From assembly GCA_943787375.1 (NCBI GenBank), contig CALSME010000002.1, positions 310,001-374,000 on the forward strand: 64,000 nucleotides of DNA, written 5' to 3'. The notes beneath the pieces are model-generated. The model was not told the origin of the DNA. It was given only the letters and a program-made list of their open reading frames with translations, and made no database searches. The stretch comes from an uncultured Polaribacter sp. GTDB lineage: Bacteria; Bacteroidota; Bacteroidia; Flavobacteriales; Flavobacteriaceae. This document shows, in pieces, positions 1 to 64,000 of the stretch. The position numbers and the translations under genes are program-made. Each line of letters begins with the position of its first letter. Positions within the stretch are counted from its first letter, which is position 1.

Positions 1-726
1 GGGGCGCCAACTGCTGCAAATGTTGAATTGGTAAAAGCAGAAAGAGTTTCTGCTTATGAGATTGGATATAGAGGATTGGTAGGATCAGATGAATCTAGAA
101 TTACCGTAGATTTAAGTGTATACTACAACCAGTATCAAGATTTTATTGCAGGTAAAAACGTAATTGTACCTTTTTATGGAGATGTAGGATTTACGCAAAC
201 TGCACCAGTAGGTCCTGGTGGAGCTCCGGTTCCATTATCACTTGTTGCTTTGTCACAAGGAGATTACACTGTTTTCTCTACGTATACAAATACCTCTGCT
301 GACATTAATTCTTATGGAGCAAGTATTGGTTTAACAACAAAGATTTTTGGAGGATTTAACTTAGGAGCAAATTATACCTATGCGAAGTTTGATTTTGATC
401 AAGCATCTGACCCAGATTTTGAAGCAGGATTTAATACTCCTGAACACAAAGTAAAAATTCAATTTGGAAAACAAAATGTATTTAAAAACTTTGGTTTCAA
501 TATCAATGCAAGATGGCAAGATGAGTACCGATGGGAATCTACATTCTTAGATGCGGACATCGCTTCTAGAACTATTTTAGACGCTCAAATGAACTACAGT
601 GTTCCAGCTTGGAAATCTGTATTTAAAGTTGGAGGAGCAAACTTAACAGGTAAAGAGTACCTAAGTGCACCAGGAGTTGGAGCCATTGGGTCTCAATATT
701 ATATTGCTTGGACAATTAACAACTAG
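1..726 (+). CDS. TonB-dependent receptor, C-terminal part (5' end outside window)
   Basis: The reading frame is open from base 1 and ends at TAG 724-726, so only the last ~241 residues are present. The protein is rich in aromatic and Gly residues in alternating beta strands (AYEIGYRG, FNLGANYTYAKF, FNINARWQDEYRW) and ends in a strand with aromatic residues (SQYYIAWTINN), as is usual for the outer-membrane barrel of a TonB-dependent receptor. The substrate cannot be read from this fragment. It is followed by a strong hairpin terminator, so it is the last gene of its transcript. Confidence 0.8.
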   Translation, partial: GAPTAANVELVKAERVSAYEIGYRGLVGSDESRITVDLSVYYNQYQDFIAGKNVIVPFYGDVGFTQTAPVGPGGAPVPLSLVALSQGDYTVFSTYTNTSADINSYGASIGLTTKIFGGFNLGANYTYAKFDFDQASDPDFEAGFNTPEHKVKIQFGKQNVFKNFGFNINARWQDEYRWESTFLDADIASRTILDAQMNYSVPAWKSVFKVGGANLTGKEYLSAPGVGAIGSQYYIAWTINN

Positions 727-765
727 TAAAAATTATAAATAGGAGCATTCCTATTGTACAATACC

Positions 766-798
766 AAAAAAGGTTGCGCATTTGCGCAACCTTTTTTA
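766..798 (+). terminator. Rho-independent terminator after the TonB receptor
   Basis: A 9-bp GC-rich stem (AGGTTGCGC 771-779 with GCGCAACCT 784-792) has a 4-base loop, an A run before it and a T run after it. It also serves the converging sufS gene. Confidence 0.9.
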
Positions 799-836
799 TT
801 TGTAAACTATTTTATTTTTAAGTCAGTACTTCGGTT

Positions 837-2051
837 TTAAGAAAGCATCATCACAGCTCTTTTCAACCCAGTAACAAATACATCAATCTCTTCCTTGGTG
901 TTGTAAAAAGAAAAGGAAGCTCGAATGGTACCTGGTATTTTATAGAAATCCATAATTGGTTGTGCGCAGTGGTGGCCTGTTCTCACTGCAATGCCCAGTT
1001 TATCTAAAATAACGCCAATATCATAGGGGTGAATTTCACCGACATTGAAAGAAATCACTGCTGTTTTTTCTGCAGTGGTTCCATATATTTTTACGCCTTC
1101 AATTTTTAATAATTCTGCTGTTCCGTAGGCTAAAAGTGCTGCTTCATAGCTAGCAATATTGTCAAAACCAACCGCATTCATATAATCCAATCCTGCACCA
1201 AAAGCGATGCCTCCACAAATATTGGGGGTTCCTGCCTCAAACTTATGCGGCAATCCAGCATAGGTGGTTTTTTCGAAAGTAACCACATCAATCATTTCTC
1301 CACCTCCTTGGTAGGGCGGTAGTTTTTCTAACCATTCTTTTTTTCCGTACAATAATCCCACTCCTGTAGGACCACATAATTTATGGGCCGATGCTACATA
1401 GAAATCAACATCTAAAGCTTGTACATCTGGTTTTATGTGTGGGGTTGCTTGTGCACCATCGATTAAAACAGCAGCACCGAACAGATGTGCTTTTTTAATA
1501 ATATCTTCAATTGGGTTTACAACGCCCAAAGCATTTGAAACATGGTTACAGAAAACCACTTTTGTTCTTTCGTTTACTAAAGTATGGTACACATCCATTT
1601 GCAAAGAACCGTCCAGGTTCATGGGAATGACCTTTAAAAGGGCCCCTGTTTTTTCACAAAGCATTTGCCAAGGAACAATGTTTGAATGGTGTTCTAAGGC
1701 AGAAACAATAATTTCATCTCCTTTTTGTAAAAGGCTTGCAAAACCCGAGGCAACCATATTGATGCTGTGCGTGGTGCCTGCTGTTAAAATAACTTCATAA
1801 GCATGTTTTGCATTAAAGTGCTGTTGTACCTTTATACGCGCTTCCTCATACTTATCGGTTGCTTCTTGACTTAACGTGTGCACACCTCTGTGAATGTTTG
1901 CATTGTAGTTGCTGTAATAATCTACAATTGCATCGATCACCACTTGTGGAGTCTGTGAGGTGGCAGCGTTGTCAAAATACACCAAAGGTTTTCCATTTAC
2001 AGTTCTCTTTAGAATTGGGAAATCTTCACGAATTTTATCAATCTGTATCAT
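837..2051 (-). CDS. sufS: SufS cysteine desulfurase
   Basis: PLP-dependent class V aminotransferase fold that removes sulfur from cysteine for Fe-S cluster assembly in the cytoplasm. Visible motifs: the PLP lysine in SAHKLCGPTG (K224), the HHSNIVPW helix (~121-128), the Asp of LIDGAQ (~197-201), and the persulfide cysteine in RTGHHCAQP (C362). Length (404 aa) is normal. The gene is separated from sufABCD by an oppositely oriented serine hydrolase, so it forms its own transcript with a TAnnTTTG box 20-27 bases before the ATG. No SufE gene is seen here. Confidence 0.95.
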   Translation of the reverse strand: MIQIDKIREDFPILKRTVNGKPLVYFDNAATSQTPQVVIDAIVDYYSNYNANIHRGVHTLSQEATDKYEEARIKVQQHFNAKHAYEVILTAGTTHSINMVASGFASLLQKGDEIIVSALEHHSNIVPWQMLCEKTGALLKVIPMNLDGSLQMDVYHTLVNERTKVVFCNHVSNALGVVNPIEDIIKKAHLFGAAVLIDGAQATPHIKPDVQALDVDFYVASAHKLCGPTGVGLLYGKKEWLEKLPPYQGGGEMIDVVTFEKTTYAGLPHKFEAGTPNICGGIAFGAGLDYMNAVGFDNIASYEAALLAYGTAELLKIEGVKIYGTTAEKTAVISFNVGEIHPYDIGVILDKLGIAVRTGHHCAQPIMDFYKIPGTIRASFSFYNTKEEIDVFVTGLKRAVMMLS

Positions 2052-2070
2052 ACCAAATGTATTTATAATG

Positions 2071-2078
2071 CAAAGATA
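2071..2078 (-). promoter_or_regulatory. -7 promoter box of sufS
   Basis: On the minus strand this reads TATCTTTG, a match to the Bacteroidota -7 element TAnnTTTG, 20 bases before the sufS ATG. The -33 element is not clear. Confidence 0.55.
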
Positions 2079-2149
2079 ACCGATGCATTTTTAAAGTTTT
2101 CAAAAAGACAATATGTTTTTCCTATTTTTACATCATTAAATCATTGTCT

Positions 2150-3469
2150 ATGAAAATTTTTAAGAGAATCCTCCTTTTGTTGGCTGTTTTTGTGACGGTT
2201 GTTGTTATTTATAATTACCCGAAATTAAATATTTTAGCAGGCTATTCTGCAAAAAGCACCGCAACGTCTGTTTTTCTTGGCGAAAGAAGCTTGGCGTTTA
2301 CCGACAAAACCGATAACAACTTTTCTCCTGTACATCTAGCAACAGATGCGATTGATACCATCACAAAGTCAGCCACTGCTTCGGTATTTGGATTACTCAC
2401 ACGAAAAGCAATTATAAGAGAAGGTTTGGGGTCTGTTTTAACATTAAGCAAAGCAGACGAAAACAGCCCTTATTTAACCCCTAAGAGAACAATAAGTAAA
2501 AATAAAGCAATGCCATATCCTTTAGGAGATGGGCCTCAGAAAGACACGATTTTCACCAATGTAGACTATAAAAAATTAAACACCGCCGTTCGTTCCATTT
2601 TTGGGGAAAGAAAATCGAGAGCTGTTGTGGTGCTTTATAAAGATCAAATTATTGCAGAGAAGTATTCCGAAGGGTTTCATAAAGACTCCAAAATTTTAGG
2701 TTGGTCGATGACCAAAAGTATTTTAAGTACTGTTTTCGGGGTTTTAGAACATCAGCAAAAAATACAGATACAAGACAAAGCACCTATTGCTTCTTGGCAA
2801 AACGACGTAAGAAAAGAGATCACAATTCACAATTTATTACAAATGAATTCGGGATTGGAATGGGATGAAAACTATGACGAAATTTCGGATGCGACTAAAA
2901 TGCTTTTTTTAGAACGCGATATGACCAAGATGCAAGCGGTAAAACCATTGGTAGGAAAACCCAATGAAAGCTGGTATTATTCTTCTGGAACCACAAACTT
3001 ATTGTCGGGTATTTTGAGAGATCATTTTGATACGCATCAAGAATATTTAGATTTCTGGTATACGGATTTGATTGATAAAATTGGCATGCATTCGATGACC
3101 TTAGAAGCAGATTTAGCAGGAAATTACGTAGCTTCTTCTTATGCTTGGGCAACGGCCAGAGATTGGGGAAAATTTGGACTGCTCTACCTTCACAACGGAA
3201 CTTGGAATGGCGAACAGTTATTTACCAAAGATTGGGTAGACTATGTAACTACACCAACTCCTACCTCGGAAGGAATTTATGGCGCACAATTTTGGTTAAA
3301 TGCAGATGGTGGTTTTAAAGACGTTCCGAAAAACATGTATTATGCGGATGGCTACAAAGGACAACGTGTTTATGTATTGCCAGATCAAGAAATGGTGGTT
3401 GTGCGTTTTGGAATGTCTAATTTTGAAGAAAATGCCTTTTTGAAAGGAATTTTGGAAGCTATTAAGTAA
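2150..3469 (+). CDS. Membrane-anchored serine hydrolase (class C beta-lactamase fold)
   Basis: Beta-lactamase-related serine hydrolase of 439 aa. An N-terminal hydrophobic segment (~residues 7-22) is probably an uncleaved signal anchor or signal peptide, placing the enzyme outside the inner membrane. The nucleophile motif SxxK is SMTK (~186-189), a YSS motif lies in WYYSSGTTN, and GYKGQ near the end stands where class C enzymes have KTG/HxG. A frame extension to a TTG at 2144 exists, but ATG 2150 is preferred. Such enzymes are often esterases or DD-peptidase relatives, so resistance should not be assumed. It is divergent from sufS and converges on sufD. Confidence 0.85.
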   Translation: MKIFKRILLLLAVFVTVVVIYNYPKLNILAGYSAKSTATSVFLGERSLAFTDKTDNNFSPVHLATDAIDTITKSATASVFGLLTRKAIIREGLGSVLTLSKADENSPYLTPKRTISKNKAMPYPLGDGPQKDTIFTNVDYKKLNTAVRSIFGERKSRAVVVLYKDQIIAEKYSEGFHKDSKILGWSMTKSILSTVFGVLEHQQKIQIQDKAPIASWQNDVRKEITIHNLLQMNSGLEWDENYDEISDATKMLFLERDMTKMQAVKPLVGKPNESWYYSSGTTNLLSGILRDHFDTHQEYLDFWYTDLIDKIGMHSMTLEADLAGNYVASSYAWATARDWGKFGLLYLHNGTWNGEQLFTKDWVDYVTTPTPTSEGIYGAQFWLNADGGFKDVPKNMYYADGYKGQRVYVLPDQEMVVVRFGMSNFEENAFLKGILEAIK

Positions 3470-3470
3470 T

Positions 3471-3500
3471 AAAAAACCACGCAATTTGCGTGGTTTTCTC
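3471..3500. terminator. Bidirectional terminator between the serine hydrolase and sufD
   Basis: Stem AAAACCACGC (3473-3482) pairs with GCGTGGTTTT (3488-3497) around a 5-base loop, with A and T tracts on the two sides. It suits both converging genes. Confidence 0.85.
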
Positions 3501-3526
3501 TTTTGTATAAAAAGCAACGTGATTGC

Positions 3527-4840
3527 TTATAAATCAAATCCAATATCAACGCCCAATTTTTTGGCAATTAATTTGGTGATTCGTTGTTTTACTTCTGGTA
3601 TTTTTACACTTTCTAACACTGTGTTTGCAAAGGCATACATTAATAATGCTTTTCCTTCTTTCTTTGGAATTCCACGTTGTTGCATGTAAAATAAAGCGTC
3701 TTCATCCAATTGACCAATGGTACAACCGTGCGAACATTTTACATCATCCGCAAAAATTTCTAGTTGAGGTTTTGCATTAATAGTGGCTTTATCACTTACT
3801 AAAACATTGTTGTTTTTTTGATATGCATTGGTTTTCTGCGCTTCTTTTTCAACAATTACTTTTCCGTTAAAAACACCCGTAGCCCGCTCGTCGAAGATTC
3901 CTTTATAATCTTGATGGCTTTCACAATTTGGCGCGATATGATGCACTAATGTGTGGTGGTCTACATGCTGCTTTCCTTCAATAATGGTAATGCCTTTTAA
4001 GATAGAATCGATATGCTCTCCACGTTGAAAGAAATTTAAATTGTTTCTGGTAATATTCCCTCCAAATGAAAAGGTATGCACAGAAACAATACTATTCGAT
4101 TTTTGTTCGATGTAAGAATTATCTACCAATGATGCATTTTCATCATCATTTTGAATCTTATAGATGTCTACTGTGGCATCTTTTGCCGCAAAAACTTCAG
4201 TGACTGAATTTGTTAAAACAGGGTTGGAAGTTAAACTTTGATTGCGTTCTATAATTTGAACGTGTGCATTTTGTTCTACAACAATTAAGTTTCTCGGTTG
4301 CAATAATGTTGCCGCCTCAGAACCGGTTATAAAGTTGATAATTTGAATGGGTTTTTCTACCTCAACATTTCTCGGAATGTGAATGTAGGCTCCTTCCGAA
4401 GCATACGCCGTATTTAAAGAAGTAAGGTTGTCTTTTGTTGTTATTTTATCAAAGTAATTTTCAATAACCGCTTTGTATTTTGGCTTTACCAGAGCAGCAG
4501 ACATTAAACAAACATCAAAAGTATCGTGCGTAGTTTCCGACAAAAAAGAACTGTATTTTCCATCGATAAACACTAGCTTATACGCATCGATATCATGAAT
4601 AAAATACTTTTTTACATCTGCTAATTGAATGTTGTTTTCTTTGTTTGGAAACAAACTATAGTCTTGCTTTAAAACAGCGTTTAAAGAAGTGTATTTCCAA
4701 GCTTCTAATTTTTTAGTAGGAAACCCTAGTGCTTCAAAGTTTTGAAGTGCTTTAGAACGAATTTCGTGAACCTCTGAATCGGTTTCTACTCGATTTTCAA
4801 AAGCTACATATGAGGATACTAATTTATCTTTTAATTCCAT
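3527..4840 (-). CDS. sufD: SufD, Fe-S cluster scaffold complex subunit
   Basis: SufB/SufD family protein of 437 aa, forming the SufBC2D scaffold. The C-terminal family signature is clear (VKCSHGCTIGQLDEDALFY, then QQRGIP), preceded by the beta-helix core and the HHIAPNCESHQDYKG stretch. It is the last gene of the minus-strand suf operon. In many flavobacteria it follows sufC directly, but here a four-helix-bundle gene with inverted repeats lies between them, widening the gap to 467 bp. Confidence 0.95.
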   Translation of the reverse strand: MELKDKLVSSYVAFENRVETDSEVHEIRSKALQNFEALGFPTKKLEAWKYTSLNAVLKQDYSLFPNKENNIQLADVKKYFIHDIDAYKLVFIDGKYSSFLSETTHDTFDVCLMSAALVKPKYKAVIENYFDKITTKDNLTSLNTAYASEGAYIHIPRNVEVEKPIQIINFITGSEAATLLQPRNLIVVEQNAHVQIIERNQSLTSNPVLTNSVTEVFAAKDATVDIYKIQNDDENASLVDNSYIEQKSNSIVSVHTFSFGGNITRNNLNFFQRGEHIDSILKGITIIEGKQHVDHHTLVHHIAPNCESHQDYKGIFDERATGVFNGKVIVEKEAQKTNAYQKNNNVLVSDKATINAKPQLEIFADDVKCSHGCTIGQLDEDALFYMQQRGIPKKEGKALLMYAFANTVLESVKIPEVKQRITKLIAKKLGVDIGFDL

Positions 4841-4851
4841 TTTTTACTTGA

Positions 4852-5287
4852 GTTTCAGGTTTTAAGTTTTTTGTTTCACGTTTTCCATTACTTAAACTTA
4901 TTTCCTTTAAAATCTTTTTTATTTAAATAACTAATAAAGTTCGCTATTCGTTTGCTTATCTGTTCACATTCAGTAACAAGTTCGACCATTTTTTCTTCAG
5001 CAATATATTCTGAATCAAAAAGGCGATAACATTGAGAACGGACTTCTCCAACAGAACCTTTAGCGATTGATAAATATTGTCTAAATTCTAGGTTTCCATC
5101 TCTTTCAAATCCTTCAGCAATATTGCCCATAACAGAACCAGATGAAGCTTTTATTTGATCTTTAAAACGGTAATCATTTTTCAGTTCCGTGTTTTTAGAA
5201 ATAAAGAGAACTTGTTGAGATAGTTGTCTCGCAAGTTGCCATATTTCTAAATCTTCGAATTTCCTAATAGTAGCCAAAACCTGAAAC
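4852..5287. repeat. 12-bp inverted repeat bracketing the four-helix-bundle gene in suf
   Basis: GTTTCAGGTTTT at 4852-4863 and its perfect reverse complement AAAACCTGAAAC at 5276-5287 lie just outside both ends of the inserted gene. The right copy overlaps its likely TTG start codon. Nearby sequence repeats the same TGAAAC/GTTTCA theme (for example GTTTCACG at 4873-4880). Confidence 0.65.
4888..5277 (-). CDS. Four-helix-bundle protein (23S rRNA intervening-sequence protein family)
   Basis: A 129-aa, all-helical protein with the family signature NIAEGFER (~52-59), the FxDLEIWQLAR start and a QYLSIAKGSVGE helix. The family is named after proteins encoded in 23S rRNA intervening sequences and also includes the DGR accessory protein Avd. 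The function of stand-alone members is not established. No in-frame ATG exists upstream, so the TTG at 5277-5275 is the best start. It sits between sufC and sufD on the same strand and is bracketed by a 12-bp inverted repeat, which suggests a small cassette inserted into the operon without stopping read-through. Confidence 0.85.
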   Translation of the reverse strand: MATIRKFEDLEIWQLARQLSQQVLFISKNTELKNDYRFKDQIKASSGSVMGNIAEGFERDGNLEFRQYLSIAKGSVGEVRSQCYRLFDSEYIAEEKMVELVTECEQISKRIANFISYLNKKDFKGNKFK

Positions 5288-5307
5288 CTTAAACATTGTA
5301 AACAAAT

Positions 5308-6057
5308 TTAAACCAATTCTTGCTTAATCCAATCATACCCTTTTGCTTCTAATTCTAAAGCTAAGGAAGCATCCCCAGATTTTACAATTTTTCCATCATG
5401 TAAAACATGTACAAAATCGGGAACGATGTAATCTAACAAACGTTGGTAATGCGTAATTACGATGACCGCATTGTCTTTCGATTTTAGTTTGTTTACGCCG
5501 TTTGCAACAATTCGCAACGCATCAATATCCAATCCAGAATCGGTTTCATCTAAGATGGCTAATTTTGGTGCTAACATTGCCATTTGAAAGATTTCGTTTC
5601 TTTTTTTCTCTCCTCCAGAAAAACCTTCGTTTAAAGAACGAGATAAAAATTTACGGTCTATTTCGAGTAATTCTGATTTCTCACGAATCATTTTCAACAT
5701 ATCTTTTGCCGGCATGTCTTCCAAACCTTTTGCCTTTCTTGTTTCGTTTATGGCCGTTTTGATAAAGTTGGTTACAGAAACTCCAGGAATTTCTACAGGA
5801 TATTGAAAAGATAGAAAGACACCATTGTGTGCTCTTTCCTCAGGAGCAAGTTCTCCAATATCTTCTCCGTTTAATTGAATGTTTCCTTCAGTAACTTCAT
5901 ACTCTTCTTTTCCAGCAATAATGTTTGCCAAGGTGCTTTTTCCTGCACCATTTGGACCCATAATTGCGTGAACTTCACCTGCTTTTACTTCTAAACTCAA
6001 TCCTTTTAAGATTGATTTATCTTCGATACTTGCGTGTAAATTTTCTATTTTTAACAT
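5308..6057 (-). CDS. sufC: SufC ATPase of the Fe-S assembly complex
   Basis: ABC-type ATPase of 249 aa that powers the SufBCD scaffold. Walker A is GPNGAGKST (~34-42), the signature loop is GFSGGEKKR (~145-153), and Walker B is [12 protein letters not shown] with the SufC-type DETDSGLD end. There are no membrane segments, so this is a soluble ABC protein. It lies 81 bp downstream of sufB and was probably followed directly by sufD before the four-helix-bundle gene arrived. Confidence 0.96.
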
Positions 6058-6138
6058 GGTTGTCTTCTATATGCCTTCAACTACAGGCGTTTTCTTTTTA
6101 ATATTTTTCTATTTTAGAACCACGAATTCGGAGTTCTC

Positions 6139-7587
6139 TTATCCTACGGAACCTTCTAAAGAAATTTCCAGTAATTTTTGCGCTTCTACCGCAAACTCCA
6201 TGGGTAATTTATTTAAAACTTCCTTACTAAATCCGTTCACGATTAATGCAATTGCTTTTTCAGTATCAATTCCACGTTGGTTGCAATAGAAAAGTTGCTC
6301 TTCTCCAATTTTACTGGTCGTTGCTTCATGTTCTACTTGTGCCGTTTTATTTTTTACTTCGATATATGGAAATGTGTGCGCGCCACATAAATTTCCCATT
6401 AACAAAGAATCACATTGTGAGAAGTTACGCGCATTTTCTGCTCTTGCTCCAATTTGCACCAAACCGCGATAACTATTTTGAGAATGTCCTGCAGAGATTC
6501 CTTTCGAAATAATTGTTGATTTTGTGTTTTTACCAAGATGAATCATCTTTGTTCCAGTATCTGCTTGCTGATAATTATTGGTAACTGCAATTGAGTAAAA
6601 CTCACCAACAGAATTATTTCCTTTTAAAATACAAGAAGGATATTTCCAAGTTACAGCAGAACCTGTTTCTACTTGTGTCCAAGAAATTTTTGCATTGTTT
6701 TCACACAAACCTCTTTTGGTTACAAAGTTGTAAACTCCCCCCTTACCTTCTTTGTTTCCAGGATACCAGTTTTGGACGGTAGAATATTTAATTTCGGCAT
6801 CGTCCATAGCAATGAGTTCTACAACTGCTGCATGCAATTGATTTTCATCTCTACTTGGAGCCGTACAGCCTTCTAAATACGAAACATAACTTCCTTTATC
6901 GGCAACCACTAAAGTTCTTTCAAACTGTCCGGTTCCACCTTCGTTTATTCTAAAATAGGTTGACAATTCCATTGGACATCGAACGCCCTTTGGAATGTAG
7001 CAGAAAGATCCATCAGAAAAAACTGCCGAATTTAGTGCTGCATAAAAGTTATCTGTTGTTGGCACAACGGTTCCTAAATATTTACGTACCAATTCTGGAT
7101 GTTCTTGAATTGCTTCTGAAATAGGCATGAAAATAATCCCTTTTTCACCCAATGTTTTCTTAAATGTAGTGGCAACAGAAACCGAATCCATTACAATATC
7201 TACGGCAACATTCGCTAATTTTTTTTGTTCATCTAAAGAAATTCCTAAACGCTTAAAAGTGTCTAATAATTCTGGATCAACCTCATCTAAAGAATTTAAT
7301 TTTGGTTTTTCTTTTGGAGCAGAGTAGTATGCAATGTCCTGAAATTTTGGTTTCTCATAATGCACATTTGCCCATTCTGGTTCTTCCATTTTTTTCCAAA
7401 CTCTAAAAGCTTCTAGACGCCAATCGGTCATCCATTGGGGTTCGTTTTTCTTCTTAGAAATTGCGATTACAACATCTTCGTTTAACCCTTTTGCAAAAGT
7501 TTCACTTTCTATATCTGTATAAAAACCATATTTGTACTCTTGGGTTTTTAATTCTTGTTCTAACTGTTCTTCTGTATATTTTGACAT
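6139..7587 (-). CDS. sufB: SufB, Fe-S cluster scaffold subunit
   Basis: A 482-aa SufB with the expected long N-terminal region and the conserved core ([34 protein letters not shown]). The C-terminal block [21 protein letters not shown] is shared with SufD. It assembles nascent clusters on the SufBC2D complex. The start ATG lies 13 bp after the stop of sufA, so it belongs to the sufA-B-C-D transcript. Confidence 0.96.
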
Positions 7588-7600
7588 CTTTTTCTAATTT

Positions 7601-7930
7601 TTAAAGCGAAAAACTTTCTCCACATCCACAAGTTCTATTGGCATTCGGGTTGTTAAAAACAAATCCTTTTCCATTTAAACCTCCAGAATATTCTAAAGTA
7701 GTTCCCACTAAATATAAAAAACTTTTTTTGTCAACGATAATTTTCACATCGTTCTCTTCAAAAACTTTATCGTTTTCTTTTCTTTTGTTATCAAAAGTTA
7801 AATCGTAAGACAAACCAGAGCAACCTCCGCTTTTTACACCAACTCTTACAAAGTCGTTGCTAGCGTCGAAGCCATCATCCGTCATTAACTGTACGACTTT
7901 CTTCTTTGCTGTGTCTGAAACTTTTATCAT
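7601..7930 (-). CDS. sufA: A-type Fe-S carrier (SufA/IscA/HesB family)
   Basis: Small Fe-S carrier of 109 aa. The three family cysteines are in GGCSGLSYDL and the C-terminal CGCGESF. The frame is open further upstream, but that stretch contains the promoter box, and the family N-terminus MIKVSDTAKKKV begins at the ATG 7930. It is the first gene of the suf operon and delivers clusters to apo-proteins. Confidence 0.93.
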   Translation of the reverse strand: MIKVSDTAKKKVVQLMTDDGFDASNDFVRVGVKSGGCSGLSYDLTFDNKRKENDKVFEENDVKIIVDKKSFLYLVGTTLEYSGGLNGKGFVFNNPNANRTCGCGESFSL

Positions 7931-7961
7931 AATTTTAAATAGATTAAATCTAAATTGTGTG

Positions 7962-7969
7962 CAAATATA
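7962..7969 (-). promoter_or_regulatory. -7 promoter box of the sufABCD operon
   Basis: Minus-strand TATATTTG, a full match to TAnnTTTG, lies 32 bases before the sufA ATG. It falls inside the possible N-terminal extension of sufA and so supports the shorter start. A TTTG (7982-7985) is too close to be an ideal -33 element. Confidence 0.5.
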
Positions 7970-8035
7970 CAATATATGTCTCAAAAAGAAGGCAACTTTC
8001 ATTAACAAGAACAATACGACTATTGGTTTTTTTGA

Positions 8036-9094
8036 TTACTCTCTAAAGGCGGGGTTGTTGATAAAATCAGGATCACTAAGGGATAATAAAAAGGCTTTTA
8101 AATTTGCTTTTTCTTGCAGGGACAAACCCACACCACCTTGATTCACTTTTTTCATCAAAGGATCAATGGTTGCAGAGGGTTGCAGGCCTTCCGAATAATG
8201 CTGGATGACTTCGTCTAAAGTTGCAAAACGACCATCATGCATGTAGGGTGCTGTAAATCTCAAATTTCGCAGTGATGGAGATCTAAACTTCCCATTATCG
8301 TTTGTATCTCCGGTTACAGCGCCCAACCCCAGGTCTGAAAAGTTGCTATCCAAACCATTGTTGTGAAACTTATTGTCTGTCCAAAGAGGATTGTTATCAC
8401 TTCCATGGCAATGGAAGCAATCTCCTTTGGCTTCGTCCATAAAAACATTAAATCCAGCAGACTCTTGGGGTGTTAGCGTAGTTTCTCCATTCAAATATCG
8501 ATCAAATTTTGAGTTTCCAGAAATCAAGGTTCTTTCAAACTGAGCAAGCGCTCTTGTGATTAAAACAGAATCGATTTCCGAACTTCCAAAGGCTTGTAAA
8601 AATAAATCTGGATATTCAGGACTTGCTTGTAGTTTTTCTGCGACAGTTTCCCAATTAGCATGCATTTCTATTGGGTTTTTTACAGGTTCTAAGGCCTGTC
8701 TTTCCAAACTTAATTCTTTGCCGTCCCAAGCGAAGCGTTCGTCAAAATTCCATGCTAAATTAAATAAGGGCATCGAATTTCTGGTTCCTAAAATCCCTTG
8801 AATTCCTTCACTAAATTGTCGGTTATTGGTAAATGATTTTTGTGGACTGTGGCAGGTAGCACAGGATTGTGTGTTGTTTCCAGAAAGTTTTTTGTCAAAA
8901 AACAATTTCTTTCCTAAGGCAACCCCTTCTTCTGTAAGAGGATTGTTTGCGGGAATTACAGGGGCAATTAACTTGTCGGCAAAGAGTCTTGGGATTTCTA
9001 AATCATAAGGTACAGGGGTGTATACTGTTGTATCTTTTGAAGTGCATTGCATCAAAAGAAAAATAGCAAGTAGAAAAATACAGCTGTTTTTCAT
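8036..9094 (-). CDS. Di-haem cytochrome c peroxidase / MauG-MbnH-like lipoprotein
   Basis: A 352-aa protein with a lipoprotein signal (hydrophobic helix, then C17) and two c-type haem sites, CATCH (78-82) and CFHCH (226-230), spaced as in bacterial di-haem peroxidases. The family reduces peroxide or, in the MauG/MbnH branch, oxidises Trp or Tyr residues of a partner protein. The gene just upstream encodes an MbnP-like protein, so the MbnH-type role (Trp to kynurenine in MbnP) is a reasonable inference. It is the last gene of a four-gene operon. The lysine and acidic residue after the lipid cysteine (CTSKD) hint at export to the cell surface. Confidence 0.85.
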   Translation of the reverse strand: MKNSCIFLLAIFLLMQCTSKDTTVYTPVPYDLEIPRLFADKLIAPVIPANNPLTEEGVALGKKLFFDKKLSGNNTQSCATCHSPQKSFTNNRQFSEGIQGILGTRNSMPLFNLAWNFDERFAWDGKELSLERQALEPVKNPIEMHANWETVAEKLQASPEYPDLFLQAFGSSEIDSVLITRALAQFERTLISGNSKFDRYLNGETTLTPQESAGFNVFMDEAKGDCFHCHGSDNNPLWTDNKFHNNGLDSNFSDLGLGAVTGDTNDNGKFRSPSLRNLRFTAPYMHDGRFATLDEVIQHYSEGLQPSATIDPLMKKVNQGGVGLSLQEKANLKAFLLSLSDPDFINNPAFRE

Positions 9095-9130
9095 TGTTTT
9101 TTTAATTTTTAGAAATAGCCTTCCTTTATT

Positions 9131-9886
9131 TTATTGGTGTACTGCACCCAAACTAAACACCGATTTTCCATTTTGATGCATTAAAATTTGTGCATCAAAA
9201 TTTGGCATTAAAACGGTATTAAGTGTGTTTAAATCCCATGTGTTTGGGTTTTTAAACCATTCTGCAATGTTCATTTTTATTTCAATATCAGTAGTTGCCG
9301 TAATGGTAACGACTCCCAAAGATACTTTAATAGAAGTATCTTGAAAGACCAAGTTGTTTGGATTTTCTATGTTAACGGCTCTAATGACATGGTAATTAAA
9401 TCCTGCTGGTGCTAGATTTTGATCAACGTATTTTCCGTCAAATTGCATAAAATGATACCCCCCTCCGAGCATTCCAGGCACGTTAAACGAAGCGGTATTT
9501 AAATCTGGGTAACTACCATCGATATTTTCGGCATCATTAAAACCAAAAACAAAGGAGAGTTTGTAGTCTCCTATAGGTACCTCGTTGCTTTCTATTGTTA
9601 CTTCTTCTTCGCCAAGGTTTACTAATTGATAGGGTGAAAGTTCGTAAGTTTCATTGTTCGCACTTGTTAAAATTACATTTGAAACCAAATACCTCAATCT
9701 TTCGATACTGAGCATCTCCCCGTTTTCATTGGTGAATTTTATGGTATTAAAATCTGTGGAGCTCACTGGCGTGTTCTCCCAATTGTGGGAAAATCGGACG
9801 GCTACACTTGCGCTTTGCACTTTCTCGGGAGAACTGCAAGCACTCCATGTTAATAGTCCGCTAAGGAGGAATAATAGCACTCTCAT
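9131..9886 (-). CDS. MbnP-like lipoprotein
   Basis: A 251-aa lipoprotein (lipid cysteine ~C17 in WSACSS) that resembles the MbnP family: two beta-rich halves, a LRYLVSNVIL strand, PIGDYKLSFVFG, GGYHFMQFDGKY and a C-terminal block with conserved Trp residues (AEWFKNPNTWDLN). Known MbnP proteins bind copper through a kynurenine made from Trp by the partner di-haem enzyme MbnH. Here the partner is 36 bp downstream. Its start lies 1 bp from the end of the preceding gene, so translation is probably coupled. The copper role is inferred, not shown. Confidence 0.7.
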   Translation of the reverse strand: MRVLLFLLSGLLTWSACSSPEKVQSASVAVRFSHNWENTPVSSTDFNTIKFTNENGEMLSIERLRYLVSNVILTSANNETYELSPYQLVNLGEEEVTIESNEVPIGDYKLSFVFGFNDAENIDGSYPDLNTASFNVPGMLGGGYHFMQFDGKYVDQNLAPAGFNYHVIRAVNIENPNNLVFQDTSIKVSLGVVTITATTDIEIKMNIAEWFKNPNTWDLNTLNTVLMPNFDAQILMHQNGKSVFSLGAVHQ

Positions 9887-9887
9887 A

Positions 9888-11213
9888 CTAGTTTGTTTTT
9901 ATAATTAAAGCATCAGAAAACCCTTTGTTTTCCGTTAAGTCTCCATTAGAGCTATTGGTTTCTCCTACTGCAATAATGCTCGCGTTGTTGAGTTGAACTG
10001 CATCGTAAAAAAAATCAATTTCGTTTCCACCAATGGTTTGCTTCCAAACGAGATTCCCTTCGGAATCTATTTTTAAAAGCAGGGCATCATTTTGTCCTTG
10101 ATTTGTGAAACTGTTGTCCAAGCTTCTTGAACTTCCCGAAATAATAAAACCATTGTCTTGTGTTTTAGCAACGGAACGGGCAACATCAAAGCTGGTTCCA
10201 CCAATTGTTTTTTCCCAAATTAAGTTCCCGTCCGGATTCATTTTTAGGATCCAGACATCCGCAGCACCATTATTATTTGAAACGTCTTTATCTCTGCTTC
10301 TGGTGTCGCCAACAATGATAAAATTTCCGTCATTGGTCGTTGTAATCGCTCTTGCTTCATCAATTTCTGACCCTCCAAAACTACGTTCCCAAAGCAAGCT
10401 TCCATTGGAAGTTATTTTAAGCACCCAAAAATCATACGACCCGTTGTTGTTTGAAATGTCTACATCGGCACTGTCTGATGAACCAGCGATTATAAAGTTC
10501 TGATCTTCCGTTTCGACAATCCCAAAAGGAGCGTCTGTAAAAGAGCCACCAAAATATTTACTCCATTGCAAGTCGCCGTTTTCGCTTAGTTTTATCGCCC
10601 AAATATCACCTCCGGCATGTCTTTGCACATTTCTTGAATTCCCTTGCCCTCCTGATGCCGTAACGTCTAAAACACCAGTGATTAAATAGCTATTGTCGGA
10701 AGTTTGTAATACGGTCGTGCCGAAGTCCGCTCCTAAATATCCAAAGGTTTTACTCCAAGAAATTGCGCCGTTTGCATCTAGTTTTATCATCCAAAAATCT
10801 TGTGAACCCGCATTTCCTGGAACGTCTTGGTCGGAGCTTGTACTGTAGCCTAAAACGGCAAAACCACCATCCTTGGTTTGTAAGATATCATTTCCGCGAT
10901 CATCTTCCGATCCACCAAAGGTTTTACTCCATTGGATGTTGTTTTCTGCATCTAATTTCAATATCCAAAAATCAAAATTTTCCCCAGTTTTATCCGAAAT
11001 ATCTCCATTGATGCTTTGCGTATATCCTAAAACTGCAGCTCCTCCATCTTGTGTTTTTACGACCGCATTGGCAACATCATTTTTAGAACCTCCATAGTTT
11101 TTTATCGCCGTAATTTCCCCCAAAGAACCCCCTGAAATAGGAAAAGAAAGTGGTTCCTCTTTCGAACAATTCAAGAGCATAAGACAACTCACAAAAAAGT
11201 AAAATGGTTTCAT
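9888..11213 (-). CDS. Lipoprotein with ~50-residue beta-propeller-like repeats
   Basis: A 441-aa protein with a lipoprotein signal (cysteine ~16, followed by SKEEP, like surface-export signals of Bacteroidota). The body is seven to eight repeats of about 50-60 residues with the pattern W-x-K-(T/Y)-F/I-G-G-S ... D ... T-x-D-G/N-x-(F/Y)-(A/I)-(I/V)-x-G ... D-(F/V/A)-W-(I/M/V)-x-K-(L/M). This pattern suits a seven-bladed propeller. Enzymatic activity is not apparent. It is the second gene of the operon, 15 bp after the choice-of-anchor protein and 1 bp before the MbnP-like gene. Confidence 0.7.
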   Translation of the reverse strand: MKPFYFFVSCLMLLNCSKEEPLSFPISGGSLGEITAIKNYGGSKNDVANAVVKTQDGGAAVLGYTQSINGDISDKTGENFDFWILKLDAENNIQWSKTFGGSEDDRGNDILQTKDGGFAVLGYSTSSDQDVPGNAGSQDFWMIKLDANGAISWSKTFGYLGADFGTTVLQTSDNSYLITGVLDVTASGGQGNSRNVQRHAGGDIWAIKLSENGDLQWSKYFGGSFTDAPFGIVETEDQNFIIAGSSDSADVDISNNNGSYDFWVLKITSNGSLLWERSFGGSEIDEARAITTTNDGNFIIVGDTRSRDKDVSNNNGAADVWILKMNPDGNLIWEKTIGGTSFDVARSVAKTQDNGFIISGSSRSLDNSFTNQGQNDALLLKIDSEGNLVWKQTIGGNEIDFFYDAVQLNNASIIAVGETNSSNGDLTENKGFSDALIIKTN

Positions 11214-11228
11214 TTTTAGGGATTGATT

Positions 11229-12440
11229 TTAGCTGCCACTTTTTCTGATAATAAAGAACCCACGATTGATATCACTGATAATAATATTGCCACTTGGGAA
11301 ATAAGGGTATACATTCCAGGTACCTCTAAAGCTTGCTAAATCATTTTCTGGATAGGTGTCGAAAGACCCAATTTCAGTAAAGTTTTTAGCAGCGATATTG
11401 CTGAGATCGATCATTCGCACTCCAGCGGTATAATTTGCCTGAAAATAAGTAGTTCCTTTTGTGTAGCCATTATGATCTATTGCGGCTGTTGGTCCAATGT
11501 ATTCTGTATGATAAATAGGGTTGTCCAAATCGGTAAAATCGAAAACAATTGTTCTTGTATTTCCTCCAAAATCACGTTCATCCAATTCATCTCCTAAAAT
11601 GAAGTATTGTTGGTCTTCTGTAAACCAGCCTTGATGGGTGTATCCAATGTTTTGATAGGTAACTGTTGAAATTGTTATGGGTGCCGATTTATCGGTAACA
11701 TCGACAATAACAACTTGGTTTGCGTTACTACCAATTAAAATTTCTTTGTCTGTATAGTCTGTGTCTGGGCCCTTATAAGTAACCACTTGCGCATCATGAG
11801 AATACCCTCCGCCAGAAAATCCACCTGCTGCAACGGGGTTTAGTGGGTCGTTTATATCTACAAAATGAGGACCGCCAGAAAAGCTACTGGTTCCAACTGC
11901 ATAGGCAAAACCACTGTCTTCATTGATGACAATATTGTGTGCTTTTCCAAATCCTGAATAAAAAGCATCGTTTGAAAAAGTTTCTGGTGCATCTACAACA
12001 TCTCGCAATCGCGTTAAATCAAAAACTTGCATACCATGTCCTGCTGCTTCACTGACAACATAGGCATAGTTGTTAAAAACTTTTACGTCTCTCCAAGGAC
12101 TTGAAACGGTTTGTGTGTCTAAAAAACCCATTATTTTAGGACTTATTGGATCTGTAATATCAATAAAGGTGAGTGTTTTATTTGAACCCATTAAAGCATA
12201 TTCGTTGTTGGTTAGCGGATCTGTCCAACCCCAACAATCATTTCCATCAGTAGAAAGGTTTAAATCGGTTAAAGAAATGTGTGCTAATAAATCGTAGTCA
12301 TTACAAGGATACTCGCCTGCAAAACCATTGATGCATTTTTCTAAAGGCTCTCCACTAAAGGGAATCTCTTCCTCAAAAACATCTTTTTTGGTACAGCCAA
12401 TTAAGAGGGTTAAAGATATAAATAGCGCTTTTTTATACAT
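11229..12440 (-). CDS. Choice-of-anchor B / LVIVD-repeat lipoprotein
   Basis: A 403-aa protein with a lipoprotein signal (cysteine ~16, then TKKDVFEEE, rich in charge like a surface-export signal). The repeats carry the LVIVD theme: TFIDITDPISPKIMGFL, FVDINDPLNPVAAGG, VIVDVTDKSAPITI, IVFDFTDLDNPIYHTEY, RMIDLSNIAAKNFTEIG. This fits the 'choice-of-anchor B' family, a secreted propeller of unknown ligand. It is the first gene of the operon 12440-8036. All four products look lipid-anchored, so they may form one complex at the outer membrane. Confidence 0.75.
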   Translation of the reverse strand: MYKKALFISLTLLIGCTKKDVFEEEIPFSGEPLEKCINGFAGEYPCNDYDLLAHISLTDLNLSTDGNDCWGWTDPLTNNEYALMGSNKTLTFIDITDPISPKIMGFLDTQTVSSPWRDVKVFNNYAYVVSEAAGHGMQVFDLTRLRDVVDAPETFSNDAFYSGFGKAHNIVINEDSGFAYAVGTSSFSGGPHFVDINDPLNPVAAGGFSGGGYSHDAQVVTYKGPDTDYTDKEILIGSNANQVVIVDVTDKSAPITISTVTYQNIGYTHQGWFTEDQQYFILGDELDERDFGGNTRTIVFDFTDLDNPIYHTEYIGPTAAIDHNGYTKGTTYFQANYTAGVRMIDLSNIAAKNFTEIGSFDTYPENDLASFRGTWNVYPYFPSGNIIISDINRGFFIIRKSGS

Positions 12441-12659
12441 GGGGTTAATGATTGGTTAAAAATAATTTTTTTGATAATCGTCTCGTTTATTTTGATGAAA
12501 TAAACACCTTTTTTCAAGGCACCTTTATACAAAACGTACCTTAGGGCATTTATATTTTACTTAAAAGAAAAAAGCATTGGAAAACAAAAGTACCATAATT
12601 CTTTCCATTTCACCAAGTAACAATGTTAAAGTAAGTAGGTGTGTTCTTCTGAATGTTTT

Positions 12660-12667
12660 TATCTTTG
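12660..12667 (+). promoter_or_regulatory. -7 promoter box of thiL, almost touching the start codon
   Basis: TATCTTTG matches TAnnTTTG and ends only four bases before the ATG at 12672. Transcription would start at or within a few bases of the ATG, giving a leaderless or nearly leaderless mRNA. Confidence 0.55.
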
Positions 12668-12671
12668 CGGC

Positions 12672-13721
12672 ATGTTAGAAGATAAAAATCCACAAAAAAC
12701 GTCATTGGCTGAGCTTGGAGAGTTTGGTTTAATCAATCATATTACACAATATTTTACGGTTAAGAATGCCACTACAAAATATGCTGTTGGCGATGATGCT
12801 GCGGTGATTTCCAATCAAGATGAAACCTTAGTTACAACCGATTTACTGATTGAAGGAGTGCATTTTGATTTGAGCTACATGCCATTAAAGCATCTAGGTT
12901 ATAAGGCGGTCATGGTCAACCTATCGGATGTGTACGCGATGAATGGGAAAGCCACTCAGATTACGGTTTCGATTGCAGTTTCTAATCGTTTTCCATTGGA
13001 AGCAATTGAAGAATTGTATGCAGGAATCCAGTTGGCTTGTGATACCTATCAGGTAGATTTAGTGGGTGGAGACACGACCTCTTCTACCAAAGGAATTCTA
13101 ATTTCTGTAACGGCCATTGGAACTGCAAAAGCAGAAGATATTGTGTACAGACATGGCGCAAAAGCAACCGACTTAATTGTAGTTACTGGAGATTTAGGAG
13201 CTGCTTATTTAGGATTGCAAGTGTTAGAAAGAGAAAAGCGAGTGTTTGCGGTAGATCCAAAGAATCAGCCAGACTTAGATAATTATACGTATTTAATTGA
13301 ACGACAATTAAAACCGGAAGCTCGAAAAGATGTTGCGGGTTGGTTGAAAGAATTGGACGTAAAACCAACGGCAATGATTGATATTTCTGACGGTCTTTCT
13401 TCGGAAATCATGCACATTTGTTCGCAGAGTAAGATGGGCTGTAAAATTTACGAAGAGAAATTGCCTTTAGATCCTCAAGTAATATCTGCTTGTGAAGAGT
13501 TTGAATTGGATTCGACCATGGTCGCTTTAAGTGGCGGTGAAGATTATGAATTGCTTTTTACGGTGCCCATTGCCGATTTTGATAAAATAAAAGGAAATCC
13601 AAATTTTTCTATTATTGGACACATTACGGAAGAAAACCAAGGATTGAACTTGGTAACCAGAGCCAGTCAAGAAATTGAGCTAAAAGCACAAGGGTGGAAC
13701 TCTATGAAAGAGGAAGCATAA
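12672..13721 (+). CDS. thiL: Thiamine-monophosphate kinase
   Basis: A 349-aa ThiL phosphorylating thiamine phosphate to thiamine diphosphate. AIR-synthase-like fold: VGDDAAV (Mg-ATP site), TTDLLIEGVHFD, the DVYAMNG segment, LVGGDTTSS and the C-terminal MIDISDGLSSE and LSGGEDYELLF motifs are all present. The frame could open 33 bases earlier at an ATG, but that ATG lies upstream of the -7 box, and the family N-terminus fits the start at 12672. It is a single gene with its own promoter and terminator. Confidence 0.95.
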   Translation: MLEDKNPQKTSLAELGEFGLINHITQYFTVKNATTKYAVGDDAAVISNQDETLVTTDLLIEGVHFDLSYMPLKHLGYKAVMVNLSDVYAMNGKATQITVSIAVSNRFPLEAIEELYAGIQLACDTYQVDLVGGDTTSSTKGILISVTAIGTAKAEDIVYRHGAKATDLIVVTGDLGAAYLGLQVLEREKRVFAVDPKNQPDLDNYTYLIERQLKPEARKDVAGWLKELDVKPTAMIDISDGLSSEIMHICSQSKMGCKIYEEKLPLDPQVISACEEFELDSTMVALSGGEDYELLFTVPIADFDKIKGNPNFSIIGHITEENQGLNLVTRASQEIELKAQGWNSMKEEA

Positions 13722-13742
13722 AAACAGATAACAAAGAGACAC

Positions 13743-13781
13743 AAAAAACCCGCAAATTTTTAATTTGTGGGTTTTGTTTTT
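13743..13781 (+). terminator. Terminator of thiL
   Basis: Stem CCCGCAAATT (13749-13758) pairs with AATTTGTGGG (13762-13771), extended by A4/T4 and followed by a T tract. Confidence 0.85.
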
Positions 13782-13878
13782 TAGAGAATCTTTTACACCA
13801 ACTGCGCAAAAGAGCCTGACTTTGAGCTGCTATCATTCTCGGCGAATTGGGGAGACTTTGTGGAGGGGGTTTTTACCG

Positions 13879-13896
13879 TGTTGCCAGTAGTAACTC
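13879..13896. repeat. Left copy of an 18-bp inverted repeat bracketing a three-gene module
   Basis: TGTTGCCAGTAGTAACTC. The reverse complement of 18120-18137 is TGTTGCCAGTAATTACTC, so 16 of 18 bases match. The two copies enclose exactly the genes from 13937 to 18085. Confidence 0.55.
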
Positions 13897-13936
13897 CATA
13901 ATTTTCATTATAAAAAAATAATCAAATGAATTTAAA

Positions 13937-15982
13937 TTATTTCTTAAAAGTGAACCAATCAAGGTTTCTTGTGAAACCAATATTAAAAAATAAACTTCCC
14001 TGATTTGAAAAATCGTCTGGATCAAATTGATTAACAGTAATTTCACCTGTTCTTGGGTACTTTGGATAGACTTCAATTGTTAGTGTACTATGATGGTCAT
14101 GAACCCACTTTAAAAAATAACCAGTATACGTAGATAAATCAGCATATTTATCATTATACGTTTCTAAAGATGATTCGCCAATCCAAGAACTTCCAGCTCT
14201 TAAATTATCATCTAAATCCTCTATATATATATTATCTCCAAGACTAATTATCTGTTCTTTAATTAGCCCAAAACTTAAATGATGTCTTGCGTAATCAGTA
14301 TTACCATACCAACTAAACTTTAGTCCATATTTTAATTTTTTTGATCCAAAAGAACTCTTCGCATTACCTATTTCCTGTGAATCCAAAATATTGGATTTAG
14401 AATAGCTTTTATTACCCCATTCTAAACCTAAAACAGCTTTTATCCAAGATACTCCTCCATTAGCTTCAAAACCATAATACAAATCTGACCTAAAAGAATC
14501 AAAAATAGGAGAAAACCCTCCTTTAATACCTACATAACCCTCAGCTCGATAATTTTGACCTTCAGCAGCCATTAGCATTTTTAATCCTAAATCTACAGTT
14601 ATAGATTGAGATGGGATAAATTTTTCAACATTAAAAACATTTCCTGTAGATTCGTCAATATCCTCCATGTTCGAATTAAAGACAAGTGGTGTGGTATTCA
14701 AAGAGTACCCAAAGTCTAAGCCAAAGTGAAAATTATTAAAACCCTCTCCGTAAATATCTCCTGAATTACTACCCATATTTGAGTATATAAAACCTCCTAC
14801 AACATATAAAAAACTTGCTGATGAAGCAGCAGAAGCAGATGCTAATTGTTGGTTTCTTTTATTTGCATCTTTTACTTTATTTTTATAATCTTTTACTTTC
14901 TCTTGGATTCTTGCTTGCCTTTCACGTTCCCGTTCTTCTGCTTCTTGTTTTTCTCGTACTTTATTGCGTTCTTTTTCAGCTTCCTCCTCCTTTAGCTTTT
15001 CTGCTTTTTCTTCTTCACTTTCTAAAGATTCTTCGTTAGTGTCTTCTTTATTTTTTTCTTTTTCGGAATCTTTACCCTGTTTTTTCTTTTCTTCTACTTC
15101 TTTTTCCTCTTTATTTATGGTTTCAATTTCCTCTTCTATTTTAGAAATTTCGTTATCATAATTATTTTCTTCATCAATAGTATCTAATTTTTTATAAAGC
15201 TGTTTTTTTTCTTCTAAGTCTTCTTTACTATTGCCTAAAGTATTTATTTGTTCTTTTAACGCACTTATTTCTTCATTTTTTTGGGTTCTTTCTTCTTTTA
15301 TTCTTTCTAGCTTTTCTTCAACAGCAGAAATACGGCTATCGTAATTGCTATTTGTATCTAAGTCTTTTAAATCTTTTAATAATGCTAATTTGTGGGTTAA
15401 TTCAGCTTCCCTATTTCCTAAAGAACGTATTTCTTCTTGTAATTTTTTAATTTTTTCTTTCTTTTTGTTTTTAGCTTGTATTTTCGCTAAGTATGAATTA
15501 GGGGTTTCATTACAATTTAATTTTTCTGATAAGGTTGACACTCCATATCTTTGTTGTTCATTTTCAGAGAAATCAAAGTCTACATCAGAAATTGTTATTG
15601 AAAGACCTCTTTCATCACTTAAGTTACCGCTAGGACTATATGTAGCACCTGATTTTATACCAGAACGACCTCCATTTCCAAAACCCCATTTTGAGCAAGT
15701 AACATTAACTACGAAAGGCGAGTTATTTGTTATTCCAACCTTATATCTATAAGGTTTATCTTTATCTCCAGATGCTTTTACATAAACAGCAACATCTAAA
15801 AAGGGAAAACAGTTAAGGTTTGTTGTAGATACTCTAATATAATTAGGGGCTACAAATTTTGACTGCCCATTTACTAAAGTATTTCCTGGAAAATGGGTTA
15901 CTTTTATAGTAGCAGATTTTTGTGCGAATGCTTTGGTAAGACTAAATGCTAAAAAGAGGACAAAGAATATTTTAGATTTCAT
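13937..15982 (-). CDS. Secreted protein with long coiled coil and C-terminal outer-membrane-barrel-like region
   Basis: A 681-aa protein of unknown function. A cleavable signal peptide (MKSKIFFVLFLAFSLTKAFA) sets the start at ATG 15982; a longer frame would overlap the upstream gene. Residues ~20-150 form a beta-rich domain. Residues ~165-385 are a Lys/Glu-rich coiled coil containing a tandem duplication of ~50 residues (units starting EIRSLGN and QINTLGN). The last ~270 residues are Gly/aromatic-rich strands (GYVGIKGGFSP, FEANGGVSWIKAVLGLEW) like an outer-membrane barrel. It lies 31 bp after the small secreted gene and was probably co-transcribed with it. Confidence 0.7.
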   Translation of the reverse strand: MKSKIFFVLFLAFSLTKAFAQKSATIKVTHFPGNTLVNGQSKFVAPNYIRVSTTNLNCFPFLDVAVYVKASGDKDKPYRYKVGITNNSPFVVNVTCSKWGFGNGGRSGIKSGATYSPSGNLSDERGLSITISDVDFDFSENEQQRYGVSTLSEKLNCNETPNSYLAKIQAKNKKKEKIKKLQEEIRSLGNREAELTHKLALLKDLKDLDTNSNYDSRISAVEEKLERIKEERTQKNEEISALKEQINTLGNSKEDLEEKKQLYKKLDTIDEENNYDNEISKIEEEIETINKEEKEVEEKKKQGKDSEKEKNKEDTNEESLESEEEKAEKLKEEEAEKERNKVREKQEAEERERERQARIQEKVKDYKNKVKDANKRNQQLASASAASSASFLYVVGGFIYSNMGSNSGDIYGEGFNNFHFGLDFGYSLNTTPLVFNSNMEDIDESTGNVFNVEKFIPSQSITVDLGLKMLMAAEGQNYRAEGYVGIKGGFSPIFDSFRSDLYYGFEANGGVSWIKAVLGLEWGNKSYSKSNILDSQEIGNAKSSFGSKKLKYGLKFSWYGNTDYARHHLSFGLIKEQIISLGDNIYIEDLDDNLRAGSSWIGESSLETYNDKYADLSTYTGYFLKWVHDHHSTLTIEVYPKYPRTGEITVNQFDPDDFSNQGSLFFNIGFTRNLDWFTFKK

Positions 15983-16013
15983 AATTTTTGGTTTAAAGTT
16001 GATTTTTAAAATT

Positions 16014-16379
16014 TTAATAGCCAAATGCCTTTTCAGACCATTTCCAACTATCAAATCTCCAAGATTTAATTTTGGCGTAATTGTCTAAATTTAGACCACC
16101 ACCGTTTGACGCTTTTCCTGCACCTACAAAACCTATGTTTACGTCTTTTTGTCTTGTTCTACCATCTGTCCATTTGCTAACCACATTGAATATTTTTACA
16201 TAAACGTATTTGTTTCTTTTATTTACTGCACGAAAAGTAACACCATAATCGTGTTGTTTATAGTAAAGTGAAACTCCATTACTTGTTTCGTGGTATTTGT
16301 AACCGTCTACATTTTGTGAAAAAGAGAGACTAATTGCTCCAATTGTTATTAATAGGAATAATAATATTTTTGTTTTCAT
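16014..16379 (-). CDS. Small secreted protein, unknown
   Basis: A 121-aa protein with a signal peptide (MKTKILLFLLITIGAISLSFSQ). The mature part (~100 aa) is beta-rich, with YKYHETSNGVSLYYKQ and a Trp-rich C-terminus (WRFDSWKWSEKAFGY). Its phrase VGAGKASNGGGL and general layout recall the N-terminal domain of the next gene (VTCSKWGFGNGG), so the two may be related modules. No known family is recognised. It is the middle gene of the bracketed module. Confidence 0.6.
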   Translation of the reverse strand: MKTKILLFLLITIGAISLSFSQNVDGYKYHETSNGVSLYYKQHDYGVTFRAVNKRNKYVYVKIFNVVSKWTDGRTRQKDVNIGFVGAGKASNGGGLNLDNYAKIKSWRFDSWKWSEKAFGY

Positions 16380-16501
16380 TTTGTTCTGTTTTAATTAAAC
16401 CAGAACAAATCAATGAAAACAAAGCGTCTAAATATAATTTTTGTCGTGAATGACATAAAACTATACGCAACTGACAGGAATAAATATATGTTTTTGAAAA
16501 A

Positions 16502-18085
16502 CTAATCTTCCTTGTGTAGAATATCTTTAAGTTGTTGTTTGTATGTTCTCGATAAATTTATCCAAACACCATTATCGAGCATTACTTTTGTAGAGTTAAT
16601 AATTTTAATACGATAAATATTTACAATAAATGATTTATGTATTCTAATAAAGGAATTTGAAGGAAGTGTTTTTAAAACTTCATTTAATGAGTTTCTATCA
16701 ATTTCTGGATTGGTTTTATTGTCAATAAAATACTCAACATAATGACCATCTGATTTTATATATAAAATATCCGTACTGTTTAAAATGGCTTTACTCTTTA
16801 ATTGAATTATTTCGTTATTTATTATTAGTTCTTTTTTTGATTTTTCTTCCTTAAAAATATTTAGCTCTTTTTGTAATAAATCAAATTCGGTCTTTATAGT
16901 TTTATTTTTTAAAAATAAATTACGGGATATGAAAACGCCGAATACTAGTATAAAAAGAATTAAAATTTTATAGACTATCGATAAGTTTTCTAATTTGTCT
17001 ATAAATCTTTCTTTTTCTTTTGTTTCGTATTTTATACCTAATTCTACAATTTTTTTTTGAGTTAAAACTTCATTTAAACTATCTTTTAAAGAAATATAAG
17101 CATTTGAATACTCTAAAGATTTTTTAAAATCATTATTGCCTTTGTGTGCCTTTTGAAGATTTTTTAAAATTTGAAATTTTTGTCTATGTGTAGCAGCATT
17201 TTGTAATGCAGAATCTAAATATATAATTGCTGATGAGTAATCTTCATCTTTTATATATATGTCGCCAATGTTATTGTATTGTATGGCAAGACCAATTTTG
17301 AGACCCCCCTTTTTCTTGACTGCTAAGCATTTTAAAGTATACGCTAATCCTTTTTTATAGTCACCAGTTTTAACCATAGTTTGAGCCATACTGTTGTATA
17401 CTGGTGCACTTACATATACAGGCATACTATCTAACTTTATAGTTTTTTCTATTTCATTAATAATTTCTAAAGATTTGTTTGTATTATACGCATTAAAATT
17501 TGCGATACGATTTCCTTGAAGTTGTGTATAAATATTTTTTTTGTCTTTAAAAAAGGATTGCGATTTTTGATAATAGGTTTCTGCACGTTTATGGTGTTTA
17601 TTTAATAAATACAGATCTGCTACATTGACGTAAGTTTTCCCTAAATTAATATTGGTTTTGTCTTTTTCTTCAAAATAACTAATAACTTCAAATAAATCTT
17701 CCAGTGCCTTTTTAGAATTATTAAGCTGTCTTTGGCATAATGCCATATTTACTTTTACTTTATAAGCATCAATCTCTTTACCTGAAAACTTAGAAATATT
17801 ATAACAACGATTAAAATAGTTATAAGATTTAGTATATTCTTTTTTATGAAAATACACTCTTCCATACTGGTTAAGAATATCAGTAAATGTTGAGCTTATT
17901 GTGTCTTTTGTTTTTAATAAAGTATAAGCTTTTTTTATATAAGAAAAAGAACTGTCAATATTCTTAGATTCAAATTCAATAGATTTTTCGTAGTTTTTTT
18001 TGGCAATTTCAAAATGATTATTTTGTGAGAATGTGTTTTTGGTTATTAGGATAATAATTAAAAAGGTTAGTAGTTTCTTGGTCAT
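16502..18085 (-). CDS. TPR sensor with transmembrane helix and LytTR DNA-binding domain
   Basis: A 527-aa protein. A signal peptide or first helix (~1-20) leads into ~8 tetratricopeptide repeats (to ~345, for example AETYYQKSQSFF and YNNIGDIYIKDEDYSSAIIYLDSAL), one transmembrane helix (~365-385), a short coiled coil, and a C-terminal LytTR domain (~425-527) with ILYIKSDGHYVEYF, SLNEVL, FIRIHKSFIVN and INLSRTYKQQL. The TPR part would be periplasmic and the LytTR part cytoplasmic, a one-protein signal route without a kinase. Three 20-bp-spaced LytTR-like sites lie upstream (18285-18332). Confidence 0.85.
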   Translation of the reverse strand: MTKKLLTFLIIILITKNTFSQNNHFEIAKKNYEKSIEFESKNIDSSFSYIKKAYTLLKTKDTISSTFTDILNQYGRVYFHKKEYTKSYNYFNRCYNISKFSGKEIDAYKVKVNMALCQRQLNNSKKALEDLFEVISYFEEKDKTNINLGKTYVNVADLYLLNKHHKRAETYYQKSQSFFKDKKNIYTQLQGNRIANFNAYNTNKSLEIINEIEKTIKLDSMPVYVSAPVYNSMAQTMVKTGDYKKGLAYTLKCLAVKKKGGLKIGLAIQYNNIGDIYIKDEDYSSAIIYLDSALQNAATHRQKFQILKNLQKAHKGNNDFKKSLEYSNAYISLKDSLNEVLTQKKIVELGIKYETKEKERFIDKLENLSIVYKILILFILVFGVFISRNLFLKNKTIKTEFDLLQKELNIFKEEKSKKELIINNEIIQLKSKAILNSTDILYIKSDGHYVEYFIDNKTNPEIDRNSLNEVLKTLPSNSFIRIHKSFIVNIYRIKIINSTKVMLDNGVWINLSRTYKQQLKDILHKED

Positions 18086-18119
18086 TAAATTTAATTTTGG
18101 TTTTATTCAGAGTTTGAGT

Positions 18120-18137
18120 GAGTAATTACTGGCAACA
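18120..18137. repeat. Right copy of the 18-bp inverted repeat
   Basis: GAGTAATTACTGGCAACA, complementary at 16 of 18 positions to 13879-13896. It lies 35 bp upstream of the regulator gene. Confidence 0.55.
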
Positions 18138-18284
18138 GGTTATATGTTTACTAAAAGGTTCTTTATCCATTACTATTATCGGGATAATAATTTTTTTATT
18201 AAATGGTCAAATAATTAAACCTTTAAACCATTGTAAACATATGTAAGTAGTTGCAAAAAATTTAAAAAGAAGGATGTCAATAAA

Positions 18285-18332
18285 CAACTGGGCGTATATG
18301 AGAATAACTGGGCGTTATTTGGTATAACTGTC
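18285..18332 (-). promoter_or_regulatory. Three direct LytTR-like sites with 20-bp period
   Basis: AACTG occurs at 18286, 18306 and 18326. On the minus strand the three sites read CCAGTTGTT, CCAGTTATT and ACAGTTATA, close to the direct repeats bound by LytTR proteins. They are spaced two helical turns apart, ~200 bp upstream of the only LytTR gene in the window. Autoregulation is inferred. Confidence 0.45.
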
Positions 18333-18377
18333 TTAGAAGTGTAGAAAAACTAAGAAATTTTTGAAGTAAATTGTTTT

Positions 18378-19163
18378 TCAACAACGTTTTACAAAGGAAG
18401 TCAAAGCAAGGGTGAGTGCTGGCGCGTTTTCAATATGGCTCATATGCCCTTCTGGAAAAACAACCACTTCCGAGTTGGTTGTTTTTGCTTCGTTTAAAGA
18501 AGTTTCAAGATCCAAAACAGGATCTTTTTCGCCGATAATAATCAATTTTTTAAAGTTGTTTTCAGTCAAAACCGCTGTTCGGTTGGGGCGAATTCGCATC
18601 CCTTCCTGTCCAGCAATATAGCCTTGTATGGGTGTTTTTAAGGCTTCTTGCAAAGCCGCTTTCATTTCGGCTTTAAAAAGACTTCGACTTTTTTCACCAA
18701 ACAAGTTGGTAAAAGACATGCGTACCATGTTCTCAAAGTTTTTTTGAATCATTTTGTTGGCACGGAGTCGTAGTGTTTTTCGCTCAGCATCATCTTCAAT
18801 CGACGTAGCGTTCATTAGGCAGATTCCTTTTATTTTCTGTGGGTATTTCTCTGCAAAAGCCAAGGCTACATAACCGCCCAACGAATGCCCAATGACCACA
18901 CATTTTCGAATGCGCACCTGTTTTAAAACGGCTGCAATACTTTCTGCAAACAGCTCCATGCTGTGCACATAGCCCAAACAGTCAGATTTTCCATGGCCTA
19001 GTAAATCAATGGCAATGACTCGATTTCGTTTCGAAAGTTGCGGAATCACGTCTTTCCACATGCTTGTGTTTTCTAAAAAACCATGTAAGAGAACCACAGC
19101 AGTTCCTTTTCCGACATCCGAAAAAGAAATGCCTGCTTTTTTAAAAGTGACCGATTTTTGCAT
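18378..19163 (-). CDS. Alpha/beta hydrolase
   Basis: A 261-aa alpha/beta-hydrolase. The oxyanion-hole segment is LLHGFLENTSMW, the nucleophile elbow GHSLGGYVAL (GxSxG), the acid lies in IIGEKDPVLD and the catalytic His in EGHMSHIEN. The start at ATG 19163 fits the family N-terminus and lies just four bases after a -7 box; the frame extends eight codons upstream. The substrate is unknown. It is divergent from brnQ. Confidence 0.85.
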   Translation of the reverse strand: MQKSVTFKKAGISFSDVGKGTAVVLLHGFLENTSMWKDVIPQLSKRNRVIAIDLLGHGKSDCLGYVHSMELFAESIAAVLKQVRIRKCVVIGHSLGGYVALAFAEKYPQKIKGICLMNATSIEDDAERKTLRLRANKMIQKNFENMVRMSFTNLFGEKSRSLFKAEMKAALQEALKTPIQGYIAGQEGMRIRPNRTAVLTENNFKKLIIIGEKDPVLDLETSLNEAKTTNSEVVVFPEGHMSHIENAPALTLALTSFVKRC

Positions 19164-19167
19164 CTTA

Positions 19168-19175
19168 CAAAAATA
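19168..19175 (-). promoter_or_regulatory. -7 promoter box touching the start of the hydrolase
   Basis: Minus-strand TATTTTTG (TAnnTTTG) ends four bases before the ATG at 19163, the same geometry as thiL. It predicts a leaderless transcript. Confidence 0.5.
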
Positions 19176-19207
19176 TGTATATTTCAAGAATAAAAATCAA
19201 CCAAAAA

Positions 19208-20488
19208 ATGAATAAAACAAAAGAAATTTGGATTGCTGGTTTTGCTCTTTTCTCACTTTTTTTTGGCGCAGGAAATTTAATATTACCCCCCACTCTCGGG
19301 TTAAAATCGGGAGTAGATTGGTGGATTGTGGTGTCGGGTTTTGTGCTAACAGCTGTTACCATTCCTATTTTGGCCATTTTTGCACATGCAAAATTACAAG
19401 GTACTTTGTACGATTTTGGGAAGAAAGTGTCCCCACGATTTAGCAGTGTGTATTGTTTTCTTATTTATATCATTGCCGTTGCAATTCCCTCTCCAAGAAC
19501 TGCCGCAGTTACCCATGAAATGACCGTGCAACCCTTTTTTGACACCGCACCCATTTATACAAGCATCGTGTATTTTGTTCTGGTTTTTATTTTTGCCGTA
19601 AACCGAACCCGAGTCATTGGATTAATCGGGAAGTTTCTAACACCGATTATTGTTTTCATCCTGTTGATCATTATCGGAATTGCTGTTTTTACCACTTCTG
19701 GAACCCTGCAAGCTTCCACTTTTGCAACCCCTTTTGTAGACGGAATTATAGAGGGCTATCAAACCTTTGATGCCATTGGCGGCGTGGTGGTGGGCGCGGT
19801 CATTATTATTTCATTAAATTATAGCAGTCACACTACTTTTGATGCCAAAAGAAACTTGCTTCGAAAAGCTGGTTTTATTGCCGGAATCGGCTTGCTTCTT
19901 ATTTATGGCGGCTTGATTTTAAGCGGTGCTTTATTGGGTCCTACTTTTGCAGAAGGCACCACAAGAACTGCCGTTTTATCAGGATTGAGCACCCAAACGT
20001 TGGGCAATTTTGGTACTCAGTTTTTAAGTGTTTTGGTGGCATTGGCGTGTTTTACAACCGCGGTTGGAATTGTTACGGGAACCGCAGATTACATCAGTGG
20101 AATCTGTAAAAATTCTAAAAAAGCCTACTTCATTACGGCAGCAATAGCAGCTGCCATTGGTGTCTTGGTAGGAAGTTATCAAGTAGGTTTTATCATTACA
20201 TTGGCCGTGCCTGCCTTGATGTTTTTATATCCCATTACCATTGTATTGATTGTTTTGAATGTACTTCCAGACAAATTGGCTTCCAAAAAAGTATTTAGAG
20301 GCGTGGTATTGATCACCTTTTTGTTCAGCATCCCCGATTTTTTAGGCTTTGTAATTCCGCGTGCATATTTAGTAGGGCTAAAAAATTTCATTCCATTGGC
20401 AAACGTCAGTTTAGGATGGGTGCTTCCAGCTTTTTTGGTTTTTGTTGGGTTGAATGTTCCTGTTTTTAAAACCAAGGCCTCCAATTAA
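19208..20488 (+). CDS. brnQ: BrnQ-type branched-chain amino acid transporter
   Basis: Branched-chain amino acid:cation symporter (LIVCS family), 426 aa. The N-terminal LFFGAGNLILPPTLG signature and about twelve hydrophobic helices are present, including SYQVGFIITLAVPALMFLYP. It imports Leu, Ile and Val across the inner membrane. ATG 19208 is chosen over an upstream in-frame ATG (19175) because the family begins with a short charged segment before the first helix. Confidence 0.93.
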   Translation: MNKTKEIWIAGFALFSLFFGAGNLILPPTLGLKSGVDWWIVVSGFVLTAVTIPILAIFAHAKLQGTLYDFGKKVSPRFSSVYCFLIYIIAVAIPSPRTAAVTHEMTVQPFFDTAPIYTSIVYFVLVFIFAVNRTRVIGLIGKFLTPIIVFILLIIIGIAVFTTSGTLQASTFATPFVDGIIEGYQTFDAIGGVVVGAVIIISLNYSSHTTFDAKRNLLRKAGFIAGIGLLLIYGGLILSGALLGPTFAEGTTRTAVLSGLSTQTLGNFGTQFLSVLVALACFTTAVGIVTGTADYISGICKNSKKAYFITAAIAAAIGVLVGSYQVGFIITLAVPALMFLYPITIVLIVLNVLPDKLASKKVFRGVVLITFLFSIPDFLGFVIPRAYLVGLKNFIPLANVSLGWVLPAFLVFVGLNVPVFKTKASN

Positions 20489-20534
20489 ATGCACGTTAAA
20501 AAAGAGTTTTTGTTGTTATAAAATATAAATAGGT

Positions 20535-20542
20535 TATTTTTG
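20535..20542 (+). promoter_or_regulatory. -7 promoter box overlapping the apparent TTG start of the next hydrolase
   Basis: TATTTTTG matches TAnnTTTG. Its last three bases are the TTG that would otherwise be the gene's first codon, so translation must begin downstream if this promoter is real. Confidence 0.4.
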
Positions 20543-21346
20543 ACCATTATTAAAACACAGCTTTTGTTAAACTATTACGCATATCCACATACCTCCTCCA
20601 AAAATTGGGTGACCTTTGTTCATGGAGCTGGCGGTAGTAGCTCTATATGGTTCAAACAAGTGCGTGCTTTTAAAAAGCATTTTAACGTGTTAATTCTCGA
20701 TTTGCGAGGACACGGAGACAGCAAACCCACCTTAAAAGATACCTTCAATCCAAAATATACTTTCGATTCGATAACCGACGATATTGTGGAGGTTCTTTCG
20801 CATTTAAAAATAAAGAAATCGCATTTTATTGGCATTTCTTTAGGAACAATTTTGATTCGAAACTTGGCAGAAAAAAAACCAGCAATGGTTCAGAGCATGA
20901 TCATGGGAGGGGCAATTATAAAAATGAATTTCCGCTCGCAAGTGTTAATGAAAGTGGGCAATCTTTTTAAATCTGTGGTGCCCTATATGCTATTATACAA
21001 ACTCTTTGCATTTATTATTATGCCAAAGAAAAATCACAAAAAATCGAGATTATTGTTTGTCAACGAAGCGAAGAAATTATACCAAAAAGAATTTATTCGT
21101 TGGTTTAAGTTGACTTCAGAAATCAATCCACTATTAAGACTTTTTAGAGCCAAAGACATTAAAATTCCTACTTTTTATGTGATGGGTGCAGAAGACCATT
21201 TGTTTTTACCTTCTATAAAAAACATTGTTTCCAAACACAGCAGTTCTTCCCTTTATGTGGTAGACAATTGTGGGCATGTGGTGAATGTAGAACAGCCAGA
21301 AATGTTTAACACCCGCAGCATTCAATTTATCAATTCTTTGGGATAA
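20540..21346 (+). CDS. Alpha/beta hydrolase
   Basis: Alpha/beta-hydrolase of ~266 aa: TFVHGAGGSSSIWFKQ (oxyanion region), GISLGTILIRNL (GxSxG nucleophile), the acid in VMGAEDHLF and the His in DNCGHVVNVEQPE. There is no ATG near the N-terminus. The frame opens with TTG 20540, but that overlaps a -7 box; ATT 20546, ATT 20549 or TTG 20564 are alternatives. It differs in sequence from the hydrolase at 18378. The substrate is unknown. Confidence 0.82.
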   Translation: MTIIKTQLLLNYYAYPHTSSKNWVTFVHGAGGSSSIWFKQVRAFKKHFNVLILDLRGHGDSKPTLKDTFNPKYTFDSITDDIVEVLSHLKIKKSHFIGISLGTILIRNLAEKKPAMVQSMIMGGAIIKMNFRSQVLMKVGNLFKSVVPYMLLYKLFAFIIMPKKNHKKSRLLFVNEAKKLYQKEFIRWFKLTSEINPLLRLFRAKDIKIPTFYVMGAEDHLFLPSIKNIVSKHSSSSLYVVDNCGHVVNVEQPEMFNTRSIQFINSLG

Positions 21347-21375
21347 AAAAAACGAGTCTTTCAACTCGCTTTTTA
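21347..21375. terminator. Bidirectional terminator between hydrolase and aminopeptidase P
   Basis: Stem CGAGT (21353-21357) pairs with ACTCG (21364-21368), flanked by A7 and T5 tracts. Confidence 0.7.
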
Positions 21376-21377
21376 TA

Positions 21378-22670
21378 TTAAGCATTCATAAGATCTTCAA
21401 TTTCATCTGCTTCAATAGGAATATTTCCCATTAGATTAAAAGGGGCTCCGTTTTCTTGAACCACCACATCATCTTCCAAACGAATTCCAAAACCTTCTTT
21501 AGGAATGTAGATTCCAGGTTCTACTGTAAAGACCATATTGGCTTCCATCGGTTTGTGAAGCAATCCATAATCGTGCGTGTCCAATCCAATATGATGGCTG
21601 GTACCGTGCATGAAATACTTTTTATATGCAGGCCAATTTTTATCCTCATTCTGAACATCTGCTTTGTCGAGCAAACCTAATTTCAGTAATTCTGCCGTCA
21701 TAATTCCGCCAACTTCAATATGGTAATCTTTCCAAATCGTTCCTGGCGTTAAGAGTTTTGTTGCCTCTTTTTTTACATGGTTTACTGCGTTGTATACTGC
21801 TTTTTGTCTTTCAGAAAATTTTCCAGAAACCGGAACCGTTCTTGACAAATCACTTTTATAATTGGCATATTCTGCCGCAATATCAAACAAGATTAAATCG
21901 CCTGCTTTACATTGCTGATTGTTTTCGATATAGTGCAATACATTGGCATTGTTTCCGCTGGCAATTATGGGCGTGTAAGCGAAGCCTTTAGAGCGATTTT
22001 TTATGAATTCATGAATCAATTCTGCTTCAATTTCATATTCCCAAACACCGGGTTTCACAAAATTTAGAATCCTTCTAAAACCTTTTTCGGTAATATTAGA
22101 AGCTTGCTGCATTAAATCCAATTCAATCGGATCTTTAACGGCACGCAAGCGCTGTAAAATAGGATTGCTTTTGGCAACACTGTGTGCAGGATATTTTGCC
22201 AACAACCATTTTGTAAAACGGTCTTCACGGGTTTCAGTCGCTACATTGGCTCTGTAATGTTCGTTGGTATTAATGTAAAAAGTATCGCAGTACGAAGCCA
22301 TTTCAAAGAGGACCTTCTCTAGATCTTGCAGCCAAAACACCGTTTGAACCCCAGCCGTTTTAAACGCCGCTTCTTTGGTTAGTTTTTCTCCTTCCCAAAC
22401 CGCAATGTGTTCGTTGGTTTCCGTTAGAAAAAGGACTTCTCGTAAGTTTTCATTGGGGCAATCTGGAAACAGCATTAACACACTTTCTTCTTGGTCTACG
22501 CCACTCAAATAAAAGAGGTCTCTATGTTGTTCAAAGGGCATGGTACTGTCTGCGCTAATCGGATAGATATCATTCGAATTAAAAATAGCCAAGCTATTCT
22601 CCTTCATTAAGGAAGCAAAGTTTTTACGATTTTTAACAAAAAGTTGTGTGTCTATTTTCTGGTATTTCAT
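21378..22670 (-). CDS. pepP: Xaa-Pro aminopeptidase (aminopeptidase P)
   Basis: M24 'pita-bread' metallopeptidase of 430 aa releasing N-terminal residues before proline. An N-terminal creatinase-like domain (~1-170) precedes the catalytic domain, which carries the metal ligands: LFDIAAEYANYKSDLSR (two Asp), HGTSHHIGLDTHD (His), TVEPGIY (Glu) and GIRLEDDVVV (Glu). No signal peptide is seen, so it should be cytoplasmic. It is a single gene. Confidence 0.93.
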   Translation of the reverse strand: MKYQKIDTQLFVKNRKNFASLMKENSLAIFNSNDIYPISADSTMPFEQHRDLFYLSGVDQEESVLMLFPDCPNENLREVLFLTETNEHIAVWEGEKLTKEAAFKTAGVQTVFWLQDLEKVLFEMASYCDTFYINTNEHYRANVATETREDRFTKWLLAKYPAHSVAKSNPILQRLRAVKDPIELDLMQQASNITEKGFRRILNFVKPGVWEYEIEAELIHEFIKNRSKGFAYTPIIASGNNANVLHYIENNQQCKAGDLILFDIAAEYANYKSDLSRTVPVSGKFSERQKAVYNAVNHVKKEATKLLTPGTIWKDYHIEVGGIMTAELLKLGLLDKADVQNEDKNWPAYKKYFMHGTSHHIGLDTHDYGLLHKPMEANMVFTVEPGIYIPKEGFGIRLEDDVVVQENGAPFNLMGNIPIEADEIEDLMNA

Positions 22671-23045
22671 GTGTATGTATTAAAAATATTGAAAATTAAG
22701 GAATTGAAAAGAATTTTTTTTAATTTTTCCAATCTTTATTTTTTTTAATAATTTTTTTAAGTATTGGTCGTACTTCAATAAGTTTAGTACAGATTATTTA
22801 GCGTCCATATAGTCTCTCTTTTAGGGATGAAATGCTTGTTATGGAAACTTCGTGTAATTGTGTTCATAAACAAAAATACAATTCTTTTATCATTTAAATC
22901 GTTACAATCATTTCGAGCGTAGGGAGAAATCCTAAGAAAATGTATTTAGGTTTTTTTTGGTTATTATAGTCGCGCTATCGAAAGGACTGCGAGTATCAAT
23001 TATTAACTTTTGTTAAAAAAAATTTTTGTGAAACCATTTTTTTCT
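22671..23045. other. Gene-free stretch with degraded repeat-like sequence
   Basis: About 375 bp without a credible ORF. It is very AT-rich near 22720-22760. The stretches TTTCGAGCGTAGGGAGAAAT (22914-22933) and TCGCGCTATCGAAAGG (~22970-22985) resemble the short 'TTTCGAGCG...GAGAAAT' intergenic repeats common in flavobacteria, here as degraded copies. The right end carries the promoter of the next gene. Confidence 0.4.
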
Positions 23046-23053
23046 TAACTTTG
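23025..23053 (+). promoter_or_regulatory. Promoter of the secreted protein at 23063
   Basis: TTTG (23025-23028) and TAACTTTG (23046-23053) match the -33 and -7 elements of Bacteroidota with a 17-bp spacer. The ATG follows nine bases after the -7 box, so the leader is very short. Confidence 0.55.
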
Positions 23054-23062
23054 CACTTAATT

Positions 23063-23722
23063 ATGATTGCAAAACTTTACAATAGGATAAAAACTTACAG
23101 AAAAAAGAGCGTTTTAGGAATGCTTGTTTTTCTGTTTTTCTGTTGTCTGTCTAGTCCTGAAATACAAGCTCAGTTTATAATAAAAGAAAATACAACTTTT
23201 GTGCTGTTGGGTACAGAAAGTAAAATTACTATCGGCGATGCTAAAATTGCAATAAATTCCTCTGTAGAAGGTCTTGGTAAAATAAAATTTACAGGAAATC
23301 AAAATCAAACACTAACTTTAACTAGCGGTATCGTTGTTCCAAACATTATCGTAGACAATGCAGATAATTTCACCTTAAAAAGTAAGCTCATTGTAAATAA
23401 TAATTTTACTGTAAAAAAAGGAACGTTACGTTTACAAAAACCACTTATTGTAAATGGGGAAATATCTTTTACGTCAGAAGCAAGTATAGATCTGTTCTCT
23501 AAGCGGTATTTAATAACACCAACAACTATTAAAAAAGGGAATGATCCTTTTACATTGGTTCAGGTAGAATACATCGTTCCTGTTTTATTAGATGATAATA
23601 AAAAAGAAAATTCACACAGAGATATCTCTTCTTTAGATTTTAAACAATCTTGGGCATATCTCTCTAATTTGGTAAAAATTCACCAAAACCCACCAATTTC
23701 TCCGCCTCCTAGAATGGTTTAA
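23063..23722 (+). CDS. Secreted beta-strand repeat protein, unknown
   Basis: A 219-aa protein with a signal peptide whose hydrophobic core is GMLVFLFFCCLSS (cleavage probably after QAQ). The body is a ladder of short beta strands (ITIGDAKIAINSSVEGLGKIKFTG, then LIVNNNFTVKKGTLRLQKPL and LIVNGEISFTSEASIDL), like the beginning of a right-handed beta-helix. It ends with a Pro-rich tail (PPISPPPRMV). No sorting domain and no known family. It lies at the left edge of the hypervariable-gene region. Confidence 0.6.
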   Translation: MIAKLYNRIKTYRKKSVLGMLVFLFFCCLSSPEIQAQFIIKENTTFVLLGTESKITIGDAKIAINSSVEGLGKIKFTGNQNQTLTLTSGIVVPNIIVDNADNFTLKSKLIVNNNFTVKKGTLRLQKPLIVNGEISFTSEASIDLFSKRYLITPTTIKKGNDPFTLVQVEYIVPVLLDDNKKENSHRDISSLDFKQSWAYLSNLVKIHQNPPISPPPRMV

Positions 23723-23770
23723 TTTGGATAAATTTTTAGAAAATAAAAATTTACTTAATACTGGTTTTTT

Positions 23771-23833
23771 AAAGAAAGAAGACGTTTTATCCTTTCTTTA
23801 AAAACAGCAGCTATTTCCATTTAATTAAACAAA
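23771..23833 (+). repeat. Head segment of the ~1.1-kb tandem unit (copy a)
   Basis: The segment beginning AAAGAAAGAAGACG, with the small AAAGAAAG/CTTTCTTT dyad, and ending TTAAACAAA is repeated almost exactly at 25952-26014 and 27072-27134. In this first copy it is cut off from its gene by a ~1.07-kb insertion (23834-24902). Confidence 0.75.
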
Positions 23834-23843
23834 AGACCACCTT

Positions 23844-23893
23844 TAACTTTGTAATTTTTTAGTCATCAATAAAAATGATTTCATTTTTGTTGA
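23844..23893 (+). promoter_or_regulatory. Possible promoter and AT-rich hairpin before the methyltransferase
   Basis: TAACTTTG (23844-23851) matches the -7 element. About 12 bases later ATCAATAAAAATGA pairs with TCATTTTTGTTGAT (to ~23893) around a 2-base loop. The ATG lies over 100 bases downstream, so the hairpin would be at the 5' end of the leader. Whether it regulates anything is unknown. Confidence 0.3.
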
Positions 23894-24004
23894 TACAGAT
23901 TATTTATTTATAACACCAATAACTACAATCTCTTTTGTAGATCGTTTAGATAAATGGTTGCATATCTTCTTAGTTAGTAGTTATTTAAAAGCAGAACGAA
24001 AAAG

Positions 24005-24640
24005 ATGAAATGGTACGACAAAATATCAGGATTTTATGACTTCTTTACGGAACGAATTTATCGTAACGAAAGAAATGAATTGTTTGAAAAACTTGAACTG
24101 AAAAAAGGGGATAGTGTTTTACTTGTTGCTTGCGGAACAGGAATAAGTTTTCAGCCTATTTTGAAGAGAATAAGGAAAGAAGGTAGAATTGTCGGAATTG
24201 ACAGCTCTCCAAAAATGCTTGAAATCGCCAATAATAAGATCAAAAAAAATAAGTGGACAAATATTGAGTTAATTAATGCTAATGCAGAATTGATAAACAG
24301 TGAATTGATTGAAAGCCAAATGGGAGAAAAAATCGAATTTGATTTTGTTATTGCCGAATTAGCTTTTTCGGTTATTCCAGATTGGAAAGCGTCAATGAGA
24401 AAATCTATAAAACTTCTTAAAAAGAATGGTAAAATAGGAGTGTTGGATGGATTTAGAGAACAAAATGACTGGATAAATCGAATACTAAATTTTTTACCAA
24501 AGAGTGATATAAGTAGAAATGTTTCTGAATACCTAAACGAATTGACTACAAATTATTGGAGCAAAAGGCTTGGTAAAACAGGTATATTATTCATTGGAAT
24601 TGGAGAAAAAACAACTGCTAACAAGGTATATAAAAAATAG
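24005..24640 (+). CDS. Class I SAM-dependent methyltransferase
   Basis: A 211-aa Rossmann methyltransferase. Motif I is VLLVACGTGISFQP (~38-51), an acidic loop follows in VGIDSSPKMLEIA, and motif IV-like FDFVIAELAFSVIPDW and a GKIGVLDGF strand are present. The closest general type is a UbiE/COQ5-like enzyme acting on a small molecule. It sits inside the segment that interrupts the first tandem unit, so it was probably acquired. Its TAG stop lies inside one arm of an 11-bp inverted repeat. Confidence 0.85.
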   Translation: MKWYDKISGFYDFFTERIYRNERNELFEKLELKKGDSVLLVACGTGISFQPILKRIRKEGRIVGIDSSPKMLEIANNKIKKNKWTNIELINANAELINSELIESQMGEKIEFDFVIAELAFSVIPDWKASMRKSIKLLKKNGKIGVLDGFREQNDWINRILNFLPKSDISRNVSEYLNELTTNYWSKRLGKTGILFIGIGEKTTANKVYKK

Positions 24641-24727
24641 CGGTTTAATCGCTTAATCGAAAGAAAATGAACAAATTAAGGTCAATTATAAATCGAAAAG
24701 TCAGTGCTTAAAATCCGCTATTTTTCA
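24632..24727. repeat. Inverted repeat at the 3' end of the methyltransferase gene
   Basis: AAAAATAGCGG around the methyltransferase stop is matched ~70 bases later by CCGCTATTTTT, an 11-bp perfect pairing enclosing sequence with weaker internal dyads. It could be a long terminator or the end of a gene cassette. Confidence 0.45.
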
Positions 24728-24837
24728 TATACAAGACCGCGATTATTGCCATTATTGTAGGAATTTATAAAATTCTACAAATACACAGTGATATTCAAGA
24801 AAAGAAAAAACGAATTAAAGAGAATGATAAAAAATAA
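24718..24837 (+). pseudogene. Remnant of a small membrane-protein gene
   Basis: A start-less frame encodes a hydrophobic helix followed by a charged tail (TAIIAIIVGIYKILQ, then EKKKRIKEN). It ends with TAA but has no start codon or RBS, so it is probably the 3' end of a small membrane protein gene brought in with the insertion. The rest of 24641-24978 shows no other gene. Confidence 0.35.
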
Positions 24838-24978
24838 GAGTAGCTGTCTAGGTTCGTAAATTGAAACGATAAAAAAATAAAACGTTTAAATACTTAAACA
24901 AATACACGATTAAACAACAGAATACCTGCAATTGCCAACAGGTTTAAAATGGCATAAAATTATTTTAAAAACAAAAAA

Positions 24979-25755
24979 ATGAAAAAATTATTATTAAGTG
25001 TAGCTTTTATAACTGCAACAACAATGAGTTTTGCACAAATTGGTATTGGAACTTCGACACCAGAAGCTTCTGCTGTTTTAGATGTTACTTCTACCACACA
25101 AGGACTTTTACCTCCAAGATTAACAGAAGCCCAAATAAATGGTGTTACTTCTCCAGTAGAAGGCTTAATGGTGTATTGTTCGGACTGTGCTGTCAAAGGG
25201 ATGTATGTTTTTACAGGAAGTGCTTGGGAACAAATAACAGGTTCTTCTGTGTCTTATGCAGAAATTTCTTCTAGTGGAGAAACATGGATGACTAAAAATT
25301 TGGGAGCATTACATGAAGCAACTTCGTCTACAGATGCTGCTGCTTACGGAGATTTGTACCAATGGGGGAGAACCACAGATGGGCATGAAAAAAGAAATTC
25401 TACAGCAGTAGCAGGCCCTGTGGCTAGTGGTAGTGAAGGAGCGAACTTTATTCTCAACGGAACAACGCCTTATGATTGGTTAAGTACCCAAGATAATACA
25501 CGTTGGGGAGCTACTAAAACGGCGAACGACCCTTGCCCTACAGGATATAGAGTGCCTACAGAAACAGAATTAAATGCAGAACGTTTGTTGTTTTCAACCA
25601 ATAATGCAGCTGGTGCTTATAATTCTGAGCTAAAGTTACCAGTTGCTGGTTACCGCCACCACAGTCTTGATGAACTTTATGAGGTAGGTACCTTCGGCCA
25701 CTATTGGACTAGTACCATTAGTGGCATTTACGCGCGTAAGCTATTCTTGGAGTAG
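24979..25755 (+). CDS. Secreted FISUMP-like variable protein, copy 1 (DGR target-like)
   Basis: A 258-aa protein: signal peptide (MKKLLLSVAFITATTMSFAQ), an IGIGTSTPEASAVLD stalk start, and a C-terminal FISUMP/C-type-lectin-like domain (WMTKNLGALHEATSS, YQWGRTTDGHEKRN, DPCPTGYRVPTETEL, then LKLPVAGYR). DNA up to ~25650 is nearly identical to copies 2 and 3, and then a hypervariable stretch follows. The frame stops at TAG 25753. The family's usual ending (SVRCIKE, stop TAA 25820-25822) lies in the +1 frame, as in the other copies. It is probably surface-exposed and ligand-binding. Confidence 0.75.
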   Translation: MKKLLLSVAFITATTMSFAQIGIGTSTPEASAVLDVTSTTQGLLPPRLTEAQINGVTSPVEGLMVYCSDCAVKGMYVFTGSAWEQITGSSVSYAEISSSGETWMTKNLGALHEATSSTDAAAYGDLYQWGRTTDGHEKRNSTAVAGPVASGSEGANFILNGTTPYDWLSTQDNTRWGATKTANDPCPTGYRVPTETELNAERLLFSTNNAAGAYNSELKLPVAGYRHHSLDELYEVGTFGHYWTSTISGIYARKLFLE

Positions 25756-25822
25756 TAATAGTAATGGCATGAGCAGTCGCGTGCGTTCGAACGGTTATTC
25801 AGTACGTTGCATTAAGGAGTAA
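25651..25822 (+). repeat. Variable region of copy 1 (VR-like)
   Basis: Hypervariable relative to 26758-26935 and 27884-28055. Codons differ at first and second positions while the third base is kept, for example CAC/TAC/TTC before TATTGG. The region ends in the conserved TCAGTACGTTGCATTAAGGA. Confidence 0.65.
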
Positions 25823-25894
25823 AACCTTTGGGTTTTGCACCCTTTAAACGTAACAATTTTTTAAATACCGTTTTACGTTTTATTTATTTTACGA

Positions 25895-26026
25895 ATGACA
25901 GTGCAGGAAAAAATTAATTTAGCAGCGCAACCTAATAAGTTATATCTTTTTAAAGAAAGAAGACGTTTTATCCTTTCTTTAAAAAACAGCAGCTATTTCC
26001 ATTTAATTAAACAAATACACGATTAA
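25895..26026 (+). pseudogene. Truncated copy of the small MutS-domain-I-like gene (after copy 1)
   Basis: It starts like the longer ORF at 28128 (MTVQEKINLAAQPNKLYLFK) and then runs into the head of the next tandem unit, giving a 43-codon fusion with no homologous C-terminus. It was created by the tandem duplication junction at TTTTTAAAGA. Confidence 0.6.
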
Positions 26027-26091
26027 ACAACAAAATACCTGCAATTGCCAACAGGTTTAAAATGGCATAAAATTATTTAAAAAACAAAAAA

Positions 26092-26892
26092 ATGAAAAAA
26101 TTAGTACTAAGTGTAGCTTTTATAGCTGCAACAACAATGAGTTTTGCACAAGTTGGTATTGGAACTACGACACCAGAAGCTTCTGCCGTTTTAGATCTTA
26201 CTTCTACCACACAAGGACTTTTACCTCCAAGATTAACAGAAGCCCAAATGAATGCTGTTACTTCTCCAGTAGAAGGCTTAATGGTGTATTGTTCGGACTG
26301 TGTTGCCAAAGGGATGTATGTTTTTACAGGAAGTGCTTGGGAACAATTAGCAGGACAAGATCTAGCAACGCAAGAGGTAATTTCTTCTAGTGGAGAAATA
26401 TGGATGAATAAAAATTTGGGAGCATTACGTGTAGCAACTTCGTCTGCAGATGCTGCTTCTTATGGAGATTTGTACCAATGGGGGAGAACCACAGATGGGC
26501 ATGAAAAAAGAAATTCTACAACAGCAGCAGGCCCTGTGGCTAGTGGTAGTGAAGGAGCAAACTTTATTACCGGATCACCTGCTTGGTTAAGTAGCATAGA
26601 TGATACACGTTGGGGCGCTCCTAAAACGGCGAACGACCCTTGCCCTACAGGATATAGAGTGCCTACAGAAACAGAATTAAATGCAGAACGTTTGTTGTTT
26701 CCAACCAATAATGCTGCTGGTGCTTATAATTCTGAGCTAAAGTTACCGGTTGCTGGTTACCGCAGCTACAGTACTGGTGCACTTGATAATGTAGGTACCA
26801 CTGGCTACTATTGGTCTAGTACTATGTCAATGACGCTTACAAGCGTTACCTCTTCTTCGAGAATAGTAGTAATAATGTCACATAGCCAATAA
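26092..26892 (+). CDS. Secreted FISUMP-like variable protein, copy 2
   Basis: A 266-aa paralogue of copies 1 and 3 with the same signal peptide and lectin-like domain (YQWGRTTDGHEKRN, DPCPTGYRVPTETEL, YYWSSTMS). The typical family continuation (KRYLFFENSSNN) is readable in the -1 frame, and the conserved SVRCIKE ending (stop 26933-26935) needs a second shift. Two single-base losses near 26829 and 26883 would explain this, so the present stop at 26892 replaces the usual C-terminus. Its middle part also differs by a short deletion (LNGTTPYDWLSTQDN in copy 1 against TGSPAWLSSIDD here). Confidence 0.7.
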   Translation: MKKLVLSVAFIAATTMSFAQVGIGTTTPEASAVLDLTSTTQGLLPPRLTEAQMNAVTSPVEGLMVYCSDCVAKGMYVFTGSAWEQLAGQDLATQEVISSSGEIWMNKNLGALRVATSSADAASYGDLYQWGRTTDGHEKRNSTTAAGPVASGSEGANFITGSPAWLSSIDDTRWGAPKTANDPCPTGYRVPTETELNAERLLFPTNNAAGAYNSELKLPVAGYRSYSTGALDNVGTTGYYWSSTMSMTLTSVTSSSRIVVIMSHSQ

Positions 26893-26935
26893 CTATCATG
26901 CTTACGGCTTTTCAGTACGTTGCATTAAGGAGTAA
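26758..26935 (+). repeat. Variable region of copy 2 (VR-like)
   Basis: Most diverged of the three variable regions and six bases longer between TGG and the conserved 3' end (100 against 94). It ends with the same TCAGTACGTTGCATTAAGGA. Confidence 0.65.
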
Positions 26936-26952
26936 GCACCCTTTAAACTTAC

Positions 26953-26984
26953 ATTGGCTACCCTACGGGGTAGCCAATTTTTAA
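26953..26984 (+). terminator. Strong terminator present only after copy 2
   Basis: ATTGGCTACCC (26953-26963), loop TACG, GGGTAGCCAAT (26968-26978), then TTTTT. Copies 1 and 3 lack this hairpin and have CGTAACAATTTTTT at the same place. Confidence 0.8.
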
Positions 26985-27014
26985 ATACCGTTTTACGTTT
27001 TATTTATTTTACGA

Positions 27015-27146
27015 ATGACAGTGCAAGAAAAAATTAATTTAGCAGCACAACCTAATAAGTTGTATCTTTTTAAAGAAAGAAGACGTTTTATCCTTTCTTT
27101 AAAAAACAGCAGCTATTTCCATTTAATTAAACAAATGCACGATTAA
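27015..27146 (+). pseudogene. Truncated copy of the small MutS-domain-I-like gene (after copy 2)
   Basis: Same 43-codon fusion as at 25895, produced by the second duplication junction at 27072. Confidence 0.6.
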
Positions 27147-27211
27147 ACAACAAAATACCTGCAATTGCAACAGGTTTAAAATGGCATAAAATTATTTAAA
27201 AAAACAAAAAA

Positions 27212-27988
27212 ATGAAAAAATTAGTATTAAGTGTAGCTTTTATCGCTGCAACAACAATGAGTTTTGCACAAATTGGTATTGGAACTTCGACACCAGAAGC
27301 TTCTGCTGTTTTAGATCTTACTTCTACCACACAAGGACTTTTACCTCCAAGATTAACAGAAGCCCAAATAAATGTTATTGTTTCTCCAGTAGAAGGCTTA
27401 ATGGTGTATTGTTCGGACTGTGCTGTCAAAGGGATGTATGTTTTTACAGGAGGTGCTTGGGAACAAATAACAGGTTCTTCTGTGCCTTATGTAGCAATTT
27501 CTTCTAGTGGAGAAACATGGATGAATAAAAATTTGGGAGCATTACATGAAGCAACTTCGTCTACAGATGCTGCTGCTTACGGAGATTTGTACCAATGGGG
27601 GAGAACCACAGATGGGCATGAAAAAAGAAATTCTACAGTAGTAGCAGGCCCTGTGGCTAGTGGTAGTGAAGGAGCAAACTTTATTACCAGCGGAACAACG
27701 CCTTTTGATTGGTTAAGTACCCAAGATAATACACGTTGGGGAGTTCCTAAAACGGCGAACGACCCTTGCCCTACAGGATATAGAGTGCCTACAGAAACAG
27801 AATTAAATGCAGAACGTTTGTTGTTTCCAACCAATAATGCAGCTGGTGCTTATAATTCTGAGCTAAAGTTACCGGTTGCTGGTAGCCGCCGCTACTATAC
27901 TGGTGCACTTTATGAGGTAGGTGTCAGAGGCTTCTATTGGACTAGTACCATTAATGGCACTACCGCGAGTACCCTAAGCCTTCAGTAG
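27212..27988 (+). CDS. Secreted FISUMP-like variable protein, copy 3
   Basis: A 258-aa paralogue with the same signal peptide, stalk and lectin-like domain. The VR begins AGC-CGC-CGC-TAC-TAT where copies 1 and 2 have TAC-CGC-CAC-CAC-AGT and TAC-CGC-AGC-TAC-AGT. The frame ends at TAG 27986-27988. The usual family end (SSSNVNMFGY, then GFSVRCIKE, stop 28053-28055) lies in the +1 frame, with the break around CTTC at 27980-27983. An indel, a sequence error or a programmed shift are all possible. Confidence 0.72.
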   Translation: MKKLVLSVAFIAATTMSFAQIGIGTSTPEASAVLDLTSTTQGLLPPRLTEAQINVIVSPVEGLMVYCSDCAVKGMYVFTGGAWEQITGSSVPYVAISSSGETWMNKNLGALHEATSSTDAAAYGDLYQWGRTTDGHEKRNSTVVAGPVASGSEGANFITSGTTPFDWLSTQDNTRWGVPKTANDPCPTGYRVPTETELNAERLLFPTNNAAGAYNSELKLPVAGSRRYYTGALYEVGVRGFYWTSTINGTTASTLSLQ

Positions 27989-28055
27989 TAGTAATGTTAA
28001 CATGTTCGGTTACGATCGTTCTTACGGCTTTTCAGTACGTTGCATTAAGGAGTAA
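27884..28055 (+). repeat. Variable region of copy 3 (VR-like)
   Basis: It differs from copies 1 and 2 mainly at first and second codon positions and ends in TACGGCTTTTCAGTACGTTG followed by CATTAAGGAGTAA. The same 3' sequence, with a few changes, recurs at 28286-28314 as a possible template end. Confidence 0.65.
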
Positions 28056-28127
28056 AACCTTTGGGTTTTGCACCCTTTAAACGTAACAATTTTTTAAATT
28101 CCGTTTTACGTTTTATTTATTTTACGA

Positions 28128-28304
28128 ATGACAGTGCAAGAAAAAATTAATTTAGCAGCACAACCTAATAAGTTGTATCTTTTTAAAGAGGGCATGTTTT
28201 ATAAAGCCTATAACCAAAATACAATGTGGTTTGTACAACACATAAACCCTTACAAAGTAACCATTAAGTATATAAAAAATTGCAAACGGCTTTTCAGTAC
28301 GTAG
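28128..28304 (+). CDS. Small MutS-domain-I-like ORF fused to a VR-type 3' end (truncated)
   Basis: 58 codons starting MTVQEKINLAAQPNKLY. The stretch LFKEGMFYKAYNQNTMWFVQ resembles the start of MutS domain I (F-x-x-G-x-F-Y-x-x-(F/Y)-x-x-(D/N)). From memory, small proteins of this kind lie next to reverse transcriptases in Bacteroidota DGRs. After KYIKNCK the frame runs into sequence copied from the 3' end of the variable regions and stops, so the gene is truncated by a deletion. It is the longest of three copies. Confidence 0.5.
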   Translation: MTVQEKINLAAQPNKLYLFKEGMFYKAYNQNTMWFVQHINPYKVTIKYIKNCKRLFST

Positions 28305-28314
28305 CATTAAGGAG
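28286..28314 (+). other. Stranded VR/TR-like 3' end (candidate template-repeat remnant)
   Basis: ACGGCTTTTCAGTACGT is identical to the end of VR copies 2 and 3. The following AGCATTAAGGAGAAC differs from VR TGCATTAAGGAGTAA at a few bases, as IMH* of a DGR template differs from IMH of its target. It lies outside any variable gene. Confidence 0.5.
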
Positions 28315-28372
28315 AACAGTTTTTGTGATACGGTTAATTGTTGAGATCATAAGAACATTAAAATAAAAAATT

Positions 28373-29710
28373 ATGAAGTATTTATGTTTAGTATTCATTA
28401 CAATACTAACACTCAAACAAACAAATGCACAAGCCATTTCGGGAAATTTAAAACATCATGCAGGTCAAGAATTTACCTTCCAAGGATTTGATTATTACGA
28501 AACCAAAGATCTGGCAACAACTGTTGTCGACAGTCTCGGAAACTTTACACTCCATTACCCAAAAGAATACAAAGGCATGGCATTGTTAAAAAGCCAAGAT
28601 AAGAATAGTTTGGTGCTTTTGCTTGGTAAAGAGCCTTTCGTTACAATACAAGGTACACATATTACAGAAATCGATAGTTTGCAGTTTAATGCAACCGAAA
28701 ATGCAACATTTTTTAAGTATGCAATAGGGCAAGGTTATAGAACCAATGCATTAAATGCTTGGAAATATTTAGACAAGTTGTACAACATGGATAAACAATT
28801 TACTGAACAAAAAAAAGTAAAAAAAATAATCCAAAAAGAGTTACAACGCATCAAAGAAACAGCTCAAAAACTAGTAAACGGTTTAGCTACTGATAGTTAT
28901 TTACGATGGTTTATTCCGTATAGAAAGTTTATACAAGAAATGCCTACTATTATTAGAACCGAAACAGAACGCATACCAGCAAGTATTGCTTTGTTTAGGA
29001 ATACAGATTTTAACCATGCAAATTGGAAAACGAGTGGGGTACTTAAAGAGTTTATTGAAGCACATTATTTTATGTTGGAAAACTATAAAAGTTTAGAGGA
29101 GAATGCAGTAGAAATGAACTTAAGCAGCAAGGCGCTTATTTATAATTTAAAAGACAACAAAGAATTGTTGAATAAGGTGTCTAAAGAATTGTTTATTTAT
29201 TTAGAGGAACGAAGTTTATATAAAGCATCCAAATATTTGGCTGTTGAACTGCTAACCAATCATAGAAAAACATTAGAACTCAATGTAATAAAGCGTTTAG
29301 AAAAGTATGGTTCGCTTAAAATAGGAAATAAAGCACCAAATATACAATTTGCAGATAAAAAATTAAGCGATTATCAGCAGCCTGTATTGTTGGTTTTTGG
29401 AGTAAGTGACTGTGCTGCATGTAAAACAGAAGCTGTAGAAATGTTAAAATATTATGACACTTGGAAAGCAGAAAAAAATGTAGAAGTGGTTTATATAAGT
29501 TTAGACACAGATAAAACAGTGTATGAACAAGCCTATAAAAATGCACCTTGGCAAATGGTGAATGACTTTAAGGGTTGGAAATCAGAAATAGTAAAATCAT
29601 ATGCTATTTATGGAACACCCACTTATTTTTTATTGGATGCAGAAGGTAAAATAGTATCGCATATAAACTCAGTAGGGCATGCAAATGCTTTTATTATGTC
29701 TAGACTTTAA
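28373..29710 (+). CDS. Secreted thioredoxin-like (TlpA/ResA-type) protein
   Basis: A 445-aa protein. It has a signal peptide (MKYLCLVFITILTLKQTNA), an N-terminal ~100-residue DUF4369-like beta domain (GHAGQEFTFQG-type strands), a helical middle, and a C-terminal thioredoxin fold from ~335 with LLVFGVSDCAACKTEAVEML (CxxC = CAAC) and the cis-Pro segment YGTPTYFLLDAEGKI. It probably acts as a periplasmic or surface thiol-disulfide oxidoreductase. It follows the variable-gene region directly, but no functional link is evident. Confidence 0.82.
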   Translation: MKYLCLVFITILTLKQTNAQAISGNLKHHAGQEFTFQGFDYYETKDLATTVVDSLGNFTLHYPKEYKGMALLKSQDKNSLVLLLGKEPFVTIQGTHITEIDSLQFNATENATFFKYAIGQGYRTNALNAWKYLDKLYNMDKQFTEQKKVKKIIQKELQRIKETAQKLVNGLATDSYLRWFIPYRKFIQEMPTIIRTETERIPASIALFRNTDFNHANWKTSGVLKEFIEAHYFMLENYKSLEENAVEMNLSSKALIYNLKDNKELLNKVSKELFIYLEERSLYKASKYLAVELLTNHRKTLELNVIKRLEKYGSLKIGNKAPNIQFADKKLSDYQQPVLLVFGVSDCAACKTEAVEMLKYYDTWKAEKNVEVVYISLDTDKTVYEQAYKNAPWQMVNDFKGWKSEIVKSYAIYGTPTYFLLDAEGKIVSHINSVGHANAFIMSRL

Positions 29711-29725
29711 GTTTTTAATCGATAG

Positions 29726-29758
29726 AATTCCCCGAGGCTCTGCCTCCGAGGAGCTTAG
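29726..29758. repeat. Short GC-rich REP-like element
   Basis: CCCCGAGGCTCTGCCTCCGA stands out from AT-rich surroundings: a GAGGC/GCCTC dyad with CCGAGG repeated. It resembles short intergenic palindromes common in flavobacteria and may serve as a terminator for the converging genes. Confidence 0.35.
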
Positions 29759-29853
29759 TTTTCAAGATGTTGTGTTTTCTCTTTTAGTAGATTTTTCTCT
29801 AAAAAAAATAGAGAAACTTAATAACAGCAGTATGGATAAAATCCATGTCTTTG

Positions 29854-31116
29854 TTATTTTTTAGAATACTTTTTTCTTGAAGGCCTGTTTTTAGATGGTT
29901 TATTCTTTTGGTTTGAGGCATTTGAAGTCTTCTTTCCAAAAGAGCCTTTACTTTGCGTAGCTGCTCTTTTTGGAGGTGCTGTATCTGTTGGTTCGAAACC
30001 TGCTACGATCGTAGAGTTCAATTTCTCTTTTAATAATTTTTCAATCTCGTTTTGGTATTCAATTTCTTCACTACAAACCAAAGAGATTGCCTCTCCAGCA
30101 GCACCAGCTCTTCCTGTTCTTCCAATTCGATGTACATAATCTTCAGGAACGTTTGGCAATTCAAAATTAATGACATGTGGCAATAATGGAATGTCTAAAC
30201 CACGCGCAGCAATGTCGGTAGCTACTAAAATCTTAATGGTATTGTCTTTAAAATTTCGAAGCGCTTTTGTTCTGGCTCCTTGGCTTTTATTTCCGTGAAT
30301 TGCAGCAGCAGAAATGCCGGCTTTTATTAGCTTTTCAGTCAATTTGTTTGCACCATGTTTGGTTCTTGTAAAAACCAACACCTGCGTCCAGTTGTTGTCT
30401 TTAATTAATTTAATAGTAAACTCGGTTTTCCTTTTTTTATCCACTTTATAAACCTTGTGGGTTACTTTTTTTGCTGTTGAATTTTGAGGCGCCGTTTCTA
30501 CAGAAACAGGATTTCTTAAAATACCAGCAGCGAGTTTTTTAATATCGTTTGAAAAAGTAGCAGAAAACATTAAGTTTTGACGCTTTTCTGGCATAAAACG
30601 AATGATTTTGTTGATGTCTCTTACAAAACCCATGTCCAACATTCTATCTGCTTCGTCTAAAATTAATACCTCTACACGTTTAAAAGAGAGCGCTTTTCGA
30701 TCATGTAAATCCAACAGTCTTCCGGGAGTTGCCACCAAAATATCAACCCCATTTTTCAAGGTAGCTATTTGTGGTTTTGCGTTTACGCCACCAAAAATAA
30801 CCGTCGATTTAATGTTTACATACTTACTGTATTCTCGCACATTGTCATGTACCTGTGCAGCGAGTTCTCTTGTTGGTGTTAACACCAACGCACGCAAAGG
30901 TCTGTATTTTGGGTGTTTAGTTTCTGATAAATACTGTAAAACAGGCAAGGTAAATCCTGCTGTTTTTCCAGTTCCTGTTTGCGCAGAAGCTAAAATATCT
31001 TTTCCTTTTAAAATATGTGGAATTGCTTTTTCTTGTATGGGAGACGGTTTGGTATACCCTTTCTCTTCAACGGCTTTTACCAATGCTGAAGACAAACCTA
31101 AATCTGAAAATGTCAT
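29854..31116 (-). CDS. DEAD-box RNA helicase (RhlE-like)
   Basis: A 420-aa ATP-dependent RNA helicase: Q-motif YTKPSPIQ (~20-27), motif I AQTGTGKT (~44-51), motif II DEAD, motif III SAT and motif [10 protein letters not shown]. The C-terminal tail is Lys/Ser/Asn-rich ([12 protein letters not shown]), probably an RNA-binding extension. Such proteins act in ribosome maturation or RNA turnover and are often cold-induced. It is a single gene. Confidence 0.93.
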
Positions 31117-31280
31117 AGAAATTATTTAAGAAGCACACTTTATGTAGCGGTTTCTGAGGACAAAGATACATTCTTTTAAGTTGAGGGTTTGCAAAGATTT
31201 AGAGGGCTTTTTAGGTGAATTCTTTTGCCATTGAATTTACAAGTAGTAATTTCATCACTTCAAACTAAATCTCAACTCAT

Positions 31281-34112
31281 ATGAAAGCTGTTTTTCAAGT
31301 TATTTTATTTCTTTTTTCAGTAAGTTTTTTTGCACAACAAGCCACAGATGCTGCGCTTATTCAAGAAGCTTTGCTTCAAAAAACAACACTGGCAAACAAT
31401 TCGTTGGTTAAAAATGTAAACTTCGTTAGCATGGGGCCAACAGTCATGAGTGGACGTGTGGCAGATGTTGCTGTAAATCCAGAGAATAGCACAGAGTTTT
31501 ATGTAGGGTATGCTTCAGGGGGGTTGTGGTATACCAATAATAATGGAACCACTTTTACGCCAGTGCTTGATAATGCTCCCACGCAAAATGTAGGAGACAT
31601 TGCTGTCGACTGGAATTCTGGAACACTATGGGTAGGAACTGGAGAGAAAAATTCTTCCCGATCTAGTTATGCTGGAATCGGAATTTTAAAATCTACCGAC
31701 CAAGGAAAAACGTGGAGCAATGTTGGTTTGCCAGATGCGCATCATATCAGTAGAATTTTAATCAACCCAAAGAATGCCAATGAAGTTATAGTAGGAGTTA
31801 TTGGCCATTTATATTCTTCCAACGAAGAAAGAGGGGTGTTTAAAACAACAGATGGAGGAGCAACTTGGACAAAGTCATTGTTTATAAATAATGAAACAGG
31901 TATTATAGACGTTGCGGCAGCGCCAGAGAATTTTAATGTGATGTATGCTGCCTCATGGGAAAGAGCGCGTACAGCATGGAATTTTGACGGTGACGGAAGT
32001 AATTCGGCCATTTATAAAAGTATGGATGCTGGAAGCTCATGGACAAAGATTGCAGATAAAAGTGGTTTTCCAACAGGAAATGGTGTGGGTAGAATAGGTT
32101 TGGCCGTTTTTAATGAAAATACCGTATATGCTTTGCACGACAGTCAATTTAGAAGACCAAAAAATAAAGATAAAAAACCCTCAGACGATTTAACAAAAGA
32201 AGATTTTAAAAGCATGTCTTCAAGTGATTTTTTACAATTAACCGATAAAAAGCTGAATACTTATCTAAAAAATAACGGCTTTCAAGAAAAATACCGCGCC
32301 GAAAACGTAAAACAAATGCTGCGTGTTGGAACTGTAAAACCGATCGATTTGGCACGTTATTTAGAAGATGCCAATTCGATGTTGTTTGATACACAAGTAA
32401 TTGGTGCAGAGGTTTTTAAAACAACCAATGGCGGGAAGTCTTGGAAGAAAACACATGAAAACTTCTTGGAGGGTGTGTATAGTTCTTATGGATATTATTT
32501 TGGAGAGATACGAGTAGATCTACAAGATGAAAACGGTATTTATGTAATGGGAGTTCCTATTATAAAATCGAAAGATGGCGGAAAAACATTTACATCAATT
32601 AGCAAAGAAAACGTGCATTCAGATCATCAAGCACTGTGGGTAAACCCAAACAAATCTGGGCATCTTTTAAATGGAAATGATGGCGGATTGAATCTTTCTT
32701 ATGACGATGGTAAAAACTGGACAAAGCTAAACGATCCTGCTGTGGGGCAATTTTATTCGGTGTATGCAGACAATCAGAAAAACTATCATGTTTATGGAGG
32801 CTTGCAAGATAATGGTGTTTGGGTTGCTTCAAACACTGCAAAAATGAATAAAGGCTGGAAACAAACCGGTAAAAACCCCTATGAATCTATTATGGGCGGA
32901 GATGGAATGCAAGTGCAAGTAGACGATCGAAACCCGAACATTGTCTATACAGGATATCAATTTGGAAACTATTACCGCATTAACAGAGCAACGGGAAAGA
33001 GAACTTACATTCAACCAAAACACACCTTAGGAGAAACACCTTACCGGTTTAATTGGCAAACCCCCATTCATTTATCAAGACACAACCAAGATATTTTATA
33101 TCTAGGAGGCAACAAATTGCATCGCTCTCTAAACAAAGGAACTACTTGGGAAACCATTTCGGCCGATTTAACTACGGGAGGAAAGAAAGGAAATGTAGCC
33201 TATGGAACGTTGACGTCAATTTCTGAAAGTCCTTTTCAATTTGGAGTCATTTATGTGGGTTCCGATGATGGATACATTCATGTTACTAAAAATGGTGGAG
33301 GAAGCTGGACACGAATTTCGAATGATTTACCAAAAAATTTATGGGTGTCAAGAGTCATTGCTTCAACACACAAAAAAGAACGGGTATATGTTACTTTAAA
33401 CGGGTATCGTTTTGACGATTTTACTTCTTACGTATATGTTTCTGATGATTATGGACAAACGTGGAAAAGCATTGCTGCAGGCATTCCAGCATCCGCTGTA
33501 AATGTTGTAAAGGAAGACCCAGCAAACGAAAAACTCTTGTATGTAGGAACAGATAACGGGGTGTATGTTTCTTTGAATTCTGGTGCGTCTTGGGAAGTGT
33601 TTCGTAAAAACATACCCAATGTTGCAGTGCATGATTTGGTGATTCAACCCACAGCAAAACATTTAATAATAGGAACACATGGACGTAGTTTGTACAAAGC
33701 AGACATTGCTCCTTTGCAAAAAATGACGGAGGATGTTTTGGCAAAAAAGACACATATTTTTGCAATTAAAAATATTCGAAAAAATACTTCCTGGGGACGT
33801 TCTTGGAGTCCGTGGAGAAAAGCGAATACACCTGAATTGAAGATTCCTTTTTATTCAAATTCAACCCAAGAAATGAATGTTACAGTTTTTAAAGATGCGG
33901 TTAAAGTAAATACGATGACAGTTTTGGCAGACAAAGGGTACAATGAAGTAACTTTTGATGTGTCTTTTTCTAAAAAAGGGAAAAGAACTTTTGAGAAGAA
34001 AAACCCTAAAGGAGATGCTTTAAAAGCGGCTAAAAATGGTGTTTTCTACCTACCAAAAGGAAAATATGTTGTAAAAATTGGTGATGAAGCGCGTGCATTT
34101 GAGGTGAAGTAA
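31281..34112 (+). CDS. Sortilin/VPS10-like Asp-box repeat protein, secreted
   Basis: A 943-aa protein with a signal peptide (MKAVFQVILFLFSVSFFA). It carries many BNR/Asp-box blades of the form S/T-x-D-x-G-x-(T/S)-W (KSTDQGKTWS, KTTDGGATWT, KSMDAGSSWT, KTTNGGKSWK, VSDDYGQTWK), indicating one or two large beta-propellers of the sortilin or xyloglucanase type. Propeller ends such as IGTHGRSLYKADI are visible. The C-terminal ~130 residues form a separate beta domain. The family lacks an assigned substrate. Confidence 0.85.
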   Translation: MKAVFQVILFLFSVSFFAQQATDAALIQEALLQKTTLANNSLVKNVNFVSMGPTVMSGRVADVAVNPENSTEFYVGYASGGLWYTNNNGTTFTPVLDNAPTQNVGDIAVDWNSGTLWVGTGEKNSSRSSYAGIGILKSTDQGKTWSNVGLPDAHHISRILINPKNANEVIVGVIGHLYSSNEERGVFKTTDGGATWTKSLFINNETGIIDVAAAPENFNVMYAASWERARTAWNFDGDGSNSAIYKSMDAGSSWTKIADKSGFPTGNGVGRIGLAVFNENTVYALHDSQFRRPKNKDKKPSDDLTKEDFKSMSSSDFLQLTDKKLNTYLKNNGFQEKYRAENVKQMLRVGTVKPIDLARYLEDANSMLFDTQVIGAEVFKTTNGGKSWKKTHENFLEGVYSSYGYYFGEIRVDLQDENGIYVMGVPIIKSKDGGKTFTSISKENVHSDHQALWVNPNKSGHLLNGNDGGLNLSYDDGKNWTKLNDPAVGQFYSVYADNQKNYHVYGGLQDNGVWVASNTAKMNKGWKQTGKNPYESIMGGDGMQVQVDDRNPNIVYTGYQFGNYYRINRATGKRTYIQPKHTLGETPYRFNWQTPIHLSRHNQDILYLGGNKLHRSLNKGTTWETISADLTTGGKKGNVAYGTLTSISESPFQFGVIYVGSDDGYIHVTKNGGGSWTRISNDLPKNLWVSRVIASTHKKERVYVTLNGYRFDDFTSYVYVSDDYGQTWKSIAAGIPASAVNVVKEDPANEKLLYVGTDNGVYVSLNSGASWEVFRKNIPNVAVHDLVIQPTAKHLIIGTHGRSLYKADIAPLQKMTEDVLAKKTHIFAIKNIRKNTSWGRSWSPWRKANTPELKIPFYSNSTQEMNVTVFKDAVKVNTMTVLADKGYNEVTFDVSFSKKGKRTFEKKNPKGDALKAAKNGVFYLPKGKYVVKIGDEARAFEVK

Positions 34113-34186
34113 TTCATGCAGCTGCTAGGCTTCAAATTAAAATTATTTAAAATAAATCTAAATACGGGCGAAAACGATGTAATTTC

Positions 34187-34218
34187 TTTGCTTTGCGAGT
34201 TGTTTCGGTGTATTTTTG
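34187..34218 (+). promoter_or_regulatory. Promoter of the sdhCAB operon
   Basis: TTTG at 34187-34190 (and 34192-34195) and TATTTTTG at 34211-34218 fit the -33/-7 consensus with a spacing of about 20 bp, 27 bases before the sdhC ATG. Confidence 0.6.
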
Positions 34219-34245
34219 CGCCTTAAATTTATAACTATTTATACA

Positions 34246-34923
34246 ATGAGTGGATTTTTTAAATCTTCAATTGGAAGAAAAGTAGCAATGGCGCTTTCTG
34301 CGTTCTTCTTAATGTTCTTCCTACTTCAGCATTTAGCAATTAATATTCTATCGGTTTTTAGTCCAGAAAATTTTAATGAGGTTTCTCATTTTATGGGGTC
34401 AAATCCAGTAGTTCAATTTGCATTACAACCTGTTTTAATTTTTGCAGTTGTTTTTCACTTTGTAATGGGTTTCATTCTAGAGCTAAAAAACAGCAAAGCA
34501 AACGGCGTTTCGTATGCCAAGAACAATGGCGCTGCAAATTCTACTTGGTTTAGTAGAAATATGATTTATAGCGGAATTACAATTTTGGCGTTTATCGTTT
34601 TGCATTTTATTGATTTTTGGTTTCCAGAAATCAACACAAAATTTATTCAAGGCGATTGGTCTGGAATGCTAGAAGGTGTCGATGGATATCGGTATCATGA
34701 AGAATTGGTTCACAAATTTGGGAACCCAATTAGAGTAGGCGCTTATGTTGTTGCATTTGTCTTTTTAGGATTGCATTTAGCACACGGTTTCACTTCTGCT
34801 TTTCAATCTATGGGAGGTACTGTAGGAAGAAAGAAAGCAGCACAAAGTATTGGAAAAGCATATTCAATTATAATTCCAGCAGGATTTATTTTTATTGCAT
34901 TGTATCATCACTTCAACCATTAA
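34246..34923 (+). CDS. sdhC: Succinate dehydrogenase cytochrome b subunit
   Basis: A 225-aa di-haem-type membrane anchor (b558 family) with five hydrophobic helices and conserved histidines (LLQHLAINIL, FHFVMGF, VLHFIDFWF, GLHLAHGFTSAFQSMG, ALYHHFNH). It anchors complex II and passes electrons to menaquinone. The start ATG 34246 lies downstream of the -7 box; the upstream in-frame codons overlap the promoter and are excluded. Confidence 0.93.
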   Translation: MSGFFKSSIGRKVAMALSAFFLMFFLLQHLAINILSVFSPENFNEVSHFMGSNPVVQFALQPVLIFAVVFHFVMGFILELKNSKANGVSYAKNNGAANSTWFSRNMIYSGITILAFIVLHFIDFWFPEINTKFIQGDWSGMLEGVDGYRYHEELVHKFGNPIRVGAYVVAFVFLGLHLAHGFTSAFQSMGGTVGRKKAAQSIGKAYSIIIPAGFIFIALYHHFNH

Positions 34924-34935
34924 TCGCATAATAGT

Positions 34936-36933
34936 ATGGCTTTAGATTCAAAAGTACCACAAGGTCCATTGAAAGATAAATGGACAGATTATAAAAATCA
35001 TATTAACTTGGTAAACCCTGCGAACAAACGTCATATTGATGTGATTGTTGTGGGTACAGGATTGGCAGGAGGTTCTGCTTCTGCAACTTTAGCAGAATTA
35101 GGATACAATGTAAAATCATTTGCCTATCAAGATTCTCCACGTAGAGCGCATTCTATTGCGGCACAGGGAGGTATTAATGCTGCGAAAAACTACCAAGGAG
35201 ATGGAGATTCTACCTACAGATTGTTTTATGACACTGTAAAAGGGGGCGATTACCGTTCTCGTGAATCCAACGTATACAGATTGGCAGAAGTTTCTGCGAA
35301 CATTATCGATCAATGTGTGGCGCAAGGAGTTCCTTTCGCACGTGATTATGGAGGTCTTTTGGACAACCGATCTTTTGGAGGAGTTTTAGTTTCTAGAACT
35401 TTTTACGCCAAAGGACAAACAGGACAGCAATTATTATTAGGCGCTTATTCTGCAATGAACCGTCAAATTGCGCGTGGTAAGATTGAAATGTTCAATCGCC
35501 ATGAAATGTTAGATGTAGTTGTTGTTGACGGAAAAGCAAGAGGAATTATAGCACGTAACTTAGTAACCGGAGAAATTGAACGTCATGCTGCACATGCAGT
35601 GGTGATTGCTTCTGGAGGGTATGGAAATGTTTATTTCTTATCTACCAATGCCATGGGTTCTAATGTAACTGCAGGATGGAAAGTGCATAAAAAAGGAGCG
35701 TATTTTGCAAATCCTTGTTATACACAGATTCACCCAACATGTATTCCACGTTCTGGAGATTATCAGTCGAAATTAACGTTGATGTCAGAGTCTTTACGAA
35801 ATGATGGACGTATTTGGGTTCCTAAGAACTTAGAAGATGTTACAGCCATTCGTGAAGGAAAATTAAAACCGACACAACTAACAGAAGACCAAAGAGATTA
35901 TTATTTAGAAAGACGCTATCCTGCTTTTGGAAACTTGGTGCCGCGCGATGTAGCTTCTAGAGCCGCAAAAGAGCGTTGTGATGCAGGTTACGGTGTAAAT
36001 GCAACAGGAGAAGCAGTGTATTTAGATTTTGCAGCATCCTTTGAACGTTATGGTACAGAACAAGCGAAAATTCAAAATATCTCAAATCCATCTGCAGCAA
36101 AAATTAAAGAATTAGGACAAGAAATTGTACGTGCGAAATATGGAAACTTATTTCAGATGTATGAGAAAATTGTCGACGAGAATCCATATGAAACCCCAAT
36201 GATGATTTATCCAGCGGTGCACTATACCATGGGTGGAGTTTGGGTTGATTATAATTTGATGACGACCATTCCTGGATGTTATGCAATTGGAGAAGCAAAT
36301 TTCTCTGATCACGGAGCAAACAGATTGGGTGCTTCTGCACTAATGCAAGGTTTGGCCGATGGTTATTTTGTATTGCCATATACAATTGGAGATTATTTAT
36401 CAGACGATATCCGTACTGGAAAAATAGCAACAGACACTCCAGAATTTGATGCAGCAGAAAAAGAAGTTTCTGAAAGAATTGAATTCTTTGTGAATAATAA
36501 AGGAACTCATTCTGTAGACTATTACCACAAGAAATTAGGAAAAATCATGTGGGATAAGTGTGGAATGTCTAGAAATAAAGAAGGTTTAGAAGAAGCGATT
36601 GAAGAAATTTCTGCTCTAAGAAAAGACTTCTGGAAAAATGTTATTGTTCCTGGAACAGCAACAGAATATAACGAACAATTAGCGAAAGCGGGTAGAGTAG
36701 CAGATTTCTTAGAATTGGGAGAATTGTTTGCAAAAGATGCTTTAGTGAGAGAAGAATCTGCAGGAGGACACTTTAGAGAAGAACACCAAACTGAAGACGG
36801 AGAAGCAAAGCGAATGAAAGAATTTCAATTTGTTTCTGCTTGGGAATATAAAGGAGAACCAAAAGATGCTGTTTTACATAAAGAAGCATTGGTGTACGAG
36901 AATATAGAAGTTAAAGAGCGTTCTTATAAATAG
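34936..36933 (+). CDS. sdhA: Succinate dehydrogenase flavoprotein subunit
   Basis: A 665-aa FAD-containing subunit. The nucleotide-binding motif is [19 protein letters not shown] (~38-56), the FAD-linking His lies in [15 protein letters not shown], and catalytic residues lie in HPTCIPRSG and [12 protein letters not shown]. The C-terminal capping domain is present. It oxidises succinate to fumarate on the cytoplasmic face. It is twelve bp after sdhC; normally sdhB would follow directly, but a four-helix-bundle gene intervenes. Confidence 0.96.
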
Positions 36934-36950
36934 CGAAACGCAAAGAGGTA

Positions 36951-37352
36951 TTAGCGAAAAGAGGAAAGTGTGAGTGGAATAAAATCATATAAAGAGTTAA
37001 TTGTTTGGCAAAAATCAATGCAATTAGTCACTTTAATATATGAGGAAACGAAAACGTTCCCCGATGAGGAGAAATTCGGGCTAATAAGTCAAATGAGAAG
37101 ATGCGCTGTTTCAGTGCCATCTAATATTGCTGAGGGATGGGGAAGAATGTCTAGAAAAAATTATATTCAGTTTTTAAGAATCTCAAGAGGCTCTTTATTT
37201 GAATTAGAAACACAATTATTAATAACTAAAGAATTAAAATATAGTAATACTAGCAAAACAATAGAGAGTTTAATTATCGAAGTTAGCAAAATGTTAAATG
37301 CTTTGATTTCTAAATTAGAAGAAAAAGCATGATGCTTTTCTCTATTCGCTAA
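36951..37352. repeat. 18-bp inverted repeat bracketing the four-helix-bundle gene in sdh
   Basis: TTAGCGAAAAGAGGAAAG (36951-36968) and CTTTTCTCTATTCGCTAA (37335-37352) are reverse complements at 16 of 18 positions. The outer flanks continue the match in part (GGTATTAGCG at 36948 against TAATACC after 37352). Confidence 0.65.
36970..37332 (+). CDS. Four-helix-bundle protein (23S rRNA intervening-sequence family), second copy
   Basis: A 120-aa all-helical protein with the family signature NIAEGWGR (~53-60), an SYKELIVWQKSMQL start and an FLRISRGSLFELETQL helix. It belongs to the same family as the gene at 4888-5277, but a different branch (low identity outside these motifs). The GTG start lies two bases after the left inverted-repeat arm and the stop two bases before the right arm, so the gene and its arms form a compact cassette between sdhA and sdhB. 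Confidence 0.85.
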   Translation: MSGIKSYKELIVWQKSMQLVTLIYEETKTFPDEEKFGLISQMRRCAVSVPSNIAEGWGRMSRKNYIQFLRISRGSLFELETQLLITKELKYSNTSKTIESLIIEVSKMLNALISKLEEKA

Positions 37353-37371
37353 TAAACTAATACCTTTTATT

Positions 37372-38112
37372 ATGAATTTAACACTTAAAATTTGGAGACA
37401 AAAAGACTCAAACTCAAAGGGTCAAATGGTGGATTATAAAGTGACTGAGATTTCAGAGCACATGTCTTTTTTAGAAATGATGGACGTGTTGAACGAGCAG
37501 TTGGTAAATGCAGGGGAAGAGCCTGTTGCTTTTGATCATGACTGTAGAGAAGGAATTTGTGGAATGTGTTCGATGTATATCAACGGAGAGGCACATGGAC
37601 CAGACAGAGGCGTAACAACATGTCAATTGCACATGCGTATGTTTAAAGATGGAGATACCATTACCATAGAGCCTTTTAGAGCTGCTTCTTTTCCAGTTAT
37701 TAAAGATTTAGTAGTAGACCGTTCGGCATTTGATAGAATTCAACATTCAGGAGGTTACATTTCTGTAAATACTTCAGGAAATACGCAAGATGCAAACTCA
37801 ATTCCAATCGCTAAACACGCAGCAGATGAGGCAATGGATGCAGCAACTTGTATTGGTTGTGGTGCTTGTGTGGCTACGTGTAAAAACTCTTCTGCCATGT
37901 TATTTGTAGGGGCAAAAGTATCGCAATACGCGTTGTTACCACAAGGACAAGTCGAAGCGGCAGATCGTGTGAAAAACATGGTAGCGCAAATGGATTTAGA
38001 AGGTTTTGGAAACTGTACCAATACCGGTGCATGTGAGGTAGAGTGCCCCAAAGGAATTTCTTTAGACAACATTGCAAGAATGAACAGAGAGTTAATGAAA
38101 GCATCGATTTAA
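37372..38112 (+). CDS. sdhB: Succinate dehydrogenase iron-sulfur subunit
   Basis: A 246-aa subunit. The [2Fe-2S] ligands are in [15 protein letters not shown] and TTCQLH. The second domain has [11 protein letters not shown] ([4Fe-4S]) and [15 protein letters not shown] ([3Fe-4S] and remaining ligands). It carries electrons from SdhA to SdhC. It is the last gene of the operon, followed by a strong terminator. Confidence 0.95.
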
Positions 38113-38148
38113 TTTTACAATTAAATCTTTTAACTTTTGTTGGAACAA

Positions 38149-38190
38149 TAAAAAAAGCCAAAAACGAGTATCGTTTTTGGCTTTTTTTAT
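38149..38190 (+). terminator. Terminator of sdhCAB
   Basis: AGCCAAAAACGA pairs with TCGTTTTTGGCT around the 3-base loop GTA, flanked by A and T tracts. Confidence 0.9.
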
Positions 38191-38363
38191 TTTTATAAAT
38201 ATTAGATACTCTAAATCAATGATTTATTATTTTTAATAACCCTCCACATGGGCTAATCATGGTCTATTTTTTGTTAAAAAAGGATTAGTTTTGCTTTGAA
38301 TTATTAAAAAAAATTCATTGACAGACAAGATATATTTAGAAATTTATAACATAAAAGAAATGT

Positions 38364-38717
38364 ATGGGAGATGCTAAAAATTTTCCTGGATTTCTTTCTG
38401 ATTTAATGGTGAAATGGCTTGATTTTTTTGAGCGAGAGACTGTTGATAAAATCACCTATTTAGGACTTTTTACATGGAAAGATAGCGCTAATAAAAAATC
38501 CTTCAAAAAGTCTAAAAAGAAAGTAGTATTAGATACTAATAATAAGATTCTTATTCGAACCCTTCCTTCTGAGTATAGTATTTATTTCAAAGAAATAAGT
38601 GAATCCTGTCTTCAGGTATTGATTATTCAGGATCTTGAAATAGGTTTCAAACGCACGGCTTTTGAATATCACTACAGTGACGAAACCTTTAGTAAAGAGA
38701 CAAAAGAGTTGATGTAA
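38364..38717 (+). CDS. Hypothetical protein
   Basis: 117 aa, no signal peptide, and not recognised. The middle is basic and Ser-rich (NKKSFKKSKKKVV), and the C-terminal half looks like a mixed alpha/beta domain (YSIYFKEISESCLQVLIIQDLEIGF). It lies between the sdh terminator and the end of the converging FG-GAP gene. Coding is likely from the clean ATG and amino-acid composition, but no function can be given. Confidence 0.55.
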   Translation: MGDAKNFPGFLSDLMVKWLDFFERETVDKITYLGLFTWKDSANKKSFKKSKKKVVLDTNNKILIRTLPSEYSIYFKEISESCLQVLIIQDLEIGFKRTAFEYHYSDETFSKETKELM

Positions 38718-38738
38718 AGCATCTGCAATGAAACGGCG

Positions 38739-41700
38739 CTATTTCTCAAAAGAATACGATCGTAATGAATCATTATTCGAAACCACCAAAAGTCTTTTTT
38801 CATTTTTCATTTCGACTACTTTTATCGATTTCACTTGTTTGTTAAAAGGCGTAATTCCGAAATTGGATACAAATTGATATTCCGAAATGGAGTTCAATAA
38901 AATTCCTTTTAATGAAGTATATCCTCCATGATAGGTGTTTACACTTAGTGAATTTCCAGAAATAATAAGCGCATCCTCATTCTTAAAGTGCAGCTTATTA
39001 AAGTTTGTAATTGGAGCTACCTGCAATTCTTTAGGAAACTGTTTAAAGACGGTAAAAGCGCCCTTGTTATTTTCTAGATAGCCAGACGCGAGGGTGTTCA
39101 CTGTAAATTTTTTGGCTTTGTTTATAGCATCTTGCGTTAACACTTCCACGACTGTTTTTAACGCGTAGTTTTTGTGAGTTACAAATTGGGTGCTAATACG
39201 ATTCATTTGTACCGCTAATTCATTTTTTGAATTTACAGGATATTCTTTTCCTTTTTTAGAATAGGTGAGAACGGTTTCTTGTTTATTATTGGCATCGAAA
39301 TCACCATAATACAATCGTAGCGGATTTTCTACGGTGGCGTTAAACTTTGTATTCAACCCCCAATTCCCTAACAAAATATCTTTGTCACCATCCTTGTCAA
39401 TATCAAAAGCAGTGATCGATTGCCACAAACCGGCTAAGTTTTTAGGAATTTCTACCAAGGATAATTTTCCGCTTTTATTAATAAAAACCTGAGGAGTTCC
39501 CCATTCTGTTGCAACTAATAAATCTTTTTGAGCATCACCATTAATATCTACCCAGGTTGCATCGGTAACCTTCGCATTCAATCGAAAATTAAAATCTGCA
39601 GTAAAGTTTCCTGTACCATCATTAACTAATATGGCCGCATTTACATTGGCACCAAAACTTTTAGGATTTGAAAGATTACCAATAAATAAATCTATATCTC
39701 CATCACTGTCATAATCATAAGCAGCAACACAGGAAGTATTCAAAGGATTTAATAAGGTTTGATTGCTAGATTTAATAAAGCTTCCTTTTTGGTTGAGGTA
39801 CAAACGGTCTACTTCCAACCTTCTGTTTCTTGTTTTATGAATTCCTGTTGCAACATATAAGTCAAGATCACCATCATTATCAACATCAAAAAACACCGCG
39901 TCATTGTCTTCATAATCGGCATCTTTTTCAAATTGTTTTTGCAAACTTTTCTGGAAGGAAGTTCCGTTGTTTAGGTATAATTCGGCCGCATTTCCAGATC
40001 CATTTCCTACATACACATCCTCAAAACCATTTCCATCCACATCGCCAATAGCAACTGCAGGCCCTAGTTTTGAAACTTGATAAGGGATGAGTTTTTCGTT
40101 GTTAAAATCGTAATAACCGTCCTCCTTGTGTTTAAAAGAGATGCTGTTAGATGCTTTAAAAACAGTGTTTTTCTTTTTTTCTTCAGAATAAATATAAGAA
40201 GGATTATTAGCATCATAGCGCACCAATACGGTTTTGTTCAGGGTAAACTTTCTAATTTTTTGAAGGGTATTGTCTGGCCAAATAATTGCAATTGAATCTA
40301 CTTTTGAGACTGTATCCAGTCCAAAATGAATTTGTGGTTCAATAGATGAAATAAATCCTCTTGAAGAAAATAATTGTTTGAATTGACTTTTTCCTTGGTT
40401 GTATAAAATTGCCTTTGTACCAATACCATTTTTGTTTCCTTTTTTATAATTGAAACGGAGACTAATGGAGTTCTTTTTGCCATTGGTTGTATTTTCATAA
40501 ACTCCAGCAAAGTCATTTAAGTTATTGGTTACAATGTCTAAATCGCCATCCAAATCCAAATCTACATAAATGGCTCCGTTGGAAAGAGCGGGTTTTTCTT
40601 CCATCCAATCTCCTGTTTTCTTTGTGAATTGGTTTGAATCTCCGCGATAAATTTCATTGGATACTTTCCCAGAAGGCATTTCATTAATAGATTCATAAAG
40701 CCATTTTAAACTCTCCGCTTCATTTTTTTGTTTGAAGGTATTTGAAATATAGTTCTTAAAATCTAAGCCGTTTGGTCTTCTATTAATTCCGTTACTAATA
40801 AATAAATCTTGGTGACCATCATTGTCGAAATCAGCAAATAGTGGCGCCCAACTCCAATCCGTATCAGCCACATTATTTAACAAAGCTGTTTCATAAAAAT
40901 AGGCTCCTTTTTCATTAATTTGAAGCATATTTCTTGAGTACTGATCTTTGTACCCTTGCTTTCTTAGTTTTTCTTGCATGTTGTACATGGCATCATCCCC
41001 CTCCGTTTCTTTTAGAACACGCTCGTCATTGGGCAGCATGTCTAAAGTGATTAAATCTTGAAATCCATCTCCATTAATATCAGCAACATCACTCCCCATA
41101 GAAAATCGAGATAACGTAGAAAAAGATTTTTTTAATTCTTCTCTAAAGGTTCCATCTTGATTGTTGATGTAGTAGTAATCATCTTCATGAAAATCATTAC
41201 AAACATAAATATCGTCCCATCCATCGTTGTTAAAATCGGCAATAGAGGCACTCAATCCATATCCGTTCACTCCACCAAAAATCTGCGCTTTTTCACTAAT
41301 ATCGGTAAACTTCCCTTTGTTGTTTTCGAGCAAAACATCGCCCACCAATGGCACTCGATTATTCCTTAATGCTGCTTTTCCGTGAGAAGTAACAGTGTGT
41401 GTCGCGTGATTCACAATATACACATCCAAATCGTCGTCCTTATCAAAATCAAAAAAGTAAGCTTGTGTAGCATATCCAGCAAAATCGAGGCCATATGCCT
41501 GAGCATTTTCTGTAAAAGTGTTGTTTCCATTATTAATGAAAAGTTCATTTTTTCCTTCAAAATCTAAGAGCCCTGAAACTGCACAGACGTAAATATCTAA
41601 AAAACCATCATTATTAATATCTACCATGGTCACTCCAGTATTCCAATCGGAAGCGCTATCGATATTCGCGTTTTGTGAAATGTCTTCAAATTGTAAGTTT

Positions 41701-41993
41701 CCTTTGTTGAGGTAAAGCTTGTTTTCACCTTGGTTTGATACAAAATAAAGATCTACTAAACCGTCATTGTTAATGTCACCAGCACTTACACCACCTCCGT
41801 TATAAAAGTAGATGTAATTAATAATACTGTGTGCAGCATCTTCTATAAGCGTATTTTTAAAGTCAATGCCCGTTACTTTCTCAGAGAGTTTATTAAGAAG
41901 ATAGTTTTGCTTTGTCGTCTTTGTTGCTTCGTTACAACGAATGCAAAGCAGCAGTAAAATGAATGAATAGATTAGGAGTCTAGGGGTTGACAT
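38739..41993 (-). CDS. FG-GAP/VCBS-repeat lipoprotein with UnbV/ASPIC domain (CRTAC1-like)
   Basis: A 1084-aa lipoprotein (lipid cysteine in LLCIRCNEA, ~C19). It has many calcium-binding FG-GAP repeats of type D-(I/V)-(N/D)-x-D-G-x-x-D-(L/I)-(Y/F)-(V/I) (DINNDGLVDLYFV, DINNDGFLDIYVC, DFDKDDDLDVYIV, DLDLDGDLDIVTN, DVDNDGDLDLYVA). A middle UnbV/ASPIC module (~505-590) follows the first repeat block, and a second block comes after it. It is probably an outer-surface propeller protein; in flavobacteria such proteins often accompany SusCD systems, but none is adjacent here. Confidence 0.88.
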   Translation of the reverse strand: MSTPRLLIYSFILLLLCIRCNEATKTTKQNYLLNKLSEKVTGIDFKNTLIEDAAHSIINYIYFYNGGGVSAGDINNDGLVDLYFVSNQGENKLYLNKGNLQFEDISQNANIDSASDWNTGVTMVDINNDGFLDIYVCAVSGLLDFEGKNELFINNGNNTFTENAQAYGLDFAGYATQAYFFDFDKDDDLDVYIVNHATHTVTSHGKAALRNNRVPLVGDVLLENNKGKFTDISEKAQIFGGVNGYGLSASIADFNNDGWDDIYVCNDFHEDDYYYINNQDGTFREELKKSFSTLSRFSMGSDVADINGDGFQDLITLDMLPNDERVLKETEGDDAMYNMQEKLRKQGYKDQYSRNMLQINEKGAYFYETALLNNVADTDWSWAPLFADFDNDGHQDLFISNGINRRPNGLDFKNYISNTFKQKNEAESLKWLYESINEMPSGKVSNEIYRGDSNQFTKKTGDWMEEKPALSNGAIYVDLDLDGDLDIVTNNLNDFAGVYENTTNGKKNSISLRFNYKKGNKNGIGTKAILYNQGKSQFKQLFSSRGFISSIEPQIHFGLDTVSKVDSIAIIWPDNTLQKIRKFTLNKTVLVRYDANNPSYIYSEEKKKNTVFKASNSISFKHKEDGYYDFNNEKLIPYQVSKLGPAVAIGDVDGNGFEDVYVGNGSGNAAELYLNNGTSFQKSLQKQFEKDADYEDNDAVFFDVDNDGDLDLYVATGIHKTRNRRLEVDRLYLNQKGSFIKSSNQTLLNPLNTSCVAAYDYDSDGDIDLFIGNLSNPKSFGANVNAAILVNDGTGNFTADFNFRLNAKVTDATWVDINGDAQKDLLVATEWGTPQVFINKSGKLSLVEIPKNLAGLWQSITAFDIDKDGDKDILLGNWGLNTKFNATVENPLRLYYGDFDANNKQETVLTYSKKGKEYPVNSKNELAVQMNRISTQFVTHKNYALKTVVEVLTQDAINKAKKFTVNTLASGYLENNKGAFTVFKQFPKELQVAPITNFNKLHFKNEDALIISGNSLSVNTYHGGYTSLKGILLNSISEYQFVSNFGITPFNKQVKSIKVVEMKNEKRLLVVSNNDSLRSYSFEK

Positions 41994-42041
41994 GTATGTG
42001 TAGCATGGTTGATAAATTCAAAGGTATGAAAAAATTAACGT

Positions 42042-42677
42042 TTACTTTCTGCCAAAATCGGCAGGAATTTCTCCCCATGCTTTGGTTTCCCATTTTAGAA
42101 TTGGGTTTTTAAAGCTGTTTTCTTTCAACCAGTTCTCCGCCCTTTTAATAAGGGCTAACAAGTCTTTATTGGAAGCGTCAAAATGAAGATTTGTTTTACA
42201 TTTTTTTTGTTTCACCCAACTCATTGCCGTTCGAGAATCGGAATAAATAGGAACGGACTCTTTGTTTTTACTCTTTAACAATGCGATTCCGTGAACCAAT
42301 GCTAAAAATTCGCCAATATTATTGGTTCCATTCGGGTAAGGTCCTTTTATAAAAAGTTGTTTTTTATTATGTGTAAGCACCCCTCTATATTCCATTTTAC
42401 CGGGATTTCCAGAGCAGGCGGCATCTACCGAAATACTTTCTAAGTTTGGCGATCCAATAGCTGCTTTTTCGGAAGCGCTTAATGTAGATTTTGAGGTGTT
42501 TTTCCCTTTGTAGTCTTCATACTTTTTGGAAAAAGCGATTTCGGCTTCGTTTAAGCTTGCAAAAGATTTGTATTGCGCGGCATCAAAACCGTCAACTTGT
42601 TTCTTGCAGACATTCCAGGAAGTATAAATTCCTTTTTTTCGTCCATTCCAAACGACATAAAACTTTTTTTTACTCAT
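42042..42677 (-). CDS. Ribonuclease H with N-terminal viroplasmin domain
   Basis: A 211-aa protein. Residues ~1-45 form a viroplasmin/RNase H1 N-terminal domain that grips RNA-DNA hybrids (FYVVWNGRKKGIYTSWNVCKKQVDGF). A type 1 RNase H domain follows, with catalytic acids in SVDAACSGNPGK, NNIGEFLALVHG and IYSDSRTAMSWVK. It removes RNA from hybrids such as primers or R-loops. Its start overlaps the end of purN by eight bases, so translation is probably coupled. Confidence 0.9.
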   Translation of the reverse strand: MSKKKFYVVWNGRKKGIYTSWNVCKKQVDGFDAAQYKSFASLNEAEIAFSKKYEDYKGKNTSKSTLSASEKAAIGSPNLESISVDAACSGNPGKMEYRGVLTHNKKQLFIKGPYPNGTNNIGEFLALVHGIALLKSKNKESVPIYSDSRTAMSWVKQKKCKTNLHFDASNKDLLALIKRAENWLKENSFKNPILKWETKAWGEIPADFGRK

Positions 42678-43242
42678 TGATGTCTAAGATTACACTTTCA
42701 ATGACTCTTGGGAAATAGCGCTGTTCTAACAAATGAATTTTTTCAGCAATCGTTTCGGGAGAATCTTCTTTTGAAACGGCTGTTTTTTCTTGAAAAATAA
42801 CCGCCCCTTCGTCGTAATTTTCATTCACATAATGAATTGTAATTCCGGTTTCTATTTCGTTGTGTTGCTTTACAGCCCTGTGAATATGCATACCATACAT
42901 TCCTTTGCCGCCGTATTTTGGGAGCAATGCAGGATGAATGTTAATGATTTTATTTGGAAATGCTGCCACGATTTTTGCTGGAATTTTCCATAAAAACCCT
43001 GCTAAAATGATAAAATCTGCCTCTTGTTGCAGAAAATGAAGCACCGTATCGTCTTTTATAAAAACGTCTTTATCTATCAATGAAGCTGGTACGTTTAACC
43101 GTTCACATCGATCAAAAACCCTGGCATCTTTGTTGTTACACAATATCTGTGTAACCCTTGCCGTTCTAGACTGATTGAAAAATTGTATAATATTCTCTGC
43201 ATTCGAACCCGAACCAGAAGCAAAAACAACAATACGTTTCAT
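42670..43242 (-). CDS. purN: Phosphoribosylglycinamide formyltransferase
   Basis: A 190-aa GAR transformylase of purine synthesis using 10-formyl-THF. Phosphate loop GSGSNAENI (~10-18), catalytic segment NIHPALLPKYGGKG (His and nearby Asn), and ITIHYVNENYDEGAVI with the catalytic Asp. Length is normal. It is divergent from acpP. Confidence 0.94.
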   Translation of the reverse strand: MKRIVVFASGSGSNAENIIQFFNQSRTARVTQILCNNKDARVFDRCERLNVPASLIDKDVFIKDDTVLHFLQQEADFIILAGFLWKIPAKIVAAFPNKIINIHPALLPKYGGKGMYGMHIHRAVKQHNEIETGITIHYVNENYDEGAVIFQEKTAVSKEDSPETIAEKIHLLEQRYFPRVIESVILDINE

Positions 43243-43373
43243 AAGCTCTATTTATAGACTACAAAAGAAGCAATAAATATTAACAATAGGATTATTTTAG
43301 TAGAATTAAACAATTTTATTTACTTTTAATCATGATTTTTCGAACAAAAATTAGATAAAACTAATAAGAATTG

Positions 43374-43381
43374 TATTTTTG
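43374..43381 (+). promoter_or_regulatory. -7 promoter box of acpP-fabF-rnc
   Basis: TATTTTTG (TAnnTTTG) lies 31 bases before the acpP ATG at 43413. No clear -33 was found. Confidence 0.5.
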
Positions 43382-43412
43382 TCCCCGATTTTAATTTAAA
43401 AAACAAACAATT

Positions 43413-43649
43413 ATGTCAGACATTTCATCAAGAGTAAAAGCTATTATCGTAGACAAATTAGGCGTAGACGATAATGAAGTAACAACAGAAGCTAGCTTCA
43501 CAAACGACTTAGGAGCAGATTCTTTAGATACTGTTGAGTTAATTATGGAGTTCGAAAAAGAATTTGATATTCAAATTCCAGATGATCAAGCAGAAAATAT
43601 TGGAACTGTAGGACAAGCAGTTAGCTATATCGAAGCAGCTAAAAAGTAA
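43413..43649 (+). CDS. acpP: Acyl carrier protein
   Basis: A 78-aa acidic carrier of fatty-acid synthesis. The phosphopantetheine serine is in [11 protein letters not shown] (~S38). It lies seven bp upstream of fabF, the usual pairing in bacteria. Confidence 0.97.
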
Positions 43650-43656
43650 TTTATAT

Positions 43657-44913
43657 ATGCAATTAAAACGAGTAGTTGTAACTGGACTTGGAGCATTAAC
43701 GCCCATAGGAAATAATATTGAAGAATATTGGAACGCTTTAGTTAGCGGAGCTAGCGGAGCCGCACCTATTACGCATTTTGATGCTTCCAAGTCCAAAACT
43801 CGTTTTGCTTGTGAAGTAAAAAACTTTAATCCTACTGATTTTATTAACAGGAAGGATGCTCGTAAAATGGATAAATTTACGCAATATGCAATGGTAGCTT
43901 CAGACGAAGCAATTGCAGATTCGAATTTAGATTTAGAAACCATTAATAAATTACGAGTTGGGGTTATTTGGGGAGCAGGAATTGGTGGCTTAGAAACACT
44001 TCAAAATGAAGTTTTAAACTATGCTGCTGGAGATGGAACTCCAAGATTTAACCCTTTTTTTATCCCAAAAATGATTGCAGATATTGCACCAGGTAATATC
44101 TCCATAAAAAATGGTTTTATGGGACCAAACTTCACCACTGTTTCTGCTTGTGCATCTTCTGCCAATGCAATGATAGACGCGTTAAACTATATTCGATTAG
44201 GATATTGTGACGTGATTGTTACCGGGGGAAGTGAAGCTGCAGTTACCATCGCAGGAGTTGGTGGCTTTAGTGCTATGCAAGCATTATCTACAAGAAATGA
44301 AAATCCAGAATCTGCCTCAAGACCCTTTGACGCTACTAGAGAAGGTTTTGTTTTAGGAGAAGGAGCTGGAGCTCTTGTTTTAGAAGAATATGAATACGCC
44401 AAAGCAAGAGGCGCAAAAATTTATGCAGAGGTAATAGGAGGGGGCATGTCCTCCGATGCTTATCATATTACAGCACCACATCCAGAAGGAATCGGTGTAA
44501 TGGCTGTAATGAAAAATTGTCTAGAAAATTCTGGAATTCAACCAGAAGACGTAGATCATATTAATACCCATGGTACTTCTACGCCACTTGGAGACGTTGC
44601 CGAATTAAAAGCTATTTCAGCTGTTTTTGGAGAGCACGCCAAGGAAATCAATATTAACTCTACCAAATCAATGACAGGTCATTTATTGGGTGCGGCTGGA
44701 GCGATAGAGTCTATTGCTGCAATATTAGCCATGAAGCACATGGTATTGTACCTCCCACAATAAATCACACGACCAGTTGACGAGAATATCAATCCAGCAT
44801 TAAACTTAACGCTAAACAAGCCTCAAAAAAGAGAGATTAAAGTAGCCATGAGTAATACTTTTGGTTTTGGAGGTCATAACGCATGTGTAGCATTTAGAAA
44901 ACTAGACGAATAA
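43657..44913 (+). CDS. fabF: 3-oxoacyl-ACP synthase II, reading frame broken by two compensating indels
   Basis: KAS II elongating fatty acids. Catalytic Cys in [12 protein letters not shown], His in [11 protein letters not shown] and His in [13 protein letters not shown] are present. The open frame stops at TAA 44761-44763, but the normal C-terminus (TINHTT, then [14 protein letters not shown]) continues: in the -1 frame from 44748, then back in the original frame from 44776 to TAA 44911-44913. One missing base near 44745-44747 and one extra near 44772-44775 explain it. As fabF is normally essential and both indels cancel, sequence error is likelier than loss of function. Full length would be 418 aa. 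Confidence 0.85.
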
Positions 44914-44917
44914 GCGT

Positions 44918-45655
44918 ATGAACTTTATTCGTAAAATAGTTCAATCACATTCAGAAGAAGAAATTGAGCTTTACAACGAATTGAAAAAAGTACTTAATTT
45001 TTCTCCACGAGATATTAAGATCTACAGAAAAGCATTTACACACCGATCTATTCAGTTATTAGATAGCAAAGGGATTCCGATAAATTACGAACGATTAGAG
45101 TTTTTAGGAGATTCTATTTTAGGATCTGTAATTTCATCGTACCTATTTAAAAAAGTTCCAAAAGGTTCTGAAGGCTATCTTACAAAAATGCGCTCTAAAA
45201 TTGTAAGTCGAGAGCATTTAAACGAATTAGGAAAAGATCTAAATTTAATTCGATTTGTAAAGAGTAATATCAATAAATCGAATATTGGTGATAATATTCA
45301 TGGGAATATTTTTGAATCTTTAATTGGGGCGATCTATTTAGACAAAGGATACAATTTTTGTCAAAAATTTGTGTATGAAAATGTAATCATACCTTATGTC
45401 GATATTGAAAAATTAGAAGGGAAAATTACAAGTTATAAAGGGCTTATTATCGAATGGTGTCAGAAGCAGAAAAAGAGATATTCTTTTGATATTTACGAAG
45501 ATTCTGGCAATGAATCTGTAAGACACTTTAGTGTAAAAATCAGCATCGATTCTGAGGTAATTGCAAAAGGACGCTCAACTTCAAAGAAAAAAGCAGAAGA
45601 GCAAGCTTCAAAAAGAGCTTATTTTGCGTTTCAGGATCAAATCACAAATTCGTAA
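44918..45655 (+). CDS. rnc: Ribonuclease III
   Basis: A 245-aa dsRNA endonuclease. The signature NYERLEFLGDSILG (~55-68) holds catalytic acids; a second acid cluster lies in GNIFESLIGAIYLDKG. The C-terminal double-stranded RNA-binding domain (~170-240) ends in KGRSTSKKKAEEQASKRA. It starts four bases after the fabF stop, so it is co-transcribed. Confidence 0.95.
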   Translation: MNFIRKIVQSHSEEEIELYNELKKVLNFSPRDIKIYRKAFTHRSIQLLDSKGIPINYERLEFLGDSILGSVISSYLFKKVPKGSEGYLTKMRSKIVSREHLNELGKDLNLIRFVKSNINKSNIGDNIHGNIFESLIGAIYLDKGYNFCQKFVYENVIIPYVDIEKLEGKITSYKGLIIEWCQKQKKRYSFDIYEDSGNESVRHFSVKISIDSEVIAKGRSTSKKKAEEQASKRAYFAFQDQITNS

Positions 45656-45750
45656 CGTTAGCGACATCGTTTTCGTTGATTTTACCCATAGATTGCGAAA
45701 CAATCCTTAATTTAGCAAGCTAATTGTGGGCTTAAATATGATACAATACG

Positions 45751-46221
45751 ATGCAAGTACACGCTTTAGATTTAAACGATTTTCGTGAAGAAAAATATTC
45801 TTTGTTAGGAATTCACACAACCCTAGAGGACTACAAATTAGCGTATTTATTAAATCACTATTTAAGGGTTCGTTTTAACAAAGCAAGTTTTAATTTAGAT
45901 TTTGAAAACGAAAAAAGCGATGCTTCCTTTTCAATTTATACCTATGAAAATTCAACACATGACTCAGAATGGCATCTAATTGCAAATAGTGAAAAAAAAG
46001 AAAATAAAGTTCAAGAAGAAGGATTGTTGTTAAGTACAGAGATAAAAAACTATTTAATTCCAGAAAAAAAGAAGATTGATTTTTTCATAAAAATTGTGGA
46101 AGATATTCCTTTAGAAGAGCTACAAAAATTAGTCAATAAAATAAAAAGTATAAATCAGGTTATTACCGCCTACACAATAGAAACAAATACATTAAAGTCG
46201 AAAGACATTTTAATATTTTAG
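45751..46221 (+). CDS. IPExxxVDY family protein
   Basis: A 156-aa Bacteroidota-specific protein named for its motif, seen here as LIPEKKKIDFFIK. The N-terminus LGIHTTLEDYKLAYLLN is typical. Function is unknown. It lies four bp upstream of pyk, a conserved pairing in this phylum. Confidence 0.85.
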   Translation: MQVHALDLNDFREEKYSLLGIHTTLEDYKLAYLLNHYLRVRFNKASFNLDFENEKSDASFSIYTYENSTHDSEWHLIANSEKKENKVQEEGLLLSTEIKNYLIPEKKKIDFFIKIVEDIPLEELQKLVNKIKSINQVITAYTIETNTLKSKDILIF

Positions 46222-46224
46222 AAA

Positions 46225-47652
46225 ATGCCAAACAATAAAAAAACAAAGATAATAGCTACTTTAGGACCTGCAACAAGTTCAAAAGAAGTGCTGTATCAAC
46301 TAGCAAAAGAAGGAGTAAACGTTTTTAGAATTAATTTTTCACATGCAGATTACGAAGATGTAAAAACACGCATCAAGCAAATTAGAGAAATCAATGAAGA
46401 AAACAACTACAATGTAGCAATTTTGGGAGATTTACAAGGGCCAAAATTACGTGTTGGAGTCATGGAAGAAGGTGTTGTTTTAGAAGATGGCGCTACCTTT
46501 AAGTTTACCACCGAAAAATGTATTGGAACAAAGCAAAAGGCTTATATGACCTATCAACGTTTTCCAAAAGACGTAAAAGTTGGAGAACACATTTTAGTTG
46601 ATGATGGAAAACTAATGTTCGAAGTAGTTTCTAGTAATAAAGAAACAGAAGTAGTTGTAAAAGTTTTAGTAGGAGGCCCCTTAAAGTCTAAAAAAGGAGT
46701 CAATTTACCAAACACTGCAATTTCTTTACCAGCATTAACAGAAAAAGATAAGGCAGATGCTGTATTTGCTCTAGAGCAAAAAGTAGATTGGATTGCGTTG
46801 TCTTTTGTAAGAACTCCAGAAGATTTAAGAATGTTACGCGATCTAATTAATCAGCATTCAGAATATAGAGTCCCAGTAATTGCAAAAATAGAAAAGCCAG
46901 AAGCGGTAGAAAATATTGATTCATTAATTCCTTATTGTGACGGATTAATGGTTGCTCGTGGAGATTTAGGTGTTGAAATTCCAATGCAAGAAGTTCCGTT
47001 AATTCAAAAAATGTTGGTAAGCAGAGCGAAAAAAGCAAGAATTCCAGTAATTATTGCAACGCAAATGATGGAAACAATGATTGACAACCCGGTGCCAACT
47101 AGAGCAGAGGTGAATGATGTTGCCAATTCTATTATGGACGGTGCAGATGCTGTTATGCTTTCAGGAGAAACTTCTGTTGGAAAATTTCCAGTGAAAGTGA
47201 TTCAAAAAATGACGGAGATTATTAAAAGTGTAGAAAATTCACCTTTAATTAAAGTTCCTCAAACACCACCACATATTAGAACCAATCGTTTTATTACCAA
47301 AGCAATTTGTCATCATGCAGCGCAAATGGCTAATGATACAGATGCAACGGCAATTTCTACCTTAACCAATAGTGGATATACTGCTTTTCAGATATCTGCT
47401 TGGAGGCCAAAATCTCATGTATTGGCATATACTTCAGAAAGAAGAATTTTAGGAAAGTTAAATTTACTTTGGGGTGTAAAAGCTTTTTATTACGATAAAG
47501 ACCTAAGTACAGATGATACCGTAGTAGACATCAATAGAATTTCTAAAGAAAAAGGATTTGTACACTCGGGTGATTTAATGATCAACTTAACATCGATGCC
47601 AGTAGAAGCAAAAGGAATGGTAAATACATTGCGTGTTTCCGAGATCGATTAA
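46225..47652 (+). CDS. pyk: Pyruvate kinase
   Basis: A 475-aa glycolytic enzyme making pyruvate and ATP. TKIIATLGPATSS start, FRINFSHADYE, the IAKIEKPEAVENID active-site lysine, MVARGDLGVEIP and the TQMMETMIDNPVPTRAEVNDVAN motif are all present; the C-terminal regulatory domain is complete. It is followed by a strong terminator. Confidence 0.97.
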   Translation: MPNNKKTKIIATLGPATSSKEVLYQLAKEGVNVFRINFSHADYEDVKTRIKQIREINEENNYNVAILGDLQGPKLRVGVMEEGVVLEDGATFKFTTEKCIGTKQKAYMTYQRFPKDVKVGEHILVDDGKLMFEVVSSNKETEVVVKVLVGGPLKSKKGVNLPNTAISLPALTEKDKADAVFALEQKVDWIALSFVRTPEDLRMLRDLINQHSEYRVPVIAKIEKPEAVENIDSLIPYCDGLMVARGDLGVEIPMQEVPLIQKMLVSRAKKARIPVIIATQMMETMIDNPVPTRAEVNDVANSIMDGADAVMLSGETSVGKFPVKVIQKMTEIIKSVENSPLIKVPQTPPHIRTNRFITKAICHHAAQMANDTDATAISTLTNSGYTAFQISAWRPKSHVLAYTSERRILGKLNLLWGVKAFYYDKDLSTDDTVVDINRISKEKGFVHSGDLMINLTSMPVEAKGMVNTLRVSEID

Positions 47653-47670
47653 TACATTTTTCAATATATT

Positions 47671-47706
47671 AAAAAAAGCATCCTAATTTTTAGGATGCTT
47701 TTTTTA
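47671..47706 (+). terminator. Terminator of pyk
   Basis: AGCATCCTAA (47677-47686) pairs with TTAGGATGCT (47690-47699), flanked by A7 and T7. Confidence 0.92.
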
Positions 47707-47741
47707 TGGGGCATTTTTAACAGTCCTTCTTTGCAAGACTT

Positions 47742-50042
47742 CTATAGTTTTAATTTTTTAGTGACAATAATGGCATCATTGGTAACAAACGGCATGGGCA
47801 TCATTTCTTCAGATCTTGGTGTTAATGAAAAGGCCTTGTTTATAAGTAAGTCATAAGAGATTTCATTGATGGTCATTTCAAGATCTTCTCCCTTTTTTAA
47901 AGAGAAAGAAAGAGTTACCGTTTTGTCTTCATTTCCTAAGTGATAAATTAAAAAAGTACCACCATTTGTTTTGTGAGTCTTTCCATTGTTCACTAAAACA
48001 TCATTTACTTTAAATTGATCTAGTCGAATGGCTCCTTCAGAAAGAAATTCGATCTTATTTAGCACCCTCTGCGGTGAAAGTACCAGTTCTATAAACCTTT
48101 TGTTGTTAATTATAGTATCGAGTTCGATGGAGATGATTGATGCTTTAAATGCTTTAAAATCTGTTTTTTTATGATATTGAAAACGCGTATTGTATTTGCT
48201 CTTTGTTTCTGCAGACGGAATGCTTCCTACGGTATACTCCGTATTGAAAACTTGTTTTGTATAGCTGTCTAAAACGGTATTGTAGGTTCCGAAATAAGCC
48301 GTTTTTGTATCCGAATTTTGAATATAGACCAAGCTGTTGGGTTTTTTATTGTCTACAGAAAACCCTGCATTATAAGTGGCAACCCCAAAGAAAACGATTG
48401 TTAAAAACCCAGAAAGTTTTTGCAACCAATGATTGGATTCTTTTTGATGAAACGTCGCAATCATTAATCCGAAAATTAATGCCACAAAGAGCCCGCTTAT
48501 GTAGAGTTTACTTAAACCTAAGCCCACCGGAAACATTTTTATCATTGGAGCAAAAATGTATAAAAGAGGAATAGAAATCAATACGAAAAGAACAGATTCT
48601 ACGGTTTTTTTAAAGTTCATAAAAATAGAAACCGTTAAGATGGACAGGGCTCCAAAAACTGGGAGAATGAAAAAAGCGGCCCCTTGTAATTCTGTATAAA
48701 CAACTACATTGATGAGTAACCAAATAAAAGTTGGCGCTACCAATAAATCGGTTGTTTTTGCATTGCCTGTAAAATAGCGGTACACTTTAAAAAGTATCCA
48801 AATATTTAAAAGAACAACCGTAGTAATATATAAATACCCATTGTACGTAAAACCGTGTAATATGTCTGCATATGATGGATGCATTATCAATATCAATTTC
48901 CAAAATCCGTAAGAAACCACACCGCATAAAACCAAGGATACTAAAAAGGGAACAAAACCTTTCAACATCCCTTTAACGGTAATTTCATTCCAAAAAATTC
49001 CGAAGAAAAGTAAAATTAAAAACATAAATACTGCAAGGATTATCATGGGTAAAATCCATGAAAAGGGATAGGAAATGATTTTTACAAAAGGGAAATTGAC
49101 GTATACCAAATCTTTTTCTGAGTTGAGGTTTTCAAGATCAGAATCTGCAAAGTAATTTATCGAAGTCGTAAAATAATCTGCTTGGTGTGCTAAACTTTCT
49201 CTATCTAAACGTTCATAAGAGTCTTGCGCTGTATGGTAATCAAAATGATCGCCAATGAAGGCAAAATTAAATCCATTGATGTCCGCTTCTTCTCTAAAAA
49301 CTGTTAAATCGGTATCGTTAGGCAACATTTTATAAACACTATACATTAAAGAACTTGCCGCTGGAAAATTGGGTTTTGAAGCCATAAACTCAGTCATTAA
49401 CTGACTATTTTTACCGTTGGTTTCTAGCAACATATAGCTTGGTCCACCACTTCCTCTGGCTTCAAAATTGAGCACCAAGCCTATGTTTTTTGCCAATTCG
49501 TGGGCTTCTATAAAAGCTTTTGCACCGAGTAGTCCCAGTTCTTCCGCATCAGAAATAAGAATAATAATATCGTTTTTAGGGGGTTTGTTTTTAGCTAAAA
49601 AAGCTCGAATTCCTTCCAGGATTGTTACGACCCCAGATCCGGCATCACTGGCACCTAAAGAAGAATGTGGGTTGGAATCGTAATGTGTTAAAAGCAATAA
49701 GGATTTCCCGTTTGAAGTGCCTTTTATTTTCGCAATAATATTTTCTGTAGTTGTTGCTGCAAACCATTTTCTATTAACCGCGGTTTGAGTTTGAATTTCA
49801 GTTGCTAATCCTAATTTCTCTAATTCGGCGACAATATATTGTTGCACATTTTTATGTTCTTTAGAACCAACATGGTGTGTTTTTTGTGAAATATTTTTGA
49901 GATGATACAGCGCATTGTCTAAAGAAAAGTCTGTTGGAGCTACTTGTTTCTGTTTAGAAACAGAAGGTTGTAAATCTGAAAAACTCCAAAAGAGGACGCC
50001 AAGAATTATAAAAACGGATAAAAGTGATGTGCCTTTTTTCAT
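47742..50042 (-). CDS. M28 family metallopeptidase with membrane domain
   Basis: A 766-aa protein. A first transmembrane or signal helix (~5-23) leads into a zinc peptidase domain with LLTHYDSNPHSSLGASDAGSG, ISDAEELGLLGAKAF and NFEARGSGG (di-zinc ligands His, Asp, Glu). About eight hydrophobic helices follow (~325-560), then a ~200-residue soluble C-terminal domain. The architecture resembles ER-type FXNA-like M28 proteases. The peptidase domain probably faces the periplasm. Confidence 0.88.
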   Translation of the reverse strand: MKKGTSLLSVFIILGVLFWSFSDLQPSVSKQKQVAPTDFSLDNALYHLKNISQKTHHVGSKEHKNVQQYIVAELEKLGLATEIQTQTAVNRKWFAATTTENIIAKIKGTSNGKSLLLLTHYDSNPHSSLGASDAGSGVVTILEGIRAFLAKNKPPKNDIIILISDAEELGLLGAKAFIEAHELAKNIGLVLNFEARGSGGPSYMLLETNGKNSQLMTEFMASKPNFPAASSLMYSVYKMLPNDTDLTVFREEADINGFNFAFIGDHFDYHTAQDSYERLDRESLAHQADYFTTSINYFADSDLENLNSEKDLVYVNFPFVKIISYPFSWILPMIILAVFMFLILLFFGIFWNEITVKGMLKGFVPFLVSLVLCGVVSYGFWKLILIMHPSYADILHGFTYNGYLYITTVVLLNIWILFKVYRYFTGNAKTTDLLVAPTFIWLLINVVVYTELQGAAFFILPVFGALSILTVSIFMNFKKTVESVLFVLISIPLLYIFAPMIKMFPVGLGLSKLYISGLFVALIFGLMIATFHQKESNHWLQKLSGFLTIVFFGVATYNAGFSVDNKKPNSLVYIQNSDTKTAYFGTYNTVLDSYTKQVFNTEYTVGSIPSAETKSKYNTRFQYHKKTDFKAFKASIISIELDTIINNKRFIELVLSPQRVLNKIEFLSEGAIRLDQFKVNDVLVNNGKTHKTNGGTFLIYHLGNEDKTVTLSFSLKKGEDLEMTINEISYDLLINKAFSLTPRSEEMMPMPFVTNDAIIVTKKLKL

Positions 50043-50148
50043 AATAATAATAATTTTTATAAATGTAAGAAATAAAAGAATTATGCTTTTACCTATTTTT
50101 TAAAACGCAAAAAATAAGTAACTTTAAGTCAATTTAAAACAATCTAAA

Positions 50149-50613
50149 ATGGGTATTAAAAGTTTTCAAGGCAAAAGAGATGCGTCTCAAGGGAAAGAGG
50201 AAGTACAAATTTTGGTATCTGATTATATGACCAAAAAATTAATCACTTTTAAACCTGAAGATTCCTTAGACCATGTCATTCACTTATTAATTGCGAATAA
50301 AATTTCTGGGGGGCCTGTAGTCAATGATCAAAATGAATTGATTGGTATCATTTCTGAAACGGATTGTATCAAGCATATTTCGGAAAGTAAATATTACAAC
50401 ATGCCTTCTGATAGCGACAATACGGTTGCTAAAAAAATGATTACCAATGTAGATACTATTGACAAAGACATGAATATTTTTGACGCTGCTTCCAAATTTA
50501 TCAACTCAAAAAGAAGACGGTTTCCTGTCGTAGAAAACGGGAAATTAATAGGACAAATTAGTCAAAAAGATGTTTTAAAAGCAGCCTTAAACATTCGAGG
50601 AAATACGTGGTAA
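50149..50613 (+). CDS. CBS-domain protein
   Basis: 154 aa with two CBS motifs: VSDYMTKKLITFKPEDSL and, after GGPVVNDQNELIGIISETD, a second (VAKKMITNVDTIDKDMNIF, ending GQISQKDVLKAA). CBS pairs bind adenosyl nucleotides. No catalytic domain is attached, so it may regulate another protein. It is divergent from the M28 gene. Confidence 0.85.
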   Translation: MGIKSFQGKRDASQGKEEVQILVSDYMTKKLITFKPEDSLDHVIHLLIANKISGGPVVNDQNELIGIISETDCIKHISESKYYNMPSDSDNTVAKKMITNVDTIDKDMNIFDAASKFINSKRRRFPVVENGKLIGQISQKDVLKAALNIRGNTW

Positions 50614-50635
50614 TAAAAAAAACAACCCCTCTTTA

Positions 50636-50655
50636 AAACAAGACAGGTCTTGTTT
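50636..50655. other. Hairpin after the CBS gene
   Basis: AAACAAGAC pairs with GTCTTGTTT around a 2-base loop. There is no good T tract, so it is a weak terminator or a stabilising hairpin. Confidence 0.45.
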
Positions 50656-50705
50656 CTATAACGATAAAAAGGATTGGCTTTCGTTTAGAGCTGTTTTTAA
50701 AAAAT

Positions 50706-50738
50706 AAAAAAACCAGCAGCAATTGCTCCTGGTTTTTA
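50706..50738. terminator. Terminator between CBS gene and the Bax-inhibitor gene
   Basis: AAAAACCAG pairs with CTGGTTTTT; an inner AGCA/TGCT stem is separated by single mismatched C bases. The A and T tracts make it usable from both sides. Confidence 0.75.
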
Positions 50739-50761
50739 AAATTAGTGTATTTTTTTAATAC

Positions 50762-51466
50762 TTAATCTCTCGACATAAAGATGCTTAACACATACCAAAA
50801 AAGGAGCATTAGTGAAGCAAACAACCCCAATGAAGCAGGGATGTAATCTTCTACACCAAATTTATTGACCAAGTTGGACGTTTGGTATAAAATACTTCCG
50901 GCAGCCAATGCGCACATTGCAACAGAAAACCACAAGCCTAAATTAAATCCAAACAAAGAGCCCGCAATAATTAATCCGATGGCTATAAAAAATCCAACAG
51001 ACAGTCCTGCTTTTAAGAAAGAGAAATCTTTTTTTGTGACAAATACAATTGATGAAATTCCGACAAACAATCCCAAGGTAACAATGGCCGCTTGTTCTAT
51101 TAAAGCATTCCCACTTTCTGTATAAAAAATAGCGATGTACAATAAGGGAACAAAAATAAGTGCTTGCATAAACACATAGGCAGCATAGGCAAGGTACTGT
51201 TTGTTTTTATCGGCTGTTTTTAGTGCGGTGTTTTCGGCATAGCTGGTAATAAACATAAATCCGCCCAACATAATGAGCCATTTATAGCCTTCTGTCATTG
51301 AGAGCATAAACGTTACAACAGCTTCACTTTGTAATAAGAAATATTCAAAAATAACAAATAGTAAAACCCCTCCAGCAACATGTTTGTAGGTTTTTTTTAA
51401 AAATTCGACACGAACGTCATTGGTGGCATCGATTAATAATGCTTTTTGATTGATTGTGTTTTCCAT
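50762..51466 (-). CDS. Bax inhibitor-1/YccA family membrane protein
   Basis: A 234-aa protein with about seven hydrophobic helices and the family's C-terminal GLFASLMLLFWYVLSIF. Members are calcium-leak or protease-interacting membrane proteins, and the role in Bacteroidota is unproven. The N-terminal ~30 residues are soluble. It is a single gene, 63 bp downstream of umuD on the same strand. Confidence 0.88.
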   Translation of the reverse strand: MENTINQKALLIDATNDVRVEFLKKTYKHVAGGVLLFVIFEYFLLQSEAVVTFMLSMTEGYKWLIMLGGFMFITSYAENTALKTADKNKQYLAYAAYVFMQALIFVPLLYIAIFYTESGNALIEQAAIVTLGLFVGISSIVFVTKKDFSFLKAGLSVGFFIAIGLIIAGSLFGFNLGLWFSVAMCALAAGSILYQTSNLVNKFGVEDYIPASLGLFASLMLLFWYVLSIFMSRD

Positions 51467-51529
51467 AATTTTTTAATTTTAGTTTAAAGGTATTCTTTTT
51501 TCTAAAAAAAAGAAGTTTTAAGTATAATT

Positions 51530-51967
51530 TTATACTTTTTTTATGACACTGGTTACAATTCCCCAAATGACAAGATCGGTTTCTTCGGTAATTTTTATCA
51601 CCGGATAATCTGGGTTTTCTGGCTGCAGCCAAACAGTATCTCCCTCCACGCGCAAACGCTTTACGGTAAATTCGCCCTCTAAAAAGCAAACGGCTATTTT
51701 GTTGTTTTCAGGTTCTAAACTTCGATCGATTACTAACAAATCGTTATCGTCCAAGCCCGCACCAATCATGGATTGTCCACTCACCTTTGCAAAAAAAGTA
51801 GCGTCTTTATTTGTAATCAATTCATCATCCAAAGAAATTCGAGTTTCTTTAAAATCGTCAGCGGGTGATGGGAATCCTGCAGAAATTCCAGCATCAATTA
51901 AAATAGCGCCGTTTCCAGAAGTGGTTTTTGGTGTGAAAAATGTAATGGTTTTGTTTTTTGTGGCCAT
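51530..51967 (-). CDS. umuD: UmuD-like S24 peptidase (Pol V accessory subunit)
   Basis: A 145-aa self-cleaving protein. A likely cleavage site is Ala-Gly in ISAGFPSPADD. The catalytic Ser is in VSGQSMIGAG and the Lys in GEFTVKRLRV. After RecA-stimulated cleavage it partners UmuC in error-prone repair. It starts one base after the umuC stop (TAACATG), so the order here is umuC then umuD, the reverse of E. coli. Confidence 0.9.
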   Translation of the reverse strand: MATKNKTITFFTPKTTSGNGAILIDAGISAGFPSPADDFKETRISLDDELITNKDATFFAKVSGQSMIGAGLDDNDLLVIDRSLEPENNKIAVCFLEGEFTVKRLRVEGDTVWLQPENPDYPVIKITEETDLVIWGIVTSVIKKV

Positions 51968-51968
51968 G

Positions 51969-53225
51969 TTATTTTACGGTAATAATTTCTTTAATATTGG
52001 TGGTAAATTTTGCCGATAATCTGTTTTGACGCATTTTCCAAGTGCGTTTTAAATCTTGATTTCCTAACTTAATTTTATCGGTTTTAAATTTTTTGTTTAG
52101 GCCGTCGATCGCCGCCATTAACGGCTTGTGTTTTGGGTTTTCGTGGGTAAACAAGTTGAGTTGAAAATTGTCATTGGGTACGAGTCCCGCAACGATAACC
52201 CCAGCTCTTTTGTATTTAATTCCTTTTTTGTAAATCATTTTTATAGCTGCTACTGCTGCATTGGCAATGACTAAAGTAGAATCTGTTGGATATGAAAAAA
52301 CGATGGTTTTACTTGCGTTATGCTGTGGTAAAGCTGTTTGAAATCGATCGCTCGAAAGCTGTACAATGAGCATATGACAGCTTGATTTTTGGTTTCGTAA
52401 TTTCTCTGCGCCTCTTGCAGCAAAAGTAGAGATACGCTCTTTAATGTCTTCAAGATCCTCATAGGCATGTTCAAAACTACGGGTGGTTGCAATCATTTTT
52501 TTTGAGGAAATGCCTTCCATTGGTATTTTTGAAATGCCTTGTAAATCTTTTTGCAAGCGCCAAAGGACAATGGATAGATTTTTTAATACCCAATCACTGG
52601 GCAATTGTGTAAAATCCCAGGCAGTTGTACATCCTTTTGCGAGCAATCGTTTTTTTAAACGACGTCCAATTCCCCAAACATTTCCAATTTTCGTCCACTT
52701 TAATGCTTTAATTCGATTCTCTTCAGAATCGATGATACAAATTCCTTTGGATTGTTTTAGGTTGGATCGTGCAATTTTGTTGGCCACTTTGCACAATGCT
52801 TTTGTAGGAGCAATGCCTACACAAGTAGGTATTCCAGTCCATTTTAAGACCCTACTCCTCATTTTTGTGGCATATTCAGAGAGGTCATACTTCTCAAAAC
52901 CGTCTAATTTTAAAAAAGATTCATCAATAGAATAGACTTCTACTTCTGGAGAAAATTCTGCCAAAATATTCATGACTCTTGTGCTCATGTCTCCGTACAA
53001 AGGATAATTGGAAGATAAAATGGTGATGTTTTTTTCTTTGCAAAAGCGTTCCCATTTAAAAATAGGGGCACCAAAAGGCAATTCTAGTTTTTTTGCTTCA
53101 TCACTTAAGGAAATTACACAGCCGTCATTATTGCTTAAGATAGCCACAGGTTTCCCTTGCAAGCTCGGATTAAAAACCCGCTCGCACGAAGCATAAAAAT
53201 TATTGCAATCCACTAAGGCAAACAT
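51969..53225 (-). CDS. umuC: UmuC-like Y-family DNA polymerase
   Basis: A 418-aa translesion polymerase. Catalytic acids are in FALVDCNNFYASCERVF and YSIDESFLKLDGF. A helix-hairpin region (GIGRRLKKRLLAKG) and the C-terminal UmuC-type domain are present. SOS control is expected, but no LexA box was identified by eye upstream of 53225. Confidence 0.93.
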   Translation of the reverse strand: MFALVDCNNFYASCERVFNPSLQGKPVAILSNNDGCVISLSDEAKKLELPFGAPIFKWERFCKEKNITILSSNYPLYGDMSTRVMNILAEFSPEVEVYSIDESFLKLDGFEKYDLSEYATKMRSRVLKWTGIPTCVGIAPTKALCKVANKIARSNLKQSKGICIIDSEENRIKALKWTKIGNVWGIGRRLKKRLLAKGCTTAWDFTQLPSDWVLKNLSIVLWRLQKDLQGISKIPMEGISSKKMIATTRSFEHAYEDLEDIKERISTFAARGAEKLRNQKSSCHMLIVQLSSDRFQTALPQHNASKTIVFSYPTDSTLVIANAAVAAIKMIYKKGIKYKRAGVIVAGLVPNDNFQLNLFTHENPKHKPLMAAIDGLNKKFKTDKIKLGNQDLKRTWKMRQNRLSAKFTTNIKEIITVK

Positions 53226-53349
53226 GTTATAGGGGTATTTAAAACAAGTAGTGAGTAGAAGATTTATTGAAGTAAATTCACTTAAAATAAAACACGAAGT
53301 TACGTTAGTTTTTGAAATTTTTTAAGATATTTATTACATAAAAAGAAAT

Positions 53350-54855
53350 TTAAAAACTTTTTATAGACACTTTATTATAAGCACTTTTTAATTTTTTAAC
53401 TACAGAAGCTATTTCATCTTCATTTAGATGTCCAAAACCAAACCGAATAGCACAGGTATCTTTATCCTGATATAATATAATTTTTGGTAGAAATAGATCT
53501 ATTTTTTTTGCCTCTTCAGTAAGTTTTACTAATGCTATTTCAGGTTGAAATTGTACCCAAATAGCCAATCCTCCAGAAGGAATATTCCAAGATGCCGTTT
53601 TTGCAAAGTATTTTGTTAATTGCTCACATAAAAAATCTCTTCGTTGCTTATATACTAGAATATTTTTTTTCATGAGGCGATAAATTTCACCTTCACTAAT
53701 TAATTCTGACAGTATTTGTTCTTGTATTAAATCTCCTTGTTTGTCTAATAATTGAAGATAATTTTTTGCTTCCAATATTAGATTTTCAGGCGCTACAACA
53801 AAACCCGTTTGAAAACTTGGAAATAAGGAGTGCCCTAGTTTGCCTAAATAAACAACTACACCTTTAGAATCTGCACTTGCCATAGGTACCATTGGACCGT
53901 CTTCATATTGAAAATCATAATCATAATCATCTTCAATAATTGCAAATTCATATGTTTTTGCAAGTTTTAGTAGCGCTAAGCGGCGTTTTGCACTCAACCT
54001 TACCGTCGTAGGATAATCTCTATGTGCACACACATACACACACCGAATACTTCCTTTTATAAAATGAGTTTTTATGTATTCAACATTTAATCCCTCACCA
54101 TCTACAGGAATTGTTCTGATACTTGCACCTGATTGTTGAAAAATCATATTAGAAGCATAATTACTTAAACGCCCTACTAATACGATATCGTTTTGTTTTA
54201 TTAATAGTTGAGATACGACATATAAGCTCATTTCTGTGCTCCGTGTATTGATTAGGTTGCTGGGTGCTATATGAAAACCTCTAGTGGCGTTTAAATAATT
54301 ACATAGTTGTGTTTGAAACAAGGTCCCTGAAATTTCGTCGGATCTACGCCATTTTTGTATTAATGTTTTTCGTTTCATTGCAGCACTGTACCATCTTATA
54401 AATTGATGTACAGGATGCAAACGTAGGTCTGGTTCTCCATCATTAATCGTATATTTTGCATCTGTTAACTGAATTGTTGATGCTAAATGAAATGCTTTTT
54501 GAAAAGGAAACCCTGTTGTTTTAGCAGCTTTATATACTTGATTTATTTTCTGTGATGGGGCCTTTATTTTTGCTGTTTTTTGAACGGGCTTTAAAATAAA
54601 TGTTCCTTTATTTGGGATTATTTCGACCCAGCCAAGGGAGGACAACTCGTCGTAGATGGCAACAGCGGTATTTCTATGAACGTTTAACAATTTTGCGAAT
54701 ACACGTGTTCCTGGCAGCATGGTTCCTTCAGATAAATACTGACGTTGTATTGCATTTATAATTTGCTGCGAAACCTGAATGTATAATGGCTGAGATATCG
54801 ATTTATCAAAATCAATGAGTTGTTTTAGAAGAATGTTAACCGGACTATCTATCAT
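53350..54855 (-). CDS. MocR-like regulator (GntR DNA-binding domain + aminotransferase-like domain), PLP lysine apparently replaced
   Basis: 501 aa. An N-terminal winged helix (~20-90) with LPGTRVFAKLLNVHRNTAVAIYDEL is followed by a fold-type I aminotransferase domain (~130-495). Conserved elements: AHRDYPTTVRLS and IIEDDYDYDFQYE (PLP ring Asp). Where MocR proteins have YxGTFSK-S/T-L-x-P, this one has YLGKLGHSLFP, so His342 stands at the lysine position; the usual SLRLG Arg is Gln (SFQTG). It is divergent from a TonB receptor 67 bp away, the likely target. It may sense a ligand without forming an internal aldimine. Confidence 0.82.
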   Translation of the reverse strand: MIDSPVNILLKQLIDFDKSISQPLYIQVSQQIINAIQRQYLSEGTMLPGTRVFAKLLNVHRNTAVAIYDELSSLGWVEIIPNKGTFILKPVQKTAKIKAPSQKINQVYKAAKTTGFPFQKAFHLASTIQLTDAKYTINDGEPDLRLHPVHQFIRWYSAAMKRKTLIQKWRRSDEISGTLFQTQLCNYLNATRGFHIAPSNLINTRSTEMSLYVVSQLLIKQNDIVLVGRLSNYASNMIFQQSGASIRTIPVDGEGLNVEYIKTHFIKGSIRCVYVCAHRDYPTTVRLSAKRRLALLKLAKTYEFAIIEDDYDYDFQYEDGPMVPMASADSKGVVVYLGKLGHSLFPSFQTGFVVAPENLILEAKNYLQLLDKQGDLIQEQILSELISEGEIYRLMKKNILVYKQRRDFLCEQLTKYFAKTASWNIPSGGLAIWVQFQPEIALVKLTEEAKKIDLFLPKIILYQDKDTCAIRFGFGHLNEDEIASVVKKLKSAYNKVSIKSF

Positions 54856-54922
54856 TTTGAAACGGGACTAGTTTAATCGTCCGGAAAGTTACCACTTTTG
54901 TTGCGTTATAAATCACGATCTC

Positions 54923-56749
54923 ATGAAAATTAAAATTACGTCATTAATTGTTGTATTATTTTATGCTTTACAGGTAAAAGCACAATTTGAACCGGTAAAA
55001 GTAGATACTTTAAAAGAAGTTATTATTACTTCTACTAGAATCGATTTACCATTCAAAGAAAATTCGCGAACCTTACAAATTATTACTTCAGCAGACATTG
55101 CAAACAGTGCCGCAACGAATGTTGCCGATGTACTGCAACAAGTGGTTGGGGTAGATATTAGAAGACGAGGAACTGCTGGAAGTCAGGCAGACTTGTACAT
55201 TCGAGGTGGAGGTTTTGACCAAACCTTGTTGTTAATAGACGGCATAAAAATGGACGATGCACAAACAGGGCATCATACGATGAACGCCGCTTTGCCTCTT
55301 GAGGTGATTGAACGCATTGAGATTATTAAAGGTCCCGCTGCAAGAATTTTTGGTCAAAATGCATTTACGGGTGCCATTAATATTGTAACTAAAAAGAAGT
55401 TGGCAAATACGCTCTCTGTAAATACTGAAACAGGTTCTTTTGACCAATTGAATGCGGCTGTAACTGTTGGTTCTGAATTCGAAAACAGTTCCATTATTGC
55501 TCACATTGGCGCACTTACTTCTGGAGGTTATAGAGAGAATTCTGACTATATGAACTACAATTATTTTCTAAAAGGTGTTTTTAATAAGAAAAAGCAACCC
55601 CTTGAAATGATTGCTACTTTTTTTGACAAGAAATTTGGGGCACAAAATTTTTACACACCGGAGTCCTTTGGATTTAACGAGTATGAAGAAACTCAAAGTA
55701 GTTTGATTGGCGTTTCTACCACTTTTAAAACGGAAAAACTAAAGATTACACCAAGAGTATATTGGAAAAGAGGACAAGATATCTTTTTATTAAAAAGACA
55801 GGATCCTAGTTTTTTTAGAAACCAACACATTACTCATAAAGTAGGGGTAGAAACCAATGCTGCTTATACTTCCAATTTAGGAATTACAGGGTTTGGATTA
55901 GATGTTTCTCGTGTTTCTATTAATAGTAACAATTTAGGAGATCGAAATCGAATGATGGCCAATTTGTTTTTAGAGCACCGATTTAAAATTTTTAATGACA
56001 AATTAGACATTACACCAGGGGTTGCAGTAACCTATTTTTCTGATTTTAAATTTCATGCATTTCCAGGATTGGACCTTGGAATTCAAGTATCGGATAATTT
56101 GAAACTTTATGGAAATGTAGGAACTACCTACAGAATTCCAACCTATACCGATTTGTTTTACAGTTCTCCAAGCACAAGTGGAAATCCAGATTTGGCGCCC
56201 GAAGAAGCGTTTTCAACAGAAATAGGGTTGAAATATAATGCCTCAAGATTTTCTTATTCAGCGGCTTTTTTCAATAGAAAATCAGACAATTTAATAGATT
56301 ATGTACGAGAAAATACGGCTACGAGTGTTTTTACTGCAACCAATATCGCGGAAGTAAAAACAACAGGATTTGAGCTGGACGGTTCCTATCGTTTCATAGC
56401 CAATAAATTCAATCAAACCATCGCTTTTGGATACGCGTATTTAAACGATGATATTTTAGATCAAAACAAAGACCTCTCAAGGTATTCTTTAAATACCTTA
56501 AAACATCAATTTACAACACGTTTTAGTTCTCAGTTCTTTAAAAACGTACGACAAAACATCATCTATAAATATGCAGAACGTACTGTAGGGACAAGTTATA
56601 ATGTGTTAGATGCTTCTGTGATTGTAGATTTTAAGAAAAGTAGTTTTACGCTTACGGCCAACAATCTTTTTGATGCTGCCTATATTGAATCTGGTTTTGT
56701 ACCGATGCCCCCAAGGTCTCTTTTATTTGGAATGAGATTTGGTTTATAG
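54923..56749 (+). CDS. TonB-dependent receptor (BtuB-like size)
   Basis: A 608-aa outer-membrane receptor: signal peptide (MKIKITSLIVVLFYALQVKA), a TonB box-like KEVIITSTR, a plug domain (ADVLQQVVGVDIRRRG, DLYIRGGGFDQTLLLIDG, IERIEIIKGPAARIFGQNAF) and a ~22-strand barrel (YGNVGTTYRIPTYTDLFY, NPDLAPEEAFSTEIGLKY), ending in RFGL. There is no SusC-type N-terminal carboxypeptidase-like domain, so a small ligand such as a cofactor or metal complex is plausible. The divergent MocR-like gene probably controls it. Confidence 0.88.
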   Translation: MKIKITSLIVVLFYALQVKAQFEPVKVDTLKEVIITSTRIDLPFKENSRTLQIITSADIANSAATNVADVLQQVVGVDIRRRGTAGSQADLYIRGGGFDQTLLLIDGIKMDDAQTGHHTMNAALPLEVIERIEIIKGPAARIFGQNAFTGAINIVTKKKLANTLSVNTETGSFDQLNAAVTVGSEFENSSIIAHIGALTSGGYRENSDYMNYNYFLKGVFNKKKQPLEMIATFFDKKFGAQNFYTPESFGFNEYEETQSSLIGVSTTFKTEKLKITPRVYWKRGQDIFLLKRQDPSFFRNQHITHKVGVETNAAYTSNLGITGFGLDVSRVSINSNNLGDRNRMMANLFLEHRFKIFNDKLDITPGVAVTYFSDFKFHAFPGLDLGIQVSDNLKLYGNVGTTYRIPTYTDLFYSSPSTSGNPDLAPEEAFSTEIGLKYNASRFSYSAAFFNRKSDNLIDYVRENTATSVFTATNIAEVKTTGFELDGSYRFIANKFNQTIAFGYAYLNDDILDQNKDLSRYSLNTLKHQFTTRFSSQFFKNVRQNIIYKYAERTVGTSYNVLDASVIVDFKKSSFTLTANNLFDAAYIESGFVPMPPRSLLFGMRFGL

Positions 56750-56773
56750 CATAAATTACGACCTATTCTTAAA

Positions 56774-56803
56774 TGCCTCGAGACTTCTTTTCGAGGCTTT
56801 TTT
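56774..56803 (+). terminator. Terminator of the TonB receptor gene
   Basis: GCCTCGA (56775-56781) pairs with TCGAGGC (56791-56797), followed by TTTTTT. Confidence 0.88.
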
Positions 56804-56889
56804 GCGTTTTATGAAGATGGCTTTAGCTGTTTTTCTTATTTGATTAAATTTAAGTACCTTGTTAGCGATTAATAAAAAAACACTCTTTT

Positions 56890-57045
56890 ATGAAAGCTTG
56901 TCCAAGATGCAAATCAGAGTCAAAACATAGAATGAAAAGAAAAGGGATTGCCAGGTTCATTCGTGGAAGTAAAGCCTATGCCTGCGACAATTGTAATAAA
57001 GTATATGTATGGATTCCATTTATAAATAGCACCTTTTCATCATAA
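56890..57045 (+). CDS. Zinc-ribbon microprotein
   Basis: A 51-aa protein with two CxxC pairs (MKACPRCKSES and AYACDNCNKVYVW), spaced like a small zinc ribbon, and a basic middle (HRMKRKGIARFIRGSK). ATG at 56890; the stop is followed at once by a terminator. Function is unknown; nucleic-acid binding is possible. Confidence 0.7.
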   Translation: MKACPRCKSESKHRMKRKGIARFIRGSKAYACDNCNKVYVWIPFINSTFSS

Positions 57046-57073
57046 AAAAACGCTCCAATGGAGCGTTTTTTAT
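57044..57073. terminator. Bidirectional terminator between the zinc-ribbon gene and rseP
   Basis: CGCTCC (57051-57056) pairs with GGAGCG (57060-57065), with A7 before and T6 after. Confidence 0.85.
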
Positions 57074-57097
57074 ATCGTGTTTCAAGTAGTTTGGTTC

Positions 57098-58447
57098 TTA
57101 TTTAAAGAGCTTAAAAACGTCATTACCATTTGCAAATAGCAAAAGAGTTACTAATAGTAAAAACCCTACAACTTGCGCATATTCTAAGAATTTATCACTT
57201 GGTTTTTTTCCTGTAATCATTTCCCAGAGTGTAAACACAACGTGCCCTCCATCTAAAGCAGGTATTGGTAACAGGTTCATAAAACCTAACATGATTGATA
57301 AGAATGCCGTAATGTTCCAAAAAGATTCTGCGCTCCATTCTGAAGGAAAAATACTACCGATTGAAATAAACCCACCCAACCCTTTGTAGGCTCCAGTACT
57401 TGGATTAAATATTTTCTTTAATTGCTTTACATAATTTGTAAGTGTTGTCCAAGACTTGTTGAAACCAGCAGGGATTGCTTCAGAAAAAGAATACTCAATT
57501 TCCGCCAATTTGTAGTAGCCTAGTTTTTCTAAATCTGAATACGGAATTGCGCTAAATTCGACCCCGATATAACCATAGTTTGAAACTGTTACAGGTACTT
57601 CTTTTTGCACACCATCTCTTTTTACAGTTATCATAATGTCTTGGCCTTTGTAGGTATCTAAAATAGCTTTTGCCTCATCGTAATATTTAATAGGATTGCC
57701 ATTGATCGCCGTAATAAAGTCTTTCGCTTTTAAATCACTCTTCGCGTTTAAAGAATCTTTTTGAATCTTTCCGATGAAAAAAGGATATCTAGGGGTTACA
57801 ATTGGACCTTCTGCATTCTTTTTTCGGTCAATTAATTTTGAGATGAAATTTACCGGCAAGTTTTTGGCAATCTTTTCTCCTTTTCTTTCTAAGGTAAAAT
57901 TATTTCCGTTGATAAAACCAATGGTGATTTCGCTAAACTTTCGAACTTTTTCTCCATCAATGGTTAAAATCTTATCGCCATTTTGTAAACCAATTTCTGT
58001 CGCTAATTCACCTTGAATCCAAACACCGTCTTGTACGCTATCGTTTGGCAAGAATTTTTCACCATAAGACCACATTAAGCAGATATATATAAAAATCCCC
58101 AAAACGAAGTTTACAAAGACCCCTCCTAGCATAATAATTAAACGTTGCCAAGCTGGTTTTGAACGAAATTCCCAAGGTTGTGGAGGTAAAGCCATTTGGT
58201 CTGTATCCATGCTTTCATCAATCATTCCAGATATTTTTACATACCCTCCTAACGGAATCCATCCAATACCATAGACGGTATCACCAATTTTTTTCTTAAA
58301 AAGGGAGAACTTATAATCGAAAAATAAGTAAAATTTCTCTACGCGGGTCTTAAATAACTTTGCGGGAATAAAATGACCTAATTCGTGTAAAACAATTAGT
58401 AAAGAAAGGCTTAAAATAAATTGAGATGCTTTTATTAATATTTCCAT
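57098..58447 (-). CDS. rseP: RseP/site-2 family intramembrane zinc metalloprotease
   Basis: A 449-aa protein with active-site HELGHF in the first helix (~21-26), GGYVKISGM, two PDZ-like modules (~100-320) and the C-terminal LDGGH (in NLLPIPALDGGHVVF) supplying the third zinc ligand. It cuts membrane anti-sigma factors or signal peptides. A frame extension of 21 codons exists upstream, but the family N-terminus and ATG 58447 are preferred. Confidence 0.92.
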   Translation of the reverse strand: MEILIKASQFILSLSLLIVLHELGHFIPAKLFKTRVEKFYLFFDYKFSLFKKKIGDTVYGIGWIPLGGYVKISGMIDESMDTDQMALPPQPWEFRSKPAWQRLIIMLGGVFVNFVLGIFIYICLMWSYGEKFLPNDSVQDGVWIQGELATEIGLQNGDKILTIDGEKVRKFSEITIGFINGNNFTLERKGEKIAKNLPVNFISKLIDRKKNAEGPIVTPRYPFFIGKIQKDSLNAKSDLKAKDFITAINGNPIKYYDEAKAILDTYKGQDIMITVKRDGVQKEVPVTVSNYGYIGVEFSAIPYSDLEKLGYYKLAEIEYSFSEAIPAGFNKSWTTLTNYVKQLKKIFNPSTGAYKGLGGFISIGSIFPSEWSAESFWNITAFLSIMLGFMNLLPIPALDGGHVVFTLWEMITGKKPSDKFLEYAQVVGFLLLVTLLLFANGNDVFKLFK

Positions 58448-58616
58448 GTGGTATGATATCAAAATTTTGAACGAGCAAATGTACGGATTTAAAGGGCGTT
58501 TTGAAAACATGTGTTTGGGTAGATTTTTAATTTAACACAGATTTTAGAAAGTATTTATAATTCCTTCCTTTTCTACCGTTTTTTTATGTTGTAAATTTGC
58601 ACAAACAGCGCTTATA

Positions 58617-59297
58617 ATGGATATCAATTTCTTTAAAAAATCATTTCCAACACTCATTTTTTTAGGCCTGTTTTCTTTCATTGCACTTCCTGTTTTTTAT
58701 CACTTATTGAAAGTAGAAAAAAAACTAAAGATTTACAATCCAGCAGATGTAAACCCTCGTTTGGTTGATAAAAATCTAAAGCACATTCAAAAAAACCATA
58801 CAATCGCCAATTTCGAACTCACCAATCAAAACGGTGAAACCATTACCAATAAAGATTATAAAGATAAAATTTACATTGCAGATTTCTTTTTTACGCGCTG
58901 TCCCTCCATTTGTATTCCCATGGCATTTCATATGGGCGAATTGCAAAAAAAATACATCAATGATCCTGACATCATGTTTTTGTCACACTCTGTAACACCT
59001 GTTATCGATAGTGTTTCTGTACTAAAAGCATATGCCATTGATAAAGGGGTTGTTGATGGTAAATGGAATGTGACTACAGGGAACAAAAAACACATTTATG
59101 ACTTGGCGCGCAAAAGCTATTTTGCGGTTGTTGATGAGGGTACTGGAGATGAAAACGATTTCATTCATACAGAACAATTTGTATTGATAGACAAAGAAAG
59201 ACGCATTCGAGGATATTATGATGGGACCGAATCGGAAGACATGGAAAAACTGAAAGAAGATCTTGTTTTGTTAAAAGCAGAATATGGGAAGGATTAA
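58617..59297 (+). CDS. SCO1/SenC family copper chaperone-like protein
   Basis: A 226-aa protein with an N-terminal membrane anchor (~11-28) and a thioredoxin-like domain. The copper ligands are in FTRCPSICIPM (CxxxC) and the His of DFIHTEQFVLID. SCO proteins help assemble the CuA site of cytochrome oxidase or act as thiol reductases. It lies just before the feo operon, but a regulatory palindrome and promoter separate them. Confidence 0.9.
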   Translation: MDINFFKKSFPTLIFLGLFSFIALPVFYHLLKVEKKLKIYNPADVNPRLVDKNLKHIQKNHTIANFELTNQNGETITNKDYKDKIYIADFFFTRCPSICIPMAFHMGELQKKYINDPDIMFLSHSVTPVIDSVSVLKAYAIDKGVVDGKWNVTTGNKKHIYDLARKSYFAVVDEGTGDENDFIHTEQFVLIDKERRIRGYYDGTESEDMEKLKEDLVLLKAEYGKD

Positions 59298-59301
59298 CTT
59301 G

Positions 59302-59330
59302 TTTAGAATCATTCTAAATTCGTATCTTTG
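59302..59330 (+). promoter_or_regulatory. Promoter and perfect 17-bp palindromic operator of the feo operon
   Basis: TTTAGAATCATTCTAAA (59302-59318) is a perfect 8-1-8 inverted repeat placed just before the -7 box TATCTTTG (59323-59330), where a repressor would block RNA polymerase. In front of ferrous-iron uptake genes an iron-responsive DtxR- or Fur-type regulator is the natural candidate. Confidence 0.65.
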
Positions 59331-59348
59331 CTGTTCAAATAAGAAAGG

Positions 59349-59579
59349 TTGAATACAATTGCAACGTTACGTAAAGGAGAAATTGGATATATTTCTGAAG
59401 GCGCTTTAGAGTTTATTCCATTGAAGTTGTTGGAAATGGGGTGTTTGCCGGGTGCAGAGGTAGAACTCATTCAAATTGCTCCATTAAAAGACCCGTTATA
59501 TATATGTGTAAACGGAAGTCATTTGGCCATTAGAAAAGAAGCAGCTTCACAAATTCAAATTCTAAAAAGCGAATTTTAA
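59349..59579 (+). CDS. feoA: FeoA family protein
   Basis: A 76-aa SH3-like protein that supports FeoB (core LRKGEIGYISEG, LLEMGCLPGAEVELIQIAPL, DPLYICVNGSHLAIRKE). There is no ATG at the N-terminus; TTG 59349 follows AAGAAAGG closely and fits the family length. The stop overlaps no base of feoB but is adjacent to it. Confidence 0.9.
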   Translation: MNTIATLRKGEIGYISEGALEFIPLKLLEMGCLPGAEVELIQIAPLKDPLYICVNGSHLAIRKEAASQIQILKSEF

Positions 59580-61691
59580 ATGGCTAAAAATGATATTAAA
59601 GTTGCTTTAATTGGAAACCCAAATACGGGAAAAACCTCCTTATTCAATCAACTTACAGGTCTTACGCAAAAAGTAGGAAATTACCCAGGGGTTACCGTCG
59701 ATAAAAAGAAAGGTACTTGCAAATTGTCTGCCACTCAAAATGCGGTAATCACAGATTTGCCAGGAACCTATAGTATCAATCCAACTTCAATAGACGAGAG
59801 CATTGTTTTAAAAACCCTGCTTAAAAAAGATATTAAAGAATCTCCAGACGTAATTTTAGTAGTTGCAGATGTAGAAAATTTAAAAAGAAACTTATTACTT
59901 TTCTCTCAAATAAAAGACTTAGAAATTCCAACGGTATTGGCCATTAATATGGTTGATCAAATGAATAGAAAAGGAATTTCGATAGATTTAACCGCCTTAA
60001 AAGAAGAATTAAATACAGAGGTCGTTTTAATAAGTGCTCGAAAAAATCAAGGAATAAAGAATGTAAAAGACGCAATTATTAAGTGTCATGTTGCAGCAAA
60101 AGCATCGCCAATGTGTGATGCAAATTATAAAATTGACCCTGAATATTTTGACAAGTTAAAAGCCATCAATCCAAATTTCAGCTTGTATGAACTCTGGTTA
60201 ATGGTAACACAAAAAAACTTTCCAGCAGCAATTTCAAAAAAAGAAAAAGAGCAATTACTTTCTTTTAATAAAGATGTTTCAAGACTTAAAAAATACCAGC
60301 ACAAAGAAACCATTTACCGCTATCAAGAAATTAATAAAGTTTTAAAGAAAACCTACATTGTTGATAAGAGCAAAGCAACAGACTTAAGAAGTAAACTCGA
60401 TAAAGTTTTTACCCATAGAATTTTCGGATACTTTATCTTTCTAGCCGTTTTGTTACTCATTTTTCAATCTATTTTTGATTGGTCTTCGTTACCAATGGAT
60501 TTGATTGATACGACTTTTGCAGAACTCTCTGACTTTGCAAGAAATAATCTACCGATGGGTATTTTATCCGATTTAATTGTTGAAGGGATTATCCCTGGGA
60601 TTGGAGGCGTTATTATTTTCATTCCACAAATTGCCATTTTATTTTTATTCATAGCTGTTTTAGAAGAAACCGGTTATATGAGTCGTGTGGTGTTTTTAAT
60701 GGATAAAATTATGCGCCGTTTTGGAATGAATGGAAAAAGTATCATCCCCTTAATTTCTGGAACTGCATGTGCCATTCCTGCAATTATGGCAACAAGAACC
60801 ATCTCTAGTTGGAAAGAACGATTGATTACTATTTTAGTAGTTCCCTTTACTACCTGTTCCGCAAGACTGCCTGTATATGCAATTTTAATATCGTTGATCA
60901 TTCCCAATACTAAAATCTTCGGATTTTACAATTTGCAGGCTTTTACCCTGTTAATGTTGTACGCTTTAGGATTTGTAACTGCAATTTTAGCCGCTTATAT
61001 TTTACAGAAAACATTAAAAATAAAGAGCAATTCTTTCTTTGTGGTAGAAATGCCAAATTACAAACTGCCTTCGATTAAAAATGTTGCTTTTGATGTTTTA
61101 GAAAAAACCAAAGCCTTTGTTTTTGGTGCTGGAAAAATTATTTTAGCGCTGTCTGTTGTTTTATGGTTTTTGGCTTCTAATGGACCCAAATCCTATAAGA
61201 ACGCGGCAGAAAATGTAACCAATAATATTGAAAACAGTCAATTATCAGCAGCCGAGTTACAGCAAAAAATAGGCTCAGTAAAATTAGAAAATTCGTATAT
61301 CGGGATTATGGGAAAATCCATTGAGCCTGCCATAAAACCCTTGGGATATGATTGGAAGGTAGGAATTGCACTCATCACCTCTTTTGCTGCAAGAGAAGTA
61401 TTTGTAGGAACTTTAGCAACGATCTATAGTGTAGAGGCAGATGATGAAAACACGACGACGATAAAAGAAAAAATGCGTTCAGAAATCAATCCAGAGACCG
61501 GTAAAAAGCGATTCAATTTTCCAGCAGGAATGTCTTTGTTGGTATTTTATGCATTTGCAATGCAATGTATGGCAACATTGGCTATCGTAAAAAGAGAAAC
61601 AAAAACTTGGAAATGGCCTTTAATTCAGTTGTTTGGAATGACAGGACTGGCCTATATTTGCTCATTAATTGTATACCAAATTTTAAGCTAA
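59580..61691 (+). CDS. feoB: Ferrous iron transporter FeoB
   Basis: A 703-aa inner-membrane Fe(II) transporter. The N-terminal GTPase domain has G1 GNPNTGKTS (~12-20), G3 DLPGTYS and G4 NMVD. The membrane part has two Gate motifs (LEETGYMSRVVFLMDK, then SGTACAIPAIMATRT, and later FAAREVFVGTLATIY). It starts directly after feoA and ends overlapping the next small gene by one base. Confidence 0.96.
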   Translation: MAKNDIKVALIGNPNTGKTSLFNQLTGLTQKVGNYPGVTVDKKKGTCKLSATQNAVITDLPGTYSINPTSIDESIVLKTLLKKDIKESPDVILVVADVENLKRNLLLFSQIKDLEIPTVLAINMVDQMNRKGISIDLTALKEELNTEVVLISARKNQGIKNVKDAIIKCHVAAKASPMCDANYKIDPEYFDKLKAINPNFSLYELWLMVTQKNFPAAISKKEKEQLLSFNKDVSRLKKYQHKETIYRYQEINKVLKKTYIVDKSKATDLRSKLDKVFTHRIFGYFIFLAVLLLIFQSIFDWSSLPMDLIDTTFAELSDFARNNLPMGILSDLIVEGIIPGIGGVIIFIPQIAILFLFIAVLEETGYMSRVVFLMDKIMRRFGMNGKSIIPLISGTACAIPAIMATRTISSWKERLITILVVPFTTCSARLPVYAILISLIIPNTKIFGFYNLQAFTLLMLYALGFVTAILAAYILQKTLKIKSNSFFVVEMPNYKLPSIKNVAFDVLEKTKAFVFGAGKIILALSVVLWFLASNGPKSYKNAAENVTNNIENSQLSAAELQQKIGSVKLENSYIGIMGKSIEPAIKPLGYDWKVGIALITSFAAREVFVGTLATIYSVEADDENTTTIKEKMRSEINPETGKKRFNFPAGMSLLVFYAFAMQCMATLAIVKRETKTWKWPLIQLFGMTGLAYICSLIVYQILS

Positions 61692-61807
61692 TGCAACAAA
61701 TCATCGCATATGGAATTCTAATCTTTGCCGTTGGGTTTTTGGTAAAAAAATATTTTTTGCCTGCAAAAAAGAAAACCAATTGTGGGACCGATTGTGGTTG
61801 TTCTTAA
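61691..61807 (+). CDS. FeoB-associated Cys-rich membrane protein
   Basis: A 38-aa protein with one membrane helix (IIAYGILIFAVGFLVKKYF) and a C-terminal NCGTDCGCS. The ATG overlaps the feoB stop (TAATG), indicating translational coupling. Such small Cys-rich proteins commonly follow feoB in Bacteroidota and may play the role of FeoC. Confidence 0.8.
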   Translation: MQQIIAYGILIFAVGFLVKKYFLPAKKKTNCGTDCGCS

Positions 61808-61897
61808 CTATTAACATAAAATTAGTAGTTTATCATTTTAAGGGTTCTTATTTTTGATAGATAATTTTAATAATCAATACTTAAAATAATTATAAAA

Positions 61898-62431
61898 ATG
61901 AAAAAATCGATTCTATCAATTGCAATTTTTGCAATTACATTATTAGCAACAACAGAAACCGCAGCGCAAAAATTTAAAGCATTGGACAAAAGCCCAATGG
62001 ATGTTGCGAGTTTTCCTTCTAACTATAAGATTTCAGACAAAGTTGTAAAAGTGGTGTATAGTCGTCCACAACTAAAAGGACGTGCTGTCTCAAAATTAGC
62101 TCCCGCAGGCAAAGTCTGGAGAACAGGAGCCAACGAAGCTGCAGAAATCACTTTTTATAGAGATGTCACTTTTGGTGGAAAAGCTGTAAAAGCAGGAACC
62201 TATTCGCTATTTACAATTCCTTCTGAAGCTGGAGATTGGACAGTAATTATCAATAGCGCAAGAAATGTTTGGGGTTCTTATTTCTACAAACAAGACCAAG
62301 ATGTGGTGCGTGTTTCGGGTACGGTTTCTAGATCTGAAAAAAGTATCGAAGCCTTTTCAATTCTAATCGATTCAGACATGACCTTAAAAATGGGCTGGGG
62401 AAACACCGTTGTTTCTGTACCAATCAAATAG
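61898..62431 (+). CDS. DUF2911 domain protein, secreted
   Basis: 177 aa with a signal peptide (MKKSILSIAIFAITLLATTETAA). The mature part matches DUF2911 (VVYSRPQLKGR, KVWRTGANEAAEITFYRDVTFGGK, AGTYSLFTIP, WGSYFYKQDQDVVRV). A function is not assigned to the family. It is a single gene with its own terminator. Confidence 0.88.
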   Translation: MKKSILSIAIFAITLLATTETAAQKFKALDKSPMDVASFPSNYKISDKVVKVVYSRPQLKGRAVSKLAPAGKVWRTGANEAAEITFYRDVTFGGKAVKAGTYSLFTIPSEAGDWTVIINSARNVWGSYFYKQDQDVVRVSGTVSRSEKSIEAFSILIDSDMTLKMGWGNTVVSVPIK

Positions 62432-62458
62432 GCTTACAAATTTCAATAATTTACAAAC

Positions 62459-62492
62459 AACTGTCTACTGTAAAATTTAGACAGTTTTTTTG
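62459..62492 (+). terminator. Terminator after the DUF2911 gene
   Basis: AACTGTCTA pairs with TAGACAGTT around a 10-base loop, followed by T7. Confidence 0.85.
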
Positions 62493-62542
62493 TGTCCATA
62501 ATTTAAGGCAACATTAGCCTTTACTCTTTTGTAGAATAAACG

Positions 62543-62550
62543 TAAATTTG
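62543..62550 (+). promoter_or_regulatory. -7 promoter box of leuS
   Basis: TAAATTTG (TAnnTTTG) lies 22 bases before the leuS ATG at 62573. The -33 element is unclear. Confidence 0.5.
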
Positions 62551-62572
62551 CCGCTTAAATAAAGAAGTTATA

Positions 62573-64000
62573 ATGCAATACAATCATAAAGAGATCGAAG
62601 AGAATTGGCAAAAATTTTGGGCAGACAACCAAACATTTAAAGCTACAAATCCTGCCCAGAGCTCTGACAAAGGGGATGCTGATAAACCTAAATACTATGT
62701 ATTAGACATGTTTCCGTATCCTTCTGGAGCAGGCTTGCATGTTGGACATCCTTTAGGATATATTGCAAGTGATATTTATGCGCGTTACAAGCGGCATAAA
62801 GGGTTCAATGTATTGCATCCCCAAGGATATGATTCTTTTGGTTTGCCAGCAGAACAATATGCGATTCAAACAGGGCAGCACCCTGCAAAAACTACCGAAG
62901 CAAACATTACAACCTACCGAAAACAACTAGATAAAATTGGCTTTTCATTTGATTGGTCTCGAGAAGTAAGAACTTCAGATCCGGCATATTACAAATGGAC
63001 GCAATGGATTTTTATTCAACTTTTTAATTCGTGGTACAACAAAGACACCGATAAAGCAGAAGACATTGCTACGTTGATTTCCATCTTTAAAAAGGAAGGA
63101 AACGCAACCGTAAATGCTGTTGCAGATGCAGAAATCAAACCTTTTTCTTCGGAAGCATGGAAGGCATTTTCAAAGACGGAGCAAGAAGCGATCTTATTGC
63201 AATACCGATTGACCTATTTATCAGATACCGAAGTAAACTGGTGCCCAGTATTGGGAACGGTCTTGGCAAATGATGAAATTGTAAATGGTGTTTCAGAAAG
63301 AGGTGGACACCCAGTTGTTCGAAAAAAAATGACCCAATGGTCTATGCGAATTTCTGCCTATGCACAACGTTTGTTAGACGGTTTAGAAAAAATAGATTGG
63401 CCACAACCCTTAAAGGATTCTCAAACTAATTGGATTGGGCGCTCTCAAGGAGCCATGGTTTCTTTTGATGTGGAAGGAGGAACTTCTAAAAGAAGTACAG
63501 ATATTAAATTATCCTACAAAGAACTAGAAGCGTTAAAAGAATTGCGTTTGAATTTATCAAAAGCAGAAGGAATTCTTTGGGACGAATTAAAAAATAAAAA
63601 AGGAGCTGCAAAATTCAGAAAAAAATATACTATTGGTTCATTCTTAGTGGATTATGTGTGCTTGTCAAAAAATACTATTGTAGAATTTTCTGGCAAAGAA
63701 GATGAAGCAGCAAGAACCGCCTTTTTCGCAAAAGAAGGATTCAATGTACTGCGGATTACCAATGAAGAAGTAACCGAAAGTGTTTTGAAAGTGGTAGTTA
63801 AAATCAACAATGCATTGCAGTTTCCAACCGTTGTAAAAGTTGAAAAACCAATAGCAAACTCAAAAAGTGCGACCTATAAAATTGACGTTTTTACAACAAG
63901 ACCGGACACGATTTTTGGTGTTTCATTTATGACATTGGCACCAGAGCATCCGTTGGTTTCAAAGATTGTAACGGGCGCTCAAAAGAAGGCCGTAAATGCC
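62573..64000 (+). CDS. leuS: Leucyl-tRNA synthetase, N-terminal part (3' end outside window), with DUF559-like insertion
   Basis: 476 codons in view. The class I signature is HVGH (56-59); [11 protein letters not shown] and FSFDWSREV follow as expected. The CP1 editing domain opens at [17 protein letters not shown] (~286-302) and resumes at [15 protein letters not shown] (~432). Between them are ~130 extra residues resembling a DUF559/Vsr-like PD-(D/E)xK domain: [37 protein letters not shown] and [11 protein letters not shown], with acids D360 and E371, then [13 protein letters not shown]. It charges tRNA-Leu; the nuclease-like insert's role is unknown. Confidence 0.92.

Follow-up and report, generated by a model that had tools for sequence, protein, structure and literature searches.

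What became of the machinery that apparently diversified three tandem FISUMP-type genes with strongly variable 3′ ends is the question raised by this locus of an uncultured Polaribacter sp. An earlier note on the 64,000-nucleotide stretch of DNA analyzed here (the window) had proposed that the genes were targets of a diversity-generating retroelement (DGR) whose reverse transcriptase (RT) "may be lost or act from elsewhere." Sequence comparison with congeners indicates, with high confidence, that the window holds a former DGR locus from which the cassette was deleted in place.

The target array and its variable repeats

The three target genes follow one another with start-to-start spacings of ∼1113 and ∼1120 nt, in agreement with the tandem copies of ∼1.12 kb first described (Table 1). 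A 39-nt leader repeat, identical at 23766, 25947, and 27067, is continued each time by a 37-nt repeat. The limits originally given to the array had to be moved at both ends. It does not begin at 23771, because the first target starts only after ∼1.06 kb of DNA (23834–24890) that carries a methyltransferase ORF (24005–24640) and splits the leader of the first repeat. Nor does target DNA extend to 28314, a position that falls within the end of a template repeat (TR) and not within a fourth target.

Table 1. Features of the proposed former DGR locus in the window
Feature	Position	Strand	Basis or remarks
Repeat leader, upstream copy; also precedes copies 2 and 3	23766..23833	+	39-nt and 37-nt repeats
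Target copy 1, predicted secreted, FISUMP-type	24979..25755	+	ORF 258 aa, exits tail frame within VR; PF09603 E = 1.5e-5, below cut-off
VR of copy 1, 180 nt	25639..25818	+	Alignment to TRs of G043, G173, and G192
msl-like accessory gene start, cut by tandem-repeat junction	25895..25960 (right edge approximate)	+	tblastn with G043 msl 25895–25999, E = 6.6e-8; leader resumes 25947
Target copy 2	26092..26892	+	ORF 266 aa, exits tail frame within VR; PF09603 E = 1.9e-5, below cut-off
VR of copy 2, 186 nt	26746..26931	+	Alignment to TRs
msl-like gene start after copy 2, cut by repeat junction	27015..27080 (right edge approximate)	+	tblastn 27015–27119, E = 7.8e-8
Target copy 3	27212..27988	+	ORF 258 aa, exits tail frame within VR; PF09603 E = 5.4e-6, below cut-off
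VR of copy 3, 180 nt	27872..28051	+	Alignment to TRs
msl-like gene, first third, up to breakpoint	28128..28280	+	80% identity over 54 residues to G043 msl, E = 9.4e-27
TR 3′ end	28281..28323	+	91% to L074 6188–6230 (G043 TR); 89% to L109 5975–6019 (G173 TR)
Thioredoxin-like gene, closes DGR locus in congeners	28373..29710	+	45% identity to G043 gene, E = 1.5e-116; Thioredoxin_8 53.0 bits, cut-off 27

In a profile search, the window ORFs scored 25.5–27.2 bits against PF09603, below its cut-off of 33.9, and two full-length relatives from the protein database passed it (P0001, 39.3 bits; P0002, 36.3 bits). All scores with TIGR02145 were below cut-off, for the window ORFs and the relatives alike, and a search of the PDB with P0001 at E ≤ 0.1 found no sequence relative. 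From their signal-peptide-like start and family, the target products are probably secreted binding proteins.

From the ATG to the start of the variable repeat (VR), over 651–660 aligned nt, the gene bodies share 96.7% identity between copies 1 and 3, 91.1% between copies 1 and 2, and 91.4% between copies 2 and 3. The description of this DNA as "almost identical" thus suits copies 1 and 3 but not the pairs with copy 2 (∼91%). With dN/dS values between copies of 1.01, 3.14, and 0.95, purifying selection is not evident, and the bodies are nonetheless open. The value of 3.14 belongs to copies 1 and 3 (24979–25638 against 27212–27871), with ∼20 nonsynonymous and 2 synonymous changes. These two copies differ at 22 of 660 positions in the body and at 46 of 179 VR columns aligned to the G043 template. 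With divergence so much greater in the VRs than in the bodies, diversification would have continued after the tandem duplication, and the RT would have been lost later.

In the 78 nt at the 5′ side of the VR that align without gaps, 11 of 26 first codon positions, 9 of 26 second positions, and 4 of 26 third positions are variable, and the codon series reported earlier, with changes at first and second positions, is present as quoted. Conservation does return at the 3′ end, as had been noted, in that the last ∼20 bases are common to the VRs and the TR, with the TR end in the window one base different from the VRs; this resembles the IMH end of a DGR and may function as such. However, the tail ...SVRCIKE lies outside the frame of all three window ORFs, so that each copy must carry at least one frameshift within its VR, a feature absent from the earlier account, whereas the bodies carry none. 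In the stretches 25730–25760 and 27970–27995, the VRs of copies 1 and 3, equal in length, are each one base longer than the congener TR, an excess that could possibly stem from a common template or ancestor. A strong hairpin 3′ of copy 2 (z = −5.26) looks like a terminator. A hairpin directly 3′ of the VRs was not supported in copies 1 and 3 (z = −0.76), G043 (−0.46), or G173 (0.45).

Congener loci and the adenine bias

A search with target copy 3 at E ≤ 1e-40 matched 7 of 147 genomes, own genome counted, at a cut-off that misses G173 and G192, both of which have targets. The G043 RT at E ≤ 1e-5 matched 14 of the 166 searched genomes of the genus, among which we count G050, G056, G057, and G067 on the strength of their label "same genus." Six matches were strong (G036, G041, G043, G156, G173, and G192; E ≤ 2.3e-99) and eight weak (5.6e-11 to 7.9e-6). 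The RT match is free of internal stops in G041, G043, and G173, contains a single stop in each of G156 and G192, and falls into two pieces in G036. The gene order target, msl, RT, Avd, TR, thioredoxin-like gene is found in G043, G173, G192, and G036; G156 has the order msl, Avd, TR, RT, and the G041 locus lies on a short contig without the neighbor gene. A scan of genome contigs gave two distant loci.

The assignment of these genes was examined in G043. Pfam recognized its RT as RVT_1 (71.5 bits, cut-off 29.6) and its Avd as bAvd (57.8, cut-off 40), and the Avd also matched the PHROG family "Avd protein of DGR" (E = 6.4e-20), with the NCBIfam Avd model remaining below cut-off (53.4 vs. 80). 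NCBIfam made no DGR-RT assignment for the RT, its best model being a group II intron RT at 94.2 bits against a cut-off of 300. The best solved relative of the RT is PDB 8ub7, "Reverse transcriptase" (E = 1e-22), which we take to be the RT of the Bordetella phage DGR. The accessory gene is presumably the one named msl and linked to MutS in DGRs; MutS_I matched the msl-like protein at E = 0.0088, below cut-off. An adenine-biased repeat pair was present at all six RT loci scanned. Over whole repeats, TR/VR mismatches fall on TR adenines in 16 of 16 cases in G043, 19 of 20 in G173, and 21 of 22 in G192.

With the window's own TR missing, congener TRs served as proxies. Aligned to the G043 TR, the window VRs vary at 39 of 57 adenine columns and at 29 of 122 others (p = 2e-8). 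The outcome was similar with the TRs of G173 (37/59 vs. 31/120, p = 3e-6) and G192 (36/59 vs. 32/119, p = 2e-5), for columns at which A is present in all three proxies or in none (34/50 vs. 27/110, p = 2e-7), and with a hand-anchored alignment (31/55 vs. 17/118, p = 3e-8). As a control, the last 330 nt of the body showed no bias, neither with G043 (9/97 vs. 16/194, p = 0.83) nor with G173 (4/88 vs. 19/206, p = 0.24). The 29 variable columns away from adenines indicate that ordinary change or a different template contributed as well. The alignment of the VRs that had been suggested at the outset thus yielded differences biased to the adenines of a congener template. The earlier note had also said what would speak against a DGR, namely a lack of template and RT in the genome or in close relatives and VR differences without adenine bias; the congeners carry both, and the bias is present.

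The junction and the fate of the cassette

Downstream of copy 3, the remains of a cassette stand in the order of the complete loci: msl start, TR end, thioredoxin-like gene. Window positions 28087–28280 correspond to G043 (L074) 3635–3829 at 81%, running into msl, and the G043 msl-like protein matches 28128–28289 by tblastn. At the breakpoint 28280/28281, msl breaks off after its first third and continues directly into the last ∼43 bp of the TR. Comparison with G173 places the break at the identical window base (3733 | 5975), where the two parts abut base for base as they do against G043. Matches to G192 stop at 28260 and restart at 28294, so that this break agrees but is placed only within ∼33 nt. 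The stretch missing from the window is 2358 nt long in G043 and 2241 nt long in G173; it comprises two thirds of msl, the RT, Avd, and the remainder of the TR, and may well have gone in one deletion event. We rejected the reading of 28281–28314 as the end of a fourth target. Template-like adenines are retained in the segment, the stop codon found in the VRs is missing at the corresponding place, and the thioredoxin-like gene lies next to it just as it lies next to the G043 TR. In addition, two comparisons put its border with msl at one and the same base.

A genome-wide search for a template repeat and a DGR-type RT, as the earlier note had suggested, recovered only the TR end in the own assembly (2.12 Mb, 10 contigs, 79% complete), whereas both RT and template are present in congeners. 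In the 79%-complete assembly, neither a profile search with RVT_1 (whose control matched 3 of 14 named genomes) nor the G043 RT as query at E ≤ 1e-5 gave a match, and the full TR is absent apart from the ∼43 bp at the junction. Avd was without a match in the assembly at E ≤ 10, in a search run without a positive control, and is absent between target and thioredoxin-like gene in the window. A template elsewhere in the assembly was sought with a VR and with the G043 TR up to E = 10 and rejected: significant matches were confined to the three VRs, the TR end, and a lone VR tail on contig C7 (22992–23039), and the others were 13–26 nt long with E values of 0.4–5.2. A scan for TR-like pairs found none in window positions 22001–30000; in the target array of G067, it returned weak pairs, mostly near gene starts.

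The protein database gave 1397 matches at E ≤ 1e-20, its entries being cluster representatives at 90% identity. Among the best 120, which we examined, P0001 (280 aa) shares 256 of 257 residues with copy 3 and 21 of 25 in the tail, P0002 (281 aa) 255 of 258 with copy 1 and 22 of 22 in the tail, and P0003 (281 aa) 252 of 264 with copy 2 and 18 of 18 in the tail. All three keep the frame open through the tail. Each resembles one of the copies, so that the VR variants occur again with little change, and full-length versions of the proteins are on record. Since the VR residues of similar proteins from other contigs are almost those of the window, the VRs look like fixed variants, although the entries are of unstated strains, P0002 has a blank source field, and some entries may derive from further assemblies of this very sample.

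The evidence leaves little room for a history without a DGR, in which ordinary paralogue divergence, positive selection, or gene conversion produced the 3′ variation. Both the body dN/dS values and the variation at non-adenine columns speak for such a history, but it does not account for an adenine bias that the VR shows and the body lacks, and it is contradicted by remnants of msl and the TR, ordered as expected, with a TR end at the junction; we regard it as scarcely credible. Continued diversification of the array in trans, with a DGR RT and template lying in the fifth of the genome that is missing from the assembly, is also improbable, to a somewhat lesser degree. The 79% completeness of the assembly leaves space for these, and remote targets occur in Treponema denticola according to the consulted portion of PMC4891356. 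The local TR, however, is deleted down to its end with no other TR in the assembly, the ORFs are frameshifted within the VR, and nearly the same VR residues recur in other contigs. Of the two fates originally proposed for the RT, loss is therefore favored over action from elsewhere, with the assembly only 79% complete; the proposal that the tandem genes were DGR targets is borne out by the congener RT and template at the same locus, the adenine bias, and the TR end.

Whether the VR frameshifts are real is a separate matter, on which we are evenly divided. They may be consensus errors of the assembly, given that P0001, P0002, and P0003, so near to the three copies, keep open frames through the tail and that the window bodies are free of frameshifts while each VR has at least one. 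Against this, P0006 of another contig, with a copy-2 type VR, likewise ends out of frame, and the one-base excess of copies 1 and 3 over the congener TR lies in the same short stretch, where a common origin is possible.

Deletion of the cassette in place remains our preferred explanation, and it suggests the following course of events. The ancestor would have had a target, msl, RT, Avd, TR, and thioredoxin-like gene in the order still held by congeners. The target would then have been duplicated in tandem, probably via a short sequence common to the repeat leader and msl, and mutagenic retrohoming from an adenine-rich template would have diversified the VRs of the copies, as the adenine bias suggests. 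A deletion next fused msl with the TR 3′ end and removed RT and Avd, as the junction against two congeners shows. Since then, the VRs would have been inherited as fixed variants, in keeping with the similar proteins in other contigs, and they may be decaying.

Decay within the genus and known systems

Loci at various stages of loss were found elsewhere in Polaribacter. In G036, the RT is split and the TR, judged by eye, is shortened; a second G036 locus has a target and thioredoxin-like gene without a cassette. On L073 of this genome (6889–8725), a minus-strand transposase-like ORF, presumably IS256-like, abuts a truncated FISUMP target. Of an RT, G057 retains no more than a short RVT_1 fragment that contains a stop (E = 1.7e-8). 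The own genome contains a second decayed locus on C7 (L018 7673–8436), with a small upstream protein, the VR tail standing alone with no target body, and a disrupted thioredoxin-like gene.

Targets near a thioredoxin-like gene but without RT or Avd occur in G050 and G067. In G050 (L076), the usual upstream genes are followed by targets and then the thioredoxin-like gene, with no cassette between. G067 (L077) has nine tandem two-domain FISUMP targets at 2395–16913, all open and with variable ends, an msl remnant at 10495–10599 (E = 2.9e-8), and a thioredoxin-like gene at 17070; no DGR-type RT was found in it by the genus search with the G043 RT (E ≤ 1e-5). Identity among these targets is 0.67 at the VR end vs. 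0.88 upstream, and column entropy is 0.90 at G043-TR adenine columns vs. 0.61 (p = 7e-4). We offer only tentatively, and would not be surprised to see it fail, the generalization that Polaribacter has repeatedly lost the cassette while keeping diversified targets and multiplying them in tandem, three here and nine in G067, as a fixed repertoire of binding proteins (a "frozen library").

The closest known systems are the G043 and G173 loci, which share with the window the FISUMP-type target, msl start, TR end, and thioredoxin-like neighbor in the same order and differ from it in having kept RT, Avd, and full TR, with mismatches that are adenine-only or nearly so. As far as our searches show, the template scar and a decay series within one genus are new here, and the only literature match for DGR together with Polaribacter concerned crAss-like phages. 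The series runs at one locus from complete (G043 and G173) through a damaged RT and shortened template (G036) to the base-exact scar of the window, and it makes testable whether DGR targets are useful, and whether they multiply, after loss of the mutator.

Further afield, the DGR of Bordetella phage BPP-1, in the available excerpt of PMC6642488, has its VR at the 3′ end of the target and RT, Avd, and TR as in the complete congener loci; the loci described here differ from it in their cellular FISUMP-type targets and additional msl-like gene, and the window further in the loss of the cassette. DGRs have been classed as active or inactive by VR variation, in the part of PMC8144416 that treats this. 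Remnant TR–VR homology without an RT is described for cyanobacteria in a passage of PMC7517822; that case resembles the window in having a variable protein without a nearby RT, but it is a dispersed paralogue, whereas the window would be the original locus after a deletion. In T. denticola, target remnants persist in isolates without RT and TR, so that targets outlast the core DGR in both systems, and the window differs, as far as the consulted text of PMC4891356 goes, in its visible scar of TR end and accessory-gene start and its tandem array with apparently fixed VRs. Because targets that outlast their DGR are already known from that portion of the T. denticola account, the window would represent a well-preserved case of a known kind.
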